The notes beneath the pieces are model-generated. The model had not been told where the DNA came from. It searched no databases and worked only from the letters and a program-made list of their open reading frames with translations. The translations under genes were made by a program, and so were the position numbers. From positions 62,001 through 126,000 of the forward strand of contig NZ_BJCL01000001.1 in assembly GCF_005403045.1 (NCBI RefSeq): DNA of 64,000 nt. Direction: 5' to 3'. How positions within the stretch are numbered: position 1 is the first letter of the stretch; each line of letters begins with the position of its first letter. Below are positions 1 through 64,000 of this stretch, in pieces. The DNA comes from Pseudaquabacterium pictum. Its GTDB lineage: Bacteria > Pseudomonadota > Gammaproteobacteria > Burkholderiales > Burkholderiaceae_C.

Positions 1-626
1 TCGAGATCGTCGGCGCCCAGCATGTGTTCGCCGAAGACCATGCGCCGCACGGCCACATGCACATCCGCTTCAACAACGTGCGGGTGCCCAAGGACAACAT
101 GTTGCTGGGCGAAGGCCGCGGCTTCGAGATCAGCCAGGTGCGCCTGGGCCCCGGCCGCATCCACCACTGCATGCGCTCCATCGGCGCGGCAGAGAAGGCG
201 CTGGACCTGATGGTCAAGCGTGGCGTCAGCCGCGAGGCCTTCGGCAAGAAGCTCGCCTGGCTGGGCGGCAACGTGGAGATCATCTCCCGCGCCCGCATCG
301 AGATCGAGGCCATGCGCCTGATGGTGCTGAAGGCCGCCAAGGCGATGGACGTGCTGGGCAACCGCGAGGCCCGCATCTGGGTGCACATGGTCAAGGCCAT
401 GATTCCCGAGCAGGTGTGCAAGATCATCGACCAGGCCATCCAGATGCACGGCGCCCTGGGCGTGAGCCAGCACACCCCGCTGGCCCACATGTACGCCCAG
501 CAGCGCACGCTGCGCCTGGCCGACGGCCCGGATGAGGTGCACCACCTGGTGGTGGGCCGCAGCGAGATCCAGCGCATGGAAGGCAACATGGACGACGCCA
601 GCATGTTGCAGGTCTTCCGGAACTGA
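1..626 (+). CDS. acyl-CoA dehydrogenase, ACAD10/11-like (3' part only)
   Basis: The gene enters from the left edge; the open frame runs from base 3 and encodes the last 207 residues. It is the C-terminal half of an FAD-dependent acyl-CoA dehydrogenase, covering the end of the middle beta domain and the helical domain. The stretches GPGRIHHCMR and LADGPDEVH are typical of the ACAD10/ACAD11 branch, in which the mammalian proteins carry a fused kinase domain. A separate kinase of that type lies close by (1281-2348, opposite strand). In that branch the enzyme oxidises or processes 2-methyl or 4-hydroxy acyl-CoAs, but the substrate here is inferred. The stop codon overlaps the next ATG by one base (TGATG), so translation is probably coupled. 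Confidence 0.9.
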   Translation, partial: EIVGAQHVFAEDHAPHGHMHIRFNNVRVPKDNMLLGEGRGFEISQVRLGPGRIHHCMRSIGAAEKALDLMVKRGVSREAFGKKLAWLGGNVEIISRARIEIEAMRLMVLKAAKAMDVLGNREARIWVHMVKAMIPEQVCKIIDQAIQMHGALGVSQHTPLAHMYAQQRTLRLADGPDEVHHLVVGRSEIQRMEGNMDDASMLQVFRN

Positions 627-1264
627 TGGCGCAGCCGACCGCAGCCTCGCCCGGCGGCGGCCTGGCGTCCGGCGAAGCGCTGCACGCCGGTCTGGACGAC
701 GGCTGGGTGCTGCCGGAACCGGCGGCACGCCAGGCTGTGCAGACGCGCAGCATGGTGTTCCGTAGTTTCCGGCGCGACGATGGCCTGATCGACATCGACG
801 CCCGCTTCGCCGACACCCGGCCGTTCGCCTACGACAACGCCTTCCGCGGTGCGTGCGAGGCCGGGTCGGCCCTGCACCACATGCAGCTGCGGGTGACGCT
901 GGACCGCAAGCGCACCATCGTGGCGCTGGTTTCCGCCATGCCCAGCACGCCGTACACCACCTGCACCAGCGTGCAGCCCAACTTCCAGCAGGTGGTGGGG
1001 CTGAACATGGGCCGCGGCTTCCGCAAGGCGCTGCGCGAGCGCCTGGGCGGCACCGAAGGCTGCACCCACATCGTGATGCTGCTCGACATGATGGCCGCCG
1101 CCGCGGTGCAGGCCTTTGCCAGCGACAACTACCGCCCGCGGGACCCTGGCGAGGCCGAACCGGTGCGGGTCTGGCGTGTCGATGAACTGGTCGACACCTG
1201 CTGGTCGTACAAGGCCGACGGGCCGGTGATGACCCGCATGCGGGCGATGAACCAGGGCCGCTGA
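626..1264 (+). CDS. DUF2889 family protein
   Basis: This 212-residue protein has no predicted signal peptide or membrane segment. It looks like the DUF2889 family: an N-terminal TRSMVF segment followed by RRDDGLIDI and D-T, a central LRVTLD segment, and a C-terminal GCTHIVMLLDMM segment. No biochemical function is established for this family that I know of. It starts within the stop codon of the acyl-CoA dehydrogenase and so shares its transcript. The family is often found among acyl-CoA genes in Burkholderiales, which suggests an accessory role in the same pathway; this is inference. Confidence 0.8.
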   Translation: MAQPTAASPGGGLASGEALHAGLDDGWVLPEPAARQAVQTRSMVFRSFRRDDGLIDIDARFADTRPFAYDNAFRGACEAGSALHHMQLRVTLDRKRTIVALVSAMPSTPYTTCTSVQPNFQQVVGLNMGRGFRKALRERLGGTEGCTHIVMLLDMMAAAAVQAFASDNYRPRDPGEAEPVRVWRVDELVDTCWSYKADGPVMTRMRAMNQGR

Positions 1265-1280
1265 GACCCTGGCAGGCGGC

Positions 1281-2348
1281 TCAGCGCCGCTCCAGCCGCT
1301 CCACCGCCGCCTCGGCCTGCGCCAGCGACTGCAGGATGCCGCGCTTCAGCCCGGCCATGTCCACGCCGTCGGTGCTCTTCTTGCCTTCCATGTAGCGGGC
1401 ATAGACGCCGTGCACGATGCAGGCCGATTTCCAGCGGTTGAAGCCGATGTAGAAATCCAGCTTGGACAGATCCCGCCCGGTGCGGGCGGCGTAGCGGTCG
1501 GCCAGCTCGGCGCGGCTGGCAAAGCCGGGCTGGGCGGTGGGCGGGTTGCCGCGCACCGCCGGCGGATCGTCAGGCTGGGCCCACTGGTTCAGCGCATAGG
1601 CCAGGTCGGCCAGCGGGTCGCCCAGGGTGCTGATCTCCCAGTCGACCACCGCGGCAATGCGGCCGTCGGCGCCCACCAGGGTGTTGTGCAGGCCGTAGTC
1701 GCCATGCACCACCCGGGCGGGGCCCTGGTCGGGCGTGTGGGCCAGGAAGTAGGCCTGCAGCGCATGGGCGCGCGGGTCATCGAGCTGGGCGCCTTCGATC
1801 GACGCATTCCAGCTGCGGTACCAGGTCTTGAGCTGGCGCTCGATGTACGCGTCCTTCTTGCCCAGGTCACTCAGCCCCACCGCGTCGGGATCGACCGCAT
1901 GCAGGTCGGCCAGCACGTCGATGAAGCTGTGCGACAGCGTCATGCGCAGCGGCGGCGGCGCCCAGCGGCGGGCATCGTCGGCGTTGTAGAGCGGATGGCC
2001 GTCGATGTGGCCCATCACGTAGAAGTGCGCGCCGGTGACCGCCGGGTCGTCGCAGAAGCCCAGCGCAGCCGGCACCGGCACCGGCGTGGGACCCAGCGCG
2101 CTGATCAGCGCCCACTCACGGCCCATGTCGTGGGCCTTGGGCAGCAGGTCGCCCATCGGCGGGCGGCGGATCACCGCGCGCTGGCCGTCGGCGTCTTCCA
2201 GCAGGTAGGTGAGGTTGCTGTGGCCACCTTCCAGGCGTGTCCAGCGCAGCGGCTGGCGCAGCGCAGGCACATGGGCGGCCAGCCAGGCTTCGACGGCCTC
2301 GCGCCGGTAGCCGACCGGGTCGGCGGTGGGGGTGGCGGGCGCGCTCAT
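1281..2348 (-). CDS. APH-fold phosphotransferase, ACAD10/11-LvaA type kinase
   Basis: A 355-residue kinase of the aminoglycoside phosphotransferase fold. The Brenner motif HGDYGLHN has His215 and catalytic Asp217, and the metal-binding DWE has Asp236. The glycine-rich N-lobe begins near LEGGHSNLTY. Proteins of this family are the separate bacterial counterparts of the kinase domain of ACAD10/11; LvaA of Pseudomonas putida phosphorylates 4-hydroxyvaleryl-CoA. The gene converges on the DUF2889/dehydrogenase pair and lies one base after the crotonase upstream, so it belongs to a leftward two-gene operon. An antibiotic resistance role is unlikely in this context. Confidence 0.85.
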   Translation of the reverse strand: MSAPATPTADPVGYRREAVEAWLAAHVPALRQPLRWTRLEGGHSNLTYLLEDADGQRAVIRRPPMGDLLPKAHDMGREWALISALGPTPVPVPAALGFCDDPAVTGAHFYVMGHIDGHPLYNADDARRWAPPPLRMTLSHSFIDVLADLHAVDPDAVGLSDLGKKDAYIERQLKTWYRSWNASIEGAQLDDPRAHALQAYFLAHTPDQGPARVVHGDYGLHNTLVGADGRIAAVVDWEISTLGDPLADLAYALNQWAQPDDPPAVRGNPPTAQPGFASRAELADRYAARTGRDLSKLDFYIGFNRWKSACIVHGVYARYMEGKKSTDGVDMAGLKRGILQSLAQAEAAVERLERR

Positions 2349-2349
2349 G

Positions 2350-3159
2350 TCAGGCGCCCTTGAACTGCGCCTTGCGCTTTTCCAGGAAGGCCATGCCGCC
2401 TTCGCGCGCGTCGGCCGAGTCGGCGCACTGCGCCTGGTGGGCGGCCTCGGTGGCCAGCCCTTCCTCGTAAGTCTGCGCCATCGCGCGGATCAGGCCCTGG
2501 CGCATCAGGCTGTAGGCGCGGGTCGGGCCGTTGGCCAGCCGTTCGGCCAGCGCGCCGGCGCGGGCCATCAGTTCGGCATCGTCCACCGCCGCGTGGATCA
2601 GGCCCCAGGCTTCGGCCTTCTCGGCCGGGATGCGCTCGCCCAGCATCATCATCTCGGTGGCGCGGGCCTTGCCGATCTGGCGCGCCAGCATCCAGGTGGT
2701 GCCGCCGTCGGGCACCAGGCCGATGTTGACGAAGGCCTCCAGGAAGTAGGCCGACCTGGCCGCCACAGTGAAATCCGCCGCCAGCGCCAGGCTGCAGCCG
2801 ATGCCGGCGGCCACGCCGTTGACCGCGGTGACCACCGGCATGTCCAGCTTGGCCAGCGCCAGCATGGTGGGGTTGTAGTGCTGGGTGAGCGCGCGGAAGG
2901 TGCCGGCGCCGCGGCCGGTGGCCGGTGCATCCCCACGGCCCGCCAGGTCGGCGCCGCTGCAGAAGGCGCGGCCCTCCCCGGTGATCAGCAGCGCACGGGC
3001 GCCCAGGCCGGGCAACTGCTGCAGTGCGGCACGGATCTCGTCGAACATCTGCGGCGGCGCGGCATTGAGCCGCTGCGGCCGGTTCAGCGTCAGCGTGGCC
3101 ACGCCGCCCTGCAGCGCCAGGCGGATGGTCTCGAAGGTGGGCAGGGCGTCGGTGGTCAT
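2350..3159 (-). CDS. enoyl-CoA hydratase/isomerase, PaaG-like
   Basis: A 269-residue crotonase-fold enzyme. NRPQRLNA, GEGRAFCSGADL (first oxyanion-hole segment) and NGVAAGIGCSLALAAD (second) follow in order. The NIGLVPDGG segment puts Asp where PaaG isomerases have their catalytic Asp, and the two Glu of classical hydratases are missing. A double-bond isomerase or ring-opening reaction on a CoA ester is therefore more likely than simple hydration. I start it at 3159 (MTTDALPTFE) because an upstream ATG at 3219 would put 20 proline-rich, non-conserved residues across the operator-like dyad. It diverges from the thiolase and is followed at one base by the kinase. Confidence 0.85.
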   Translation of the reverse strand: MTTDALPTFETIRLALQGGVATLTLNRPQRLNAAPPQMFDEIRAALQQLPGLGARALLITGEGRAFCSGADLAGRGDAPATGRGAGTFRALTQHYNPTMLALAKLDMPVVTAVNGVAAGIGCSLALAADFTVAARSAYFLEAFVNIGLVPDGGTTWMLARQIGKARATEMMMLGERIPAEKAEAWGLIHAAVDDAELMARAGALAERLANGPTRAYSLMRQGLIRAMAQTYEEGLATEAAHQAQCADSADAREGGMAFLEKRKAQFKGA

Positions 3160-3208
3160 GGCGGGCTCGGGTGGTGGGAAGAGGATGGCCGGCAGGGTAG
3201 GCGGGGCG

Positions 3209-3238
3209 ACAGTCGGCATCTGTCACCAGATGGACTGT
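3209..3238. promoter_or_regulatory. operator-like dyad between divergent hydratase and thiolase genes
   Basis: A nested inverted repeat: outer arms ACAGT/ACTGT and inner arms CATCTG/CAGATG around a TCAC centre. It lies 50 bp upstream of the hydratase start and about 60 bp upstream of the thiolase start, where one dimeric repressor could control both directions. No regulator gene is adjacent; a TetR- or GntR-type acyl-CoA regulator encoded elsewhere is a guess. Confidence 0.5.
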
Positions 3239-3298
3239 GATCGCCTGGGGCGCATGCCCACAATCGGCGCCTTCCCTCACCACCGCCGGAGATTGGCC

Positions 3299-4531
3299 AT
3301 GACCGAAGCCCTCATCATCGACGCCTGCCGCACCCCCCGCGGCATCGGCAAGCAGGGCAAGGGCGCCCTGGCCGACATGCACCCGCAGCACCTCGCCGCC
3401 AGCGTGCTGAAGGCCCTGGCCGAGCGCAACAACCTGAAGACCGCCGAGGTCGACGACATCATCTGGGGCACCAGCACCCAGAAGGGTGCCCAGGGCAACG
3501 ACATGGGCCGCATGGCCGCGCTGGATGCCGGCTACGACGTCAAGGCCAGCGGCATGACGCTGGACCGCTTCTGCGGCAGCGGCATCACCACGGTGAACCT
3601 GGCCACCGCGTCCATCATGTCCGGCATGGAAGACCTGGTGATCGCCGGCGGCTGCGAGATGATGAGCCTGACGGCCACGATGCGCGACGGCCCGGGCTTC
3701 ATGGACGCCGGCAACACCCGCCTGCGCGCCAAGCACCCGCAAAGCCACCAGGGCGTGTGCGCCGATGCCATCGCCACGCTGGAGGGCATCCCGCGCGAGG
3801 CGCTGGACGACCTGGCCCTGGTCAGCCAGCAGCGCGCGGCCGCGGCGATTGCCGGCGGCCACTTCAAGAAGAGCGTGGTGCCGGTCTACAAGGCCGATGG
3901 CTCGCTGGCGCTGGACCGCGAGGAGTTTCCCCGCCCGCAGACCACCCGCGAAGGCCTGGCCGGCCTGAAGCCCGCCTTCACCACCATGGCCGATGTGGAC
4001 CTGGACGGCCAGGGCACCACCTACCGCCGGCTGATCACCGCCAAGTACCCGGATCTGGACATCAACTTCGTGCACCACGCCGGCAACTCGTCGGGCGTGG
4101 TCGACGGCTCGGGCGCGCTGCTGCTGGCCTCGCCGGCCTATGCCAAGAAGAACGGCATGAAGGCCCGCGCCAAGGTCATCGCCTATGCCAACGTGGGCGA
4201 CAGCCCGACGCTGATGCTGAACGCGCCGGTGCCCGCCGCCCGCAAGGTGCTGGCCAAGGCCGGCCTGACGGTCGACGACATCGATCTGTGGGAGATCAAC
4301 GAGGCCTTCGCCGTGGTGGCCGAGAAGTTCATCCGCGACCTGCGCCTGAACCGCGACAAGGTCAACGTCAACGGCGGCGCCATGGCGCTGGGCCATCCGA
4401 TCGGCGCCACCGGTTCGATCCTGATCGGCACCCTGCTGGATGAGCTGGAGCGCCGTGACCTCAAGCGTGGCCTGGTGACGATGTGCGCCGCCGGCGGCAT
4501 GGCTCCGGCCATCATCATCGAACGCGTCTGA
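3299..4531 (+). CDS. acetyl-CoA C-acyltransferase (thiolase)
   Basis: A 410-residue degradative-type thiolase that cleaves 3-ketoacyl-CoA with CoA. The acyl-accepting Cys92 lies in DRFCGSGI, His366 in MALGHPIGATG and the second catalytic Cys396 in MCAAGG, so the active site is complete. The start at 3299 follows a CGGAG ribosome site. It heads a rightward operon with two acyl-CoA dehydrogenases and two SDRs, so it probably performs the last cleavage of a beta-oxidation-like route for an unusual acid. The chain length accepted cannot be told from sequence. Confidence 0.9.
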   Translation: MTEALIIDACRTPRGIGKQGKGALADMHPQHLAASVLKALAERNNLKTAEVDDIIWGTSTQKGAQGNDMGRMAALDAGYDVKASGMTLDRFCGSGITTVNLATASIMSGMEDLVIAGGCEMMSLTATMRDGPGFMDAGNTRLRAKHPQSHQGVCADAIATLEGIPREALDDLALVSQQRAAAAIAGGHFKKSVVPVYKADGSLALDREEFPRPQTTREGLAGLKPAFTTMADVDLDGQGTTYRRLITAKYPDLDINFVHHAGNSSGVVDGSGALLLASPAYAKKNGMKARAKVIAYANVGDSPTLMLNAPVPAARKVLAKAGLTVDDIDLWEINEAFAVVAEKFIRDLRLNRDKVNVNGGAMALGHPIGATGSILIGTLLDELERRDLKRGLVTMCAAGGMAPAIIIERV

Positions 4532-4555
4532 TCCCCATCCTGCCGGAGACCCGCC

Positions 4556-5734
4556 ATGGACCTGAGCTATTCGGCCGAAGAACTGGCCTTCCGCAACGAG
4601 GTGCGCAGCTGGCTGGCTGCCAACCTGCCTGAGGACATCCGCCAGAAGGTGGTGGGCTACCAGGGGCTGAGCAAGGACGACATCATCCGCTGGCACAAAA
4701 TCCTGGCCGCCAAGGGCTGGAGCGTGCCGCACTGGCCGGTGGAATGGGGTGGCACCGGCTGGAACATCACCCAGCGCTACATCTACGAGGAAGAGTTCGG
4801 CCTGATCGGCGCGCCGGCGCTGCCCAGCTTCGGCCCGTCGATGTGCGCCAGCGTGCTGCTGAAGTTCGGCTCGCCCGAGCAGAAGGCGCGCTACCTGCCG
4901 CGCATCCGCGAGGGCGACGATTTCTGGGTCCAGGGCTACTCCGAGCCGGGCTCGGGCTCCGACCTGGCATCGCTGAAGACCAGATGTGAACGGCAGGGCG
5001 ACAAGTACATCGTCAACGGCCAGAAGATCTGGACCACGCTGGGCCACTACGGCGACTGGATCTTCTGCCTGGTGCGCACCGACAACACCGGCAAGCGCCA
5101 GGAAGGCATCAGCTTCATCCTGATCGACATGAAGACCCCGGGCATCACCGTGCGTCCGCTGATCCTGATGGACGGCGGGCATGAGGTGAACGAGGTGTTC
5201 TTCGACAACGTCGAGGTGCCGGTCGAGAACCTGGTCCATGAGGAAGGCAAGGGCTGGACGGTGGCCAAGTACCTGCTCGGCCATGAGCGCATGGGCTCGG
5301 GCAACGTGGGCGGCAGCAAGCGCGAGCTGGTCACGCTGAAGGCGCTGGCCAAGCGCGAGCTGAAGAACGGCAAGCCCTTGATCGACGACCCGCGCTTCCG
5401 CGACAAGCTCTCACGCGTGGAGATCGAGCTGGACGCGCTCGAAGTCACCTCGATGCGTTTCCTCGACAAGATGCGCCGCACCGGCCAGCCGCCGGGGGCC
5501 GACGTCAGCATGCTGAAGATCCGCGGCACCGAGGTGCAGCAGATGATCACCGAGCTGATGATGCAGGCCGCCGGCCCCATGGCCCAGCCCTTCAAGGCGG
5601 TGGACAACGGCGCCATTGATTTCTTCACCAGCCGCCTGGCGCCGCGCTACTTCAACTACCGCAAGGCCAGCATCTACGCCGGGTCCAACGAGATCCAGCG
5701 CAACATCATCGCCAAGGCGAGCCTGGGCCTGTGA
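4556..5734 (+). CDS. acyl-CoA dehydrogenase, FadE type, first subunit of a pair
   Basis: A 392-residue acyl-CoA dehydrogenase of full length: N-terminal helical domain, the FAD/substrate segment QGYSEPGSGSDLASL near residue 128, KIWTTLG, and the C-terminal GSNEIQRNIIAKASLGL. The YEGT glutamate of medium-chain enzymes is replaced (YAGS), as in the branch that places its base elsewhere in the chain. It is followed at 10 bases by a second, divergent dehydrogenase, the arrangement seen for two-subunit enzymes of steroid and other side-chain degradation. I infer a heteromer with 5745-6863. Confidence 0.9.
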   Translation: MDLSYSAEELAFRNEVRSWLAANLPEDIRQKVVGYQGLSKDDIIRWHKILAAKGWSVPHWPVEWGGTGWNITQRYIYEEEFGLIGAPALPSFGPSMCASVLLKFGSPEQKARYLPRIREGDDFWVQGYSEPGSGSDLASLKTRCERQGDKYIVNGQKIWTTLGHYGDWIFCLVRTDNTGKRQEGISFILIDMKTPGITVRPLILMDGGHEVNEVFFDNVEVPVENLVHEEGKGWTVAKYLLGHERMGSGNVGGSKRELVTLKALAKRELKNGKPLIDDPRFRDKLSRVEIELDALEVTSMRFLDKMRRTGQPPGADVSMLKIRGTEVQQMITELMMQAAGPMAQPFKAVDNGAIDFFTSRLAPRYFNYRKASIYAGSNEIQRNIIAKASLGL

Positions 5735-5744
5735 GGACGACCCC

Positions 5745-6863
5745 ATGAACTTCGACTACAGCGACGAGCAGCAGCAGCTGGCCGACAGCCTGCAGAAATA
5801 CCTGACGCAGAACTACAGCTTCGAGCAGCGCAAGGCCATCCTGAACTCGGCCACCGGCACCAGCGACGCGGTGTGGACCACCTTCGCCGAAATGGGCCTG
5901 ACCTCGATCGCCTTGCCCGAGGCCGACGGTGGCTTCGGCGGCGGCGCGGTCGACCTGATGGCCGCGATGGAAGCCTGCGGCGAGGCCCTGGTGGTCGAGC
6001 CGCTGCTCGACACCGTCGGCCTGGCCGGCCGGCTGCTGGCGCGCTGCGGCTCGGCCGCACAGCGGGCGGCCTGGATGCCGGGGCTGATCGACGGCGCGGT
6101 GAAGCTGGCCTTTGCCGGCCTGGAGCCCGGACGCCGATACGACCTGGCGCCCGCCACCACCACCGCCACGCCCGAGGGCCCTGGCTGGGTGCTGTCGGGC
6201 ACCAAGTGCGTGGTGGTCGGTGCGCCCACGGCCACAAGGCTGATCGTGTCGGCCGCGGCACCGCAGGGCGCGAGCCTGTTCCTGGTCGACCCGGCGGCTG
6301 CCGGCGTGGCCCTGAACCCGAGCCGCACGGTGGACGGTCTGCGGGTGGCTGACATCACCTTCACCGGCGTGGTGGTGGGCGCCGATGCGCTGCTCGGCGC
6401 CGCCGGTGGCGCGCAGGCGGCCATTGACGAGGCACACGACTTCGCCACCGCGCTGCTGTGCGCCGATGCCGTGGGTGCGATGAAGAGCGCCTGCGACGCC
6501 ACGCTGGACTACATCAAGCAGCGCAAGCAGTTCGGCGTGGCCATCGGCAGCTTCCAGGTGCTGCAGCACCGCATGGTGGAGATGGTGATCTGCACCGAGC
6601 AGGCCCGGTCGCTGGCCATCAAGGCTGCGAGCACCGTCGACCATGCCAGCGACCCGGCCGAGCGCGCCCGTGTGGTGTCGGCCGCCAAGGTCAAGGTGGC
6701 CGATGCGGCCCGCCAGGTCAGCCAGGAGGCGGTGCAGCTGCACGGCGGCATGGGCATGACCGAGGAGCTGAAGGTCTCGCACACCTTCCGCCGCCTGACC
6801 ATGGCCCAGCAGCGCTTCGGCGATGCCGACCACCATCTGGAACGCTACGCCAGCTTGACCTGA
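5745..6863 (+). CDS. acyl-CoA dehydrogenase, second subunit of a pair
   Basis: A 372-residue member of the same superfamily but more divergent. It has the N-terminal DYSDEQQQLADSL helix, a middle domain that lacks a clear EPGSGSD segment, and the C-terminal LHGGMGMTEEL segment. The ATG at 5745 begins ten bases after the first subunit stops. In two-subunit FadE complexes one partner often lacks part of the FAD or catalytic site; the weaker middle-domain motif here fits such a partner, though that is inference. The SDR follows at 12 bases. Confidence 0.88.
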   Translation: MNFDYSDEQQQLADSLQKYLTQNYSFEQRKAILNSATGTSDAVWTTFAEMGLTSIALPEADGGFGGGAVDLMAAMEACGEALVVEPLLDTVGLAGRLLARCGSAAQRAAWMPGLIDGAVKLAFAGLEPGRRYDLAPATTTATPEGPGWVLSGTKCVVVGAPTATRLIVSAAAPQGASLFLVDPAAAGVALNPSRTVDGLRVADITFTGVVVGADALLGAAGGAQAAIDEAHDFATALLCADAVGAMKSACDATLDYIKQRKQFGVAIGSFQVLQHRMVEMVICTEQARSLAIKAASTVDHASDPAERARVVSAAKVKVADAARQVSQEAVQLHGGMGMTEELKVSHTFRRLTMAQQRFGDADHHLERYASLT

Positions 6864-6875
6864 CCGGAGCCCGCC

Positions 6876-7682
6876 ATGGGAGACAGACTGCAAGGCAAGG
6901 TGGCCATCATCACCGGGGCTGGCTCGGGCATCGGCCGCGCCTCGGCGCTGCTGTTCGCGGCCGAAGGCGCGAAGCTGGTGCTGGGCGACAAGACGGATGC
7001 GGTGCGCGATGTGGCGAAAGCCATCGTGGCCAGCGGCGGCCAGGCCACCGCGTTCCAGATGGACGCTGGCGTGGAAGCCGATGTGGCCCACCTGGTGGCG
7101 GCCGCGCAGGCGGCCTACGGCCGGCTGGATGTGGCCTTCGCCAACGCCGGCATCGCCGGTGGCATGGCCAGCATCTTCGAGGCCACGCCCGAGCTGTGGA
7201 CCGAGGTGCTGCGCGTCAACCTGATCGGCCCCTGGCTGATGGTCAAGCATGCCGGCAAGGCCATGGCCGATGCGGGCCACGGCGGTTCCATCATCTGCAC
7301 CGCCAGCGTGGCCGGCATCCGCTCCGGCGCCGGCGGGCCGGCGTACTCGGCCAGCAAGGCCGGCGTGATCAACCTGGCGATGGTGTCGGCCCAGCAGCTG
7401 TGCGAGACCGGTGTGCGCGTCAACGCCCTCTGCCCGGGGCTGACCGAGACCGGCATGACCGCGCCCACCTTCAACTACGCCAAGGACAAGGGCGTGACCC
7501 ACAAGCTGGGCCGCCTGAACCCGCTGCGCCGCGCCGCCCAGCCCGAGGAACTGGCCAACGTGGCCCTGTTCCTGGCCAGCGACCAGAGCAGCTATGTCAA
7601 CGGCCAGGCCATCGCGGTGGACGGCGGGCTCAGCAGCTCGCACCCGGTCACCCGGCAGCTGCCCGGCCAGACAGCGGTCTGA
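6876..7682 (+). CDS. SDR family NAD(P)-dependent oxidoreductase
   Basis: A 268-residue classical short-chain dehydrogenase. It shows the dinucleotide motif TGAGSGIG near residue 14, NAG, a catalytic Ser in CTASVAG, and Tyr157/Lys161 in YSASK. An acidic residue after the second strand (LGDKTD) suggests NAD rather than NADP. In this operon it most likely oxidises a 3-hydroxyacyl-CoA or a related alcohol. The start at 6876 follows a CGGAG ribosome site 12 bases after the dehydrogenase. Confidence 0.87.
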
Positions 7683-7712
7683 CACCGACACCACAACAAC
7701 CAGGAGACAGCC

Positions 7713-8489
7713 ATGTACCAACCCTTCGACCTGAGCGGCCGCGGCGTCGTCGTCACCGGCGGCAATGGCGGCATCGGCCTGGGCATGGCCCGGGCGCTGC
7801 TGGCCTCCGGCGCCAAGGTGTCGATCTGGGGCAACCGGGCCGAGAAGACCGAGGCCGCCCGCGCCCAGCTGGCCGCCGAGTGTGGTGATGCCAGCCGGGT
7901 GCATGCGCTGGTGTGCGACGTGGGCGACGAGGCCCAGGTCGACATCGCGTTTGCGCAGTCGGTGGCGGCGATCGGCAACGTGCATGCCTGCTTCGCCAAT
8001 GCCGGCGTGTCCGGCAAGGGCAACATGGTGATGGACATGACGCTCGACGAGTTCCGCCGGGTGCAGCGCATCAACGTGGAGGGGGTGTTCCTGACCTTCC
8101 GCGCGGCTGCGCGCCACATGGCTGCGCACGGCCAGGGCGGATCGCTGGTGGCGACCGCCAGCACCGCGGCGGTGGAGGGCGCCGCCCGCAACAGCCACTA
8201 TGGCGCCAGCAAGGGCGCGGTGACGGCCTTCGTGCGCGCGCTGGCGGTGGAACTGGCGCGCCACAAGATCCGGGTCAACAGCATCCTGCCGGGCTGGATC
8301 GTGACCGAGATGACCGAGAAGTCGGTGGGCAACGACAAGTTCGCCGGCGCGGTGATGCCGCGCATTCCGGCCCGCCGCTGGGGCGAGATCGATGACTTCG
8401 GCGGCATCGCCGTCTACCTCGCCAGCAACGCGGCCGCCTACACCACCGGCGAGCAGTTCATCATCGACGGCGGCTACACCAAGTTCTGA
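7713..8489 (+). CDS. SDR family NAD(P)-dependent oxidoreductase
   Basis: A 258-residue classical short-chain dehydrogenase with TGGNGGIG, NAG, Ser in ATASTAAVEG, and Tyr163/Lys167 in YGASK. It lies 30 bases after the previous SDR behind a CAGGAGACAG ribosome site and closes the thiolase operon. The two SDRs are not close copies of each other, so they probably serve successive steps or different stereochemistry. The substrate is not deducible. Confidence 0.86.
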   Translation: MYQPFDLSGRGVVVTGGNGGIGLGMARALLASGAKVSIWGNRAEKTEAARAQLAAECGDASRVHALVCDVGDEAQVDIAFAQSVAAIGNVHACFANAGVSGKGNMVMDMTLDEFRRVQRINVEGVFLTFRAAARHMAAHGQGGSLVATASTAAVEGAARNSHYGASKGAVTAFVRALAVELARHKIRVNSILPGWIVTEMTEKSVGNDKFAGAVMPRIPARRWGEIDDFGGIAVYLASNAAAYTTGEQFIIDGGYTKF

Positions 8490-8541
8490 GCGGCCGGCCG
8501 GCAGGCCGCCGCCCCCGGCGGGTGCAGAATCGTGACCGAGT

Positions 8542-8559
8542 CCACCGGCCTGCCGGTGG
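8542..8559. terminator. hairpin after the thiolase/SDR operon
   Basis: A perfect 7-bp stem CCACCGG/CCGGTGG with a 4-base loop lies 53 bases after the SDR stop codon. No T run follows, so it may slow transcription or protect an RNA end rather than be a full intrinsic terminator. Confidence 0.35.
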
Positions 8560-8615
8560 CCCGACGGCATGCGGCCCGCCGCTCCAGGGCCTGCGGATCG
8601 ATCAAGGAGAAAGCA

Positions 8616-9044
8616 ATGACGGGATGGAAGACCGCGGCGGCACTGTCGCTCTGCCTGGGCATGGCGCTGTCGGCCCACGCCGCCAACGAGCCGGCCAAGA
8701 AGGCCGACGCGCCCAAGGCTGAAAGCACCTGGGACAACGTCAAGGACTTCTCCCACAAGGAGAAGGAGAAGGCCGTGGCCGCCGGCAAGAAGCTGATTGC
8801 CGAGACCGACAAGAAGATCGCCGCGCTGGCCAAGGACACCAAGAACGCCACCGCCGAGACCAAGGCGGCCCATGAGGCGAACATGAAGGAACTGCAGGAG
8901 AAGAAGAAGGCCGCCCAGGCTGAACTCGACAAGCTGGGCAAGGCCAGCGGCGAGGCCTGGGATGCCACCAAGACCGGCTTCTCCGACGCCGGCAAGGCGC
9001 TGGCCGCCGCGTACGACAAGGCCGCTGCCGCCATCAAGAAGTAA
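8616..9044 (+). CDS. small secreted Lys/Ala-rich helical protein
   Basis: A 142-residue protein with a Sec signal peptide (short basic start, hydrophobic stretch, Ala-x-Ala before residue 24) and a mature part that is almost entirely charged helix. Lys and Ala dominate, with repeated K-K-A-A spacing typical of coiled coils. The AAGGAGAAAG ribosome site decides the start. It is a monocistronic unit: a hairpin precedes it and another follows it. A periplasmic structural or histone-like role is possible, but I recognise no family. Confidence 0.75.
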   Translation: MTGWKTAAALSLCLGMALSAHAANEPAKKADAPKAESTWDNVKDFSHKEKEKAVAAGKKLIAETDKKIAALAKDTKNATAETKAAHEANMKELQEKKKAAQAELDKLGKASGEAWDATKTGFSDAGKALAAAYDKAAAAIKK

Positions 9045-9079
9045 GCAGCCTGCCCGGTCGCCCGGGTGACTGTCCCGTG

Positions 9080-9107
9080 AAGCCCCGGCCTGCAGAGTCC
9101 GGGGCTT
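9080..9107 (+). terminator. hairpin terminator after the secreted protein gene
   Basis: A perfect 9-bp stem AAGCCCCGG/CCGGGGCTT with a 10-base loop, 35 bases after the stop codon at 9044. The T run is weak, as is usual at this GC content. It also argues that the next gene starts at 9128 and not at 9077. Confidence 0.6.
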
Positions 9108-9127
9108 CCGCACTTCTGAAGCACACC

Positions 9128-9529
9128 ATGGGCATCCAACTCGGCAAGCCGTCGATCGACCTGGGCATCGTCACCACCAACGGCGAGGCCATGCTGGCCT
9201 TCTACCGTGATGTGATCGGCCTGAAGGTGCAGGGCCAGATGCCCATGCCCGGCGGCGGCACCATGCACCGCCTGCTCAGCGGCGACAGCCTGATCAAGCT
9301 GGTGGTGGTGCCCAGCACGCCCGCCGCGGCGGCGCCCGGTGGCATCCAGGGCGGTGCCGGCTACCGCTACTGGACGATCACCGTGACCAACCTGACCGAG
9401 ATGGTGGCGACCTGCTCCGAGGCCGGCGCGGCCGTGGTGTGGATCGAGCGCGAGATCCGGCCCGGCGTGCGCATCGCCATGGTGGCCGATCCGGACGGCA
9501 ACTGGGTGGAGTTCCTGCAGATCGGTTGA
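9128..9529 (+). CDS. VOC (glyoxalase/dioxygenase fold) protein
   Basis: A 133-residue vicinal-oxygen-chelate protein. It begins with a beta strand (DLGIVTTNG), then AMLAFYRDVIGLKV, and ends with VADPDGNWVEFLQ, the usual last strand with a metal-ligand Glu. The ATG at 9128 starts after the terminator hairpin. Single VOC domains dimerise to form metal sites for isomerase, lyase or dioxygenase reactions. Next to acyl-CoA genes an epimerase-like role on a CoA ester is possible, but nothing specific is visible. Confidence 0.8.
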   Translation: MGIQLGKPSIDLGIVTTNGEAMLAFYRDVIGLKVQGQMPMPGGGTMHRLLSGDSLIKLVVVPSTPAAAAPGGIQGGAGYRYWTITVTNLTEMVATCSEAGAAVVWIEREIRPGVRIAMVADPDGNWVEFLQIG

Positions 9530-9542
9530 CCTGTGGCAGGCA

Positions 9543-9562
9543 GACCGGTGCGGTGGCCGGTC
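9543..9562. terminator. hairpin between convergent genes
   Basis: A perfect 6-bp inverted repeat GACCGG/CCGGTC with an 8-base loop lies in the 55-bp gap between the VOC gene and the LuxR gene, which face each other. It could end both transcripts. Confidence 0.35.
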
Positions 9563-9584
9563 CCCCAAGCGGCAGCTCGGGAAC

Positions 9585-10286
9585 TCAGGCCAGCGCCTGG
9601 GTGGTGTGACGGGCGATCGGCGGCAGGCCGCCGACGGTGCGCAGCAGATCGCTGACGCTGCGCGCACCCGTCTTGGCGCGCACCGCGCTGATCTGTGACC
9701 GCACGGTGCACACCGCCACGCCGCCGGCCAGGGCGATCTGCGCGGGCTTCAGGCCGGCGCAGAGGGCATCCAGCACCGCGGCCTCGGCCGGGGTGAGGCC
9801 ACTGTTCTGGCTGAAGAACTGCAGGGCCAGCCGGCTCGGGCGGCCGTCGCTGCCCAGCAGCAGCGCAGCGGTGGCGCCGCCGCCGATGCCGCTGTTGCTG
9901 CCGAGGGGCACCACGGCCACGGCCTGCGTCCGGCTGCCGCGGCGCAGCGACAACATCGACCATTGGCCCCGCTGTGCCGCCAGCAGGGCGGTGTCGACCC
10001 GCTGCTGGGTCTGCGGGTTGCCATGGAGCTGGCCCTGGCACAGGGCCAGCGGTGCACCTTCCTGGCAGGCCAGCCGCGCAGCCGGGTTGGCGTACAGCAG
10101 CCGCGCCGCCACGTCGACCAGCAGCACGCCGATGTCCACGACATCGAGCAACTGCAGCGGCAACCCGAGCGCCGCAGGATGGACCTGCTGCGTTGGCGGC
10201 TGCAACTGCGGTGCCGGCGCGGCCGCGCGCAGGGCCTGCCAGTTGACCGGTTGTGCAAAGGTGGCGGTGTCGGTCTCGGTGTACAT
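9585..10286 (-). CDS. LuxR-type transcriptional regulator
   Basis: A 233-residue regulator. The N-terminal two thirds look like a PAS-type sensor (LLDVVDIGVLLVDVAARLLYANPAA). The C-terminal LTPAEAAVLDALCAGLKPAQIA followed by VRSQISAVRAKTGA is a LuxR/GerE helix-turn-helix. The start at 10286 is set by a GGAGGACAGC ribosome site. It diverges from the large cyclase/ATPase gene across 205 bp. The signal it senses is unknown. Confidence 0.82.
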   Translation of the reverse strand: MYTETDTATFAQPVNWQALRAAAPAPQLQPPTQQVHPAALGLPLQLLDVVDIGVLLVDVAARLLYANPAARLACQEGAPLALCQGQLHGNPQTQQRVDTALLAAQRGQWSMLSLRRGSRTQAVAVVPLGSNSGIGGGATAALLLGSDGRPSRLALQFFSQNSGLTPAEAAVLDALCAGLKPAQIALAGGVAVCTVRSQISAVRAKTGARSVSDLLRTVGGLPPIARHTTQALA

Positions 10287-10491
10287 GCTGTCCTCCGTCT
10301 GTTGGAGGAATCATCGTGCTTTGTGCACTTGCGCGGACCTACGCAGCCGGGTAGGAGCTGCCGTGACGCCGGTGATGCCGTGCGGGCCGCCACGGGTGCC
10401 GTGCTGGGCGGGCGGCGCATATCATCAGTGTGAAGGAGGTGCACGCAGACAGCCGACGCACGTCGATCCGCTGTGCGGCACCAGGGGGAAC

Positions 10492-13400
10492 ATGGTGGAC
10501 ACAAGCTCGGACGGACCCGCGGTCTCGCGCCGGCGCCCAACGCTGCTGTACACGGACCTGGTCGGGTCCACAGCGCTCGGCGCGGCGATGGAGCCCGAGG
10601 ACTACCGGGCGCTGCTGCAGGCCTTGCGGGCCATCTGGCACGAGGTGGCGCAGGCGCTGCAGGCCCGAGTGGTGCTGACGCAGGGCGACGGGGCGCTGAT
10701 CGCGTTCGGCATCCCGCTGGCCGGCGAGCAGGATGGCCGCCACGCGGTGGACGCCGCATTGCGGGTGCATGCACGGGTGGCCGCGCTGCGGCCGGCCGGC
10801 GTGCCGGCGGCGCGGCTGCCGTTGCGCATGCACTCGGCCGTGCATGCGGGTACGCTGCTGCTGGCCGCGGGCGACATCGAGCAGGGGGTGTTCGACCTGT
10901 CCGGCGGTGTGCTCAACACCACGGTGCAGCTGGTGCGCACTGCCCGGCCTGGCGAGGTGCTGGCCACGTCGGCGGCGCTGGGTCCGAACGCGATGTTCTT
11001 CGAGCTGGGCGACCCGCCGCCGGCAGCACTGGCGGTGCTGCAGGGCGGCGTGGCCACCTGGCATGCGGCCGCGCCACCACCGGTGCAGTCGGTGCTGGGG
11101 CGCAGCAGCGCTGCGCGGCGCTTCGATGCCACCGCCCGCCGCGGGCTCACGCCGTTCATCGGCCGCGGCATGCTGCATGGGCGGCTGCTGGCGTTCCTGC
11201 AGCAAGCGGTGCCGACCGATGGCCGCTGCCTGGTGCTGCAGGGCACTGCCGGCCTGGGCAAGACCCGGCTGCTGGAAGAGGTGCTGGCCGAGGCCGAGGC
11301 CGGCGACAACGCGCCGCTGCTGCTGCGCGGCAGCTGCGAGAGCGATCTCGGCGCCGAAGTGCTGCAGCCCTTCCTGCAGATGCTGCGGTCGTGGCTGGCG
11401 GCGCGTGCCGACCTGCCGCTGGCGCCGTCGCTGCCGGCCGACGATGCGGCCGCCTTGCGTGCCGTGGCCGGTGCGCCTGCCGCATCGGCGCTGCCGGGCG
11501 ATCTGGCCGGTGGTGCTGTCGGGCTGCTGCAGCGCGCTTTTGTCGCGCTGGCCAGGCAGCAGCCCTGCGTGCTGGTGATCGACGACTGGCAGTGGGCCGA
11601 CGATGCCAGCCGCCAGCTGCTGCAGGGCCTGCTGGGCCAGGTCGACGGGCCGCGGCTGCTGCTGGCGGCCCGTCCGCGCGAGGGCGGCGCGCCCTGGCTG
11701 GCCGATGTGGCGCATGCCGATCTGCAGCCCTTCACGCCGGCCGAAACCGATGCCGCGGTGCAGCGTCTGCTGCCGCGGCCCGACCCGTTCCTGATCGCCC
11801 GCATCCACGACGACGCCGGCGGCGTGCCGCTGTTCATCGAGGAGCTGTGCCACTCGGTGTCGGCCGACCACCTGCTGACGGCGATCGGCGGGCGCGGCGG
11901 TTCACAGGGCTGGCTGGCCACGCTGGTGGTCGCACGGTTGCAGCGCCTGCCCGACGACCAGGCGGCCGTGGTGCGCGCGGCCGCCGTGGTCGGCAATCTG
12001 GTGCCGCTGCACTGGCTGGCCGTGGCCTGCGGCGGCTTGCCCGCACCCGCGTTGCTGCAGGCCCTGGCGGACGCCGACTTTCTGCGCCCTGAGGCTGGTG
12101 GCCGGGCGCTGCGCTTCAAGCACGGCATCACCCGCGACGCGGTGTACGAGTCGATCGGGCGTGACGCGCGGGTGGCGCTGCATCGGCGCCTGCAGGATGC
12201 GATGCAGCGCGAGGCCGGTGAAGCCGGCAGCGACGGCCTGGAAGCCCTGGCCCGCCACAGCCACGGCGCCGCCGACTGGGCCGCAGCCACCCTGCATGCC
12301 GAGCAGGCCGGCGACCGGGCGATGGGCATGTTCGCGCTCGACAGCGCACGGCGCATGTACCTGGCCGCCATGACCGCCCTGGAGCGGCAGGGCGCGCTGG
12401 AGGGCGACGCCGCCCGGCGCTGGTGCCTGCTGTCGAACAAGCTCGGCATGACCTGCATCTTCGACACGCTGGCGCTGCCCGATGCCTTGCAGCTGTTCCG
12501 CCGCGCCGTGGACCTGGCCGATGCGCTGGGCGACGCGGGCGTGCGTGCGCGGGCCGACTACTGGATGGGCTACCTGTGCTACGGCCACGGCCACCCGCGG
12601 CAGGCCGAGGCCCATTGCCGGCGGGGGCTGCAGCTGGCCGGTCTGGCGGGCGATGCCCGGCTCGCCGCCCAGCTGCGGGCCACGCTCGGCCAGGTGCTGG
12701 CCGCCCTGGGCCGCTACGACGACGCCATGGGCCTGATGTCGGATGCCCTGGTGGCCAAGCGCGGCAGCGTGCGTGCCGGCAGCAACCTGGCCATCGGCTC
12801 GGCATTCACCCTGGCCTGCCAGGCCAGCGTGCTGGGCGACCGTGGCCGGTTCGCGCAGGCCCATGCGGCGTTCGACGAGGCCCACGCGCTGGTGGGCGAT
12901 TCAGCCCATCCGGTGGCCAACTCGGTGCGCAGCTGGGCGGTGATGGTGCTGCTGTGGCAGGGACGCTGGGACGACGCGCAGGCGGTGGCCGATGAAAGCA
13001 TCTGGCTGGCGCAGCGCTCGTCGGCGCTGCTGCAGATGACGATCGCCCGCGCCGCCAAGGGCTGCGCCCTGTGGATGCGGGACCAGGCCGACGACGGCTT
13101 CGCGATGATCGAGGAAGCGGTGCAGTGGATGGCGCAGCGGCAGGTGCACTTCTACACCACGCTGTACCACGGCTGGCTGGTGGAGGCCCTGGTCGACCAG
13201 GGGCAGGCCGCACTGGCCCGGCGCTCTGCCGCCCGGCTGTTTGCCCGGGCGCGGGCCGGCGAGCTGCTCGGCCTGGCAGGCGGGTGCCGGGCGCTGGCGT
13301 TGGCCGATGCTGCGGCCGGCGACGCACGCCGGGCATGGCGGCGCATGGCGCTGGCGGACAGCGTGGCGCTGCGGCGCGGCTCCCAGCGCGAGCAGGCGCT

Positions 13401-13551
13401 CAATCGCCTGTGCAGCGCCCGGCTGCATGCGGCGCTGGGCGATGCGGGCGCGGCGGCCCGCGATGGCGCCGCCGCCTGCACCGACCTGCTGTCGCTGGAG
13501 ATGCACTGGCATGCCGGTGCGGCGCAGCGGTGGCTGCAGGCGATGCGCTGA
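10492..13551 (+). CDS. class III nucleotide cyclase domain fused to AAA/STAND ATPase and TPR repeats
   Basis: A 1019-residue soluble protein. Residues 17-190 form a class III adenylate/guanylate cyclase domain whose metal-binding Asp22 (YTDLVGST) and Asp66 (QGDGALIAF) are both present. Residues about 225-600 are an AAA/STAND-type ATPase with Walker A GTAGLGKT (Lys257) and Walker B VLVIDDWQWAD. The C-terminal 450 residues are Ala/Leu-rich paired helices of the TPR type. It differs from MalT-like regulators by having a cyclase in place of a DNA-binding domain. The start at 10492 has an AGGGGGA ribosome site; earlier in-frame codons fall in the divergent promoter region. The family is common in Burkholderiales and its triggers are unknown. 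Confidence 0.85.
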   Translation: MVDTSSDGPAVSRRRPTLLYTDLVGSTALGAAMEPEDYRALLQALRAIWHEVAQALQARVVLTQGDGALIAFGIPLAGEQDGRHAVDAALRVHARVAALRPAGVPAARLPLRMHSAVHAGTLLLAAGDIEQGVFDLSGGVLNTTVQLVRTARPGEVLATSAALGPNAMFFELGDPPPAALAVLQGGVATWHAAAPPPVQSVLGRSSAARRFDATARRGLTPFIGRGMLHGRLLAFLQQAVPTDGRCLVLQGTAGLGKTRLLEEVLAEAEAGDNAPLLLRGSCESDLGAEVLQPFLQMLRSWLAARADLPLAPSLPADDAAALRAVAGAPAASALPGDLAGGAVGLLQRAFVALARQQPCVLVIDDWQWADDASRQLLQGLLGQVDGPRLLLAARPREGGAPWLADVAHADLQPFTPAETDAAVQRLLPRPDPFLIARIHDDAGGVPLFIEELCHSVSADHLLTAIGGRGGSQGWLATLVVARLQRLPDDQAAVVRAAAVVGNLVPLHWLAVACGGLPAPALLQALADADFLRPEAGGRALRFKHGITRDAVYESIGRDARVALHRRLQDAMQREAGEAGSDGLEALARHSHGAADWAAATLHAEQAGDRAMGMFALDSARRMYLAAMTALERQGALEGDAARRWCLLSNKLGMTCIFDTLALPDALQLFRRAVDLADALGDAGVRARADYWMGYLCYGHGHPRQAEAHCRRGLQLAGLAGDARLAAQLRATLGQVLAALGRYDDAMGLMSDALVAKRGSVRAGSNLAIGSAFTLACQASVLGDRGRFAQAHAAFDEAHALVGDSAHPVANSVRSWAVMVLLWQGRWDDAQAVADESIWLAQRSSALLQMTIARAAKGCALWMRDQADDGFAMIEEAVQWMAQRQVHFYTTLYHGWLVEALVDQGQAALARRSAARLFARARAGELLGLAGGCRALALADAAAGDARRAWRRMALADSVALRRGSQREQALNRLCSARLHAALGDAGAAARDGAAACTDLLSLEMHWHAGAAQRWLQAMR

Positions 13552-13584
13552 GGCCCGCGGCTGCCGGCCCCGGCTGCGGTGCCC

Positions 13585-16500
13585 TCACGACGTGGGTGCG
13601 GGCGTGGGTGCGGGCGGTGGTGGAATGAAGGTCACCAGCTTCGCCGCCAGGGCGGCGAAGCCCGCGACGGTCGGGTGCAGTTCATCGCCCCAGTCCAGGG
13701 TGTGGTCGGGCGATGTCAGCGTGCCGGTCAGGTTCGCCGCATGGACGTTGGACTGGCTGAATTCGCCCACGACGGTGGCGATCTGGCCGTTCAGCTCGGT
13801 GATCAGCGCCTCCATGATCTGCCGGCCCTCGGCCACGCTGTAGCCCCGCGCGCTGATGGGCGGTTGCAGCGGGGCTTTCTTGATCGAGAGGGCGGGCCGG
13901 CCGTCGGGGATCGGATGGTCGTAGCCCGTCACCAGCACCGGGATGGCCCCTTTGGTCGCACCGACCAGCAGCCCCAGTGCAGCGCGCAGATCGCCGGCCA
14001 GGCGGCCCTGGATGAACTGGTCCTTCTGGCCGTTGAAGAACGGCGTGCCGACAGCCTTCGGGTTGAGCATCTCGAACAGCGGGATGCGCCCGTTGCCGTC
14101 TTCGCGGTGCACATCGTTGCCGCCGCCGCTGACGATCACCGCCAAGGGCAGCGGCCTGGGTTGGACCGGATCGCTGGCGGCGAGCAGCGCCTGCCGGATG
14201 TGGCGCCAGATGGGCCCGGGGAAGGGGGCCTTCGGGTTCTCCTTCGCCATGCTGGACAGCAGCGTGCCGAAGGAAAACGGCGTGCCCATGCCGCTGGTGT
14301 CGTAGCCCATGGCCTCCAGCGCATCGTGCAGATTGCGTCCCTGGGCGAGCGGGTTGTTGATCCAGGAATCGCCCCAGCCGAGCAGCCGGCCCTTGGTGCC
14401 GGGCGCGAACAGCGCGGCCACCGGATCGGCGGTGCCGGTGAGCGGCAGCTTCAGGGCCGCGCTGAAGGTCTTCAGCGTTTCCGTCTGCACGGTGGTGGAC
14501 CTGGACGTGCCGCCAGCTGCTGCCGGGTCGCCGGGCGCCGCTGCCGGCATCGGGCCATCGAAGTACAGCACGCCGCTGGCCGCCCCGCTGCGCAGGGTGT
14601 CCTGCCGCGCCGCCACCGCGGCCAGCACGCCGACGATCACGCCCATGGCGGCCAGGTAGCCAGGGCAGGCATGGGTGGGCGATGTCGGCATGTCGCGCCG
14701 CCCGCCGAAGATCGGCATCACATCGCCGCCGCCCCGCGCCAGTGCCTGCTGGGTGGCGGAGACGAGCGCCAGCACCACGGTGTCGCCGGCCTCGACGCTG
14801 CAGGCCGGTTCACTGCCGTCCTGCAGCACATGGGCGCGCCGCGCCGTGCGCCAGATCAGCTCGGGCACCGGCCGTGCCTGCATGGTCTCGCGCAGGCGTG
14901 CATGCATGCGCTGGCGGGCATCGGCCGGCACGTTCCAGCCCGCCGCGGCGGGATGGCTGGCGCGCAGCGCGGCCAGCGTGCCGTCCTGCAGCCATTCGGC
15001 CAGGATGCGGCGCAGGCTGCCGCTGGTCGTCGGCAGAAAGCCCATCAGCGCGCCGGCGATGGTGCGGCCGGCCAGGTCCAGGTCGGGCTGGCCGCCCGGC
15101 CCGGCCCGGGTGATCACGTCGTCCAGCACCGCGCGGGTCACCGGCGCGGTGGTGGCCATGTTGGCCGCAAGAAAGGCCTGCATCGCCCGACGCACCGCCT
15201 GGCCGTGGTTGCGGGACAGGCGGCGCGCCAGGTCGCCCGGCGCCGGCTGGAACGTGGCCCGCGATGCGGCGGTGAAATGGCCGGGGTAGCGGGGTGTCAT
15301 GCCGCAGTCCGCGCCGTCCGCCGGCCAGCTGCTGCCGCCGCGGACGAAGTGCCCACCCAGTTCGGACAGGCCGAACCAGTTCTCGCACAGCGCGGCCAGC
15401 ACCGCGTCGATCAGTTCGCGGGCATCCAGCGCCAGGTCCCAGCGGCTGCTGCGGTCATCGGCCGCGCGGTCCTGCGCATCCTGGACGAAGGCGGCCAGTG
15501 CGTCGCGGGCCGCTTCGAATGCGGGGGTGAACCCGTGGTCGAAGTCCAGCGCCATGATCGCCCGGTTGCAGGCCGCCGATTGCTGCTGGTAGGCCGAGCC
15601 GTCATCCAGGCCGAGGTAGATCTCGCCGATGCTGTCGCGCAGCCGCTGCTGGTAGCCGTCCACGGTGACATGGCCATGGGCATTGCGCAGCACCTCGTTG
15701 ACCAGCGTTTCGCTGGCCACCAGCACGCCGTACGGCGTGCGCAGGGCGCCGCCGTGGAACTGGCGGATCGCCGCCCAGACCGACGCGCTGCGCCAGTCGG
15801 CCACGGCCTCGGGGTCTTCCAGCGCGGCCTTCCAGGCCAGCGCGGCGCGCTCGGCACCGGCGTCCTGCTCCAGCTGCAGCAGCTGCCGGATCGTGCGCGC
15901 GCCGTCGGCGGCGTCCCAGGGCACCGGGGGGGCCGTCGGGCTGGCCTGGCGCGCCTGCTGCGCCAGCCATTGCAGGCCGCTGCGCGCCGGCGCGAAGAGG
16001 TACAGGCCCCATTGCAGCCGGGTGATGCTGCGCACCGGCGCATCGACTGCGGCGCTGCCGTCCAGCGGCATGCGCACCACCTTGCCCTGGTGCTCGAAGC
16101 GGAACATCCGCGCATGGCCCTGGCGCGGCACCGCGGTGAACGGATCGGCATGGGCCGACGCGATGCCGGTGCTGTTGCCGCCACTGAGCCAGCGCTGCAC
16201 CACCTCGAACTGTTCGGCGATGCTGGCGTTGTAGGCCATGAACACCAGGCCGCGGTCCTGCCCGTCGTCCAGCGGGCCGCCACTGCCAGGGCTCGGCCAA
16301 TCCGGCGCCTTCGGGCCGAAGGGCAGGCCGGTGCGCACCATGCGCGGAGGCCGGCCGCCGGGAGTCTCGGTGAGGCTGCCCGCATCGTCCGCCTCGGTGG
16401 ACACCGACCTGCGCGGGTTGGCCAGCCGGATGTGCGCGGCAAACGGGCAGCCCTGGCCCAGTGCGTCATCGGCATAGTCGAAGTCATTCGGCGTGGCCGG

Positions 16501-18342
16501 GTCCGCCGCCACCATCGGGTGCCCAGGGTACGCGCTGCCTTGGGGCCAGCGTCCCATCATCTTGCCCAGGACAAGCTGGCGGTCCAGCTTGTTGGCCTCG
16601 GCCGCGCTGTCGACGGCCTGGCGGTAGGTGGCCGTGTCCAGGCCCAGCTTGCGCACCACCAGGTAGCTGCCGTCACGCAGCCATGCCCGGGCCGGATCGC
16701 GGTTCTCGGGCAGGTCGGCGGCATGGTCGGCAGCGTTGTCGTGGCCCACCAGCACCTCGCCCGGCGCAACCTGGTTCGGGAAGATGGTGCCGGCCGATGC
16801 CCGGTCATAGACGGGCTGCGACTGCCCGTCGGCGAAGCCGAAGTGGTCGAGCCGCCGGCCCTGATCATCCACCCGCGACATCCACTGCACCGACAGCAGG
16901 CGCACGCCGTCCAGCCCTGCCAGCAGGTGGCGGGCGGCGTCGGCCAGCGCCCTGGTGGGCGTGGTCGTGTCGGCCACCGCGGTGTCGGACGGATCCTGCG
17001 CCGCGATCCAGCGCCATTGCAGCAGCACATGCACCAGTTCGGTCGGCACGACCGGGGTGGTGGGCGTGGCCTTCCAGGCCGGATCGAGCCCGGCTTCCCC
17101 GTTCAGCGGCGGCAGCGTCCAGCGGCGCGGGTGGTTGTGGCGCAGATCGCCCAGCAAGCCGCAGCGGTTGGCCATGCCCTGGCGGAACTCATGCGGCAGC
17201 CCCGCCAGGCTGCGCTCGTCGAGACCGCAGGCCCGCAGGCCTTCGGCGGTGAAGGCGATGTTCAGCACCACGCTGTGGAGCGCGGGGACCTGGTCGCCGC
17301 TGCCCAGCAGGGGCAGGGCCTTCTCGATCAGGGCGGCGCCGCCGGCGGGCAGGTCCAGTGCCACCAGGCAGAGCAGGCCGTGGCTGACGTTCGGAAACGG
17401 CGCCAGCACGCCGCCCTGCACATTGGCCAGCGGCAGCACCGGGGCGTCGGCCAGTGGCGGCGGCACCCGCAGGGCCGGGCGCGGGTTGGTCTGGCGGAAC
17501 CAGGCCAGCTGATCGCGGAAGCGGGTGGCGGCCTTGTCGGTGGCCTCGGCAAAGGCGTCGATGTGCTGCAGCCGCGCAAACTCCGGCAGCAGCTCATGCG
17601 CGGCATCGAGCAGCACCTGTCCGTCGGCCGTACCGGGTGGGTACAGGTCGGCCAGGCGGTACAGGCCCGCCAGGCTCTGCAGGCCCTGGCGGATTGCCGC
17701 GCGGGGGCCGGACAGCGTGTCCTCCGGCGGACCTTCACCTCCGGGCTCGGTCGTCGTCAGCACCAGATCCCAGGCGATCTGCTCGGCCTCCGGAACGGCC
17801 AGCCGGGCCAGCGCCAGGTCGTCCGGGCTGCGCCGCTGCAGGCGCTCATGCACGGCCAAGTACTGGCCGTCCTGGTAGGTCTGGCCGGGCAGGGCGTAGA
17901 AGAACGGCGTGTCCACGCGGACGGACTCGAGCCAGTCGCGCCAGACCGAATGGCTGCTGCGCCAGCCCAGGGGATAGTTCTGCGTGTTGCAGAAGATCAG
18001 GTCCAGCAGCCGCGACGCCTTCTGCCAGATCACCCGCACGTACGCCTCGAACGGGCCGTCGAAGTTGACCGACAGCATCACCTCGCCCTGCGGCTCGAGC
18101 ACCGCCACCCGCACCGAATGGATGGCGCCGACCCGCTCGACCGCGTCGGACATCGCCCGGAACAGCTGGTACTCGTGCGAACCGCGGCGCCCCGCATGCA
18201 GCAGGCGCAGCAGGGCCTGCGTGCGGCTGCGGTAGGTCACCGATTCCAGCGACGGCACCATGCCCTGGCGCAGCGGCGCGCGGACCACCAGTTCCGTCCC
18301 GCCGGCCAGGCTGGGGTTCTCGGTCTTGAGTTGCTTGCGCAC
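13585..18342 (-). CDS. multidomain DyP-type peroxidase / cytochrome P450-like / SGNH hydrolase fusion
   Basis: One uninterrupted 1585-residue frame with no signal peptide. Residues 1-290: unassigned alpha/beta region. Residues about 295-805: DyP-type heme peroxidase, with VQGGVL near 308, distal Asp505 in GFADG, proximal heme ligand His637 in CPFAAHIR and distal Arg670 in VRTGLPFG. Residues about 810-1250: P450-like domain with heme-thiolate Cys1226 in THACPGYLAAMG. Its K-helix reads RTAR (1165-1168) instead of ExxR, and the oxygen-activating acid is Pro1104. Residues about 1315-1575: SGNH/GDSL hydrolase with Ser1326 in WGDSW, Asn1409 in GGGND, and Asp1553/His1556 in DELHP. The GTG start follows a GGAGG site at 7 bases. 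A LuxR gene lies 46 bases upstream in the same direction. Substrate unknown; a two-heme oxidation plus ester or acyl hydrolysis is inferred. Confidence 0.85.
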   Translation of the reverse strand: MRKQLKTENPSLAGGTELVVRAPLRQGMVPSLESVTYRSRTQALLRLLHAGRRGSHEYQLFRAMSDAVERVGAIHSVRVAVLEPQGEVMLSVNFDGPFEAYVRVIWQKASRLLDLIFCNTQNYPLGWRSSHSVWRDWLESVRVDTPFFYALPGQTYQDGQYLAVHERLQRRSPDDLALARLAVPEAEQIAWDLVLTTTEPGGEGPPEDTLSGPRAAIRQGLQSLAGLYRLADLYPPGTADGQVLLDAAHELLPEFARLQHIDAFAEATDKAATRFRDQLAWFRQTNPRPALRVPPPLADAPVLPLANVQGGVLAPFPNVSHGLLCLVALDLPAGGAALIEKALPLLGSGDQVPALHSVVLNIAFTAEGLRACGLDERSLAGLPHEFRQGMANRCGLLGDLRHNHPRRWTLPPLNGEAGLDPAWKATPTTPVVPTELVHVLLQWRWIAAQDPSDTAVADTTTPTRALADAARHLLAGLDGVRLLSVQWMSRVDDQGRRLDHFGFADGQSQPVYDRASAGTIFPNQVAPGEVLVGHDNAADHAADLPENRDPARAWLRDGSYLVVRKLGLDTATYRQAVDSAAEANKLDRQLVLGKMMGRWPQGSAYPGHPMVAADPATPNDFDYADDALGQGCPFAAHIRLANPRRSVSTEADDAGSLTETPGGRPPRMVRTGLPFGPKAPDWPSPGSGGPLDDGQDRGLVFMAYNASIAEQFEVVQRWLSGGNSTGIASAHADPFTAVPRQGHARMFRFEHQGKVVRMPLDGSAAVDAPVRSITRLQWGLYLFAPARSGLQWLAQQARQASPTAPPVPWDAADGARTIRQLLQLEQDAGAERAALAWKAALEDPEAVADWRSASVWAAIRQFHGGALRTPYGVLVASETLVNEVLRNAHGHVTVDGYQQRLRDSIGEIYLGLDDGSAYQQQSAACNRAIMALDFDHGFTPAFEAARDALAAFVQDAQDRAADDRSSRWDLALDARELIDAVLAALCENWFGLSELGGHFVRGGSSWPADGADCGMTPRYPGHFTAASRATFQPAPGDLARRLSRNHGQAVRRAMQAFLAANMATTAPVTRAVLDDVITRAGPGGQPDLDLAGRTIAGALMGFLPTTSGSLRRILAEWLQDGTLAALRASHPAAAGWNVPADARQRMHARLRETMQARPVPELIWRTARRAHVLQDGSEPACSVEAGDTVVLALVSATQQALARGGGDVMPIFGGRRDMPTSPTHACPGYLAAMGVIVGVLAAVAARQDTLRSGAASGVLYFDGPMPAAAPGDPAAAGGTSRSTTVQTETLKTFSAALKLPLTGTADPVAALFAPGTKGRLLGWGDSWINNPLAQGRNLHDALEAMGYDTSGMGTPFSFGTLLSSMAKENPKAPFPGPIWRHIRQALLAASDPVQPRPLPLAVIVSGGGNDVHREDGNGRIPLFEMLNPKAVGTPFFNGQKDQFIQGRLAGDLRAALGLLVGATKGAIPVLVTGYDHPIPDGRPALSIKKAPLQPPISARGYSVAEGRQIMEALITELNGQIATVVGEFSQSNVHAANLTGTLTSPDHTLDWGDELHPTVAGFAALAAKLVTFIPPPPAPTPAPTS

Positions 18343-18349
18343 GGTCTGT

Positions 18350-18354
18350 CCTCC
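18350..18354 (-). promoter_or_regulatory. ribosome binding site deciding the GTG start of the fusion protein
   Basis: GGAGG lies 7 bases before the GTG at 18342. It supports this start for the 1585-residue protein even though the codon is not ATG. Confidence 0.7.
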
Positions 18355-18388
18355 CTGGAAGCGGGGTTGTGTCCACCCCTGGGCGCGC

Positions 18389-19459
18389 TCAGTGCGCCAT
18401 TTGTCCTGCGGCCGCCGCCAGCACCTTGCCGATGGCGCTGCGCTCGTGTACTTCCAGGCGTTCGAACACGCGCTTGGCGTGGTAGCTGGCGGTGTTCACG
18501 GTGATGCCCAGTTCGCCGGCGATTTCCTGGTTGCTCAGGCCCCGGGCCAGCAGCAGGGCCACCTCGCGCTGCTGCGGCGACAGGCCCAGCGCCGCGGCGC
18601 CCTGGGCCAGCCGCAACGGCTGTGCCGCCAGGCGGGACAACAGCAGCGCCACTGCGGTGCTGCTGCCGTCGCCCGATGTCAGCGCATGGCGGCGAAACGC
18701 GAACTGGCCCCAGGCCGTGCGCACCATGTGCACCGCGTTGGGCGCGCTGACCACCGCCGCCAGCACCGCCGCCACAAAGCGCGGAAGGGTTTCGTGCTCG
18801 GTGCGGGCCAGGGCGGGGTTGATGGCATTGCCGTGGGCCAGCCGCACCAGGCGCGGCCAGTGGGCGTCGGCGTACAGCACGCGGCCGGTGCCTTCCTCCA
18901 GCAGGGCCAGGCCTTCCTCCACCACCTGGTCCTGCAGCCCGCGCAACGCGGGCGGTGACGGCTCGGCCACGGCCATGCCCAGGTAGTGCAGCACACCGGC
19001 CAGCGCCTGTTCGTCGTGCTCGTCGAACGGCGTGCTGCCAGCGCCGCGGTACAGGCTCAGCTGCCCGAGCGCCCGGCCTTCATGGCGCACGATGGCATAC
19101 AGGAAATGCTCGACATCCAGCGCCGCCAGCACGTCGCGGTAGTAGGCGGTCTCGCGTTCCTCCGGCGTGACCGAGCGGCGGCTCAGCGGGTTGGCGGCCG
19201 CGCAGCGGGCCAGGTACTGGCGGCGGAACTGCGCGCTGTCATGCTGGGCGTGGTAGCCGGCCATGCGCTCGGGCTCGAGCATACGCTCGGCATACATGTT
19301 CGTGATGTTGCCGCGGTCGTCGCAGAAGAAGAAGCCGGCGTGGGATGCCGGCACGACCTGGCGCAGCACAGGCAGCAGCGACGGCAGCAGCACCGGCCCG
19401 GGCATTTCCAGGCGGCACAGCTGCCGCAGCGTGACGCGGGCGGATCCGGCGGCGCTCAT
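18389..19459 (-). CDS. LuxR-type transcriptional regulator
   Basis: A 356-residue regulator. Residues 1-270 resemble a GAF/autoinducer-type sensory region with no recognised ligand motif. The C-terminal 60 residues (LSPQQREVALLLARGLSNQE, then TASYHAKRVFERLEV) are a LuxR/GerE helix-turn-helix. The ATG at 19459 overlaps by four bases (ATGA) the stop of a 17-codon reading frame with a strong ribosome site. The gene lies 46 bases before the peroxidase/P450/SGNH gene in the same direction, so it is its most likely regulator and probably shares its transcript. Confidence 0.82.
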   Translation of the reverse strand: MSAAGSARVTLRQLCRLEMPGPVLLPSLLPVLRQVVPASHAGFFFCDDRGNITNMYAERMLEPERMAGYHAQHDSAQFRRQYLARCAAANPLSRRSVTPEERETAYYRDVLAALDVEHFLYAIVRHEGRALGQLSLYRGAGSTPFDEHDEQALAGVLHYLGMAVAEPSPPALRGLQDQVVEEGLALLEEGTGRVLYADAHWPRLVRLAHGNAINPALARTEHETLPRFVAAVLAAVVSAPNAVHMVRTAWGQFAFRRHALTSGDGSSTAVALLLSRLAAQPLRLAQGAAALGLSPQQREVALLLARGLSNQEIAGELGITVNTASYHAKRVFERLEVHERSAIGKVLAAAAGQMAH

Positions 19460-19509
19460 GCGGGCACCGGCAGCATGCTGGTTGGCATGGGCTGGACGAT
19501 CTGGAACAT
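19456..19509 (-). CDS. possible 17-residue leader peptide coupled to the LuxR gene
   Basis: The frame MFQIVQPMPTSMLPVPA starts at 19509 behind AGGAG at a spacing of 7 bases, a better ribosome site than the LuxR gene itself has. Its stop overlaps the LuxR start (ATGA). It could be a translational leader or a small signalling or substrate peptide. A peptide of this size can also be chance, so the call rests on the ribosome site and the overlap. Confidence 0.4.
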   Translation of the reverse strand: MFQIVQPMPTSMLPVPA

Positions 19510-19623
19510 CGGGAGGCTCCTGGACTGCTGGTGCCGACGTGCGGCCTGCGCCAAGTGTCGACTGGCCGGCCACCCTCGAGCAAGGGGCGCCGGCAGAGCG
19601 TAGTCGCTGCGCTGCAGTGGCAT

Positions 19624-19643
19624 TCCCACCTGTGCATGTGGGA
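19624..19643. promoter_or_regulatory. inverted repeat upstream of the leader peptide/LuxR operon
   Basis: TCCCAC and GTGGGA form a 6-bp inverted repeat around an 8-base centre, about 115 bp upstream of the leader peptide and just after the MFS stop codon. It could be a regulator site for the LuxR operon or a weak terminator for the MFS operon. The rest of the 156-bp gap shows nothing clear. Confidence 0.3.
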
Positions 19644-19665
19644 TCACCAGCAAGGCGGTCGGTCT

Positions 19666-21093
19666 TCAAGGCACCTCTGGCGGCGCCCCGGGTGCCACCC
19701 GGTGCCCCGACATCTCCGCCCCCGCATCCGCCGCCAGTTGCCGGTACCACCAGATCGAGGCCAGCGACAGCAGGCCCACCGCGGCAAACGCACGGTTGAA
19801 ATCCACCGCCACCAGCGCCTGCCGGCCATCGACCAGGCGCGAGGCGTCCAGCAGCATCGCGGCCACCGCCACGCCGGCGGCCAGGCTCAGTTGCTGGGCC
19901 ACGGCCACCAGGGCGGTGGCACGGCTCATGCGCGCCTGCGCCACATCGGCATACCCCAGGGTGTTGAGGCTGGTGAACTGCAGCGAGCGGAAGAACCCGC
20001 CGACCAGCAGCACCGCCATGATCACCGGCCCCGGCGTGGCGGCGGTGAACAGCGCCAGCGCAGCCATCATCGCGCTGCTGATCCAGGCGTTGGCCAGCAG
20101 CACCCGCCGGAAGCCCCAGCGCCGCAGGATGGGCGCGGCGGTCAGCTTCATCGTCACCGCGCCCACCGCGGCGCTGAAGGTCAGCAGGCCGGATTCGAAG
20201 GCGCTCATGCCGAAACCCAGCTGCAGCATCAGCGGCAGCAGAAAGGGCAGGGCGCCCACCGCCAGGCGGAACAGGTTGCCGCCCATGATCGAGATGCGCA
20301 GGCTGGCGCTGTGCAGCAGGGTCAGGTCGAGGATGGGGTGCGGCGTGCGGCGCGCGTGTTGCACATAGGCCCACAGCAGCGCGGCGCCGGCGGCCATCAT
20401 CGTCAGCGCCGGGCCAGGGTGGGCGGACCGGCTGCCCAGCAGCGTGAAGCCGAAGATCGCCAGCGACAGGCCGCTGCCGGTGAGCGCGAAGCCGCGCCAA
20501 TCCAGTGGCGGCGCGTCGGCCGCGCGCACCTGTGGCACGAACCACAGCGCCAGCGCCAGGCCCAGCAGGCCCACCGGCACGTTCAGCCAGAAGATGCCGC
20601 GCCAGTGGTGGTAGGTGGTGATGAAGCCACCCACCGGCGGCCCCAGGATGGGTGCGAACAGCGTGGGAATGCCCAGCCAGGCCATGGCCGACACCATCTC
20701 GGCCTTGGGGATGGCGCGCAGCAGGATCAGCCGGCCCACCGGCAGCATCATCGCCCCGCCCAGGCCCTGGCAGAACCGGCCCACCACCAGGCTGGACAAG
20801 TTCCAGGCCAGCGCGCAGCCGATGGACGACAGCGTGAACACGCCAATGGCGGCGGCGAACACCGTCTTGGCGCCGAAGCGGTCGGCGCACCAGCCGCTGA
20901 TCGGAATGAAGATCGCCAGCGCCACGAAGTAGGCGGTGAAGGCCAGCTTCAGCGTCAGCGGATCCACCTGCAGGTCGGCCGCGATGGGCGCCAGCGAGGT
21001 CGCGATCACCGTGCTGGTCAGGCTCTCCATGAACAGCGCCGCCGCCACCACCAGGGTGAGCGTCCTGGTGGTGGGGGCGCCAGCGGCTGTCAT
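19666..21093 (-). CDS. MFS exporter, DHA2 (EmrB/QacA) type
   Basis: A 475-residue membrane protein with about 14 predicted transmembrane helices. It has the motif A-like DRFGAK after helix 2 and the antiporter segment GPPVGGFITTYHHWRGIFWLNVP, typical of proton-driven drug exporters of the DHA2 family. It ends the FadH/hydrolase operon, one base after the hydrolase stop. It probably exports an organic compound or intermediate of that pathway; the substrate is unknown. Confidence 0.85.
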   Translation of the reverse strand: MTAAGAPTTRTLTLVVAAALFMESLTSTVIATSLAPIAADLQVDPLTLKLAFTAYFVALAIFIPISGWCADRFGAKTVFAAAIGVFTLSSIGCALAWNLSSLVVGRFCQGLGGAMMLPVGRLILLRAIPKAEMVSAMAWLGIPTLFAPILGPPVGGFITTYHHWRGIFWLNVPVGLLGLALALWFVPQVRAADAPPLDWRGFALTGSGLSLAIFGFTLLGSRSAHPGPALTMMAAGAALLWAYVQHARRTPHPILDLTLLHSASLRISIMGGNLFRLAVGALPFLLPLMLQLGFGMSAFESGLLTFSAAVGAVTMKLTAAPILRRWGFRRVLLANAWISSAMMAALALFTAATPGPVIMAVLLVGGFFRSLQFTSLNTLGYADVAQARMSRATALVAVAQQLSLAAGVAVAAMLLDASRLVDGRQALVAVDFNRAFAAVGLLSLASIWWYRQLAADAGAEMSGHRVAPGAPPEVP

Positions 21094-21094
21094 G

Positions 21095-21984
21095 TCAGGG
21101 CGATGGGAAGGCGGCCAGTTCGGCCTCGATCAGCGTGGCCATGCCGGCCGGGTCTTCCATCGGCAGGAAGTGGGTGCGGTCGGGGCGGAACAGGTCGCGT
21201 CCCTGCGGGAATTCTGCCGCCAGCCCGGGCCAGGTGGGCGAGCCCAGCGGATCCCAGGGTTGGATGGCCGGGTCCATCGTGCGGGCACGCACCACCAGCA
21301 CCGGGATGTCCAGCGCCCGCACCAGGTCGTAGGTGCCGGGGAAGTTGCGCGCCAGCGGGTAGACCTGGCCCTCGTGCTGCGGTGCGCAGCACAGCTGGAA
21401 GCCGCTGCCGCTGTCGGCAGGGCGCAGGCCGTGCTGGCAGTAGTCCATCAATGCAGCGCGGTCGAACACCGCATAGGGCGGCCGGTCGGCGAAGCGGTCG
21501 AACATCGCCTGCGGCGAATCGAACTGGTTCTTGCGCTGGGCGGCGGGATGCAGCTGGCCCAGCGGCACCGGCGGTTGCTGGTAGGCCTCCGGGGCGGACA
21601 TCACCGGATCGACCAGGATCAGCCGGCGGAAGGCACCCGGCCGCTGCGAGGCCGCCTGCACCAGCGCATGCGCGCCCATGCTGTGGCCCACGCCCAGCGC
21701 ACCCTGCAGGCCCAGTGCGTCGATCTGGGCAACCTGGTCGTGGCCGAAATGGCGCCAGTTGTCGAACGGCACCGCATCGCTGCGGCCATGGCAGCGCTGC
21801 TCGATGGCGATGACATGGCGCTGCTCAGGCAGGCGGCGCACCGCCTGGTCCCACACCCGGCCGTGGAAGCCGGTGGCATGCACCAGCCACAACGTCGGGC
21901 CGTGGCCACGGCGGTCGGCCTGCCATTCAAAGTGGGCCAGGCGGATGCCGGGGGCGTCGGTGAAGTGCAGGGTGGGCTGGTCCA

Positions 21985-21985
<1 letters not shown>
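21095..21985 (-). CDS. alpha/beta hydrolase
   Basis: A 296-residue alpha/beta hydrolase. The oxyanion region is VHATGFHGRVW, the nucleophile Ser lies in GVGHSMGAHA, and a catalytic His is in PDRTHFLPMED near the C-terminus. It has no signal peptide. Its ATG overlaps the stop of the dienoyl-CoA reductase gene by one base, which suggests coupled translation. Substrate may be an ester or CoA ester. Confidence 0.83.
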
Positions 21986-24725
<2,740 letters not shown>

Positions 24726-24844
24726 CCGACGCGGGGCGCCGCCGCGGCATTGACGGCCGCAGGCCGTGGTGCTGAACTGCGGCTGCGGTCCGGGGATGTC
24801 GTCGCCATGGTGCGGATGCACGGCCGGGCCGCCGGGAGGCGGCC

Positions 24845-26155
24845 ATGCGCGTGAAGATCTTCGTCAGCCACAGCAGCAAGTACCGCGACCTGGCCGCCAG
24901 CCTGAAACTGGCACTGGAAGCGCTGGAATCCGACCAGGCGCTGGAGATCCGCGTCAGCGAACAGATGGCCGGGGCCACCGACTGGCGCCAGTGGATCGAC
25001 CACAACGTGCGCACGGCCGACATCTTCCTGCTGCTCTATCCGCATGCCGGCATGGAGATGGGTTGGTGCAACTACGAGCTGGGCCGCTTCTACGAGCAGG
25101 ACAGCCGGCGGCCGGTGGTCTGCATCAAGAACACCGACATCCCCCAGCCGCCGCCGGCCTTCCAGCCGTACCAGGCCTACGACGCCGACACCGACGGGCT
25201 GATGAAGTTCCTGCGCGAGCTGTTTGCCACCGGTGCGCTCACCGGCGGCCGGGTGCTGAATGCGGGCGTGGACAAGGTCACGTCCAAGTTCCAGGCGCGC
25301 GCCGGCGAGGTGGCGGCCGAGCTGGCCAAGCAGTTTGCCGACGCCCGGGTGCGTGAGCACCTCTACGAGCGCCGTCTGGTGGTCAGCGTGGTGCACGACG
25401 ACCAGGGTCGCCTGGATGCCGACGCCTCGACCATCCATGGCAATGCCGAAGGCCTGCACCTGCTGGGGCTGAGCGCCGCGGTGCCGACGCGCTGGTCGGC
25501 ACTGCAGGCCCGGCTGGGCGAGCACGGCGCCTGGCTGCTGGACCTGGCGCAGGCCGCGGTCAGCGTGCCCACCGGTGCGCTGCCGCCGGCGCTGAGCCCG
25601 TTCCGCACGCCCGATGGCATCTACATCCCGCTGGTGATCAAGGCCGAGAGCGCCGATGGCCAGGTGCGGCAGCTGGTGCTGATCTTCGTGCCGGCCCATG
25701 CCGAGCGCCTGGTGCCGATGCTGGGCTGGAGCTTCCCGCGCGGCATGCCCGACCCGGTGAAGTACCTGCTGCACCTGGTGCGCATGATGTTCCGCGCCCG
25801 CTGGGACATCCTGGAGCCGCGCTACCAGGAGGCCCGCTACAAGGCGCCGGCGCCGGCCCGCTGCCTGGAGCTGGCGCGCCTGGTGGTGGCCGACTACGAC
25901 CAGATGCAGCGGCAGTCGGAGGCCGATGGCCAGTCCGGGCTGGATCGTTTCTTTGCCACCTTCCACAAGGACCTGCGCGGCGAGGTGACAGCCTGCGCCG
26001 ACGACTGGATGCGCGGCACCGCCAAGCTCCGCGATGCCACCGCCTTGCAGGCCGATGAGCTGGCCATGTTGCTGAAAGACCTGCTGGACAACAACAGCCA
26101 CTGGCTGGGCCTGGCCAGCAGGCAGTTCATGCACGCGGTGCAGGATCTCGGCTGA
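24845..26155 (+). CDS. TIR-domain protein with unassigned C-terminal region
   Basis: A 436-residue soluble protein. Residues 1-125 form a TIR domain: first strand KIFVSHSS, then RDLAASLKLALE, ADIFLLLYP, and WCNYELGRF with Glu78 at the position of the NADase catalytic Glu. Residues about 170-436 contain strands (RLVVSVVHDD, IYIPLVIKAE) and helices but no domain I recognise. Bacterial TIR proteins often cleave NAD or make signalling nucleotides in defence, but no partner gene (STAND, SIR2, Thoeris effector) is adjacent. The start has a GGGAGG ribosome site. It abuts the convergent EamA gene. Confidence 0.8.
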   Translation: MRVKIFVSHSSKYRDLAASLKLALEALESDQALEIRVSEQMAGATDWRQWIDHNVRTADIFLLLYPHAGMEMGWCNYELGRFYEQDSRRPVVCIKNTDIPQPPPAFQPYQAYDADTDGLMKFLRELFATGALTGGRVLNAGVDKVTSKFQARAGEVAAELAKQFADARVREHLYERRLVVSVVHDDQGRLDADASTIHGNAEGLHLLGLSAAVPTRWSALQARLGEHGAWLLDLAQAAVSVPTGALPPALSPFRTPDGIYIPLVIKAESADGQVRQLVLIFVPAHAERLVPMLGWSFPRGMPDPVKYLLHLVRMMFRARWDILEPRYQEARYKAPAPARCLELARLVVADYDQMQRQSEADGQSGLDRFFATFHKDLRGEVTACADDWMRGTAKLRDATALQADELAMLLKDLLDNNSHWLGLASRQFMHAVQDLG

Positions 26156-27121
26156 TCAATCGAGCCCGGCCGCGGCATCCTGCGCCGCACTGCGGCGGCC
26201 GGCCACCGCATATTGCGCCCAGGCCACGCCGGCCAGGGTGAGCAGGGCGCCGCCGATCTTCAGGCCGGTGAAGCGCTCGCCGGTGGCCCACCAGGCCACC
26301 ACGCCGGCCACCAGCGGCATCAGGTACTGCAGCGGCGCGGTGCGTGCCACGCCGCGGGTCTCGTTGACCCAGCCCCACACCAGCCAGCCCAGGAAGGCCG
26401 ACACCAGGCTGGCCCACAGCAGCAGGCCCCAGTGGTACGCGCCCATCTGCGCCCAGGGTGCGTCCAGCGCCGCCGGGAGGCCGCCCAGCACGATCAGCGG
26501 GCTGCCGGCCAGCAGGCAGTGGGCCATCACCGCCTTGCCGCCGTGGCGCTGGATCAGCGGCTTGCTCATCACCGTGTAGTAGCTGAAGAAGGACGCGGCC
26601 AGCAGCATCATCAGGTCGCCACCGGTGGCGGCGAAGTTGCCGCCCAGCAGCTTGTCCGACAGGAAGATCAGCACCCCCGCGCAGGCCAGCGCCACGCCGG
26701 CCACCTGGCCGCGGCTGAGCGCCTCGATGCCGGCCCAGTGCAGGATCAGCAGGGTGAACACCGGCGAGCAGGCCATGATCAGCGCGCTGGAGAAGGCCGT
26801 GCTCCAGTGGATGCCGAAGGTGACCATGCTGACATGCAGGGTGTGGCCGAGGATGCCCAGCCAGGCCAGCTGCACCAGGTCACGCCGCGGCAGGCGTGGC
26901 CAGCGCCAGCCGTTGGCATGCAGCAGCAGCAGCGCGCCGGCCAGCGGCATCAGCAGGTAGCGGGCGAACAGGAAGGCGCCAGGCGGCAGCAGGCCGAACA
27001 GCGCCTTCTGCACCGCGAAGTTGGCGCCCCACACGGCCACCACGGCCAGGCCGGCCAGCAGCGCCAGCTGTTGGTGGCTGGGTTGGTGGCTGGTCGCCGG
27101 GTGATCGGTTGGCGTGCTCAA
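26156..27121 (-). CDS. EamA family (DMT) transporter
   Basis: A 321-residue protein with about ten transmembrane helices in two EamA repeats (first begins VVAVWGANFAVQKALF). These carry small metabolites across the inner membrane, usually outward. I place the start at the TTG at 27121, whose TTGA overlaps the stop of the dehydrogenase upstream. No ATG exists before the first helix, and an upstream extension to 27232 would be non-conserved and overlap the neighbour. Confidence 0.8.
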   Translation of the reverse strand: MSTPTDHPATSHQPSHQQLALLAGLAVVAVWGANFAVQKALFGLLPPGAFLFARYLLMPLAGALLLLHANGWRWPRLPRRDLVQLAWLGILGHTLHVSMVTFGIHWSTAFSSALIMACSPVFTLLILHWAGIEALSRGQVAGVALACAGVLIFLSDKLLGGNFAATGGDLMMLLAASFFSYYTVMSKPLIQRHGGKAVMAHCLLAGSPLIVLGGLPAALDAPWAQMGAYHWGLLLWASLVSAFLGWLVWGWVNETRGVARTAPLQYLMPLVAGVVAWWATGERFTGLKIGGALLTLAGVAWAQYAVAGRRSAAQDAAAGLD

Positions 27122-28269
27122 GCCGCGGCGGTGTCCAGCAGCAGGCCGGCCAGCATGCGCCGGTGGTGGCCGGCATCGCCGAACCAGGGCTGCAGCCACA
27201 GCGCCCGGCGCAGGTAGAGCTGGGCATCGCAATCCCAGGTGAAGCCGAAGCCGCCGTGGAACTGCACCGCCCGGTCGCCGGCCTGCACTGCGGCATCACC
27301 CGCCTCGGCCTTGGCCATGCGCAGGGCGATCTCGGCATCCCGGCCGTCGGCCAGCAGCGTGGCCGCGTGGTAGACGTGGGAGCGCACCCGCTCCAGCTGG
27401 CACAGGATGTCGGCGCAGCCATGCTTGAGCGCCTGGTAGCTGCCGATCTTGCGGCCGAAGGCGTTGCGGGTGTTCAGGTAGTCGACGGTGACGGCCAGTG
27501 CACCGGCGATGCCGCCCGCGGCCTCGGCTGCCGCCAGCAGCCAGGCGGCCTGGCGGATGGCCGGCAGCGCGCGCGCGGCAGCGTCGCCGGTGATCAACCG
27601 GTCGGCCGGCACCGTCAGGCCGTCCAGGGTCAGGCCGAAGCTGCGGCGGGTCTCGTCGATCACCGTCTCCCGCTGCAGGCGACCGGCCACGTCGGCCCGG
27701 GTCAGCAGCGCCAGCGCGGGGGCGCCGTTCAGTTGCACGCTGGCCAGCACCAGGTCGGCCACGGCGGCATCGGCCACCAGGGTCTTGCGGCCGCTGAGGG
27801 TGGCGGTGCCGCCCGCCAGCCGGGCCTGGCTCTGCAGCGCGGCCAGGTCCCAGTCGCCGTCGTCCTCGAACAGCGCCACCGAGCCCACCGCGCCGGTGGC
27901 CAGGCGCGGCAGCCAGTCGGCCTGCTGCGCGGTGCTGCCGCCAGCCAGCAGGCCCTGGATGGCCAGTTGGGTGGCGACAAACGGGGTGTGAAACAGGTGC
28001 CGGCCCAGCGGCTCGGCCAGCACCGCACAGGCGGCGATGCCCAGACCGCTGCCGCCATGGGTCTCGGGCACGGCGATGCCCAGCCAGCCCATGTCGACCA
28101 TGGCCTGCCAGTGGGCGGGGTCGAAGCCCGTGCTGTCGTCATGTGGGTTGCCGAAACGGGCGCGCACCGCGCTGCTGGGTGACTGGTCGCGGCAGAAGCT
28201 GGTGGCGGCTTCGAGGAGCATGGCCTGCTCGTCGCTGAAGGTGATGCGGGCGTTCAGGGTGGCGCTCAT
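27118..28269 (-). CDS. acyl-CoA dehydrogenase, second subunit of a pair
   Basis: A 383-residue acyl-CoA dehydrogenase-fold protein with the N-terminal FSDEQAMLLEAATSFCRDQ helix and the C-terminal QFHGGFGFTWDCD segment. Like the protein at 5745-6863 it lacks the usual EPGSGSD segment in the middle domain. The gene starts 4 bases after the larger dehydrogenase (28274-29467), so a heteromeric complex is likely. The start at 28269 is chosen because the ATG is the first one in the gap. Confidence 0.86.
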   Translation of the reverse strand: MSATLNARITFSDEQAMLLEAATSFCRDQSPSSAVRARFGNPHDDSTGFDPAHWQAMVDMGWLGIAVPETHGGSGLGIAACAVLAEPLGRHLFHTPFVATQLAIQGLLAGGSTAQQADWLPRLATGAVGSVALFEDDGDWDLAALQSQARLAGGTATLSGRKTLVADAAVADLVLASVQLNGAPALALLTRADVAGRLQRETVIDETRRSFGLTLDGLTVPADRLITGDAAARALPAIRQAAWLLAAAEAAGGIAGALAVTVDYLNTRNAFGRKIGSYQALKHGCADILCQLERVRSHVYHAATLLADGRDAEIALRMAKAEAGDAAVQAGDRAVQFHGGFGFTWDCDAQLYLRRALWLQPWFGDAGHHRRMLAGLLLDTAAA

Positions 28270-28273
28270 CACA

Positions 28274-29467
28274 TCAATCCTTGGGCAAGCCGAGCACCCG
28301 CTCGCCGACGATGTTGGCCTGGATCTGGCTGGGCCCGCCGCCGATGGTGGCGGCAAACGCGTTGAAGTAGCTGCGCTGCCACAGGCCGCCGTCCACCGCG
28401 GTGGCATCGCCCACCCAGCGGCCGGCGTTGGCGCCCTGCAGGCTGATGGCGAACTGCAGCAGCCGGCGGCTGTGTTCCGTCCAGCGCAGCTTCATCGACA
28501 GCGGAATGGCGTCGGGCCGCTCGCTGCACAGCGCCGGGATGTGGCCACGCGCGGCAGTGAGCTTGTCGCCCTGCGCCTCCGTGAGGAAGCGCACCAGCTG
28601 CTCACGCACCTGCGGGTCCTCGATGGCCGGGCGGCCGTCGCGCCGGGTGCGGCGGGCCAGTTCCACCACGTCGTCCACCCCCAGGTGCATGCGCGCCAGC
28701 CCACCGGCCTGGCCGCCGGCGGCGCCGCGCTCGAAGGTCAGCGTCTTCATCGCCACCGACCAGCCTTCGCCCTCGCGGCCCATCAGGCCGTCGGCCGGCA
28801 CGCGGGCGTTGTCGAAGAAGGTCTGGGTGAAGCCGTACTCGCCGGTGAGCTTGCGGATGGGCACGGTGCGGATGCCCGGCGCGTCCATCGGGATCAGGAA
28901 GAACGACAGGCCCGCATGCCGTTTGCTGCCGGGGTCGGTCCGCGCCAGCAGGATCATGTACTTGGCATAGCTGCCCAGGCTGGTCCAGATCTTGGCGCCG
29001 TTCAGGATGTAGTGGTCACCATCGCGCACGGCCTTGGTGGCGGTGGCGGCCAGGTCGCTGCCGTTGTCGGGCTCGGAGAAGCCCTGGCACCAGACATCGT
29101 CGCAGCTGAGCATGCCCCGGATGTAGCGCTGCTTCTGCTCTTCGGTGCCGATGGCCAGGATCAGCGGGCCGGCCCAGTTCAGGCCGATGGTGTTGGGCAC
29201 GAACGGGCACTTCTGCCGCGCCAGCTCGGCATTGACGATGTCCTGGTAGGCCTGCGGCCGTCCACCGCCCCCGTAGGCCTCGGGCCAGGCCATGCCCAGG
29301 TAGCCGGCCTCGTACAGCTTCTTCTGCCAGGCGCGCAGGTACTGGAACTGGGCATCGGTACCCACCTCCATGAAGCTCTCGGGCAGCAGGAAGTCGGGCT
29401 TGGGCGGGGTGTTGGCCTGCAGCCAGTTGGCCACCTGCTGGCGGAAGTCGTCCAGGTCGGTCGTCAT
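28274..29467 (-). CDS. acyl-CoA dehydrogenase, first subunit of a pair
   Basis: A 397-residue acyl-CoA dehydrogenase with a complete middle-domain motif QGFSEPDNGSDLAATATKA near residue 127, KIWTSLGSYA, and the C-terminal GGGPSQIQANIVGERVLGLP. The C-terminal motif belongs to the branch without the YEGT glutamate. Together with 27118-28269 and the crotonase at 29479-30252 it forms a leftward operon for beta-oxidation of an unidentified CoA ester. Confidence 0.9.
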   Translation of the reverse strand: MTTDLDDFRQQVANWLQANTPPKPDFLLPESFMEVGTDAQFQYLRAWQKKLYEAGYLGMAWPEAYGGGGRPQAYQDIVNAELARQKCPFVPNTIGLNWAGPLILAIGTEEQKQRYIRGMLSCDDVWCQGFSEPDNGSDLAATATKAVRDGDHYILNGAKIWTSLGSYAKYMILLARTDPGSKRHAGLSFFLIPMDAPGIRTVPIRKLTGEYGFTQTFFDNARVPADGLMGREGEGWSVAMKTLTFERGAAGGQAGGLARMHLGVDDVVELARRTRRDGRPAIEDPQVREQLVRFLTEAQGDKLTAARGHIPALCSERPDAIPLSMKLRWTEHSRRLLQFAISLQGANAGRWVGDATAVDGGLWQRSYFNAFAATIGGGPSQIQANIVGERVLGLPKD

Positions 29468-29478
29468 GGTGTGGTGCC

Positions 29479-30252
29479 TCAGGGCTTGATCCAGTTCGGC
29501 TTGCGCTTCTCCCGGAAGGCGGCCATGCCTTCGGCGGCCTCGGGGCTGCGGAACATGCGGGCGCTCCACTCGCTGGCCTCGGCGAAGGCGGTGTCGCGGT
29601 CCAGCGTGGGGATGCGGCGCACCAGCTTCTTGCACTCGCCCACGGCGATCGGACCGCCGGCGGCCAGTGTTGCCACCAGGGCATCCACCGTGGCCTGCAA
29701 CTGTGCGGCCGGCACGGCCTGGTGCGCCAGGCCGTAGCCCACCGCCTCGGTGCCGGAGAAGCGCTCGCCGGTCAGGAACAGCTTCATGCCGTGCAGCGGC
29801 CCCAGCTTGGGCAGGCACACCACCGAAATCACGGCCGGGATCACGCCGATCTTGACCTCGCTGAAGCTGTAAGGCGCCTCGTCGACGGTGATCACCAGGT
29901 CACAGGCGCCCACCAGGCCCAGGCCGCCGGCAAAGGCGGCGCCGTTGATGGCACCGATCACCGGCTTGGTGCAGTCCTGCATCAGCGCCAGCACCGTGGC
30001 CAGCGACACGCTTTGCTGGCCGTCGACCACCTGGCCGGGCGGGCTCTTCAGATCGGCACCGGCGCAGAAGGCGCTTCCGGCGCCGGTGAGCACGATGGCG
30101 CGCACCGCGTCGTCGGCCAGCGCGGCCTGCAGGTGGGCATGCAGTTCATTGACCAGCGCGGCCGACAGCGCATTGCGCTGCTCGGGGCGGTTCAGCGTGA
30201 TCCAGGCGGCGCCCTGGCGGACGGTGTAGAGCGTGGCAGTGGTGGCGGTCAT
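29479..30252 (-). CDS. enoyl-CoA hydratase, crotonase family
   Basis: A 257-residue crotonase. It shows NRPEQRNALS, GAGSAFCAGADL and NGAAFAGGLGLVGACD. SFSEVKIGVIPAVIS places a Glu at a catalytic position and resembles methylglutaconyl-CoA hydratases (LiuC) more than PaaG. Hydration of an enoyl-CoA is the likely reaction. The start at 30252 is the first ATG of the divergent gap. It leads the operon with the FadE pair and EamA transporter. Confidence 0.85.
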   Translation of the reverse strand: MTATTATLYTVRQGAAWITLNRPEQRNALSAALVNELHAHLQAALADDAVRAIVLTGAGSAFCAGADLKSPPGQVVDGQQSVSLATVLALMQDCTKPVIGAINGAAFAGGLGLVGACDLVITVDEAPYSFSEVKIGVIPAVISVVCLPKLGPLHGMKLFLTGERFSGTEAVGYGLAHQAVPAAQLQATVDALVATLAAGGPIAVGECKKLVRRIPTLDRDTAFAEASEWSARMFRSPEAAEGMAAFREKRKPNWIKP

Positions 30253-30396
30253 CGGGTCGGGCAGGGCAGGGTGGACGGGCCGGTTGGCCCCCGCATCATC
30301 TTCCATGGCACGCGCCCGGGCAGGTGTCACAGCCGGAACAGTCGGCCCCCGGGCCTGCCCTGACACTGGCAGGCCCCGCCGCTTTCCTGGTCCACC

Positions 30397-31386
30397 GTGC
30401 CCGCTGACACCCTGCATCCCACCGCGCAAACCCCAGGCCTCGCCTCGATCGACGCCGTCACCGCGTCGCTGGCCAGCGTGGGCTACATCGCCACCCGGCC
30501 CATCGCCACCGCGGTGTACCTGGCCCACCACCTGCGCAAGCCGGTGCTGATCGAAGGCCCCGCCGGCGTGGGCAAGACCGACCTGGCGGTGTCGATCGCC
30601 AAGTCGCTGCAGCACGCGCTGATCCGCCTGCAGTGCTACGAGGGCCTGGACGACAGCCGCGCGCTGTATGAGTGGAAGTACGGCAAGCAGCTGCTCTACA
30701 CCCAGATCCTGAAGGAAAAGATCGGCCACCTGATCGGCGACAGCGACACGCTGGACGGTGCCTTCACCAAGCTGGCCGGCTTCCAGGACCTGTTCTTCAG
30801 CCGCGAGTTCCTGCAACCGCGCCCGCTGCTGCAGGCGATGGAGCAGCCCGGCGGCAGCGTGCTGCTGATCGACGAGATCGACAAGAGCGAAGAATCCTTC
30901 GAGGCCCTGCTGCTGGAGGTGCTGGCCGACTACCAGGTGACCATCCCCGAGATCGGCACCATCAGCGCCCAGGTGCCGCCGCTGGTCATCCTCACGTCCA
31001 ACAACACCCGCGAGCTGGGCGATGCGCTCAAGCGCCGCTGCCTGCACCTGCACATCGGCTACCCCGACGCGGTGCTGGAGCAGCGGGTGCTGCGCGCCCG
31101 TGTGCCCGGCCTGCCGGAGCAGCTGCTGGGCCAGCTGGTGGCCTTCATCCAGCTGCTGCGGCTGCAGAACATCCGCAAGCCGCCGTCGATGGCCGAATCG
31201 GTGGACTGGGCCCGCACCCTGCTGCTGCTGCATGCCGACGCGCTGGACGAAGCCCTGGTGCGCGACACGCTGAACGTGCTGCTCAAGCGCGAGACCGACA
31301 TCCAGGAAGTGCAGGGCACGCTGGGCCAGCTGGCCCAGGCGGCTGTGCAGGCCGCCGCCCAACCCGCGGCCCGGGCACCGGCCTGA
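30397..31386 (+). CDS. MoxR-family AAA+ ATPase, CoxD-like
   Basis: A 329-residue MoxR ATPase with Walker A GPAGVGKT (Lys60), Walker B VLLIDEIDKSE, and a sensor 1 segment ILTSNNTRELGDALKRRC. MoxR ATPases work with VWA-domain partners to insert metals or remodel enzymes, for example CoxD for CO dehydrogenase. The start is a GTG at 30397; no upstream codon is better. The VWA partner follows at 2 bases. Confidence 0.87.
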   Translation: MPADTLHPTAQTPGLASIDAVTASLASVGYIATRPIATAVYLAHHLRKPVLIEGPAGVGKTDLAVSIAKSLQHALIRLQCYEGLDDSRALYEWKYGKQLLYTQILKEKIGHLIGDSDTLDGAFTKLAGFQDLFFSREFLQPRPLLQAMEQPGGSVLLIDEIDKSEESFEALLLEVLADYQVTIPEIGTISAQVPPLVILTSNNTRELGDALKRRCLHLHIGYPDAVLEQRVLRARVPGLPEQLLGQLVAFIQLLRLQNIRKPPSMAESVDWARTLLLLHADALDEALVRDTLNVLLKRETDIQEVQGTLGQLAQAAVQAAAQPAARAPA

Positions 31387-31388
31387 CC

Positions 31389-32807
31389 GTGGCCCGCGAA
31401 CTGGGCCTGCAGGGCATCGACCACCAGCTGGCCGGCTTCGTGCGCGCGCTGCGCGCCGCCGGTGCCGAGGCCTCGGTGGCCGAGGCCATCGACGCCGCCC
31501 GCGCCGTGGCCCTGGTGGGCTATGCCGACCGCGAGACGCTGAAGTCCAGCCTGTCGGTGGCGCTGGCCAAGTCGGAAGAAGAGAAGGCCATCTGCGACGA
31601 AGTGTTCGAGCTGTATTTCCGCGTGCCCGAACGCGGCCAGGATGCCGAACAGTCTGCCGATGGCGACGGGTCTGACGGCGAGCAGCCGCCCGCGCCGCGC
31701 ACCGGCGATGCCGAGGTTGACGCACTGCTCGACCTGGCCGAACAGCAGGCCGCCGGCGACCCCGGCGCCATGGCGGCCGCGCTGCAGCGCGCCGGCCAGA
31801 AGGCGGGCGTGGACGACATCCGCTTCCAGTCGCAGACCGCCTTCCTGACCCGCCAGCTGCTGGAGGCCATGGGCATCCGCAAGCTGGAGCAGCAACAGCA
31901 GCAGCTGGAAGCCGGCGCTGAAGGCGAAGAGGGCGAGCAAGGCGAAGCCGGCACCGCGCTGCGCCAGACCCTGGCCGCCGCCCGTGCCCGGCTGCAGCGC
32001 CAGGCCCGCGCCCATGTGGAGCAGCGCTTCGCCTTGTTCGGCAAGCCGGCCACCGAGGCCTTCATGGCCGAGGTGGCGGTGCAGCGGCCGCTGGGCCGCA
32101 TGAGCCCGGCCGACATGGACCGCATGAAGACGGCGGTGGCCCGCATGGCCAAGCGCCTGGCCCAGCGCCACAGCCACCGCCGCCGCATCACCCTGCGCGG
32201 CCAGCTGGACCTGCGCCGCACCATCCGCGCCAACGCCGGCCATGACGGCGTGCCGGTCAAGCTGCACTTCAAGCACAAGCGGGTCGACAAGCCGCGCATC
32301 GTGGCGGTGTGCGATGTGTCGGGCTCGGTGGCGGCGCATGTGCGCTTCCTGCTGCTGTTTTTGTATGCGCTGCAGGGCACGGTGGCCGATCTCCGGGCCT
32401 TCGCCTTCAGCAACCGGCTGCGCGACGTGGGCCCGCCGCTGGAGACGCTGCCCTTCGACGACGCCATGGCCCTGATCCTGAAGGAAGTGGGCGGTGGCAG
32501 CACCGACTACGGCCAGGCCTGGCAGGACCTGTACGACCAGCATTGGCAGCTCATCGACGGCCGCACCACGGTGCTGGTGCTGGGCGATGGCCGCAGCAAC
32601 ATGACCAACCCGCGGCTCGACCTGTTCGGCGAGCTGGCCGCCCGCGCCAAGCGGGTGGTGTGGCTCAGCCCCGAGGGCGAGGGCCGCTGGGGCACCGGCG
32701 ACAGCGCGCTGCTGCAGTACCGGCCGTTCTGCACCCATTTGGGCCATGCAGCGACGGCGGCCGATCTGGAGCGGGCGATCGACGAGGCGCTCTCCGCCTA
32801 CGGCTGA
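31389..32807 (+). CDS. VWA-domain protein, CoxE-like partner of MoxR ATPase
   Basis: A 472-residue soluble protein. The middle part is charged, with a Gln-rich stretch near residue 170. The C-terminal VWA domain has an intact metal-ion site DVSGS (Asp309, Ser311, Ser313) and a later GGGSTDYG. It begins at GTG 31389, two bases after the ATPase. MoxR/VWA pairs act as chaperones for particular target enzymes; here the surrounding genes are acyl-CoA enzymes, but the target is unknown. Confidence 0.87.
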   Translation: MARELGLQGIDHQLAGFVRALRAAGAEASVAEAIDAARAVALVGYADRETLKSSLSVALAKSEEEKAICDEVFELYFRVPERGQDAEQSADGDGSDGEQPPAPRTGDAEVDALLDLAEQQAAGDPGAMAAALQRAGQKAGVDDIRFQSQTAFLTRQLLEAMGIRKLEQQQQQLEAGAEGEEGEQGEAGTALRQTLAAARARLQRQARAHVEQRFALFGKPATEAFMAEVAVQRPLGRMSPADMDRMKTAVARMAKRLAQRHSHRRRITLRGQLDLRRTIRANAGHDGVPVKLHFKHKRVDKPRIVAVCDVSGSVAAHVRFLLLFLYALQGTVADLRAFAFSNRLRDVGPPLETLPFDDAMALILKEVGGGSTDYGQAWQDLYDQHWQLIDGRTTVLVLGDGRSNMTNPRLDLFGELAARAKRVVWLSPEGEGRWGTGDSALLQYRPFCTHLGHAATAADLERAIDEALSAYG

Positions 32808-32843
32808 CCGCGACACGACAACAACGACCCGGAGACAACGACG

Positions 32844-33755
32844 ATGGCAACCTTCAACCCCCGCGCCATCCTGGCCGGCAACGAGCCCGGCGCCTGGAGC
32901 GCGCCGGTGCCGATCACCTACGACCAGCGCGATGTGCTGCTGTACGCGGTGGGCATCGGCTGCAGCGACCTGCGCTTCACCTACGAAGGGCATCCCCAGT
33001 TCGCGGTCTTCCCCAGCTTCGCCATCCGCTGGGGCAGCGCTGGCCTGCAGATCGACCGCACGGCGGTGCCGTCGTCGCCCGGGCCGCTGATGATCGACGC
33101 CGAGCGCTGCATCGAGCAGCTTGCGCCGTTGCCCGTGCCCGTGGGGATCGGCGCCGACAAGGCCACGACCGTGCAGGTGCGCAGCCGCTTGCTGGCGGTG
33201 CACCCCCGCGGCAAGGGCGGCGCCTTCACCGAGTTCGAGACCGAGGTGCTGGATGGCGCCGGCACCGTGTGCATGCGCATCACCACCGGCCTGTTCCAGC
33301 GTGGCGTCGCGGCGCTGGGCGACATCGCGCCGTTCGAGGGCGCGGGCACCACCCGCTCGGTGAAGACCGAGGTGCCGCAGCGCCCGGCCGACGTGACCGC
33401 CAGCATCCGCATCGCCGACAACCAGGCGGCGCTGTACCGGCTGTCGGGCGACTACAACCCGCTGCACATCGACCCCGAATCGGCGAAGTTCGGCGGCTTT
33501 CCGGCGCCCATCCTGCACGGGCTGTGCACCTATGGACACACCGCCCAGTTGCTGACGGCCACCGTCTGCGGCGGCGACCCGGCACGCTTCGGCGCGCTGC
33601 GCGGGCGCTTCTCGGCGCCGGTGTATCCCGGCGACACCCTGCAGGTGCTGGGCTGGCAGGACCGGCCCGGCCGCCTGACCATCGAGGCGCGGGTGCAGGG
33701 CGGCGTCGCGGGCGACCGCACCGTCTTCAACAACGCCTTCTTCGAACACCGCTGA
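32844..33755 (+). CDS. MaoC-type enoyl-CoA hydratase 2
   Basis: A 303-residue double hot-dog protein. The C-terminal half has the hydratase 2 motif SGDYNPLHIDPESAKFGGF with the catalytic Asp and His, then HG. The N-terminal half (residues 1-160) lacks it, as in the fungal and human MFE-2 hydratases. It hydrates trans-2-enoyl-CoA to the (R)-3-hydroxy product. Start behind CCGGAGAC, 36 bases after the VWA gene and 20 before the next crotonase. Confidence 0.86.
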   Translation: MATFNPRAILAGNEPGAWSAPVPITYDQRDVLLYAVGIGCSDLRFTYEGHPQFAVFPSFAIRWGSAGLQIDRTAVPSSPGPLMIDAERCIEQLAPLPVPVGIGADKATTVQVRSRLLAVHPRGKGGAFTEFETEVLDGAGTVCMRITTGLFQRGVAALGDIAPFEGAGTTRSVKTEVPQRPADVTASIRIADNQAALYRLSGDYNPLHIDPESAKFGGFPAPILHGLCTYGHTAQLLTATVCGGDPARFGALRGRFSAPVYPGDTLQVLGWQDRPGRLTIEARVQGGVAGDRTVFNNAFFEHR

Positions 33756-33775
33756 ACACCGCTGAGGAGACACGC

Positions 33776-34600
33776 ATGGCCCAAGACATCGACACCGGCA
33801 CGCAAGACCTGCTGGCCACGCTGGACACCGGCGTGCTGACGCTGACGCTGAACCGCCCCGACGCGCGCAACGCGATGTCCAAGGCGATGAACCAGGCGCT
33901 GCAGGAGCAACTGGCTGCCGCGGAGTTCAACCACGATGTGAAGTGCATCGTGCTGACCGGCGCCGGCAAGGGCTTCTGTGCCGGCGGCGACGTCAAGGGC
34001 ATGGCGGCCAGCGGCGACGGCACGGTGGGCGCACAGACCATCGACCAGGCCATCCACCGCCAGCGGGTCAACCAGCGCGCCACCGCCGGCAAGCTGTTCA
34101 AGATGCCCAAGCCCACGCTGGCGGCGCTGCCCGGCGCGGCCGCTGGCGCCGGCCTGGCACTGGCCCTGGCCTGTGACCTGCGCATCATGGCCAGCAGCGC
34201 GATCATGACCACCGCGTTTGCCAAGGTCGGTTTCTCGGGCGACTACGGCGGCACCTACTTCCTCACCCAGCTGGTGGGTTCGGCCAAGGCGCGGGAGATG
34301 TACTACCTCAGCGACCGCATCGGCGCCGACGAGGCGCTGCGCCTGGGCCTGACCAACTGGGTCTGCGCGCCCGAGGACCTGGCCGCCAAAACCCGCGAGA
34401 TCGCGCTGCGCCTGGCCAACGGCCCCAGCGTGGCCTACCGCTACATGAAGGAGAACCTGAACCGCGCCATGGCGGGTGACGTGGACGACTGCCTGGACCT
34501 GGAGGCCACCCACCACATCCACTGCGGCCAGACCGAAGACCACCGCGAGGCCACCAAGGCCTTCGTCGAAAAACGCGAACCCGTGTTCAAGGGACGTTGA
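33776..34600 (+). CDS. enoyl-CoA hydratase/isomerase family protein
   Basis: A 274-residue crotonase with NRPDARNAMS, GAGKGFCAGGDV and PGAAAGAGLALALACD. The segment AFAKVGFSGDYGGTYFL has Asp but no Glu, the pattern of isomerase-like members. The ATG at 33776 has a GAGGAGA site. With the acyl-CoA synthetase 3 bases downstream and MaoC upstream it forms a rightward acyl-CoA operon. Confidence 0.84.
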   Translation: MAQDIDTGTQDLLATLDTGVLTLTLNRPDARNAMSKAMNQALQEQLAAAEFNHDVKCIVLTGAGKGFCAGGDVKGMAASGDGTVGAQTIDQAIHRQRVNQRATAGKLFKMPKPTLAALPGAAAGAGLALALACDLRIMASSAIMTTAFAKVGFSGDYGGTYFLTQLVGSAKAREMYYLSDRIGADEALRLGLTNWVCAPEDLAAKTREIALRLANGPSVAYRYMKENLNRAMAGDVDDCLDLEATHHIHCGQTEDHREATKAFVEKREPVFKGR

Positions 34601-34603
34601 GCG

Positions 34604-36310
34604 ATGAACCCCGTCCGCGCCCAGGCCATCGCCGAACTGACCGCCCCCGGCCAGCCCTACGAACTGCGCGAGCAGGTGCTCAACGGCCGCCGGCTGCGCA
34701 CCTTCGTCAACGCACCGGCTTCACTGCGGGTGCTGTTCGAAAGCACCACCAGCGAGCTGTCCTGCATCACCTACCTGGACGAACACTTCAGCTTCGCCCA
34801 GGCCTGGGCGGCGGCCGCGCGCATCGGCCATGTGCTGGTGCATGACTGCGGCGTGCGGCCCGGCGACCGGGTGGCGATCTCGATGCGCAACTACCCCGAA
34901 TGGATGCTGGCCTTCAACGCCGCCACGTCCATCGGCGCGGTGGCGGTGGCGATGAATGCCCACTGGCAGGCCGACGAGATGGCTTACGGCCTGCAGGACA
35001 GCGGCGCCAAGGTGCTGATCGCCGACCAGGAGCGGCTGGACCGGGTGGCGGCCTGCGGCGACCTGCCCGGGCTGCGGGTGCTGGCCGTGCGGCCGAGCAA
35101 GCCGCTGGCCGCCGGCGTGCGCAACCTGGCCGACCTGACCGCGGCAGCCGGCGAGGTGCCGATGCCGCCGGTGGACATCCAGCCCGACGACCCGGCCACC
35201 ATCCTCTACACCTCGGGCTCGACCGGCCACCCCAAGGGCGTGCTCAGCAGCCACCGCAACATCGTCAGCGCGCTGATGTCCTGGGAGCTGGACCGGTTCA
35301 TCGGCGAGAAGGTGACCGGCATCGTGCCGCCGGCGCCTGCCGTGCAGCCGGGCACGCTGCTGGCGGTGCCGTTGTTCCATGTCACCGGCCTGCATGCCAG
35401 CTACCTGGCCGGGTTTCGCGCCCAGCGGCGGCTGGTGGCCATGTACCGCTGGGATGTGGAGGAGGCCGCCCGCCTGATCGACCACCACCAGCTCAGCTCG
35501 ATGATCGGTCCGGCGGCCGTGACAGGCGATCTGCTGCGCCTGGCGCAAGCCGGCAAGTACAGCCTCGCCAGCCTGCAGATCGTGGGCGGCGGTGGTGCGC
35601 CGCGCGCGCCCGAGCAGGTGCGCCAGATCGGCAAGAGCTTCACCCAGGCCCTGCCCGGCACCGGCTGGGGCATGACCGAGACCAATGCCATCGGCTGCGG
35701 CATCGGCGGGCAGGATTACCTGGACCGGCCGGCCAGCTCGGGCCGCAGCGCGGTGGTGCTGGACCTCCGGGTGATCGACGACGCCGGCCAGCCACTGCCG
35801 GCCGGCGAGCGCGGTGAACTGCTGGTGCGCGGCGCGTCGCTGTTCCAGGGCTACTGGAACCGGCCCGATGCCAATGCCCAGGTCTTCATCCCCGATGCCG
35901 ACGGCGCCTGGTTCCGCACCGGCGACGTGGCCTATTTCGACGACGAGGGCTTCATCTTCATCGTCGACCGCATCAAGGACCTGATCATCCGCGGCGGCGA
36001 GAACATCGGCTGCGGCCAGGTGGAAGCTGCATTGCTGATGCATCCGCAGGTGCATGAAGCCGCGGTGTATGCGGTGCCCGACGAGCGCCTGGGCGAGGAA
36101 GTCGGCGCCACGGTGCATGGTGACCCGGCGCTGGATGTGGATGCGCTGCGCGACTTCCTGGCCCAGCACCTGGCCAAGTTCGAGCTGCCGCGCTACATCC
36201 TGAAGTCCGACGAGCCGCTGCCGCGCACGCCCTCGGGCAAGGTGCTGAAGCGGCAGATCCGCCAGGCGGCGCTGGCGCAGCTGCAGCCGGGCGCGCCCGG
36301 CGGCGCGTGA
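34604..36310 (+). CDS. AMP-dependent acyl-CoA synthetase
   Basis: A 568-residue ANL-superfamily enzyme with the P-loop TILYTSGSTGHPKGV, the A5 region GTGWGMTETNA, the hinge Asp/YFDDEGFIFIVDRIKD, and the C-terminal catalytic Lys in TPSGKVLKR. It activates a carboxylic acid with ATP and CoA. As the gene follows the crotonase at 3 bases, it probably supplies the CoA ester for this operon. The acid is not deducible. Confidence 0.88.
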   Translation: MNPVRAQAIAELTAPGQPYELREQVLNGRRLRTFVNAPASLRVLFESTTSELSCITYLDEHFSFAQAWAAAARIGHVLVHDCGVRPGDRVAISMRNYPEWMLAFNAATSIGAVAVAMNAHWQADEMAYGLQDSGAKVLIADQERLDRVAACGDLPGLRVLAVRPSKPLAAGVRNLADLTAAAGEVPMPPVDIQPDDPATILYTSGSTGHPKGVLSSHRNIVSALMSWELDRFIGEKVTGIVPPAPAVQPGTLLAVPLFHVTGLHASYLAGFRAQRRLVAMYRWDVEEAARLIDHHQLSSMIGPAAVTGDLLRLAQAGKYSLASLQIVGGGGAPRAPEQVRQIGKSFTQALPGTGWGMTETNAIGCGIGGQDYLDRPASSGRSAVVLDLRVIDDAGQPLPAGERGELLVRGASLFQGYWNRPDANAQVFIPDADGAWFRTGDVAYFDDEGFIFIVDRIKDLIIRGGENIGCGQVEAALLMHPQVHEAAVYAVPDERLGEEVGATVHGDPALDVDALRDFLAQHLAKFELPRYILKSDEPLPRTPSGKVLKRQIRQAALAQLQPGAPGGA

Positions 36311-36332
36311 CGCTGGTGACCGACATCGGCGC

Positions 36333-37757
36333 GTGACCGCCTCGCAGTCCTACGCCGCCGCCGGCCGCTTCACCAGCGGTCCGATCGCGCCCACGCTGGC
36401 GCGGTTTGCACTGCCGCTGCTGGTCACCAACCTGCTGCATTCGCTGACCGGCACCTGGGGTGCGATCTGGGTCGGCCGCAGCCTGGGGGCCGATGCGCTG
36501 ACCGCGGTGGCCACCGCCACCGTGCTGATGTACATGGTGATGGGCTCGGCCATGGGCATCGGCACCGCCGCCGGCGTGGCCATCGGCCAGAGCCTGGGCG
36601 CCCGCGACATGACGGCGGTGAAGCGGGTGGTGGGCTGCGCCATCGCCTTCGTCGGCGGCTTGTCGCTGGTGCTGGCGGGGCTGGGCTGGGCGCTGACGCC
36701 GGCCATCGTCGACGGCATGGCGGTGCCGGCGGCATCCCGCGGCTTCGCCATCACCCACCTGCGCATGACCTGCCTGACCATGCCGGGCATCTTCACCTAC
36801 ATGGTGATGATGATGATGCTGCGCAGCTCGGGCGATGCGCGCACGCCGTTCCGCTTCACCCTGGTATGGATCGTCGGCGCGGTGCTGCTGACGCCGCTGC
36901 TGGTCTCGGGCATCGGCGCCTGGAGCGGTTTCGGCATGGCCGGGCTGGGGCTGGCGCACCTGCTGTCCAGCGGCCTGGCGCTGGCGCTGATCGTCGTCTA
37001 CGTCTACCTGAAGCGCTCGCCGATCGCCCTGCATGGTGAAGACCTGCGCCACCTGCAGCCCGACCCGGTCCTGCTGGTGCTGCTGGTCAAGCGTGGCCTG
37101 CCGATGGCGGCCGAATCCGTCATCGTTCAGGGCGCTTACTTCACGCTGCTGGCGATGGTCAACACCTACGGCGCGGCCACCGCGGCGGCCTATGCGGCGT
37201 CGGCCCAGCTGTGGGGCTTCGTGCAGCTGCCCAGCAATGCACTGGCCGCGGCCATGTCGGCGATGGCGGCGATGAACATCGGCGCCGGCCGCTGGGACCG
37301 GGTCGACCAGATCGCCCGCCGCGGCTGCCTGCTGAGCTTCGGCATTTCCAGTGCCGTCACCGTGGCCATGCTGGCCGCCGGCACGCTGCCGCTGCAGCTG
37401 TTCGTGCCGCGCGATGCGGCGGTGCTGGCCGAGGCGCTGCACATCAACCATGTGGTGCTGTGGGGCTGGATCGCACTGTCGGTGACCATGGGCCTGTTTG
37501 CGATGATGCGGGCCAACGGCGCCATGCTGGCGCCCACGCTGATCTTCGCCGCCACCATGTGGGCCGGGCGGGTGCCCTTCGCCCATGCGCTGCAGCCCTG
37601 GCTGGGCGCCGATGCGATCTGGTGGAGCTTTCCATTCGGCAGCCTGCTGTCGGCGCTGGTGGCCTGGGCCTGGTACCGGCGCGGCAGCTGGCGGCGCAAC
37701 CGGCCGATGCTGGCGTCGCTGGACAGCCAGTACGAGGAGGGCCACCTCGGGGAGTGA
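36333..37757 (+). CDS. MATE family efflux transporter
   Basis: A 474-residue protein with about 12 transmembrane helices in the MATE arrangement (two six-helix bundles). The first bundle starts PTLARFALPLLVTNLLHSL. These exporters use H+ or Na+ to expel cationic compounds. The GTG start at 36333 lies 22 bases after the synthetase, so it could be the last gene of the operon. Confidence 0.84.
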   Translation: MTASQSYAAAGRFTSGPIAPTLARFALPLLVTNLLHSLTGTWGAIWVGRSLGADALTAVATATVLMYMVMGSAMGIGTAAGVAIGQSLGARDMTAVKRVVGCAIAFVGGLSLVLAGLGWALTPAIVDGMAVPAASRGFAITHLRMTCLTMPGIFTYMVMMMMLRSSGDARTPFRFTLVWIVGAVLLTPLLVSGIGAWSGFGMAGLGLAHLLSSGLALALIVVYVYLKRSPIALHGEDLRHLQPDPVLLVLLVKRGLPMAAESVIVQGAYFTLLAMVNTYGAATAAAYAASAQLWGFVQLPSNALAAAMSAMAAMNIGAGRWDRVDQIARRGCLLSFGISSAVTVAMLAAGTLPLQLFVPRDAAVLAEALHINHVVLWGWIALSVTMGLFAMMRANGAMLAPTLIFAATMWAGRVPFAHALQPWLGADAIWWSFPFGSLLSALVAWAWYRRGSWRRNRPMLASLDSQYEEGHLGE

Positions 37758-37860
37758 CAACCCCGGTGACCACGCCACGCAAGTTTTCCGTCCGGCGGGC
37801 CGCTAAGCTCCCGCCATTGCTTCGATCCTGCCCCTGCATCCATCCCCACAGGAGACCGCC

Positions 37861-38838
37861 ATGAAGACCCGCATCACCGAACTGTTCGGCATCCAGCACC
37901 CCATCATCCAGGGCGGCATGCACTATGTCGGCTTCGCCGAGATGGCCGCGGCCGTGTCCAACGCCGGCGGTCTGGGCCTGATCACCGGCCTGACGCAGAA
38001 GACGCCCGAGCTGCTGGCCAACGAGATCCGCCGCTGCCGCGAGATGACCGACAAGCCGTTCGGCGTCAACCTGACCTTCCTGCCCACCGTCAGCAGCCCG
38101 GATTACCCCGGCTACATCCGCGCCATCCTCGACGGCGGCGTCAAGGCGGTGGAAACCGCCGGCAACAATCCGCAGAAGTGGCTGCCGATGCTGCACGAGG
38201 CCGGCGTGAAGGTGATCCACAAGTGCACCAGCGTGCGCCACTCGCTGAAGGCGCAGTCCATCGGCTGCGATGCGGTCAGCGTCGATGGCTTCGAGTGCGG
38301 CGGCCATCCGGGCGAGGACGACATCCCCAACTTCATCCTGCTGCCGCGCGCGGCCGACGAGCTGAAGATCCCGTTCGTGGCCTCCGGCGGCATGGCCGAC
38401 GGCCGCAGCCTGGTGGCCGCGCTGGCCCTGGGCGCCGAGGGCATGAACATGGGCACCCGCTTCATCGCCACCAAGGAGGCGCCGGTGCACCAGAACGTGA
38501 AGGACGCCATCGTCGCCGCCAGCGAGCTGGACACCCGGCTGGTGATGCGCCCGCTGCGCAACACCGAGCGGGTGCTGCGCAATGCCGCGGTCGACCGCCT
38601 GCTGGAGAAGGAGAAGGCCCTGGGCGCCAGCATCAAGTTCGAGGACATCATCGACGAGGTGGCCGGCGTCTACCCGAAGATCATGACCACCGGCGACATG
38701 GAAGCCGGCGCCTGGAGCTGCGGCATGGTGGCCGGCCTGATCCACGACATCCCCACCGTCCAGGAGCTGATCGACCGCATCATGGCCGAGGCCGAGGCCA
38801 TCATCAGCCAGCGGCTGGCGCGTTTCGCCGCCTCCTGA
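37861..38838 (+). CDS. nitronate monooxygenase-like FMN protein
   Basis: A 325-residue TIM-barrel flavoprotein of the NMO/2-nitropropane dioxygenase family. It has IIQGGMHYVG at the start, GFECGGHPGEDD with the active-site His, and an FMN-phosphate segment ASGGMADGRS/ALGAEGMNMGTRF. It ends the series of acyl-CoA genes. Many members of this family are not true nitronate enzymes, and some related proteins reduce enoyl groups, so the exact reaction is open. It starts behind an AGGAGACC site and stands alone. Confidence 0.83.
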   Translation: MKTRITELFGIQHPIIQGGMHYVGFAEMAAAVSNAGGLGLITGLTQKTPELLANEIRRCREMTDKPFGVNLTFLPTVSSPDYPGYIRAILDGGVKAVETAGNNPQKWLPMLHEAGVKVIHKCTSVRHSLKAQSIGCDAVSVDGFECGGHPGEDDIPNFILLPRAADELKIPFVASGGMADGRSLVAALALGAEGMNMGTRFIATKEAPVHQNVKDAIVAASELDTRLVMRPLRNTERVLRNAAVDRLLEKEKALGASIKFEDIIDEVAGVYPKIMTTGDMEAGAWSCGMVAGLIHDIPTVQELIDRIMAEAEAIISQRLARFAAS

Positions 38839-38882
38839 GGCGCTCAGGACAACCGGCAGGCCCCGGCGTGCGTTGAACACCG

Positions 38883-39332
38883 ATGATGTTCACACGCACC
38901 TGCCGGGCCCTGCTGACTGTCCTGCTGGCCGCGCTGGCAGCTGCCGCCGCGGCCCAGGCGGCGGAACCCACGCCACAGGACCGGCGCGCCGCCCAGTGCG
39001 TGGCCGCCCTGGAAGCCAGCGCCGATGACCTGGTGCGCCAGGTCAAGGCCGGCAAGGAGACGGCCCGCAAGCCGCTGCTGGACCGGCTGACGCAAGGCGC
39101 TGCCTTCGTGGGCGACAGCTACCTGCACGGCAATGCCAATGAAGACCAGGCCCGCGCCCTGGTCGACCAGGCCGAGGCGGCCCAGCGCGCCCTGAGCCCG
39201 GCCGAACTGGCCGCCCGCCAGACCGCCTGCGCCGGCGAGGCCAACCGCCTGCTGGCCAATGCCAACGCGCTGCAGCGGGCCGTGATCAAGCGGCTGGCGC
39301 GCAAGCGCATGGACAAGCTGCTGGGCGCCTGA
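38883..39332 (+). CDS. small secreted protein of unknown function
   Basis: A 149-residue protein with a clear Sec signal peptide (MMFTRTCR, hydrophobic Leu/Ala stretch, cut near AQAAE at residue 27). The mature part is helical with two Cys (ACAGEA and AAQCVAAL) that could form a disulphide. I recognise no family. It is 44 bases after the flavoprotein and 22 before an SDR. Confidence 0.68.
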   Translation: MMFTRTCRALLTVLLAALAAAAAAQAAEPTPQDRRAAQCVAALEASADDLVRQVKAGKETARKPLLDRLTQGAAFVGDSYLHGNANEDQARALVDQAEAAQRALSPAELAARQTACAGEANRLLANANALQRAVIKRLARKRMDKLLGA

Positions 39333-39354
39333 GCCCGCCCACCGAGGACATGCC

Positions 39355-40083
39355 ATGACCGACAAGAAAGCCATCCTGGTGATCGGCGCCGGTGACGCCA
39401 CCGGCGGCGCCATCGCCCGCCGCTTTGCGCGCGAAGGCTACATCGCCTGCGTCACCCGCCGCAGCGCCGACAAGCTGCAGCCGCTGCTCGCGCAGATCCG
39501 CGCCGACGGCGGCGAGGCCCATGGCTTCGGCAGCGACGCCCGCAAGGAAGACGAGATGGTCGACCTGGTGGCGCGCATCGAGCGCGACATCGCGCCCATC
39601 GAGGTGGCGGTGTTCAACATCGGTGCCAATGTGCGTTTCCCGATCACCGAGACCACCGCCCGGGTGTACACCAAGGTCTGGGAAATGGGCTGCTTCGCCG
39701 GCTTCCTGATGGGCCGCGAGTGCGCCAAGGTGATGCTGCCGCGCGGGCGGGGCACCATCCTGTTCACCGGCGCCACCGCATCGCTGCGCGGCCGCGAGGG
39801 CTTCTCGGCCTTCGCCGGCGCCAAGGCCGCGCTGCGCGCGCTGGCGCAGAGCATGGCGCGTGAACTGTGGCCCCGAGGCATCCACGTGGCCCACCCGGTG
39901 ATCGATGGTGCCATCGACACCGAGTTCATCCGCAGCAACTTCCCCGAGCGCTATGCACTGAAGGACCAGCAGGGCATCCTCGACCCTGACAGCATCGCCG
40001 AGACCTACTGGCAGATCCACCAGCAGCCGCGCAATGCCTGGACGCACGAGACCGAACTGCGGCCCTGGCTGGAGAGCTGGTAG
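39355..40083 (+). CDS. atypical SDR with Phe in place of catalytic Tyr
   Basis: A 242-residue SDR-fold protein. The cofactor loop reads GAGDATGGAIA, and NIGAN replaces NAG. The catalytic YxxxK reads FAGAK, so Phe153 stands in place of Tyr while Lys157 remains. Classical proton transfer would be lost. Several database SDRs share this change, and their activity is unclear. It ends 9 bases before the convergent DTW gene. Confidence 0.8.
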   Translation: MTDKKAILVIGAGDATGGAIARRFAREGYIACVTRRSADKLQPLLAQIRADGGEAHGFGSDARKEDEMVDLVARIERDIAPIEVAVFNIGANVRFPITETTARVYTKVWEMGCFAGFLMGRECAKVMLPRGRGTILFTGATASLRGREGFSAFAGAKAALRALAQSMARELWPRGIHVAHPVIDGAIDTEFIRSNFPERYALKDQQGILDPDSIAETYWQIHQQPRNAWTHETELRPWLESW

Positions 40084-40092
40084 CCGCGCCCG

Positions 40093-40863
40093 TCAGGCGG
40101 CCGCGCAGGCCGCCACGGCCGCGCGCAACTGCTGGTGCGCAGGGCCTTGCAAGTCGGCCGGCAACTGGTGGCGGGCCTGCAGGTAGTGGTGGGTGAAGAC
40201 ATCCAGCCAGGCGTCCAGCACCGCCGCGGCGTGGTGCTCGCCCGCCAGTTGCAGGCACAGCGACGCCACCTCGCTGGTGCAGAAGTGGTCGTTGCGCCGG
40301 CTGCGCCGCAGGCGGTAGGCCGAGATCTGGTCGGGCTGCAGGTGCAGCACCGGCAGCGCATCCAGCAGCGGCGTCTTGCGGAACATCTTGCGGGCCTCGG
40401 CCCAGGTACCGTCCAGCAGGATGAACAGCGGTCGGCGGGCCGGTGTACGGTCGTCGTCAGCGGGAGAGGGCAGTTGCTGCACCACCCGCTCCGGCGCTGC
40501 GTACTCCTGCGGAAACACCACCAGCGGCTGCCACTGCGGATCGGCCAGCAGGGCGGCCAGCCCGGGGTCGGTGGCGGTGCGGGCCCAGCCGAAGGCGGCG
40601 GTGTCCGGCACCACATCGGCCACCAGCCAGCCGGTGTTGCTGGGCTTCAGCGGCTCGGTGTCGGCCATCAGCAGGCAGATGCCCGCCTGCGTGGGCACGC
40701 GCGGCTGCCAGGCGCACAGGCAGTGGCTGGTTGGCAGGCGGCAGCCGCCGCAGCGCGCGCCCTTGGGCCCGCCACGGGCCAGGAAGGGCTTGGTGCTGCG
40801 GGCCAGGCGGTCGGCCCGCAGGCGGGCCACCGCATGCGGCACCGGGTGCGTGTGGTCGGTCAA
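40093..40863 (-). CDS. tapT: DTW-domain tRNA-uridine aminocarboxypropyltransferase
   Basis: A 256-residue enzyme. The Cys-rich CGGCRLPTSHCLC segment and LLDGTWAEARKM carry the family's zinc-type Cys set and the DTW motif (here DGTW). E. coli TapT (YfiP, 232 residues) makes acp3U at position 47 of tRNAs from S-adenosylmethionine. I start at the TTG at 40863, whose TTGA overlaps the stop of the hydrolase upstream; a GTG at 40842 is an alternative. The family starts near LRADRLARSTKPF, which both starts allow. Confidence 0.8.
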   Translation of the reverse strand: MTDHTHPVPHAVARLRADRLARSTKPFLARGGPKGARCGGCRLPTSHCLCAWQPRVPTQAGICLLMADTEPLKPSNTGWLVADVVPDTAAFGWARTATDPGLAALLADPQWQPLVVFPQEYAAPERVVQQLPSPADDDRTPARRPLFILLDGTWAEARKMFRKTPLLDALPVLHLQPDQISAYRLRRSRRNDHFCTSEVASLCLQLAGEHHAAAVLDAWLDVFTHHYLQARHQLPADLQGPAHQQLRAAVAACAAA

Positions 40864-41903
40864 CTGGCCAGCAGCGCGCGCACGTGGCCTTCGATGAAGG
40901 CGCGGTCCTCGGGCTGGCTGACCGGGTTGCCGGCGCGGTGGCCCCACACCGACGGGATCGGGTGCAGCGCACCGTGGCGCAAGTGCGGCAGCTCCAGCCG
41001 GTTGTCGTCGACCTGGAAGTACAGGTCGTGGTCGCCGGGCATCAGCAGCACCTTGGCTTCGATGGCGGCCAGCGCGCGGGGCAGGTCGCCACCGTACAGC
41101 GCATTGGCGCTGATGTCGCCGTGCTGCCAGGTCCAGAACTGGGCCAGCAGGTCGGCCGGATCGCGCCGCGAGAAGTTCGCTTCCCAAGACGACACCAGGT
41201 AGTCCTCCAGCGAGCTGGCGCCCAGGCCGCGCCACAGCTCCTGGCGGTAGAAGGTCTGCGACAGGGCCCAGCCGGCGTAGATGCGCCCCATGGCGCGGAA
41301 GCCGCGCACCGGCCGGCCGGTGAAGGCGCCGTCCTGGTAGGTCGGGTCGGCCATCAGCGCGGCCTTCACGCCCTCGATGAACACCTGGTTGTGCGGCGCG
41401 CAGCGGGCGGCGCCGCACACCACGGCGATGCGTTCCACCGCCTGCGGGAACAGCGCCGCCCAGTGGTAGGCCTGCATCGCGCCCATCGACCAGCCGTACA
41501 CCATCGCCAGCCGGTCGATGCCCCACACGGTCTGCAGCATGCGGCGCTGCACATGCACCGCGTCGAAGCAGGTCACATCCGGGTAGCGGCTGCCGGTGTC
41601 GGGCCAGGGCGTGTTCGACGGCGAACTGGACAGCCCGTTGCCGAACAGGTTGGCGATGATGATGAAGTGCCGCGACGGGTCGAGCGCGCCGCCGGTGCGC
41701 ACCATGTGCGCGATGTCGTCATGCTGGGCCGCGTAGGACGTGGGGTAGAGGATGGCGTTGGACTTGTCGGCATTCAGCGTGCCGAAGGTCTTGTAGACCA
41801 GGCGCATGTGGCGGAAGGTGCGTCCGGACTGCAGCACCACATGCCCGGCGTCGAAGCTGCCTTCGGTGCCGGTGGCGGGATCGACGGGCGTGGAGGTGGT
41901 CAT
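40860..41903 (-). CDS. MetX-like alpha/beta hydrolase (homoserine O-acetyltransferase family)
   Basis: A 347-residue alpha/beta-fold enzyme of the homoserine acetyltransferase family. The nucleophile Ser is in GWSMGAMQAYHWA, where true MetX enzymes read GGSMGGMQ. A MPGDHDLYF segment gives the catalytic Asp, and IPSVWGHRAGNP the His. The change at the nucleophile and the lack of a MetW partner argue against methionine biosynthesis. An esterase or acyltransferase role is likely. It overlaps the DTW gene by four bases. Confidence 0.8.
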   Translation of the reverse strand: MTTSTPVDPATGTEGSFDAGHVVLQSGRTFRHMRLVYKTFGTLNADKSNAILYPTSYAAQHDDIAHMVRTGGALDPSRHFIIIANLFGNGLSSSPSNTPWPDTGSRYPDVTCFDAVHVQRRMLQTVWGIDRLAMVYGWSMGAMQAYHWAALFPQAVERIAVVCGAARCAPHNQVFIEGVKAALMADPTYQDGAFTGRPVRGFRAMGRIYAGWALSQTFYRQELWRGLGASSLEDYLVSSWEANFSRRDPADLLAQFWTWQHGDISANALYGGDLPRALAAIEAKVLLMPGDHDLYFQVDDNRLELPHLRHGALHPIPSVWGHRAGNPVSQPEDRAFIEGHVRALLAS

Positions 41904-42003
41904 GGCAGGCCTGGCAGGAGAGTCGGGCGATTCTCGCCCGCGTGCCGGTCAGGGGTGCAGGCGTCGCCGAGGCGACACCGGCCGCCGGTTGCGGGATGGT
42001 CCC

Positions 42004-42021
42004 GGGGCCGCCGGCGGCCCC
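42004..42021. promoter_or_regulatory. 18-bp perfect palindrome upstream of acyl-CoA synthetase
   Basis: GGGGCCGCCGGCGGCCCC is a perfect palindrome in the 162-bp divergent gap, 44 bases before the synthetase start. It may be an operator or an RNA hairpin; at this GC content chance cannot be excluded. Confidence 0.35.
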
Positions 42022-42065
42022 CCGTCGCTAGAGTGGGCCATCCCCATCCGACCGGTGCACCCGCC

Positions 42066-43616
42066 ATGGACACGCCTGAACTGCTGACCATCGATGCCTT
42101 CATCCGCCACTGGGCTGCGGACCGGCCGCAGCGCCCGGCCATGGTGGGCGAGCGGCGCATCCACTTCGCCGAACTCGACGCCAGCACCCACCGGGTGGCC
42201 ACCGCGCTGCTGGCCGCCGGCTTGAAGAAGGGCGACCGCATCGCCTGGCTGGGCAAGAACGCGGTGCTGTACTTCACCCTGCTGTTCGGCGCGGCGCGCA
42301 TCGGCGTGGTGATGGCACCGGTGGGCTGGCGGCTGGCCGCGCCGGAGCGGCGTTACATCGTGCACGACACCGAGAGCAAGCTGCTGTTTGCCGGCGAGGG
42401 CTTCGCCGACGACGCCCGCGCGATGGCGCCGCAGCTGCCGCTGGTGCAGCGCATCTTCTCGGCCGACGAGGCCTGGGCCTGGATCGATGGCACCACGCCG
42501 GCCCCGTTTGTCGCCAGCGGGCCGGAAGACGCCATCCTGCAGCTCTACACCTCGGGCACCACCGGCAACCCCAAGGGCGTGGAGCTGTGCAACCGCAACC
42601 TGTTCGGCCTGCGCCGCCAGGCCCAGCAGGCCGGCCTGCCCTGGGCCGCCTGGGACGACGACGAGGTGGTGATGGTGGCCATGCCCTGCGCCCACATCGG
42701 CGGCACCGGCCTGGGCTTCATGGCCCTGGCCGGCGGGGTGAGCGGCTGCGTGATGGCCGAATTCACGCCCGACGGCTGCTTCGACGCCATCGAGAAGGAG
42801 GGCGTGACCCGCTTCTTCGCGGTGCCGGCGGCGCTGCAGATGCTGGTGAACCACCCGCGCTGCGCCAAGACCGACTTCAGCCGGCTGAAGTACATCTTCT
42901 ACGGCGCCGCGCCCATCCCGCTGGCCCTGCTGCAGCAGTGCGTGCAGGCCTTCGGCTGCCAGTTCCTGCAGGCCTACGGCATGACCGAGACCACCGGCAC
43001 CGTGGTCACCCTGCCGCCGGAAGACCATGATCCCAAGGGCAGCCCGCGCATGCGCGCCGCCGGCAAGCCGGTGCCGGGCGTGGAGGTGAAGATCGTCGGC
43101 CCCGACGGCCAGACCGTGCCCACCGGCGAGGTGGGCGAGATCGTCACCCGCTCCAGCAACAACATGCTGGGCTACTGGAAGCAGCCCGAGGCCACCGCCC
43201 GCACCAAGACGGCCGACAACTGGGTGCACACCGGCGACGCCGGCTACATGGATGCCGACGGCTATGTCTACATCCACGACCGGGTGAAGGACATGATCAT
43301 CAGCGGCGGCGAGAACGTCTACCCGGCCGAGGTGGAGAACGCCATCTACGGCCACCCCGACGTGGCCGACGTGGCGGTGATCGGCGTGCCCGACCCCACC
43401 TGGGGCGAGGCGGTGAAGGCGGTGGTGGTGCCGCGCCCCGGCCACACCGTGGACCCGGCGGCGGTGATCGCCTGGGCGCGTGAACGCATCGCCGGCTTCA
43501 AGGTGCCCAAGACGGTGGACGTGATCCCCGAGCTGCCGCGCAACCCCACCGGCAAGATCCTGCGCCGGGCGCTGCGGGCGCCATATTGGGAAGGGCGCGA
43601 CCGCCAGGTGAACTGA
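42066..43616 (+). CDS. AMP-dependent acyl-CoA synthetase
   Basis: A 516-residue ANL enzyme with LQLYTSGTTGNPKGV, the A5 segment QAYGMTETTG, TGDAGYMDADGYVYIHDRVKD and the C-terminal Lys in NPTGKILRRALR. It activates an acid to its CoA ester. The ATG at 42066 is the first after the divergent promoter region. It is a single gene; the amidase follows at 69 bases. It is distinct from the synthetase at 34604-36310 and close in type to fadD13-like enzymes. Confidence 0.87.
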   Translation: MDTPELLTIDAFIRHWAADRPQRPAMVGERRIHFAELDASTHRVATALLAAGLKKGDRIAWLGKNAVLYFTLLFGAARIGVVMAPVGWRLAAPERRYIVHDTESKLLFAGEGFADDARAMAPQLPLVQRIFSADEAWAWIDGTTPAPFVASGPEDAILQLYTSGTTGNPKGVELCNRNLFGLRRQAQQAGLPWAAWDDDEVVMVAMPCAHIGGTGLGFMALAGGVSGCVMAEFTPDGCFDAIEKEGVTRFFAVPAALQMLVNHPRCAKTDFSRLKYIFYGAAPIPLALLQQCVQAFGCQFLQAYGMTETTGTVVTLPPEDHDPKGSPRMRAAGKPVPGVEVKIVGPDGQTVPTGEVGEIVTRSSNNMLGYWKQPEATARTKTADNWVHTGDAGYMDADGYVYIHDRVKDMIISGGENVYPAEVENAIYGHPDVADVAVIGVPDPTWGEAVKAVVVPRPGHTVDPAAVIAWARERIAGFKVPKTVDVIPELPRNPTGKILRRALRAPYWEGRDRQVN

Positions 43617-43685
43617 CCGGCGCGCTGCCCTAGACTGGCGCCGCGCCGGCGCAGTGCCGGCACCGATCTTCAGGATGCAGGCGAC

Positions 43686-45161
43686 ATGACATTGGCGATG
43701 GGGTGGGACGAATGGGTGGCGCATGACGCCGTGGCCCTGGCCGAACGGGTGCGCCGCGGCGACCTGACGCCCGCCGAACTGGCCGCCCAAACCGCCGCCG
43801 GCGTGGCCCGGGTCAACCCGCAGCTCAGCGCGGTGGTCGAATTGTTCGACGACGCGGTGGCCGATCCGCTGGCTGCCGGCGCGAAATCCGACGGCTTCTT
43901 CGCCGGTGTGCCCTTCCTGATGAAGGACCTGGGCCCGACCATGGCCGGCCGGCTGCAGGAGATGGGCTCGCTGTTCATGCGCGGCAACCGTGCCACCGAG
44001 GATGCCTTCCTCACCGGCCAGATGCGCCGCGCCGGCTTGAATCTGATCGGCCGCACCACCACGCCGGAGTTCGGCGTCTGCTCGTCGGCCGAGAACCCGG
44101 CGGTCTACATCACCCGCAACCCCTGGGACACCGCTTACACCACGCTGGGTAGCAGTGCCGGCACGGCGGCGGCGGTGGCGTCGGGCGTGCTGCCGCTGTC
44201 GCATGCGACGGACGGCGGCGGCTCGATCCGCATCCCCGCCGGCGCCAACGGCAACATCGGCCTGAAGCCGTCGCGCGGCGTGTTCTCGATCGCGCCCAAG
44301 CTGTCGGACCTGACCGGCCTGGTCTCCACCCAGGGCTGCCAGAGCCGCACGGTGCGCGACACCGCTGCCTTCATCGACCACTGCCGCGGCGGCGCACCGG
44401 GCGAGTTCATGCCGTACTGGATGCCGGCCGAGCCCTGCCTGCAACTGATCGCGCGCGACCCGAAGCCGCTGCGCATCGCGCTGTCGCATGCGTGGGGTGG
44501 CTACAGCGCCACGCCGCACTTCGTCGATGAGCTGAAGCGTGTCGGCCGCTTGCTCGAAGGCCTGGGCCACCAGGTCGATTGGGCGCTGCCCGCGGTGGAC
44601 CTGCGCGCCGCCTTCGCCGCCCAGACCACCTGCTACATCAGCAACTTCGCGCAGACGATTGCCAACCTGCTGGCCGCACGCGGGCTGTCCGAGCCGCCGC
44701 CTGGGATGATTGAGCCGATCAACATCCGCATCTGGCAGGCCGGCATCGGCACCAGCTTCAGTGAGCGGGCGCAGATGCAGGCGGTGTTCAACACCACCGC
44801 CCGCGGCTTCGGCGCCTTCTTCGAGGACTGGGACATCATCCTCACGCCGATCACCGCGCTGCCCACGCCGGCCATCGGCACCACCGAGTACCTGACGACC
44901 AGCACCAACCCGTCGGTGCTGGACTGGTTCGACAACCTCTGGCAAAGCTTCGCCTACACGCCGCTGTCTAACCTGTGCGGCATTCCGGGGGTGTCGCTGC
45001 CGCTGGGTTGGCAGGCCAACGGCCTGCCGCTGGGCATGCACTTCCAGGCGAAGCAGGCCAACGACGGCCTGCTGCTGCAGCTGGCCGCGCAGGTCGAGCG
45101 GGCGCTGGGCGGCCGCTGGAACGACGGCCGCGTGCCGGCGGTGCACGTCACCCGGGGCTGA
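43686..45161 (+). CDS. amidase signature family protein
   Basis: A 491-residue amidase. The Ser-Ser-Lys triad appears as Lys in PFLMKDLG, Ser in LGSSAGTAAAVASG and nucleophile Ser in DGGGSIRIPA. These enzymes hydrolyse amides to acids and ammonia. The GSSAG variant of the Gly/Ser motif is a small departure from GSSGG. The LacI gene starts 6 bases after its stop, so both are probably transcribed together, but no link to aldarate use is clear. Confidence 0.85.
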   Translation: MTLAMGWDEWVAHDAVALAERVRRGDLTPAELAAQTAAGVARVNPQLSAVVELFDDAVADPLAAGAKSDGFFAGVPFLMKDLGPTMAGRLQEMGSLFMRGNRATEDAFLTGQMRRAGLNLIGRTTTPEFGVCSSAENPAVYITRNPWDTAYTTLGSSAGTAAAVASGVLPLSHATDGGGSIRIPAGANGNIGLKPSRGVFSIAPKLSDLTGLVSTQGCQSRTVRDTAAFIDHCRGGAPGEFMPYWMPAEPCLQLIARDPKPLRIALSHAWGGYSATPHFVDELKRVGRLLEGLGHQVDWALPAVDLRAAFAAQTTCYISNFAQTIANLLAARGLSEPPPGMIEPINIRIWQAGIGTSFSERAQMQAVFNTTARGFGAFFEDWDIILTPITALPTPAIGTTEYLTTSTNPSVLDWFDNLWQSFAYTPLSNLCGIPGVSLPLGWQANGLPLGMHFQAKQANDGLLLQLAAQVERALGGRWNDGRVPAVHVTRG

Positions 45162-45166
45162 GTGCC

Positions 45167-46198
45167 GTGGCGCCAGAGCCGCCCAGCCCCAAGCGCAGCC
45201 GCCGCGGCAGTGGCGCCGTCACCCTGCACGACGTGGCGCGCCTGGCCGGCGTGGCGCCGATCACCGCTTCGCGCGCGCTGAAGACACCGCAGCAGGTGTC
45301 CGAGGCGGTGCGCCAGAAGGTGGCCGATGCGGTGGCCCGCACCGGCTATGTGCCCAACCTGCTGGCCGGCGGCCTGGCCTCCACCCGCAGCCGGCTGGTG
45401 GCGGCGGTGGTGCCCACGATCTCGGGCATGGTGTTCCTGGAAACGGTGCAGTCGCTCACCGAGGCGTTGGCCGCGCACGGCTACCAGCTGATGCTGGGCC
45501 AGGCCGGCTACAGCGGCAACCGCGAAGACGCGCTGCTCGAAGCCATCATCGGCCGCCGGCCCGACGGCATCGTGCTCACCGGCATCATGCATTCGGCCGA
45601 AGGCCGCAGGCGGCTGCAGGCCGCGGGCATCCCGGTGGTCGAGACCTGGGACCTGACGCCCACGCCGATCGACATGCTGGTGGGCTTCTCGCACAGCGAG
45701 GTGGGCAGGGCGGTGGCGCTGTACCTGCATGCCAAGGGCCGCCAGCGCCTGGGCGTGGTGACCGGCGACGACGAGCGCGCCCGCCGGCGCAGTGCCGCCT
45801 TCCAGGCCGCCGCGCACACACTGGGATTGCCGGAGGTGCCCATCGTGCAGGTGGCCACGCCGACCACGCTGCAGCGCGGCCGGGATGGCCTGGCGCAGCT
45901 GCTGGCGCAGCAGCCGAGGGTGGATGCGGTGTTCTGCAGCTCGGACCTGCTGGCCCTGGGCGTGATGACCGAGGCCCGCACCCGTGGATTGGGCGTGCCG
46001 GACGATCTGGCGGTGGTGGGCTTCGGCGATCTGGAGTTCGCCGCTGCGCTGGCGCCGTCGCTGACGACCGTGCACATCAAGGGCGCGGCCATCGGCCGGC
46101 AGGCGGCGCAGTGCATCGTCGACCGGGCCGAGGGCCGCACCGTGGCCACGCCGGTGGTCGACATCGGCTTCTCCATCGTGCCGCGGCAGAGCGCCTGA
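45167..46198 (+). CDS. LacI-family transcriptional regulator of aldarate genes
   Basis: A 343-residue regulator with an N-terminal LacI helix-turn-helix (TLHDVARLAGVAPITASRAL) and a periplasmic-binding-type effector domain (VPTISGMVFLETVQSL, RPDGIVLTG, DAVFCSSDLLALG). It resembles GntR/GulR-type sugar-acid regulators. I start at GTG 45167; no ATG exists before the helix-turn-helix. It precedes the aldarate operon, whose leader carries two perfect 12-bp palindromes of LacI type, so repression with a sugar-acid or ketoaldarate effector is likely. Confidence 0.85.
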   Translation: MAPEPPSPKRSRRGSGAVTLHDVARLAGVAPITASRALKTPQQVSEAVRQKVADAVARTGYVPNLLAGGLASTRSRLVAAVVPTISGMVFLETVQSLTEALAAHGYQLMLGQAGYSGNREDALLEAIIGRRPDGIVLTGIMHSAEGRRRLQAAGIPVVETWDLTPTPIDMLVGFSHSEVGRAVALYLHAKGRQRLGVVTGDDERARRRSAAFQAAAHTLGLPEVPIVQVATPTTLQRGRDGLAQLLAQQPRVDAVFCSSDLLALGVMTEARTRGLGVPDDLAVVGFGDLEFAAALAPSLTTVHIKGAAIGRQAAQCIVDRAEGRTVATPVVDIGFSIVPRQSA

Positions 46199-46240
46199 TC
46201 CGGGTTTGACCTGAGCTGCAGCGCCTTGTCGCGCAGCATC

Positions 46241-46252
46241 GGTAGCGCTACC
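46241..46252. promoter_or_regulatory. LacI-type operator, copy 1
   Basis: GGTAGCGCTACC, a perfect 12-bp palindrome with the central CG typical of LacI/GntR-type operators. It lies 56 bases before the Bug gene start and overlaps a possible -10 TACCAT (46249-46254) with a weak -35 TTGTCG at 46226-46231. Confidence 0.75.
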
Positions 46253-46265
46253 ATTCGGCGGATTT

Positions 46266-46277
46266 GGTAGCGCTACC
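46266..46277. promoter_or_regulatory. LacI-type operator, copy 2
   Basis: A second exact copy of GGTAGCGCTACC, 25 bp from copy 1 centre to centre and 31 bases before the Bug gene start. Two sites at this spacing suggest cooperative repression by the adjacent LacI protein. Confidence 0.75.
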
Positions 46278-46307
46278 TTGCGCCTGCCGCACACAGGAGA
46301 CTGCACG

Positions 46308-47279
46308 ATGACCCGCCTGACCACCGCCCTGGCCGCACTGGCCCTGGCTTGCGCGCCACTGGGCGCCGCCTGGGCCGACACCTGGCCCAGCAAGCCGGTG
46401 ACCCTGCTGGTGCCGTTCCCGCCCGGCGGGTCCACCGACATGATCGCCCGCACCTTGGGGCCGAAGCTGCAGGAGAAGCTGGGCGGCACCTTCGTCGTGG
46501 CCAACCAGGCGGGTGCCGGCGGCACCGTGGGTGCGGCGGCGGCCAAGCGTGCGGCGCCCGATGGCTACACCATCTTCGTCTCGTCGCTGGGCCCGTTCGT
46601 CATCGGGCCGCACCTGGTCAAGGGCGTGGCCTACGACCCGCTGAAGGACTTCGACTACCTCACCGTGGCGGTGCAGGCGCCGAATGTGCTGGCGGTGCCG
46701 GCCGCGTCGCCGCACAAGAGCCTGGCCGACGTGCTGGCCTTCCACAAGGCCAACCCGGGCAAGATGAGCTTTGCCTCGGCCGGCAACGGCACCAGCGACC
46801 ACCTGACGGCCGAGCTGTTCTGGCAGGAGACCAGGACCACCGGCCTGCACATCCCCTACAAGGGCGGCGCGCCGGCGATGAGCGACCTGCTGGGCGGCCA
46901 GGTGGACGCCAGCTTCATGAACATCAACACCGGCCTGGCCAACATCAAGGGCGGCAAACTGCGGGCGCTGGCCATCACCAGTGCCAAGCGCTCGCCGCTG
47001 CTGCCCGATGTGCCGACCATGGACGAGCTGGGCTACAAGGGCGTCACCGTCACCTCCTGGCAGGCATTTACAGCGCCCAAAGGCCTGCCGGCCGACATCA
47101 AGGCCAAGCTGCACGAGGCCCTGCTGGCCGGCCTGGCCGACCCGGCCATCAAGACCAAGCTGCTGGACCTGGGCTTCGAGATCGTGGGCAACACGCCCGA
47201 GCAGTTCACCGCCTTCCAGGCCGCCGAGTTCGCGCGCTGGAAGAAGGTGATCGAGACCGGCAAGATCACGGCGGATTGA
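46308..47279 (+). CDS. Bug-family solute-binding protein
   Basis: A 323-residue periplasmic receptor with a Sec signal peptide (cut near [10 protein letters not shown]) and the Bug-family hallmarks [19 protein letters not shown] and the ligand-loop region near residue 160. Bug proteins bind carboxylic acids for tripartite tricarboxylate transporters. No TctA/TctB membrane genes are in the window, as is common for the many orphan Bug genes of Burkholderiales. As the first gene after the operators it probably binds glucarate or galactarate. Confidence 0.87.
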
Positions 47280-48604
47280 TGGTGTCCACCCCCGTCATCA
47301 CTGCGCTGCGCGCCATCCCGGTGGCAGGGCGCGACAGCATGCTGCTCAACCTGAGCGGCGCGCACGGCCCGTTCTTCACCCGCAACCTGCTGATCCTGAC
47401 CGACAGCGCCGGCCGCACCGGCATCGGCGAAGTGCCCGGCGGCGAGAAGATCCGCCAGACGCTGGAGGATGCCGCCGCGCTGCTGATCGGCCAGCCCATC
47501 GGTGCCCACCTGCAGCTGCTGCAGCGGGTGCAGCAGACCTTTGCCGACCGCGACAGTGGCGGCCGTGGCCTGCAGACCTTCGATCTGCGCACCACCATCC
47601 ATGCGGTCACCGCCATCGAGTCGGCCCTGCTCGACCTGCTGGGCCAGCACCTGGGCGTGCCGGTGGCCGCCCTGCTGGGCGAGGGCCAGCAGCGCGATGC
47701 AGTGCAGATGCTCGGCTACCTGTTCTACGTGGGTGACCGGCGCCGCACCGATCTGCCGTATGTCGCTGACGACGACAGCAACGACTGGCTGAGCCTGCGC
47801 CACCGCACCGCGCTGACACCCGAGGCCATCGTGCGCCAGGCCGAGGCGGCGCAGGCGCGCTACGGCTTCCAGGATTTCAAGCTCAAGGGCGGCGTGGTGG
47901 CCGGCGAGGAAGAGGTGGCCGCCGTCACCGCGCTGCACCAGCGCTTCCCGCAGGCCCGCATCACGCTGGACCCGAACGGCGCCTGGTCGCTGAAGGACGC
48001 GGTGCGCCTGATGCGTGATCTGCACGGCGTGGTGGCCTATGCCGAAGACCCCTGCGGTGCCGAAGGTGGCTTCAGCGGCCGCGAGGTGATGGCCGAGTTC
48101 CGCCGCGCCACCGGCCTGCCCACGGCCACCAACATGGTGGCCACCGACTGGCGCCAGCTGGCCCATGCGCTGGCGCTGCAGAGCGTGGACATCCCGCTGG
48201 CCGATCCGCATTTCTGGACCATGGCCGGCAGCGTGCGGGTGGCCCAGACCTGCCGCGACTGGGGCCTGACCTGGGGCAGCCACTCCAACAACCACTTCGA
48301 TGTGTCGCTGGCGATGTTCACCCATGTGGGCGCGGCCGCGCCCGGCAAGGTGACGGCCATCGACACCCACTGGATCTGGCAGGACGGCCAGTTCCTGACG
48401 GAAGCGCCGCTGCAGATCGTCGGCGGCATGGTGCAGGTGCCGCAGGCGCCTGGCCTGGGCGTGACGCTGGACATGGGCGCGGTGGAACGCGCCCACCAGC
48501 TCTACCTGCAGCACGGCCTGGGTGCACGCGACGATGCCGTGGCGATGCAGCACCTGATTCCCGGCTGGCGCTTCGATCCCAAGCGGCCGGCCCTGCTGCG
48601 CTGA
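47279..48604 (+). CDS. gudD: glucarate dehydratase
   Basis: A 441-residue enolase-superfamily enzyme close to E. coli GudD (446 residues). It has the KxK motif in DFKLKGG, metal ligands in LDPNGAW and YAEDPCGAE, and the HSNNHFDVS His region. It dehydrates D-glucarate to 5-dehydro-4-deoxyglucarate. The ATG overlaps the Bug stop by one base (TGATG). Its neighbours complete the route to pyruvate and glycerate. Confidence 0.9.
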
Positions 48605-48624
48605 CAACTTTCCCAGGAGACCCC

Positions 48625-49590
48625 ATGCATCCCACCACCACCCGCCGCACCTTGATCGCCGCCCTGGCGCTGGCCGCCTGCACCGCTGCCCAGGCCCAGG
48701 CCTGGCCCAGCAAGACGCTGCGCATCGTGGTGCCGTACCCGCCCGGCGGCTCGTCGGACATCATTGCCCGGGCCATCGCCCCGGCCCTGGGCGAGGCCTT
48801 CGGCCAGACCGTGGTGGTGGAGAACAAGCCCGGCGCCAACGGCAACACCGGCACCGATTTCGTGGCCAAGAGCAACGACGGCCACACCCTGCTGCTGTGT
48901 GACGTGGGCGCGCTGGCCATCACCGCCTCGGTCTACAAGCAGCTGCCGTTCGACCCGGGCAAGGACCTGCGCGGCGTCACCATGCTGGCCTATTCGCCGC
49001 ACCTGCTGGTGGTGCACCCGTCGGTGCCGGCCAACAACCTGGCCGAGCTGGTGGCGCTGTCGAAGAAGCAGAAGCTGAACTTCGCCGTCACCGCCATCGG
49101 CAGCGCGCCGCACATGGCCGGCGTGGCGGTGGAGAAGGCCACCGGCGCCGAATGGGCCTACATCCCCTACAAGGGCGGCGCCCAGGCCATCGGCGACACC
49201 GTCGCCGGCCAGACCCAGGTGCTGATGAACGGCATGCTGGCCACGCTGCCGCAGGTGCAGGCCGGCAAGCTGAAGGTGCTGGGCGTGAGCAAGGCGACCC
49301 GCATGCCGTTGCTGGGCAATGTGCCCACCATCGCCGAGCAGGGCGTCAAGGGCTTCGAGAGCGGCACCTGGCAGGGCCTGTTGGTGCCCGCAGCCACGCC
49401 GCCGGCGGTGCTGGCCAGGCTGTCGGCCGAGGTCACCCGCATCATCCGCAGCCCGGCGGTGCGCGAGCGCCTGGTGTCGCAGGGTGCCGAGGTGCACACC
49501 ATGAGCCCGGCCGAGTTCACCGCCTTCTTCGAGCGCGAGCGCAAGCAGTGGGCCGGCACGGTCGCACAAAGCGGTGTCAAGATCGACTGA
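48625..49590 (+). CDS. Bug-family solute-binding protein
   Basis: A 321-residue Bug receptor with a signal peptide (cut near AQAQAWPSK) and the WPSKTLRIVVPYPPGGSSD start. It differs clearly from the receptor at 46308-47279, so the operon may import two substrates, for example glucarate and galactarate. It sits between gudD and garL with gaps of 20 and 27 bases. Confidence 0.87.
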   Translation: MHPTTTRRTLIAALALAACTAAQAQAWPSKTLRIVVPYPPGGSSDIIARAIAPALGEAFGQTVVVENKPGANGNTGTDFVAKSNDGHTLLLCDVGALAITASVYKQLPFDPGKDLRGVTMLAYSPHLLVVHPSVPANNLAELVALSKKQKLNFAVTAIGSAPHMAGVAVEKATGAEWAYIPYKGGAQAIGDTVAGQTQVLMNGMLATLPQVQAGKLKVLGVSKATRMPLLGNVPTIAEQGVKGFESGTWQGLLVPAATPPAVLARLSAEVTRIIRSPAVRERLVSQGAEVHTMSPAEFTAFFERERKQWAGTVAQSGVKID

Positions 49591-49617
49591 TCCCTCACTT
49601 CACCCAAGGACGTTCCC

Positions 49618-50406
49618 ATGCGGACCAACAACCTGCGCACGATCTGGCAAGCCGGCGGCGCCGCCGTCAACGGCTGGCTGGCCGTGCCCAACAGCTTCTC
49701 CGCCGAAGTCATGGCCCACCAGGGCTGGGACACGCTCACCATCGACCTGCAGCACGGCGTGGTCGACTACCAGGCGATGGTGACCATGCTGCAGGCCATC
49801 AGCACCACGCCCACCGTGCCGGTGGTGCGCGTGCCCTGGCTGGAGCCCGGCATCCTGATGAAGGCGCTGGACGCCGGCGCCTACGCGGTGATCTGCCCGA
49901 TGGTCAGCACCCGGGAAGAAGCGCAGAAGCTGGTGGCCTGGACCACCTATGCGCCCAAGGGCACCCGCAGCTTCGGCCCGGTGCGGGCGCTGTACTACGG
50001 CGGCGCCGATTACCCGGCCCATGCCGACAAGACGGTGGTGCGCTTCGCGATGATCGAGACGGCCGCGGCGCTGGACAACCTCGACGACATCCTGTCGGTC
50101 GAAGGGCTGGATGCGGTCTACATCGGCCCGTCCGATCTGTCGCTGGCCCTGGGCTGCAAGCCCAGCATGGACGACCTGGAGCCCAAGGCCCAGCAGGCGG
50201 TGGAGCACATCCTGGCCCGCGCCAAGCACCACGGCGTGGTGGCCGGCATCCACAACGCCGGGCCGGCGTCGGCACTGCGGCGCATCGGCATGGGCTTCCA
50301 GTTCGTCACCGTCAGCTCGGACGCCAAGCTGATCGCCGAAGGCTCGCAGCAGATCATGGCCGCGATGCGTGCCGGCCAGCCGGCCAAGCCGTCCAGCGGC
50401 TACTGA
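49618..50406 (+). CDS. garL: 2-dehydro-3-deoxyglucarate aldolase, HpcH/HpaI family
   Basis: A 262-residue class II aldolase of the HpcH/HpaI family (E. coli GarL 256). DLQHGVVDY carries the active-site His, and the metal ligands are Glu in FAMIETAAAL and Asp in YIGPSDLSLAL. It cleaves 5-dehydro-4-deoxyglucarate (or the 2-dehydro-3-deoxy form) into pyruvate and tartronate semialdehyde. Its position between a Bug gene and garR supports this over the aromatic HpaI reaction. Confidence 0.85.
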   Translation: MRTNNLRTIWQAGGAAVNGWLAVPNSFSAEVMAHQGWDTLTIDLQHGVVDYQAMVTMLQAISTTPTVPVVRVPWLEPGILMKALDAGAYAVICPMVSTREEAQKLVAWTTYAPKGTRSFGPVRALYYGGADYPAHADKTVVRFAMIETAAALDNLDDILSVEGLDAVYIGPSDLSLALGCKPSMDDLEPKAQQAVEHILARAKHHGVVAGIHNAGPASALRRIGMGFQFVTVSSDAKLIAEGSQQIMAAMRAGQPAKPSSGY

Positions 50407-50437
50407 TTCCACCCCATCAACCAAGGACCACATTCCC

Positions 50438-51331
50438 ATGAACGTCGGATTCATCGGCCTGGGCATCATGGGCACGCCGATGGCGTTGCACCTGCTCAAC
50501 GCCGGCCACCAGCTCTTCGTCACCACCCGCAGCAAGCTGCCCGAGGCGGTGGCGGCCACCAGCGCCGTGCGCTGTGCCAATGCCGCCGAGGTGGCGCGCC
50601 AGGCCGAGGTGGTGTTCCTGATGGTGCCGGACACGCCGGATGTGGAGCAGGTGCTGTTCGGTGCTGGCGGCGTGGCCGAGGCGCTTCCGTGCGCCGGCGC
50701 CCGCAAGGTGGTGGTCGACATGAGCAGCATCTCGCCGATGGCCACCAAGGCCTTCGCCGCGAAGATCAATGCGCTGGGTGCCGACTACATCGACGCGCCG
50801 GTCTCCGGTGGAGAGGTGGGCGCCAAGGCCGCCAGCCTGACCGTCATGTGCGGTGGTGACCAGGTCGTTTTCGACCGCGTGCTGCCGCTGCTGCAGCTGA
50901 TGGGCAAGAACATCACCCTGGTGGGTGGCAATGGCGATGGCCAGACCACCAAGGTGGCCAACCAGATCATCGTGGCACTGAACATCGCCGCCGTCGGCGA
51001 GGCCCTGCTGTTCGCCAGCAAGGCCGGCGCTGACCCGGCCAAGGTGCGCCAGGCACTGATGGGCGGCTTCGCCAGCAGCCGCATCCTGGAAGTGCATGGC
51101 GAGCGCATGATCAAGCGCACCTTCAACCCCGGCTTCCGCATCAAGCTGCACCAGAAGGACCTGAACCTGGCGCTGCAGGGCGCGCGCGAGATCGGCGTGG
51201 CGCTGCCGCAGACCGCCGGTGCCGCCCAGCTGATGCAGGTGTGCGCGGCCAACGGCATGGGCGACCTCGACCATTCGGCGCTGGTGAAGGCGCTGGAGCG
51301 CATGGCCGACCACCCCGTCGCCGAGGGTTGA
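50438..51331 (+). CDS. garR: tartronate semialdehyde reductase
   Basis: A 297-residue beta-hydroxyacid dehydrogenase, the length of E. coli GarR. It has the dinucleotide start GFIGLGIMGTPMALHL, the substrate loop DAPVSGGEVGA, and the catalytic Lys in GQTTKVANQI. It reduces tartronate semialdehyde to D-glycerate. No glycerate kinase gene follows in the window. The start at 50438 comes after CAAGGACC. Confidence 0.9.
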   Translation: MNVGFIGLGIMGTPMALHLLNAGHQLFVTTRSKLPEAVAATSAVRCANAAEVARQAEVVFLMVPDTPDVEQVLFGAGGVAEALPCAGARKVVVDMSSISPMATKAFAAKINALGADYIDAPVSGGEVGAKAASLTVMCGGDQVVFDRVLPLLQLMGKNITLVGGNGDGQTTKVANQIIVALNIAAVGEALLFASKAGADPAKVRQALMGGFASSRILEVHGERMIKRTFNPGFRIKLHQKDLNLALQGAREIGVALPQTAGAAQLMQVCAANGMGDLDHSALVKALERMADHPVAEG

Positions 51332-51333
51332 GC

Positions 51334-52458
51334 TTGGACCGCATCGCCCACATCCGCCTGTCCAGCGTCATCCTGCCGCTGGCCAATCCGATCAGCGATG
51401 CCAAGGTGCTGACCGGCCGGCAGAAGCCGATGACCGAAATCGCGATGCTGTTTGCCGAGCTGCAGACGGCCGACGGCCACACCGGCCTGGGCCTGAGCTA
51501 CAGCAAGCGCGCCGGTGGCCCGGGTCAGTTCGCCCATGCGCGGGAGCTGGCGCCCACGCTGATCGGCGAAGACCCGAACGACATCGCCCGGCTGTGGAAC
51601 AAGCTGTGCTGGGCCGGCGCGTCGGTGGGCCGCAGCGGCCTGGCGGTGCAGGCCATCGGCGCTTTCGACGTGGCGCTGTACGACCTGAAGGCGCGCCGCG
51701 CCAGTCTGCCGCTGGCCAAGCTGCTGGGCGCCTGGCGCGACAGCGTGGCCTGCTACAACACCTCGGGCGGCTTTCTGCACACGCCGCTGGAGCAGTTGCT
51801 GGTCAATGCCCAGGCCTCGCGCGAGCGTGGCATCGGCGGCATCAAGCTCAAGGTGGGCCAGCCCGACCGGGCGCTGGACTTGCGCCGCGTGGAAGCCGTG
51901 CGCAAGCACCTGGGCGATGACGCGCCGATCATGGTCGACGCCAACCAGCAATGGGACCGGCCCACCGCCCAGCGCATGTGCCGCGCCTTCGAGGATTTCA
52001 ACCTCGTCTGGATCGAGGAGCCGCTGGACGCCGACGACCACGCTGGCCATGCCGCGCTGGCCGCGCAGTTCGACACGCCGATCGCCACCGGCGAGATGCT
52101 GACCAGCGTGGCCGACCATGCCAGCCTGATCCGCCACGGCGCGGCGGACTACCTGATGCCGGACGCGCCGCGGGTGGGCGGCATCACGCCCTTCCTGAAG
52201 ATTGCGGCCCAGGCCGAGGCCGCCGGCGTGATGCTGGCGCCGCACTTCGCGATGGAACTGCATGTGCACCTGGCCGCGGCCTACCCGACCGAGCCCTGGG
52301 TGGAGCACTTCGACTGGCTGGAACCGCTGTTCAACGAGCGGCTGGCCATCGCCAACGGGCGGATGCTGGTGCCGACACGACCAGGCCTGGGCCTCAGCCT
52401 GAGCGACCAGGCCCGTGCCTGGACCCGGCAGACCGCCGAGTTCGGTGTCCGCCCCTGA
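51334..52458 (+). CDS. L-talarate/galactarate dehydratase, enolase superfamily
   Basis: A 374-residue mandelate racemase-type enzyme. KLKVG gives the KxK acid/base pair; metal ligands lie in [17 protein letters not shown] and ATGEM; the catalytic His is in APHFAMELH. This set matches talarate/galactarate dehydratase rather than muconate cycloisomerase. The start is a TTG at 51334 behind GAGGG, two bases after garR; no ATG fits. It would dehydrate galactarate by a route unrelated to the GarD protein next door. Confidence 0.84.
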
Positions 52459-52474
52459 ATTGCAAGCCACCGCC

Positions 52475-54046
52475 ATGAACGCTGTTCCGCACACCATCCG
52501 CATGCATGCGGCCGACAACGTGGCCATCGTCGGCAACGATGGCGGGCTGGATGCCGGCACCGCCCTGGTCAACGAGCCCGGTGCCGGCCTGGTGCTGAAG
52601 GACCGTGTCCCGCAAGGCCACAAGGTTGCTCTGGTCGACATCCCCGCCGGCGCGCCGGTGCTGCGCTACGGCATCCCCATCGGCCATGCGCTGAAAGACA
52701 TCGAAGCCGGCCGCTGGGTGCATGAGCGGCTGCTGCAGATGCCCGACGCGCGCGGCCTGGTCGACCTGCCGATGGCCACCGCCACGCCGCCCGATCTACC
52801 GCCGCTGACCGGCCACACCTTCGAGGGCTACCGCAATGCCGACGGCTCGGTGGGCACGCGCAATCTCCTGGCCATCACCCAGACGGTGCAGTGCGTGGCC
52901 GGCGTGGTCGACTTTGCGGTGCAGCGCATCCGGGCCGAGCTGTTGCCGCGCTACCCGAACGTCGACGGCGTGGTGGCGCTGGAACATGGCTACGGCTGCG
53001 GCGTGGCCATCGATGCGCCCGATGCCAAGGTGCCGATCCGCACGCTGCGCCACATCAGCCTGAACCCCAACTTCGGCGGTGAGGTGATGGTGGTGAGCCT
53101 GGGCTGCGAGAAGCTGCAGCCCGAGCGGCTGCTGCCGCCCGGCAGTTTTGCGATCCGCGATGAGCGGGCCGCCGACGATTCCCAACTGGACGTGGTCTGC
53201 CTGCAGGACAACGCCCATGTCGGCTTCCTGTCGATGGTCGACAGCATCGTGCGCCAGGCCGATGCACACCTGCAGCGCCTGAACGCCCGCCGCCGCGAGA
53301 CCGTGCCCGCCAGCGAACTGGTGGTGGGCGTGCAGTGCGGCGGCAGCGATGCCTTCAGCGGCGTCACCGCCAACCCGGCGGTGGGCTTCTGCACCGATCT
53401 GCTGGTGCGTGCCGGCGCCAGCGTGCTGTTCAGCGAGACCACCGAGGTGCGCGACGGCATCGCCCAGCTGACCGCCCGCGCCGCGACGCCCGCCGTGGCC
53501 GACGCCCTGGTGCGCGAGATGGCCTGGTACGACGCCTACCTGCAGCGCGGCGGCGCCGACCGCAGCGCCAACACCACGCCGGGCAACAAGGCCGGCGGGC
53601 TGAGCAACATCGTCGAGAAGGCGATGGGCTCGATCGTCAAGAGCGGCAGCGCGCCGATCCGGCAGGTGCTGGCGCCCGGCGAGAAGCTGCAGGGCAGGGG
53701 GCTGACCTACTGCGCCACGCCGGCCAGTGATTTCATTTGCGGCACGCTGCAGCTGGCCGCCGGCATGAACCTGCATGTCTTCACCACCGGCCGCGGCACG
53801 CCCTACGGCCTGGCCGAGTGCCCGGTGATCAAGGTGGCCACCCGCACAGATCTGGCGCGCCGATGGCACGACCTGATGGACGTGAATGCTGGCACGATCG
53901 CCGACGGCACCCAGACCATCGAGCAGGTGGGCTGGCAGCTGTTCCAGCTGATGCTGGACGTGGCCAGCGGCCGCAAGAAGACCTGGGCCGAGCAGTGGAA
54001 GCTGCACAACGCGCTGGTGCTGTTCAATCCTGCGCCGGTGACCTGA
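52475..54046 (+). CDS. garD: galactarate dehydratase, UxaA/GarD family
   Basis: A 523-residue protein, exactly the length of E. coli GarD. The N-terminal SAF-like domain (residues 1-100) is followed by the large UxaA-type domain with the Cys-containing segments [20 protein letters not shown] and [10 protein letters not shown]. Such enzymes use iron to dehydrate galactarate to 5-dehydro-4-deoxyglucarate. It ends the aldarate operon and overlaps by 23 bases the convergent DUF1428 gene. Confidence 0.9.
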
Positions 54047-54416
54047 GTCTGGCCTTCACGTCGACCACCCTCGTGAAGCCGCCGAAGATCATGCGCTTGC
54101 CGTCGAACGGCATGGGCGGGTTGCCGGGCGTGGCAGGATCCATGCGCGGGTCTTCCATCATCTTCTTCATCCCGGCGTCGCGGGTGGCCTTGTCAGGCCA
54201 TTCGACCCAGGCGAAGGCGACGGTCTCCTCGGGCGTGGCCTGCACGGCGCGGCGGAAGTCGGTGAGCTTGCCGTCGGGCACGTCGTCGCCCCAGGCCTCG
54301 ACCACGCGGAGGGCACCCAGCTCGAGGAACAGCGGGTCGAAATGACTGGCATGCGCGATGAATGCCTGCCGGTTGGCGGTGGGAACCGCGATCACGAAAC
54401 CATCGATGTAGGACAT
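54024..54416 (-). CDS. DUF1428 family protein
   Basis: A 130-residue protein starting [12 protein letters not shown] and ending in FGGFTRVVD, like E. coli YbaA of the DUF1428 family (dimeric alpha/beta barrel fold, function unknown). The ATG at 54416 has AAGGAG 8 bases upstream; an upstream extension to 54560 would enter the promoter region of the MATE gene. It overlaps the end of garD on the other strand. Confidence 0.83.
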
Positions 54417-54568
54417 TGCTTCACTCCTTGTGGGTGGACAGGGCGGCGCACCCGCCTGTGGGCGCGCGCAAGCCTTGGTCGAACGGCAACGGGCCAAATC
54501 GACAGGGCCCACCGCCAGGCCTGCCGCCTGGGCGACAGCCCAATGCTGCACGCTGGCCATACTGCCCC

Positions 54569-55942
54569 ATGGCCGCGTCTCCTGTTCCTTCCTCCAATCC
54601 CCTCCTCACCGCCCCCGTCCTGCCCACCCTCTGCCGCCTGGCCGTGCCCAACATCATCGCGATGGTCGGCAGCGCGCTGGCGGCGATTGCCGAGACGGCC
54701 TACATCGGCCAGCTGGGCGTGCCGGCGCTGGCCGGCATGGCGCTGGTCTTTCCGCTGCTGATGCTGCAGCAGATGTTCTCCGGCGGGGCCATGGGCGGCG
54801 GCATCGCCTCGCTGGTGTCGCGCGCGCTGGGCGCCGGCAACACCGCGCGGGCCGAGGCGCTGGTGGTGCATGCGCTGGGCATCGCGGTGGTGGCCGGGCT
54901 GGTGACCACGGTGGTGATGCTCACCCTGTCGGATGCGGTGTTCGGGCTGCTGGGCGGCCGCGGCGAGCCGCTGGCCCAGGCCGTGGCCTATGCGCATGTG
55001 GCCTTTCTCGGCTCCACCGGCGTGTGGCTGCTCAACACCCTGTCGGCGGTGCTGCGGGCCACCGGCAACATGCTGGTGCCTTCGGCCGTGCTGATCGCGG
55101 TGGGGCTGACCCAGGTGGCGCTGGCCGGCGTGTTCGGCCTGGGCGCCGGGCCGATTCCGCGGCTGGGCATGCCCGGCATCGCGATGGGCCAGGTGCTGGC
55201 CTATGCCGGCGGCACCGCGGTGCTGGCCTGGTACCTGGCCGCCGGCAAGGCGCGCATCCGGCTGCGCCTGCGCGGCATTCCCTGGCAGCCTGGGTTGGCG
55301 CGTGACCTGCTGCAGCTGGGCGCCAAGGCCTGCGCCTCGCCGGTGCAGACCATCGGCACCATGATGATCCTGACCTGGCTGGTGGCCCGCAGCGGCCCGC
55401 AGGCGCTGGCCGGCTTCGGCATCGGCACCCGGCTGGAATACCTGCTGGTGCCGCTGGCCTTCAGCTTCGGCGCCGCGTCGGTGCCGCTGATCGGCATGGC
55501 CATCGGCGCCGGCCAGGTGGCGCGGGCACGCCAGGTGGGCTGGACGGCCGCCGGCATGGCCGGCCTGCTGCTGGGCAGCGCCGGCCTGGTGCTGGCCATC
55601 GTGCCGCAGCTGTGGACCGACCACTTCACCCACGATCCGGCGGTGCTGGCCGCGGCCGACACCTACTTCCACTGGGCCGGGCCGTTCTATGCGCTCTACG
55701 GTGCGGGCCTGAGCCTGTATTCGTCGGCCATCGCCGCCAACCGGGTGGGCGGCCAGGTGCTGGCCGGCACGCTGCGCCTGCTGCTGGTGGCCGGCGGTGG
55801 TGCCGCCCTGGTGGCGGCGCAGGCGCCGGCCTGGTCGATCTTTGCGCTGGTGGCGCTGGGCATGGCGGCCTACGGCACCGCGTCGATCCTGCTGGTGCGC
55901 TACACGCCCTGGGAGCCGGCGGCGCGGCCGGCGCCGGCCTGA
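54569..55942 (+). CDS. MATE family efflux transporter
   Basis: A 457-residue membrane protein with about 12 helices in two MATE bundles (first: VPNIIAMVGSALAAIAETAY). It differs from the MATE protein at 36333-37757. It probably exports cationic or neutral toxic compounds with Na+ or H+. The start at 54569 is the last ATG before the first helix and leaves a divergent promoter region to DUF1428. Confidence 0.84.
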   Translation: MAASPVPSSNPLLTAPVLPTLCRLAVPNIIAMVGSALAAIAETAYIGQLGVPALAGMALVFPLLMLQQMFSGGAMGGGIASLVSRALGAGNTARAEALVVHALGIAVVAGLVTTVVMLTLSDAVFGLLGGRGEPLAQAVAYAHVAFLGSTGVWLLNTLSAVLRATGNMLVPSAVLIAVGLTQVALAGVFGLGAGPIPRLGMPGIAMGQVLAYAGGTAVLAWYLAAGKARIRLRLRGIPWQPGLARDLLQLGAKACASPVQTIGTMMILTWLVARSGPQALAGFGIGTRLEYLLVPLAFSFGAASVPLIGMAIGAGQVARARQVGWTAAGMAGLLLGSAGLVLAIVPQLWTDHFTHDPAVLAAADTYFHWAGPFYALYGAGLSLYSSAIAANRVGGQVLAGTLRLLLVAGGGAALVAAQAPAWSIFALVALGMAAYGTASILLVRYTPWEPAARPAPA

Positions 55943-55987
55943 GCGCGGGCCGCGCACCTGCACCACCACTGCGCTGGAGGACACGCC

Positions 55988-56257
55988 ATGTGCCGCAACA
56001 TCCGCACGCTGTTCAACTTCGAGCCGCCGGCCACCGAGCTGGAGATCCGCGATGCGTCGCTGCAGTTCGTGCGCAAGCTCAGCGGCTTCAACGTGCCGTC
56101 GCAGGCCAATGCGGCGGCGTTCGACCAGGCGGTGGACGAGGTGGCCGCCGTGGCCCGGCGGCTGATGGCCAGCCTCGTCACGCACGCACCGCCGAAGAAC
56201 CGCGAGGCCGAGGCGGCCAAGGCCCGGGCCTTGTCGGCCCGGCGGTTCGGCAACTGA
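55988..56257 (+). CDS. DUF2277 family protein
   Basis: An 89-residue protein that matches the DUF2277 pattern: MCRNIRTLFNFEPPAT at the start, QFVRKLSGF in the middle and a basic Ala-rich end. The family is small, conserved in many aerobic bacteria and has no assigned function. It lies 45 bases after the MATE gene behind a GGAGGA site. Confidence 0.83.
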   Translation: MCRNIRTLFNFEPPATELEIRDASLQFVRKLSGFNVPSQANAAAFDQAVDEVAAVARRLMASLVTHAPPKNREAEAAKARALSARRFGN

Positions 56258-56260
56258 CCG

Positions 56261-56806
56261 TCAGCGGATGAAGCGCTGCACGTGGTCGGCGCCCAGGCCG
56301 ATCGCCTCGTAGTGCTTGCGGGCGTGGCCGATCTTGCTGAACACGTCCTCGTAGCCGACCGGGTTGCCATCGGCATCGATGTAGACATAGCCGCCGGTGG
56401 CGTGGAACAGGGTGATCATCTCCGGCACGTCGGGTGGCACGTACAGGGTGTGGATCTCGCCGGGGGGCTCGAAGGCATAGCTGCCTTCCTCGGCCACCCA
56501 GTCGTGCTCCAGGTAGTACCAGCGGCCCTTCAGCACGAAGGCATGCACCGGCCCGGTGTGCCGGTGGCAGGACAGCACACCGGCCTTGCGCACCCGCAGC
56601 AGGTTGACGAAGTAGCCCTGGCTGACATTGAGCATCAGCGGCTTGAACCACACGCCTTCGCTCTGCGGCACCCACAGCGCGTCGTCCTGCAGGGCGTTCG
56701 ACAAGGCGCCGCCGTGCACCATCTCCGGCACCAGGCCGAAGGGCTGGCCCCCGGCAAAGCCGGCCGGGGCGTGGGGGTCGCGCAGGGGTGGGGTGGTCGG
56801 GTCCAT
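56261..56806 (-). CDS. cupin protein, 2,4'-dihydroxyacetophenone dioxygenase-like
   Basis: A 181-residue single-cupin protein. The first cupin motif appears as CHRHTGPVHAFVLKGRWYYLEHDW, with its three His as iron ligand candidates, and the second as PPGEIHTLYVPP with another His. It resembles 2,4'-dihydroxyacetophenone dioxygenases and acetylacetone-cleaving cupins, which cut a C-C bond with O2. The actual substrate is unknown. It diverges from the deacylase over 197 bp and ends 3 bases from the DUF2277 stop. Confidence 0.8.
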   Translation of the reverse strand: MDPTTPPLRDPHAPAGFAGGQPFGLVPEMVHGGALSNALQDDALWVPQSEGVWFKPLMLNVSQGYFVNLLRVRKAGVLSCHRHTGPVHAFVLKGRWYYLEHDWVAEEGSYAFEPPGEIHTLYVPPDVPEMITLFHATGGYVYIDADGNPVGYEDVFSKIGHARKHYEAIGLGADHVQRFIR

Positions 56807-56848
56807 GGGCGGTGTGGTCTCGGTCGGGTGATGGGTGCAACGATGCTA

Positions 56849-56865
56849 GCCAGCCCTGTGCTGGC
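56849..56865. promoter_or_regulatory. inverted repeat in the cupin/deacylase divergent promoter region
   Basis: GCCAGC and GCTGGC form a perfect 6-bp inverted repeat around 5 bases; a 12-bp palindrome CACGCGCGCGTG follows at 56873-56884. Both lie between two divergent genes and could be binding sites. The rest of the gap holds nothing clear. Confidence 0.3.
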
Positions 56866-57003
56866 GCGCTGTCACGCGCGCGTGCCGGCGCTCCGTGCAT
56901 CGGCGCAGAGTCGCCCAGGCGCCACCGCGCCGTGCAGGTGCTTGCCCAGAATGGTCCGGCAAGCTGCACATCGGCGGCGGGCCACCCTTCCAGGAGACAG
57001 TTC

Positions 57004-58668
57004 ATGACCCATGACATCGTGATCCGCGGCGGCCTGGTGGTCGACGGCACCGGCCGCGCCGCCTTCCCCGGCGATGTGGCCATCGACGGCGACCGCATCA
57101 GTGCGGTGGGCCATGTGGACGGGGCAGGGCGGCGGGAGATCGACGCCGGCGGCCACGCCGTCAGCCCCGGCTTCATCGACCTGCACACCCACCTGGACGC
57201 CCAGGTCGGCTGGGACCCGGACTGCACGCCGGTCAGCTGGCATGGCGTGACCACGGCGCTGATGGGCAACTGCGGCGTCACCTTTGCGCCCTGCAAGCCG
57301 GCCGACCGGCCGCTGCTGGCGGCGATGATGGAGACGGTGGAGGACATCCCGCGCGAGGCGATCCTGGGTGGCCTGCCCTGGGATTGGGAAGACTACGGCG
57401 GCTACCTCGACAGCATCGCCCGCCTGCAGCCGGGCATCAACCTGTGCGGCCTGGTGGGCCACAGCGCGCTGCGCTTCTACGTGATGGGCGAGCGGGCGGT
57501 GGAGGAGCAGGCCACGCCCGACGAGCGTGCGCGCATGGCGCAGATCGCCGGTGCGGCGGTGGATGCCGGGGCGATGGGCTGCTCGCTGAACCGCTTCGCC
57601 GCGCACAAGCTGCCCGACGGCCGCGCCATTCCCGGCACCTTCGCCGACGAGGGCGAGTGCGTGGACATCGCACGTGCGGTGGCCCGCCGTGGTGCGCTGA
57701 TGCAGGCGGTGGGCGCCGAGTTCAGCCTGCTGCGGGCACTGGCCGATGCCGGCGGCAGCCGCGTGCTGTTCAGCTACGGCGTGGGCCCCGACGGCACGCT
57801 GGCGGCGCAGCGCCGCCGCGATCTGGAGGCGCTGTGCCAGGGCCGCGATGTCACCGCGGTGGCCCAGGTGCGCAGCTCGGGCTTTGTCTTCGGCCTGCAG
57901 TCGGCCATGCCGATCGCCACCCGCGCCGACGGCTGGCGACAGCTCAAGCGCATGAGCCTGGACCAGCGGCTGGCGGTGCTGGCCGATCCGCAGCGGCGGC
58001 AGGCCCTGGTGGCCGAGGCCCAGCGCGACGGCTTTCCGCAGCTGCTGGGCGCCGGCATCGAGCGTGTCTTCTACATGGGCGACGGCGCCACGCCCGACTA
58101 CGCCGCCGGCCAGGAACGGCAGCTGCTGGCCATGGCCGCGGCCGCCGGCGAGCACTGGGCGCAGACCTTCCTGCGCCTGTCGCTCGAAACACAGGGCCGG
58201 GCGCTGTTCACCCTGCGCATGTTCAACCCCGACATGGAGGCGCTGGCCCACCTGATCGGCAGCCCGAACGTGTTGCCAGGGCTGGGCGATGCCGGCGCCC
58301 ATGTGTCGCAGGTGATGGATGCCGGCTGGGCCAGCTTCGTGCTGGCGCACTGGGTGCGCGCCCGTGGCCTGTACAGCCTGGAGGAGGGCGTGCGCAGGCT
58401 CACATCGGCTCCCGCCGCGGTGCTGGGACTCGCCGACCGCGGCCGGCTGGCCGTGGGGCAGCGGGCCGACATCAACGTGTTCGACCCCGACCGGGTGGGC
58501 GAGCAGCAGCCGCGCATGGTGCATGACTTCCCGGGCGGCGCGGCGCGCTACATCCAGCGCGCCACCGGCTACCGCGCCACCCTGGTCAACGGCCGCTTCA
58601 ACCTGCTCGATGGCGAACTGACCGGCGAGCGCGCCGGCCGGGTGCTGCGGCACCGCGTTGGGGCGTGA
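57004..58668 (+). CDS. N-acyl-D-amino-acid deacylase family amidohydrolase
   Basis: A 554-residue amidohydrolase. The N-terminal beta sandwich (MTHDIVIRGGLVVDGTG) is followed by the metal-binding DLHTHLDAQVGWDP, MGNCGVTFAP with the Cys typical of D-aminoacylases, and a late GLGDAGAHVSQ with an Asp ligand. These zinc enzymes remove the acyl group from N-acyl-D-amino acids; related members act on other amides. The ATG at 57004 follows an AGGAGACAG site. It is the last host gene before the mobile element. Confidence 0.86.
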   Translation: MTHDIVIRGGLVVDGTGRAAFPGDVAIDGDRISAVGHVDGAGRREIDAGGHAVSPGFIDLHTHLDAQVGWDPDCTPVSWHGVTTALMGNCGVTFAPCKPADRPLLAAMMETVEDIPREAILGGLPWDWEDYGGYLDSIARLQPGINLCGLVGHSALRFYVMGERAVEEQATPDERARMAQIAGAAVDAGAMGCSLNRFAAHKLPDGRAIPGTFADEGECVDIARAVARRGALMQAVGAEFSLLRALADAGGSRVLFSYGVGPDGTLAAQRRRDLEALCQGRDVTAVAQVRSSGFVFGLQSAMPIATRADGWRQLKRMSLDQRLAVLADPQRRQALVAEAQRDGFPQLLGAGIERVFYMGDGATPDYAAGQERQLLAMAAAAGEHWAQTFLRLSLETQGRALFTLRMFNPDMEALAHLIGSPNVLPGLGDAGAHVSQVMDAGWASFVLAHWVRARGLYSLEEGVRRLTSAPAAVLGLADRGRLAVGQRADINVFDPDRVGEQQPRMVHDFPGGAARYIQRATGYRATLVNGRFNLLDGELTGERAGRVLRHRVGA

Positions 58669-58699
58669 GCGTGTGTCGCCTGGCGACCAGGCAAGAAAA

Positions 58700-58729
58700 A
58701 AGCACCCAGACCGTTGGACCTGGGTGCTT
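58700..58729. terminator. strong bidirectional terminator of tRNA-Asn and deacylase
   Basis: A perfect 10-bp stem AAGCACCCAG/CTGGGTGCTT with a 10-base loop. Read leftward it is followed by a run of T (TTTTTT), so it is a textbook terminator for the tRNA-Asn transcript; read rightward a T-rich segment follows for the deacylase. Confidence 0.85.
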
Positions 58730-58748
58730 CATTCATTTCGGTTTTTTG

Positions 58749-58793
58749 TGGCTCCCCGACCTGGGCTCGAACCAGGGACCTACGGATTAACAG
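58749..58793 (-). tRNA. 3' fragment of tRNA-Asn(GTT): attachment site of the mobile element
   Basis: Read on the minus strand, this is the last 45 nt of a tRNA: anticodon loop CTGTTAA (anticodon GTT), 3' half of the anticodon stem, variable loop, a perfect T arm (CCTGG/CCAGG around TTCGAGC), acceptor strand TCGGGGA, G and CCA. The upstream sequence has no D arm and no 5' acceptor strand (TCCCCGA), so it is not a working tRNA. It marks crossover in the anticodon loop by a tyrosine integrase. The intact gene should lie at the other end of the element. Confidence 0.88.
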
Positions 58794-58921
58794 ACCACTC
58801 TCAGGCACCGCAGAGCGCGAATCTACACCGATTTGCACCGGGCTGGAATCCCGATTTCCAACGGACTGACGCTACCCGTAGCGAGTGCGGGCGCACGGTC
58901 CGACAGCACGCTGCAGCGCAA

Positions 58922-59089
58922 TGCCTCGACCAGGTGCTGGCGCAGGCACTGGCGGGCCTGGCGCGGGCGCTGCATGGCAGTGCCTCGACCAGGTGCTGGC
59001 GCGGGCGCTGACGGGCCTGGTGCTGGCGCTGCATGGGCAGTGCCTCGACCAGGTGCTGGCGCAGGCGCTGGCCGGCCTGGCGCTAGCGT
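58922..59089. repeat. three imperfect 60-bp tandem repeats next to the attachment site
   Basis: Copies begin at 58922, 58981 and 59041 (periods 59 and 60), each with TGCCTCGACCAGGTGCTGGC and then a GC-rich Ala/Leu-like part; the third decays after about 50 bases. The rest of the 58794-59095 gap contains no gene I can support. The change of period breaks any reading frame, so the repeats are probably not coding. Confidence 0.75.
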
Positions 59090-59095
59090 CGGCCT

Positions 59096-59722
59096 CTAGA
59101 TCGCACCAGCGAACGCATGGTGGCGAGTGATGGTGATGGAATTCCGGGCCATCTGCGCCACGATCAAATCGCCGCCCACGGGATCGCCTGCCGCTGCGCC
59201 TTGCCAGTTTTCGACCTGATATCGCGCCGCGCTGATGGCGTGATCGGCAGTGTCGGGGTCAGGCATCCAGTCCGGCATGTCGCCGGGCGCAAAAATGCAG
59301 TCGCCCGCGTCCAAGTCGTCGACAACCAACAGGCTCTCTCCGGCGGCCTTACAGAAGGTGGCAGCAGCCATGCGGCCCAAGTTCTGCGACCAACCGACCA
59401 ACAGCAGCTCCTGCCGGCCGTCAATGACCATCTGGGCCGCCGACCCTTGCTCGCTGGCCATGCGCTGGAACATCGCGAGAAGTTCTGCGAAACCACGCTC
59501 GACGCCCTCCCGGGCCTGCTCGAAGGACTGGGCGACTCCAACAGCACCAATCACCATGCTCACCAGGAAGCCTGCTGCGCCTCGCGCTGCAATTACAGCC
59601 CCGATGTGAGGAACGCTGTAGAGCTTAGTTGTGTGTCCATAGCTGCCATCGATGAAGCGGCAGGCAGTGTCAACAGCCACCAGCGCCCGGTCGGGCTGTA
59701 GATGCGCGATCAGCAGACTCAT
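59096..59722 (-). CDS. phage protein, possibly proteasome/Ntn-hydrolase-like
   Basis: A 208-residue protein. The order ALVAVDTACRFIDGSYGHTT, KLYSVPHIGAVIAARGAAGF is reminiscent of the first strands of HslV/proteasome-type Ntn hydrolases (D-T or D-G-x-x then K-L-Y), but no N-terminal catalytic Thr is placed in the usual way. I start it at 59722 (MSLLIAHLQ) because that ATG overlaps the stop of the small gene upstream (ATGA). It is the last gene before the attachment site. Function unknown. Confidence 0.6.
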   Translation of the reverse strand: MSLLIAHLQPDRALVAVDTACRFIDGSYGHTTKLYSVPHIGAVIAARGAAGFLVSMVIGAVGVAQSFEQAREGVERGFAELLAMFQRMASEQGSAAQMVIDGRQELLLVGWSQNLGRMAAATFCKAAGESLLVVDDLDAGDCIFAPGDMPDWMPDPDTADHAISAARYQVENWQGAAAGDPVGGDLIVAQMARNSITITRHHAFAGAI

Positions 59723-59883
59723 GGGCGCACCGCAGGCCTGCGCGCCAGGCACCCGCACGAACTGACCGCAGCAAAGTTCACCAAGGCGGCATTCGTTGAG
59801 ATGAACGCCGCGATGTTGAAGGCCACTGCTGACTCGCCCGCCATCGCGATGGCGAAAAGGGCCGTTGAGATCGGCTCAGCCAT
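59719..59883 (-). CDS. 54-residue hydrophobic phage protein
   Basis: A short frame that begins MAEPISTALFAIAMAGESAV and ends LARRPAVRP. About 40 Ala/Ile/Phe-rich residues could form one or two membrane segments. It starts 12 bases after the winged-helix gene and its TGA overlaps the next ATG, so it fits the coupled gene train. It could be a small membrane or tail-associated protein; the ribosome site is weak. Confidence 0.45.
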   Translation of the reverse strand: MAEPISTALFAIAMAGESAVAFNIAAFISTNAALVNFAAVSSCGCLARRPAVRP

Positions 59884-59895
59884 GATTGATCGCTT

Positions 59896-60171
59896 TCATT
59901 TCCAGTTTGAGAGAACTCGGCCCAGGTCAGCGGCTGGGCATGTGCCGTCGACTTGACGGCATAGCCCATAGACCGGCACGGGGCGCTTCACACCGACAAC
60001 CCGCACAGCGGGCAGCTTCTCCACCTCTCCAGCGCTGACCATGTTGTCGAGTGTTCGCATACACGCCGCGAAACCTACTCCGCTACGTGCGGCCAACTCC
60101 CTGGAGGTGCCGCTGCCGGCCTCCAGGGCATCGTGAAGAACCGTGCGAATCTCGCCGCGAGGTCGTGCCAT
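59896..60171 (-). CDS. winged-helix DNA-binding protein
   Basis: A 91-residue protein starting MARPRGEIRTVLHDAL. The segment SRELAARSGVGFAACMRTLDNMVSAGEVEK is a helix-turn-helix, and a wing follows (VVGVKRPVPVYGL). I chose ATG 60171 because longer in-frame versions run through two inverted repeats in the gap. It may regulate element genes. Confidence 0.6.
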   Translation of the reverse strand: MARPRGEIRTVLHDALEAGSGTSRELAARSGVGFAACMRTLDNMVSAGEVEKLPAVRVVGVKRPVPVYGLCRQVDGTCPAADLGRVLSNWK

Positions 60172-60180
60172 GTGGGGGAT

Positions 60181-60239
60181 GGACGGGTTGCACCGTCCGG
60201 CCGTAGCCGTCGAGGTGCCTCGCGCTGCTGATGCAGCGC
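60181..60239. promoter_or_regulatory. two inverted repeats upstream of the winged-helix gene
   Basis: GGACGG/CCGTCC (60181-60198, 6-base centre) and GCGCTGC/GCAGCGC (60222-60239, 4-base loop) are both perfect. They lie in the 178-bp gap between the capsid gene stop and the winged-helix start. One could be a terminator for the capsid transcript and the other a promoter-side operator. Confidence 0.4.
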
Positions 60240-60349
60240 CGATGCCAGGCCATGACCTGGAAACCAGCCGCCCGCCTTGCAAGAGGCTCGCGGCACGGCA
60301 TCACTCTATGGCCTGGCTGGCTCGCGTGATGCCGCTGTTCGGCTCGCCA

Positions 60350-61582
60350 TCACGGCGCCTTCGGGATCGCCTCCATCACCGCCCCAGCATCCCGAACGAT
60401 GGGCAGGATGCCGATTTCCGCGCGGATGGTCTGCATGTTCTGCACGAACTGGCCGTCGACCGTGCCGATGTCGACCTTGAACGCATCGGCAATGCCGAGT
60501 TCGACGAAGTTTTCGTCGATCAAAAGCGCGCGGCCGATCGCGATCTCGGAACTGAAGCACACGCTCATGCCGTGGAGAACCAGCGGGATCTCACCCATGT
60601 ACTGGCCGGTCAGGTACTCGCCGGTGGTCGACTTGGCCAGCGCGATCCCAAGGTAGGACATCGGATTCATCACCACGATGGTCGGCTGATAGCCGCCCCA
60701 GCGCATGTGCGAAGCCACCTCGACCACGGTATCGGCCAGACCGGTGTAGACCGTGCTGACGTAGTCGGCAGCGATGGACTTCAAACCAGGGAAAGACCAG
60801 CCGACAGCCGTTGTGCCAGCAACCAGCGTCACATCGGCCGCGATCATGACTTCACGCATCAGAACCTGGTTGACGATGGCCTGCAGCTCACCTTCGGCAT
60901 TCAGGCTCTGGTTCGAAACCGGGCAATAGCCGGCGACGGTCACGGCGGTTTGAGCGATGGCATCGAAGATCGGGCGAACTTCGTTCTTGTTGGCGCCTTC
61001 CTCGGCTTGCACCGCGGCGCCTTGGCCGTTTGCCAGCGCGACACGGCGGCGCCCGTAGTGCAGCGTTGTGGTGCCGAGAAGCGCCCGATTGCGCATCCGG
61101 CTCACCAACAGCGTGGGCGACAGCCCGGGACCGCCGGTGCCGCTGATGCTGCGGTGCGTGCCTAGCACGGTGGCGAAGTTGCCCGGGTTGGCCTTGACCT
61201 CCAGGCTGATGCTCTTGGTGCGGGCGAACAATTCCTTGTTCTTGGTGAACTGTTCGGCCACATCGGCGCCGAAGCTGCGTGCCGTTGGGCCAGGGCCGCC
61301 GGTGGGCTGAAACTGCTTCTGCTCCAGCGACTGCAGCCGGTCGGCGAGTTCGAGTTGCTGCGCGGCCAGCTCGGGCAGCTTCTGAAGCCGGGTCTCGATC
61401 GCGTCGAGCCCCTTCATGATCAGGCCCATGTCGACCGCGCCAGCGGCCATGGCAAGCATGAGGCCCCCACTGGGTTCGCTGCTGAACAGCGCCAGGATGG
61501 GGTCGGCGAAGCCGCCAGCGAAGGCAGCGAAGGAGGCCAGTGCGGCCGCGGCCAGGATGGCCAGGGTACGGGTGTGTTTCAT
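60350..61582 (-). CDS. HK97-type major capsid protein with signal-peptide-like N-terminus
   Basis: A 410-residue protein. Residues about 60-105 are a coiled-coil helix (GLDAIETRLQKLPELAAQQL), like the scaffolding delta region. From about residue 120 the HK97 capsid fold follows: YCPVSNQSLNAEGELQAIV, the P-domain segment VVMNPMSYLGIALAKSTTGE, then MSVCFSSEI, and FVQNMQTIRAEIGI at the end. The first 25 residues (MKHTRTLAILAAAALASF, then AAFAGG) look like a Sec signal peptide, unusual for a capsid. A GAGGAC ribosome site supports this start. No maturation protease gene is adjacent. Confidence 0.8.
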   Translation of the reverse strand: MKHTRTLAILAAAALASFAAFAGGFADPILALFSSEPSGGLMLAMAAGAVDMGLIMKGLDAIETRLQKLPELAAQQLELADRLQSLEQKQFQPTGGPGPTARSFGADVAEQFTKNKELFARTKSISLEVKANPGNFATVLGTHRSISGTGGPGLSPTLLVSRMRNRALLGTTTLHYGRRRVALANGQGAAVQAEEGANKNEVRPIFDAIAQTAVTVAGYCPVSNQSLNAEGELQAIVNQVLMREVMIAADVTLVAGTTAVGWSFPGLKSIAADYVSTVYTGLADTVVEVASHMRWGGYQPTIVVMNPMSYLGIALAKSTTGEYLTGQYMGEIPLVLHGMSVCFSSEIAIGRALLIDENFVELGIADAFKVDIGTVDGQFVQNMQTIRAEIGILPIVRDAGAVMEAIPKAP

Positions 61583-61592
61583 GGTGTAGTCC

Positions 61593-61928
61593 TCATTGGG
61601 TTGAAGTGGCGCATGGCGCCGTGGTCCTGCCTGGGTCCGATGAGTCTGTACCGGGATCCCCCCAGCAAACGCCGTCGCACAACCCATCAGGCTCGGCGGT
61701 GGCCTGGCAGCCGTCCTTGCTGCATCCCGCAGCCCGGTCGCCCGCTGGTTCCTCCGCCGCCGCTCGCCGCGTCTGGCTTGCCAGCGCGTCGAGCATCAAA
61801 GAAAAGCGATCAACTGCCTGCAGCATGCCCTCGACGCGCTGCAGCGCCAAATTTCGTTCGTTCTGCAGGCTGGCCCGGCGCAACCGGCGGGCGCGCACCA
61901 GGCGGCCGTCGCGGAAGCGCCGCGTCAT
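61593..61928 (-). CDS. small Arg-rich phage protein
   Basis: A 111-residue protein. The N-terminal third is basic (MTRRFRDGRLVRARRLRRAS) and probably helical; the C-terminal third has five Cys (CSKDGC, CDGVCW, then PCATSTQ). Its ATG overlaps the upstream stop by one base and it ends 10 bases before the capsid gene. It could be a head-completion or nucleic-acid-binding protein, but I recognise no family. Confidence 0.5.
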   Translation of the reverse strand: MTRRFRDGRLVRARRLRRASLQNERNLALQRVEGMLQAVDRFSLMLDALASQTRRAAAEEPAGDRAAGCSKDGCQATAEPDGLCDGVCWGDPGTDSSDPGRTTAPCATSTQ

Positions 61929-62209
61929 CACCGCACGGGCTCCCGATTCAACGAGACAGCGGCCAGGGCATGCCTGGCACCTTCGCGCTCGATCAGCACC
62001 AGCTGCAGCCGTTCGAAGGCGGGCAGCGGCCCGAACTCCAGCGCCAGCCGGGCGCCGGCTTGGATCGCGCCGTCCACACCATGCTGCTGTTCGGCGGTCA
62101 GTGTGCCCAGCATGGATGCGCCGATCTGCAGGCCCGCCAGGGCGAAGGCTCGGAACTCCTCGGCTACGTCGCCGCCGCTGGTCTGGTTCGTGGTGGTCGT
62201 GATGCTCAT
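61928..62209 (-). CDS. 93-residue phage protein of unknown function
   Basis: A mostly helical protein: an acidic Thr-rich start, then VAEEFRAFALAGLQIGASML and a GARLALEFGPLP segment. The start at 62209 follows an AAAGACC sequence; the stop overlaps the next ATG (TGATG). No family recognised. It belongs to the coupled gene train upstream of the capsid gene. Confidence 0.55.
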   Translation of the reverse strand: MSITTTTNQTSGGDVAEEFRAFALAGLQIGASMLGTLTAEQQHGVDGAIQAGARLALEFGPLPAFERLQLVLIEREGARHALAAVSLNREPVR

Positions 62210-62227
62210 GGGTTAGGTCTTTCGTGT

Positions 62228-62362
62228 TCAGGGGATCAGGCGGGCGACTCGCAGTGCCTGGCGCCGGCTCATGAATCGGCGAAGGGCGCGCTCTGCAGCG
62301 CGGCGCCTGGCCCAGCGGTGCCGCAGGGGCTGCAGGCGGGCAAGTAGGGTGTGCAGAGCCAT
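62228..62362 (-). CDS. 44-residue Arg-rich phage protein
   Basis: The frame begins MALHTLLARLQPLRHRWARR and ends RVARLIP, with 14 Arg in 44 residues arranged as one amphipathic helix. The start at 62362 has TGAGGGG, whose TGA is the stop of the preceding gene, at a good spacing. It may bind nucleic acid or a capsid component. Confidence 0.5.
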   Translation of the reverse strand: MALHTLLARLQPLRHRWARRRAAERALRRFMSRRQALRVARLIP

Positions 62363-62373
62363 GGCGCAACCCC

Positions 62374-62616
62374 TCACCGCCGGTCGCCGGCGCCGAAACG
62401 CTGGGCCTCGGCGCGGAAGTGTTCGAGCATGTCGGCTTGGCCGGCCGCATCCAGCTGCAGGCACTCGGCCAGCAGCGCTGCGCGGTTTGATTCGTTGTCG
62501 CCGCGCGCAGCGCAGGCGGCGCCGATGGCCTCGGCCAGGGCTCGGCTCAGGCTGTCTGGCGAGCCGAGAGGCTGCGGAGCCCCATAGCCAATGCCGATTG
62601 CGTCATGTGTTGCCAT
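62374..62616 (-). CDS. 80-residue phage protein of unknown function
   Basis: An Ala-rich acidic helical protein (SLSRALAEAIGAACAARGDN, then ECLQLDAAGQADMLEHFRAE). A run of 9 G lies 8 bases upstream of ATG 62616 and would act as the ribosome site. A homopolymer in that place could vary in length and alter expression. No family recognised. Confidence 0.5.
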   Translation of the reverse strand: MATHDAIGIGYGAPQPLGSPDSLSRALAEAIGAACAARGDNESNRAALLAECLQLDAAGQADMLEHFRAEAQRFGAGDRR

Positions 62617-62778
62617 CGGATAGCCCCCCCCCTGAGTTTTGCCACGTTGCGAACGGAGGTAACGGACCGGTCTGCGGCAGTGCCCGCTTGGACTTTCTTG
62701 CCCCCCCCTCCAAGGGCTGCCGCCCTACAGATGGCAGGTCTAGATACGCTGCGCGGCGCGTAGCAGGCGCAGCGCATT

Positions 62779-63309
62779 TCAGCCCCCAACAGCTACGCAG
62801 CGCATATCTGGAATTGATGGCTCTGCTACTTGCCGCGTAGCTGTAGCCAGCGCTTCTGCTACGTGCCGCGTAGCAGGCTGCGCACTCTTCACCCGGGATG
62901 GCCGCACATACGGCACGGGGCGCATGTATGCGCGCCTGTGCAAGGTCTCGTAGCTTCGAGGGCTGAAGTCCAAGCCATCCGACTGATCGAGGGCAAGCCA
63001 CGTCAGCGCATGCCATGCCGCGCGATTCGGGAATCCGCCCTTGCGGACCTCCGCCAACAGGCCGCACGCGATCAGCTCTTGGCGCGCCTGCCCGATCACA
63101 GCAGGGCTCTTCCAGCCTTGCCGGCTCAGGTGATCCAGCGTGGCCACCAAGCGCCCGTTGTTGCGCCCGGTGTACTGGCAGGCAATGTCGATCAACAGGG
63201 ACCGTGCGGTGTGGCCTGCCTGAGCCCAGCCCGGGCTCTGTAGCACCACATGTGGCAGGGCTAGAAATTGCCCGCCGTCGCGCGCGGATCGACTGGACTG
63301 CTTGGCCAT
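62779..63309 (-). CDS. replication-like winged-helix protein
   Basis: A 176-residue protein. FLALPHVVLQSPGWAQAG, ARSLLIDIACQYTGRNNGRL, LSRQGWKSPAVIGQARQELI and NRAAWHALTWLALD follow the pattern of helix-turn-helix proteins found in replication modules of phages and integrative elements, similar in layout to replication initiator N-domains. The C-terminus contains two ATR-x-VAE repeats. The ATG at 63309 directly follows the stop of the previous gene (TGA-ATG). Confidence 0.65.
   Translation of the reverse strand: MAKQSSRSARDGGQFLALPHVVLQSPGWAQAGHTARSLLIDIACQYTGRNNGRLVATLDHLSRQGWKSPAVIGQARQELIACGLLAEVRKGGFPNRAAWHALTWLALDQSDGLDFSPRSYETLHRRAYMRPVPYVRPSRVKSAQPATRHVAEALATATRQVAEPSIPDMRCVAVGG
62824..62875. 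repeat. two 19-bp inverted-repeat elements at the end of the replication-like gene
   Basis: TGCTACG-TGCCG-CGTAGCA (62857-62875) is perfect; TGCTACT-TGCCG-CGTAGCT (62824-62842) is an imperfect copy 33 bp away. A partial third (CGCGTAGCAGGCGC) lies near 62757-62770. They encode the ATR-x-VAE repeats but also look like protein binding sites. Confidence 0.5.
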
Positions 63310-63606
63310 TCATCGGCACCCACCTGCGGTTGCAGCAGGCCCGGCTGGCATGTCTTCCCACGGTGGGACCAGGCTCGCTGCGCTGCGCATGGTGGCTGCT
63401 GGCGTCGGTGTGGCCGGTCGCACCGTGGTCACTTCACCCGGTAGGTGCTCCCATGGCGGCACTTCCAATGGTGCAGGCCGGCTGATGACAGGCGCTGCGC
63501 CCGGCTCGTACTCCCACGGCGGCACGGTCCATGCAGCTCGAGCTGCGGTGTCGGTTCGCTCTGCCAACGATGGACCCCGGCGCCACCGATGCCCCGGGGC
63601 CATCAT
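63310..63606 (-). CDS. protein with three VPPWE motifs
   Basis: A 98-residue Pro/Ala-rich, probably unstructured protein with three evenly spaced motifs VPPWEYEPG, VPPWEHLPG and VPPWEDMPA, 20 to 30 residues apart. Its ATG overlaps the upstream stop (ATGA) and the next gene starts directly after its stop. The repeat pattern suggests a tether that binds one partner several times. I recognise no family. Confidence 0.55.
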   Translation of the reverse strand: MMAPGHRWRRGPSLAERTDTAARAAWTVPPWEYEPGAAPVISRPAPLEVPPWEHLPGEVTTVRPATPTPAATMRSAASLVPPWEDMPAGPAATAGGCR

Positions 63607-63848
63607 GCCGCCCCGCGGTTCTGCCTGGCGGTTGCCATGCGCTTGCCGATCTCGACCACAGCACGGTCAAACGCCGCCGGGTCGACCAGCTTGCGGCCGT
63701 TCGGCATCAGGACGGCGCCGCACTCGATCAGCTCGGCGCGGTGCTGGCGCTCGAACCATCGCAGGGACTCGACGCCAGGGAAAATCTGCGACCGCTTGGC
63801 GACGTAGTCCGCCGGGGTCATCAGGTCGAGAGGTTGAATGGTGTTCAT
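63603..63848 (-). CDS. excisionase/AlpA-like small DNA-binding protein
   Basis: An 81-residue protein. MTPADYVAKRSQIFPGVESL, FERQHRAELIECGAVL, and LVDPAAFDRAVVEIGKRM resemble MerR/excisionase-type winged helices that end in a basic tail. The ATG at 63848 has GGAG at 9 bases. It is the first gene of the leftward train in this window. The 152 bp upstream (63849-64000) hold no gene I can support. Confidence 0.6.
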   Translation of the reverse strand: MNTIQPLDLMTPADYVAKRSQIFPGVESLRWFERQHRAELIECGAVLMPNGRKLVDPAAFDRAVVEIGKRMATARQNRGAA

Positions 63849-64000
63849 CGGTGTTGCTCCGGTGCGTTGACGGTCCCGCCAGGAACCTTGCACCGATTGC
63901 ACCGCTCAACACCTAATCACACCATGCGCCTATGCGCGCCTAGATCACCCAAGAAAGCCCAGGTAAAGCCCGGTGTCTGAGGGGTGGCTTTGCCGCCAGT

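Follow-up and report, generated by a model that had tools for sequence, protein, structure and literature searches.

Introduction

What would a bacterium gain by joining two putative heme enzymes and a lipid hydrolase in a single polypeptide? The question is raised by a gene in the window (the whole 64,000-nucleotide stretch of Pseudaquabacterium pictum DNA analyzed here), whose product carries a conserved N-terminal domain, a DyP peroxidase, a divergent P450, and an SGNH/GDSL hydrolase. Our favored answer, held at a probability of about 0.4, is that this gene and its convergent neighbor form a two-gene cassette: a peroxide-driven, two-heme oxidation module that may be fed by lipid and controlled by a cyclase/ATPase protein. 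The family offers a conserved system for the study of two-heme catalysis and of P450s that lack both ExxR and the O2-activating pair, and it possibly bears on oxylipin-like signaling in bacteria.

A single frame encodes four domains

The fusion gene (13588..18342, minus strand) occupies the frame 13585-18342, in which inspection finds a GTG start and 1585 codons free of internal stops. Its start lies 46 bases after a LuxR gene (18389-19459), and 33 bases separate its 3' end from a convergent gene (10492-13551). A sequence-only reading of this DNA had described one unbroken 1585-residue frame joining a DyP peroxidase, a P450-like domain, and an SGNH hydrolase. Relatives in four other genomes confirm this: proteins with all four parts occur elsewhere at 58% (L003), 43% (L018), and, over the best segment, 37% identity (L002), and a further four-part relative is split over two contigs of genome G832 (L043 and L042). 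All three enzyme assignments stand, but the inventory had missed a further conserved domain at aa 1-295.

Very GC-rich DNA leaves long antisense frames open, which gives some footing to the idea that the gene is an assembly join or a chance open frame; the plus strand antisense to it indeed holds a 1641-aa frame that is likewise open. All homology found, however, belongs to the minus-strand frame. Because the same four-part protein occurs in four other genomes (in one of them over two contigs), there is no assembly join to be suspected here, and homologs are not confined to separate genes. With fused relatives at 37-58% identity and conserved active-site residues, we reject a join or a chance frame as having next to no probability.

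The N-terminal and DyP domains

The N-terminal domain (aa 1-295; 17458..18342, minus strand), which we name NFDG after its motif, is supported by an 11-sequence alignment and profile comparison. It has no Pfam match at E<=10. Its profile instead aligns with the last part of a separate 504-aa Skermanella protein (hhalign prob 96.3, E 1.9e-9, 96 columns) and with the middle part of a protein from genome G703 (prob 96.1, E 3.7e-9, 100 columns).

The DyP peroxidase follows at about aa 300-800 (15943..17445, minus strand) and is the only family that this first enzyme domain matches across NCBIfam, PDB, and Foldseek searches. The evidence comprises NCBIfam TIGR01413 (E 4.1e-21; 75.6 bits, under the cut-off of 100.5), the Deinococcus radiodurans DyP in PDB 8re3 (E 1.3e-28), a Foldseek fold match (E 4.1e-16), and Pfam Dyp_perox_C, whose cut-off of 20 bits is exceeded by the isolated region at 21.7 bits. 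Asp505, His637, and Arg670, which the sequence-only reading had singled out, are invariant in 9 of 9 alignment rows; we take them to be the GxxDG Asp, the proximal His, and the distal Arg of a DyP. A model of aa 60-1259 has a mean pLDDT of 64.8, a confidence too low in NFDG and part of DyP for judging how the two hemes would pack.

A divergent P450 domain

The second putative heme domain spans about aa 810-1275 (14518..15915, minus strand), with the candidate thiolate ligand at Cys1226 (codon 14665-14667). Pfam p450 (PF00067) matches neither the window nor any of the 13 family members (0/13), and a PDB profile search reaches a best E of only 0.14, although P450s make up 24 of the 30 matches listed. 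The P450 claim therefore rests on fold search and on intermediate P450s. In an AlphaFold model of aa 786-1585, Foldseek returns a P450 in all 50 matches listed (best E 4.4e-9), and block-mean pLDDT within the domain is 74-97 apart from two dips to 66 and 51; with the model of aa 60-1259, P450s occupy rows 28-50 of the matches listed. The profile of the family can be aligned over its whole length with a separate Skermanella P450 (hhalign prob 96.6, E 6.1e-10, 346 columns), which Pfam p450 recognizes in its own right (E 1e-12), and likewise with the P450 region of the G703 protein (prob 98.1, E 6.6e-14, 322 columns), for which Pfam p450 gives E 1.9e-6. We regard it as secure that aa 810-1275 has the predicted fold of the P450 superfamily, hidden to sequence-only detection.

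Cys1226, proposed earlier as the heme-thiolate ligand, is invariant in 13/13 members, as is the His two residues before it. The surrounding loop is unusual. Between FGG and HxC, 6-15 extra residues are present in 13/13, so that Phe and Cys stand 13-22 residues apart in every member versus the usual 7, the spacing of the bacterial signature FGxGxHxCxG as set out in parts of PMC13049297. The K-helix ExxR is missing (0/13) at the aligned position where the Skermanella and G703 P450s have theirs; this loss could mean that the domain has little or no capacity to bind heme. The I-helix groove carries no acid in any of the 13 domains, with Pro-Thr in 12 and Pro-Pro in 1, and the O2-activating acid-alcohol pair is absent from all 13 aligned. 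Lacking the groove acid and bearing a Cys-loop insert, the domain shows features typical of P450s in which O2 is not activated. P450-NFDG-DyP proteins share the Pro-Thr yet keep ExxR and a Cys loop of normal length, which makes the groove look ancient and the Cys-loop insert and loss of ExxR look derived.

The SGNH domain and its substitutes

A linker at aa 1270-1316 (14395..14535, minus strand) has pLDDT < 50 at model residues 485-531; modeled at this low confidence, it looks loose. Behind it lies the SGNH/GDSL hydrolase, at about aa 1310-1580 (13603..14415, minus strand), supported by Pfam, a PDB profile, and alignment. Pfam Lipase_GDSL_2 matches 6/6 members at E<=0.1, the window's own match scoring 23.1 bits against a cut-off of 32.9. 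The PDB profile search yields six matches at E<=1, all of them GDSL, acylhydrolase, or carboxylesterase chains, with 8ik1 ('GDSL family lipase') the best at E 0.0068. Of the four catalytic residues named earlier, Ser1326, Asn1409, and His1556 are invariant in 6/6, but Asp1553 is replaced by Asn in 2/6. In the Pfam search that the sequence-only reading had proposed, Dyp_perox_C was found on the isolated region, p450 was not found, and the GDSL match fell under its cut-off; residues 810-1250 and 1315-1575, for their part, match the P450 fold and the GDSL family, so the assignment to other folds that would have refuted that reading did not come about.

A lipid hydrolase accompanies the P450 family at 9 of 14 loci, in three forms. 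SGNH is fused in five (the window, G006, G540, L002, and G832 over two contigs); in G210 (L016/L035), a separate SGNH gene lies directly behind the three-part protein and overlaps its end; and in G817, G821, and G245, the gene immediately upstream encodes a patatin (Pfam Patatin E 3e-11 to 5e-10). Since a patatin or a separate SGNH stands in elsewhere, a role in substrate supply fits better than the earlier suggestion that the hydrolase releases or prepares the product. At the remaining five loci (G018, G032, G809, G861, and Sphingopyxis), where only part of the flanks was scanned, no hydrolase was seen, and this count weighs against a lipid-fed oxidation module. An SGNH-like match elsewhere in G018 (L015) was considered as its hydrolase and rejected, having no SGNH profile match (prob 0.2).

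A modular trio with a patchy distribution

The 14 loci (window, G006, G018, G032, G210, G245, G540, G809, G817, G821, G832, G861, L002, and L019) are a non-random sample, gathered by several searches of unequal reach; the two contigs of G832 are counted once, and the G703 locus (L032) is left out since its domain order differs. L002 is the MAG SZAS AMP-55, and L019 is plasmid pDB-1 of Sphingopyxis sp. DBS4. In G861, the P450 domain stands alone.

NFDG, DyP, and P450 form a modular trio that occurs in three arrangements. Besides the order of the window protein, they are three adjacent genes on two Skermanella plasmids (L020 and L021), and they are fused in the order P450-NFDG-DyP in G703, Novosphingobium aromaticivorans pNL2, and Sulfitobacter pontiacus. 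Nine plasmid records match at least 80% of the G703 protein, and two of the nine were inspected. The Novosphingobium and Sulfitobacter proteins (SARO_RS19865 and K3755_RS15475) are annotated and, as far as we found, uncharacterized.

The fusion or P450 domain is found in 4/60 relatives at E<1e-100, 3/21 genomes of the genus, and 3/399 genomes of the order (own genome included in each), as well as in 2/398 genomes of the phylum and 6/80 relatives of G540 (one P450-only). A P450 profile search finds 1/369 genomes of the class (the own genome) and 3/398 of the phylum (one being the other-order protein). These draws overlap, and the counts are not additive. Among plasmids, a search for the P450 domain returns one record, that of Sphingopyxis, a mobilizable plasmid on which the gene neighbors a Tn3 transposase. 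Phages hold no relative in 50,697 records.

A conserved cyclase-ATPase neighbor

The convergent neighbor (10492..13551, plus strand) encodes a 1019-aa protein with a class III cyclase domain, an AAA_16 ATPase, and TPR repeats (Pfam: Guanylate_cyc 3.1e-6, AAA_16 2.8e-21, TPR_2 2.3e-8). Such a gene directly adjoins 13 of the 14 loci. In 11 of them it is convergent, and in the other 2 (L037 and L038) it follows downstream in the same orientation; even the P450 domain that stands alone in G861 has one next to it. L018 is the exception: an MFS gene lies 3' of it, and its 5' flank comprises only 391 bases. Chance adjacency is unlikely because the own genome holds a single gene of this kind at E<=1e-20. 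Across 11 loci, cyclase distances track P450-domain distances (Mantel r 0.79, reached by 1/20000 permutations); the close pair L037/L038 drives this result, and the test was therefore repeated without L038 (r 0.60, 22/20000). The correlation is as expected for joint inheritance.

Judged by eye at the positions that we take to be catalytic, the window cyclase domain keeps both metal Asp residues but shows Gln in place of the transition-state Arg and Leu where Lys is usual; by the same inspection, several other loci keep Asn and Arg. The window domain may thus be degenerate, since catalytic residues at two positions look lost. The cyclase weakly matches the Pycsar cyclases of PADLOC (E 1.2e-4 for the window, 1.2e-12 for L036). 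The fusion protein has no PADLOC match, so no known PADLOC-DB effector stands beside the cyclase.

Divergence, mobility, and the case for defense

Compared with its congener G006, the window holds an island of divergence (10526..18388) that covers both cassette genes, as judged by nucleotide identity per kilobase and dN/dS. Identity is 69.5-74.4% over 11001-18000 and 83-92% in the covered kilobases of 1-10000 and 19001-30000; G006 is 88% complete in 320 contigs, two island kilobases are less than half covered, and 25001-26000 is without coverage. dS is 0.78 for the first three domains, 0.74 for SGNH, and 0.84 for the C-terminal part of the cyclase, and 0.28-0.59 for the flanking LuxR, MFS, hydrolase, and OYE genes. 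The corresponding dN/dS values are 0.45, 0.72, and 0.39 versus 0.15-0.22 for these four flanking genes. In this one comparison, the higher dS suggests that an allele was replaced by a diverged one, and the higher dN/dS points to weaker or diversifying selection. The cassette moves, because L037 and L038 share it together with the patatin gene and their flanks no longer match.

These features invite a reading as a defense or antagonism cassette, in which a STAND-like cyclase-AAA-TPR sensor would switch on a damaging oxidative or lipolytic effector against phage, plasmid, or competitor. The patchy spread in genus and order, the island with its elevated dN/dS, the L037/L038 match confined to cassette and patatin gene, the mobilizable Sphingopyxis plasmid with its transposase, and the weak Pycsar match all agree with it. 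The fusion's lack of a PADLOC match, the empty phage records, and the apparent loss of two catalytic residues in the window cyclase argue against it, and we think defense unlikely.

Upstream genes and the case for catabolism or biosynthesis

Upstream of the fusion gene and on the same strand lie the 356-aa LuxR-type regulator (18389..19459, minus strand; GerE 3.4e-12) and MFS, alpha/beta hydrolase, and Oxidored_FMN/Pyr_redox (OYE-type) genes. Together with the last three, the fusion enzyme could serve the oxidative catabolism or detoxification of lipids, aromatics, xenobiotics, or lipid peroxides. DyP and P450 families are often catabolic, and L036 lies near AMP-binding and TRAP-transporter genes. 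However, among 15 loci the MFS, hydrolase, and OYE genes occur only in the congener L033, and they are conserved at 87-93%, which the cassette is not; on both grounds they look like unrelated neighbors. Catabolism is a reading that we keep in mind as somewhat improbable.

The LuxR gene had earlier been called dedicated to the fusion. Its distribution does not support this: tblastn finds it in 1 of the 15 other loci, again the congener (85.6%). We have dropped LuxR, MFS, hydrolase, and OYE as cassette parts on this distribution. LuxR-like genes of another kind were seen near L035, so the cassette may still have some tie to a regulator.

Regulators also bear on the proposal that the enzymes take part in biosynthesis, with a secondary metabolite or a signal derived from a peroxide as the product, as is the case for other gene clusters that pair a P450 with a peroxidase. 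The Novosphingobium P450-NFDG-DyP gene is directly preceded by an annotated SARP-family regulator, a BTAD (SARP-type) protein is encoded near the L037 cassette, and the window LuxR weakly matches BagY/FevT (45.7 bits against a cut-off of 700). Within the flanks scanned, no synthase, ligase, or tailoring gene turns up repeatedly at the 14 loci, and this leaves biosynthesis quite improbable.

A proposed oxidation module

We propose that the two-gene oxidation cassette works in the following manner. An acyl or ester substrate would be liberated by the hydrolase part, an SGNH in this protein and a patatin or a separate SGNH at other loci. H2O2 or an organic peroxide would react at the DyP heme, and the heme-thiolate P450, coupled to this heme, would use or rearrange a peroxide instead of activating O2 with electrons from NAD(P)H. 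The NFDG domain is an obligate companion, and the cyclase-AAA-TPR protein would respond to a signal and thereby time the action of the enzyme. It is the hydrolase families, and these only, that suggest a link to fatty acids. No lipoxygenase or substrate was identified for the module, and we know of no DyP that makes hydroperoxides. Electron supply is conceivable, because a Fer2-FAD-NAD reductase gene lies near the G703 protein and an OYE-type flavoprotein gene lies upstream in the window.

A bolder version would fuse this reading with that of defense: a previously undescribed signaling or immune-like module in which a STAND-like cyclase-AAA-TPR sensor controls a fast-diverging two-heme effector that is fed by a lipase, its P450 having turned independently into a hydroperoxide enzyme of the CYP74 type. 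It is quite improbable as a whole; if true, it would be a bacterial counterpart of an eicosanoid or jasmonate cascade within one protein.

Comparison with known systems

The closest systems share parts of the architecture. The best solved relative of fusion aa 303-795 is the Deinococcus radiodurans DyP (PDB 8re2 and 8re3), a single-domain peroxidase, whereas the fusion DyP is one of four parts. The Skermanella triplet has the same three parts in the same order as the window protein, but as three separate genes, with no hydrolase and no cyclase neighbor within the stretch examined. The P450-NFDG-DyP proteins of Alphaproteobacteria carry the same three domains per chain and the same I-helix GF(V/I)PT; they differ in that the P450 comes first, its Cys loop is of normal length, ExxR is present, SGNH is absent, and another regulator adjoins.

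The sequence-only reading had stated that no characterized protein with this order was known. Searches of the open literature, a scope that leaves preprints and many subscription papers outside, agree: none of the titles and abstracts listed describes a DyP-P450 fusion. Chains that join a peroxidase to a P450 are nonetheless already known as an idea from fungi, going by portions of PMC4420034 and PMC13049297. There, the dioxygenase-P450 fusions (PpoA, linoleate diol synthases, and allene oxide synthases) likewise place a heme peroxidase-type domain before a P450; their P450s need no external electron donor, a property that the window P450 may share by analogy; and, in the account of PMC13049297 as far as it covers the groove, their I-helix lacks the usual acid-alcohol pair, as in the window family. 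The P450 domains of fungal 9-AOS have a (V/A)PxT groove (PMC13049297, same portions). The fungal proteins have no NFDG or SGNH part, however, and their partner domain belongs to the peroxidase-cyclooxygenase superfamily (portions of PMC4420034) instead of the DyP family; the window protein lacks the cyclooxygenase-type heme dioxygenase domain that defines a fungal DOX-CYP fusion, is bacterial, and is known from sequence. The PpoA analogy drawn earlier is thus apt as a likeness in working, given the marks of a P450 that does not activate O2, and fails as membership, given the DyP partner.

A second parallel is the CYP74 clan (allene oxide synthase, hydroperoxide lyase, and epoxyalcohol synthase), whose enzymes, by the sections of PMC10813956 that treat them, need neither O2 nor an electron donor. 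Their nine added residues in the heme-binding region compare with 6-15 in the window family, and their I-helix groove is likewise changed; they retain the ERR triad (same sections), whereas the window family is without ExxR, and they stand alone. No recognizable sequence kinship was found between the window P450 and the CYP74 clan. The likeness to CYP74 and 9-AOS is best taken as a parallel and no proof of function. Diheme proteins of the peroxidase-P450 kind are described for fungi, and the family examined here shows that bacteria have assembled an analogous machine on the basis of another peroxidase superfamily, on more than one occasion and with two domain orders, accompanied by a lipid hydrolase and a cyclase/ATPase protein.

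Divergence of the cassette

Across window 10526-18388, both cassette genes, namely the fusion gene and the convergent cyclase-AAA-TPR gene, are far more diverged from their counterparts in the congener genome G006 (loci L033, L045, and L047) than are the flanking genes, and dN/dS is raised in both. This pattern has the look of a replaced allele or of rapid evolution. Judged by eye, the cyclase domain of the cyclase-AAA-TPR protein (window 10492-13551) appears to have lost 2 catalytic residues; several relatives of this protein retain, also by eye, at least the catalytic Asn and Arg.

Gene neighborhoods and domain order

Three fusion genes without SGNH each have a patatin-like phospholipase gene directly upstream (L037:11603-13789, L038:11415-13766, and L040:7394-9286). 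On the Sphingopyxis plasmid pDB-1, the fusion gene (L019:5992-8421) starts within DyP, and its 5' end looks truncated; a Tn3 transposase gene adjoins it.

In the vicinity of the G210 cassette are 2 genes (L035:11981-12514 and L035:481-1065) that resemble the LuxR-like gene of window 9585-10286. A BTAD protein (L037:3424-4191) is encoded close to the L037 cassette, and the annotation places a SARP-family regulator ahead of the Novosphingobium fusion gene (L048).

Genome G703 encodes a 1494-aa P450-NFDG-DyP protein (L032:6944-11425), in which the trio of the window protein (the conserved N-terminal domain NFDG, DyP, and P450) is arranged in a different order; genes nearby code for a Fer2-FAD-NAD reductase and for a protein of the b561/ethylbenzene-dehydrogenase type.
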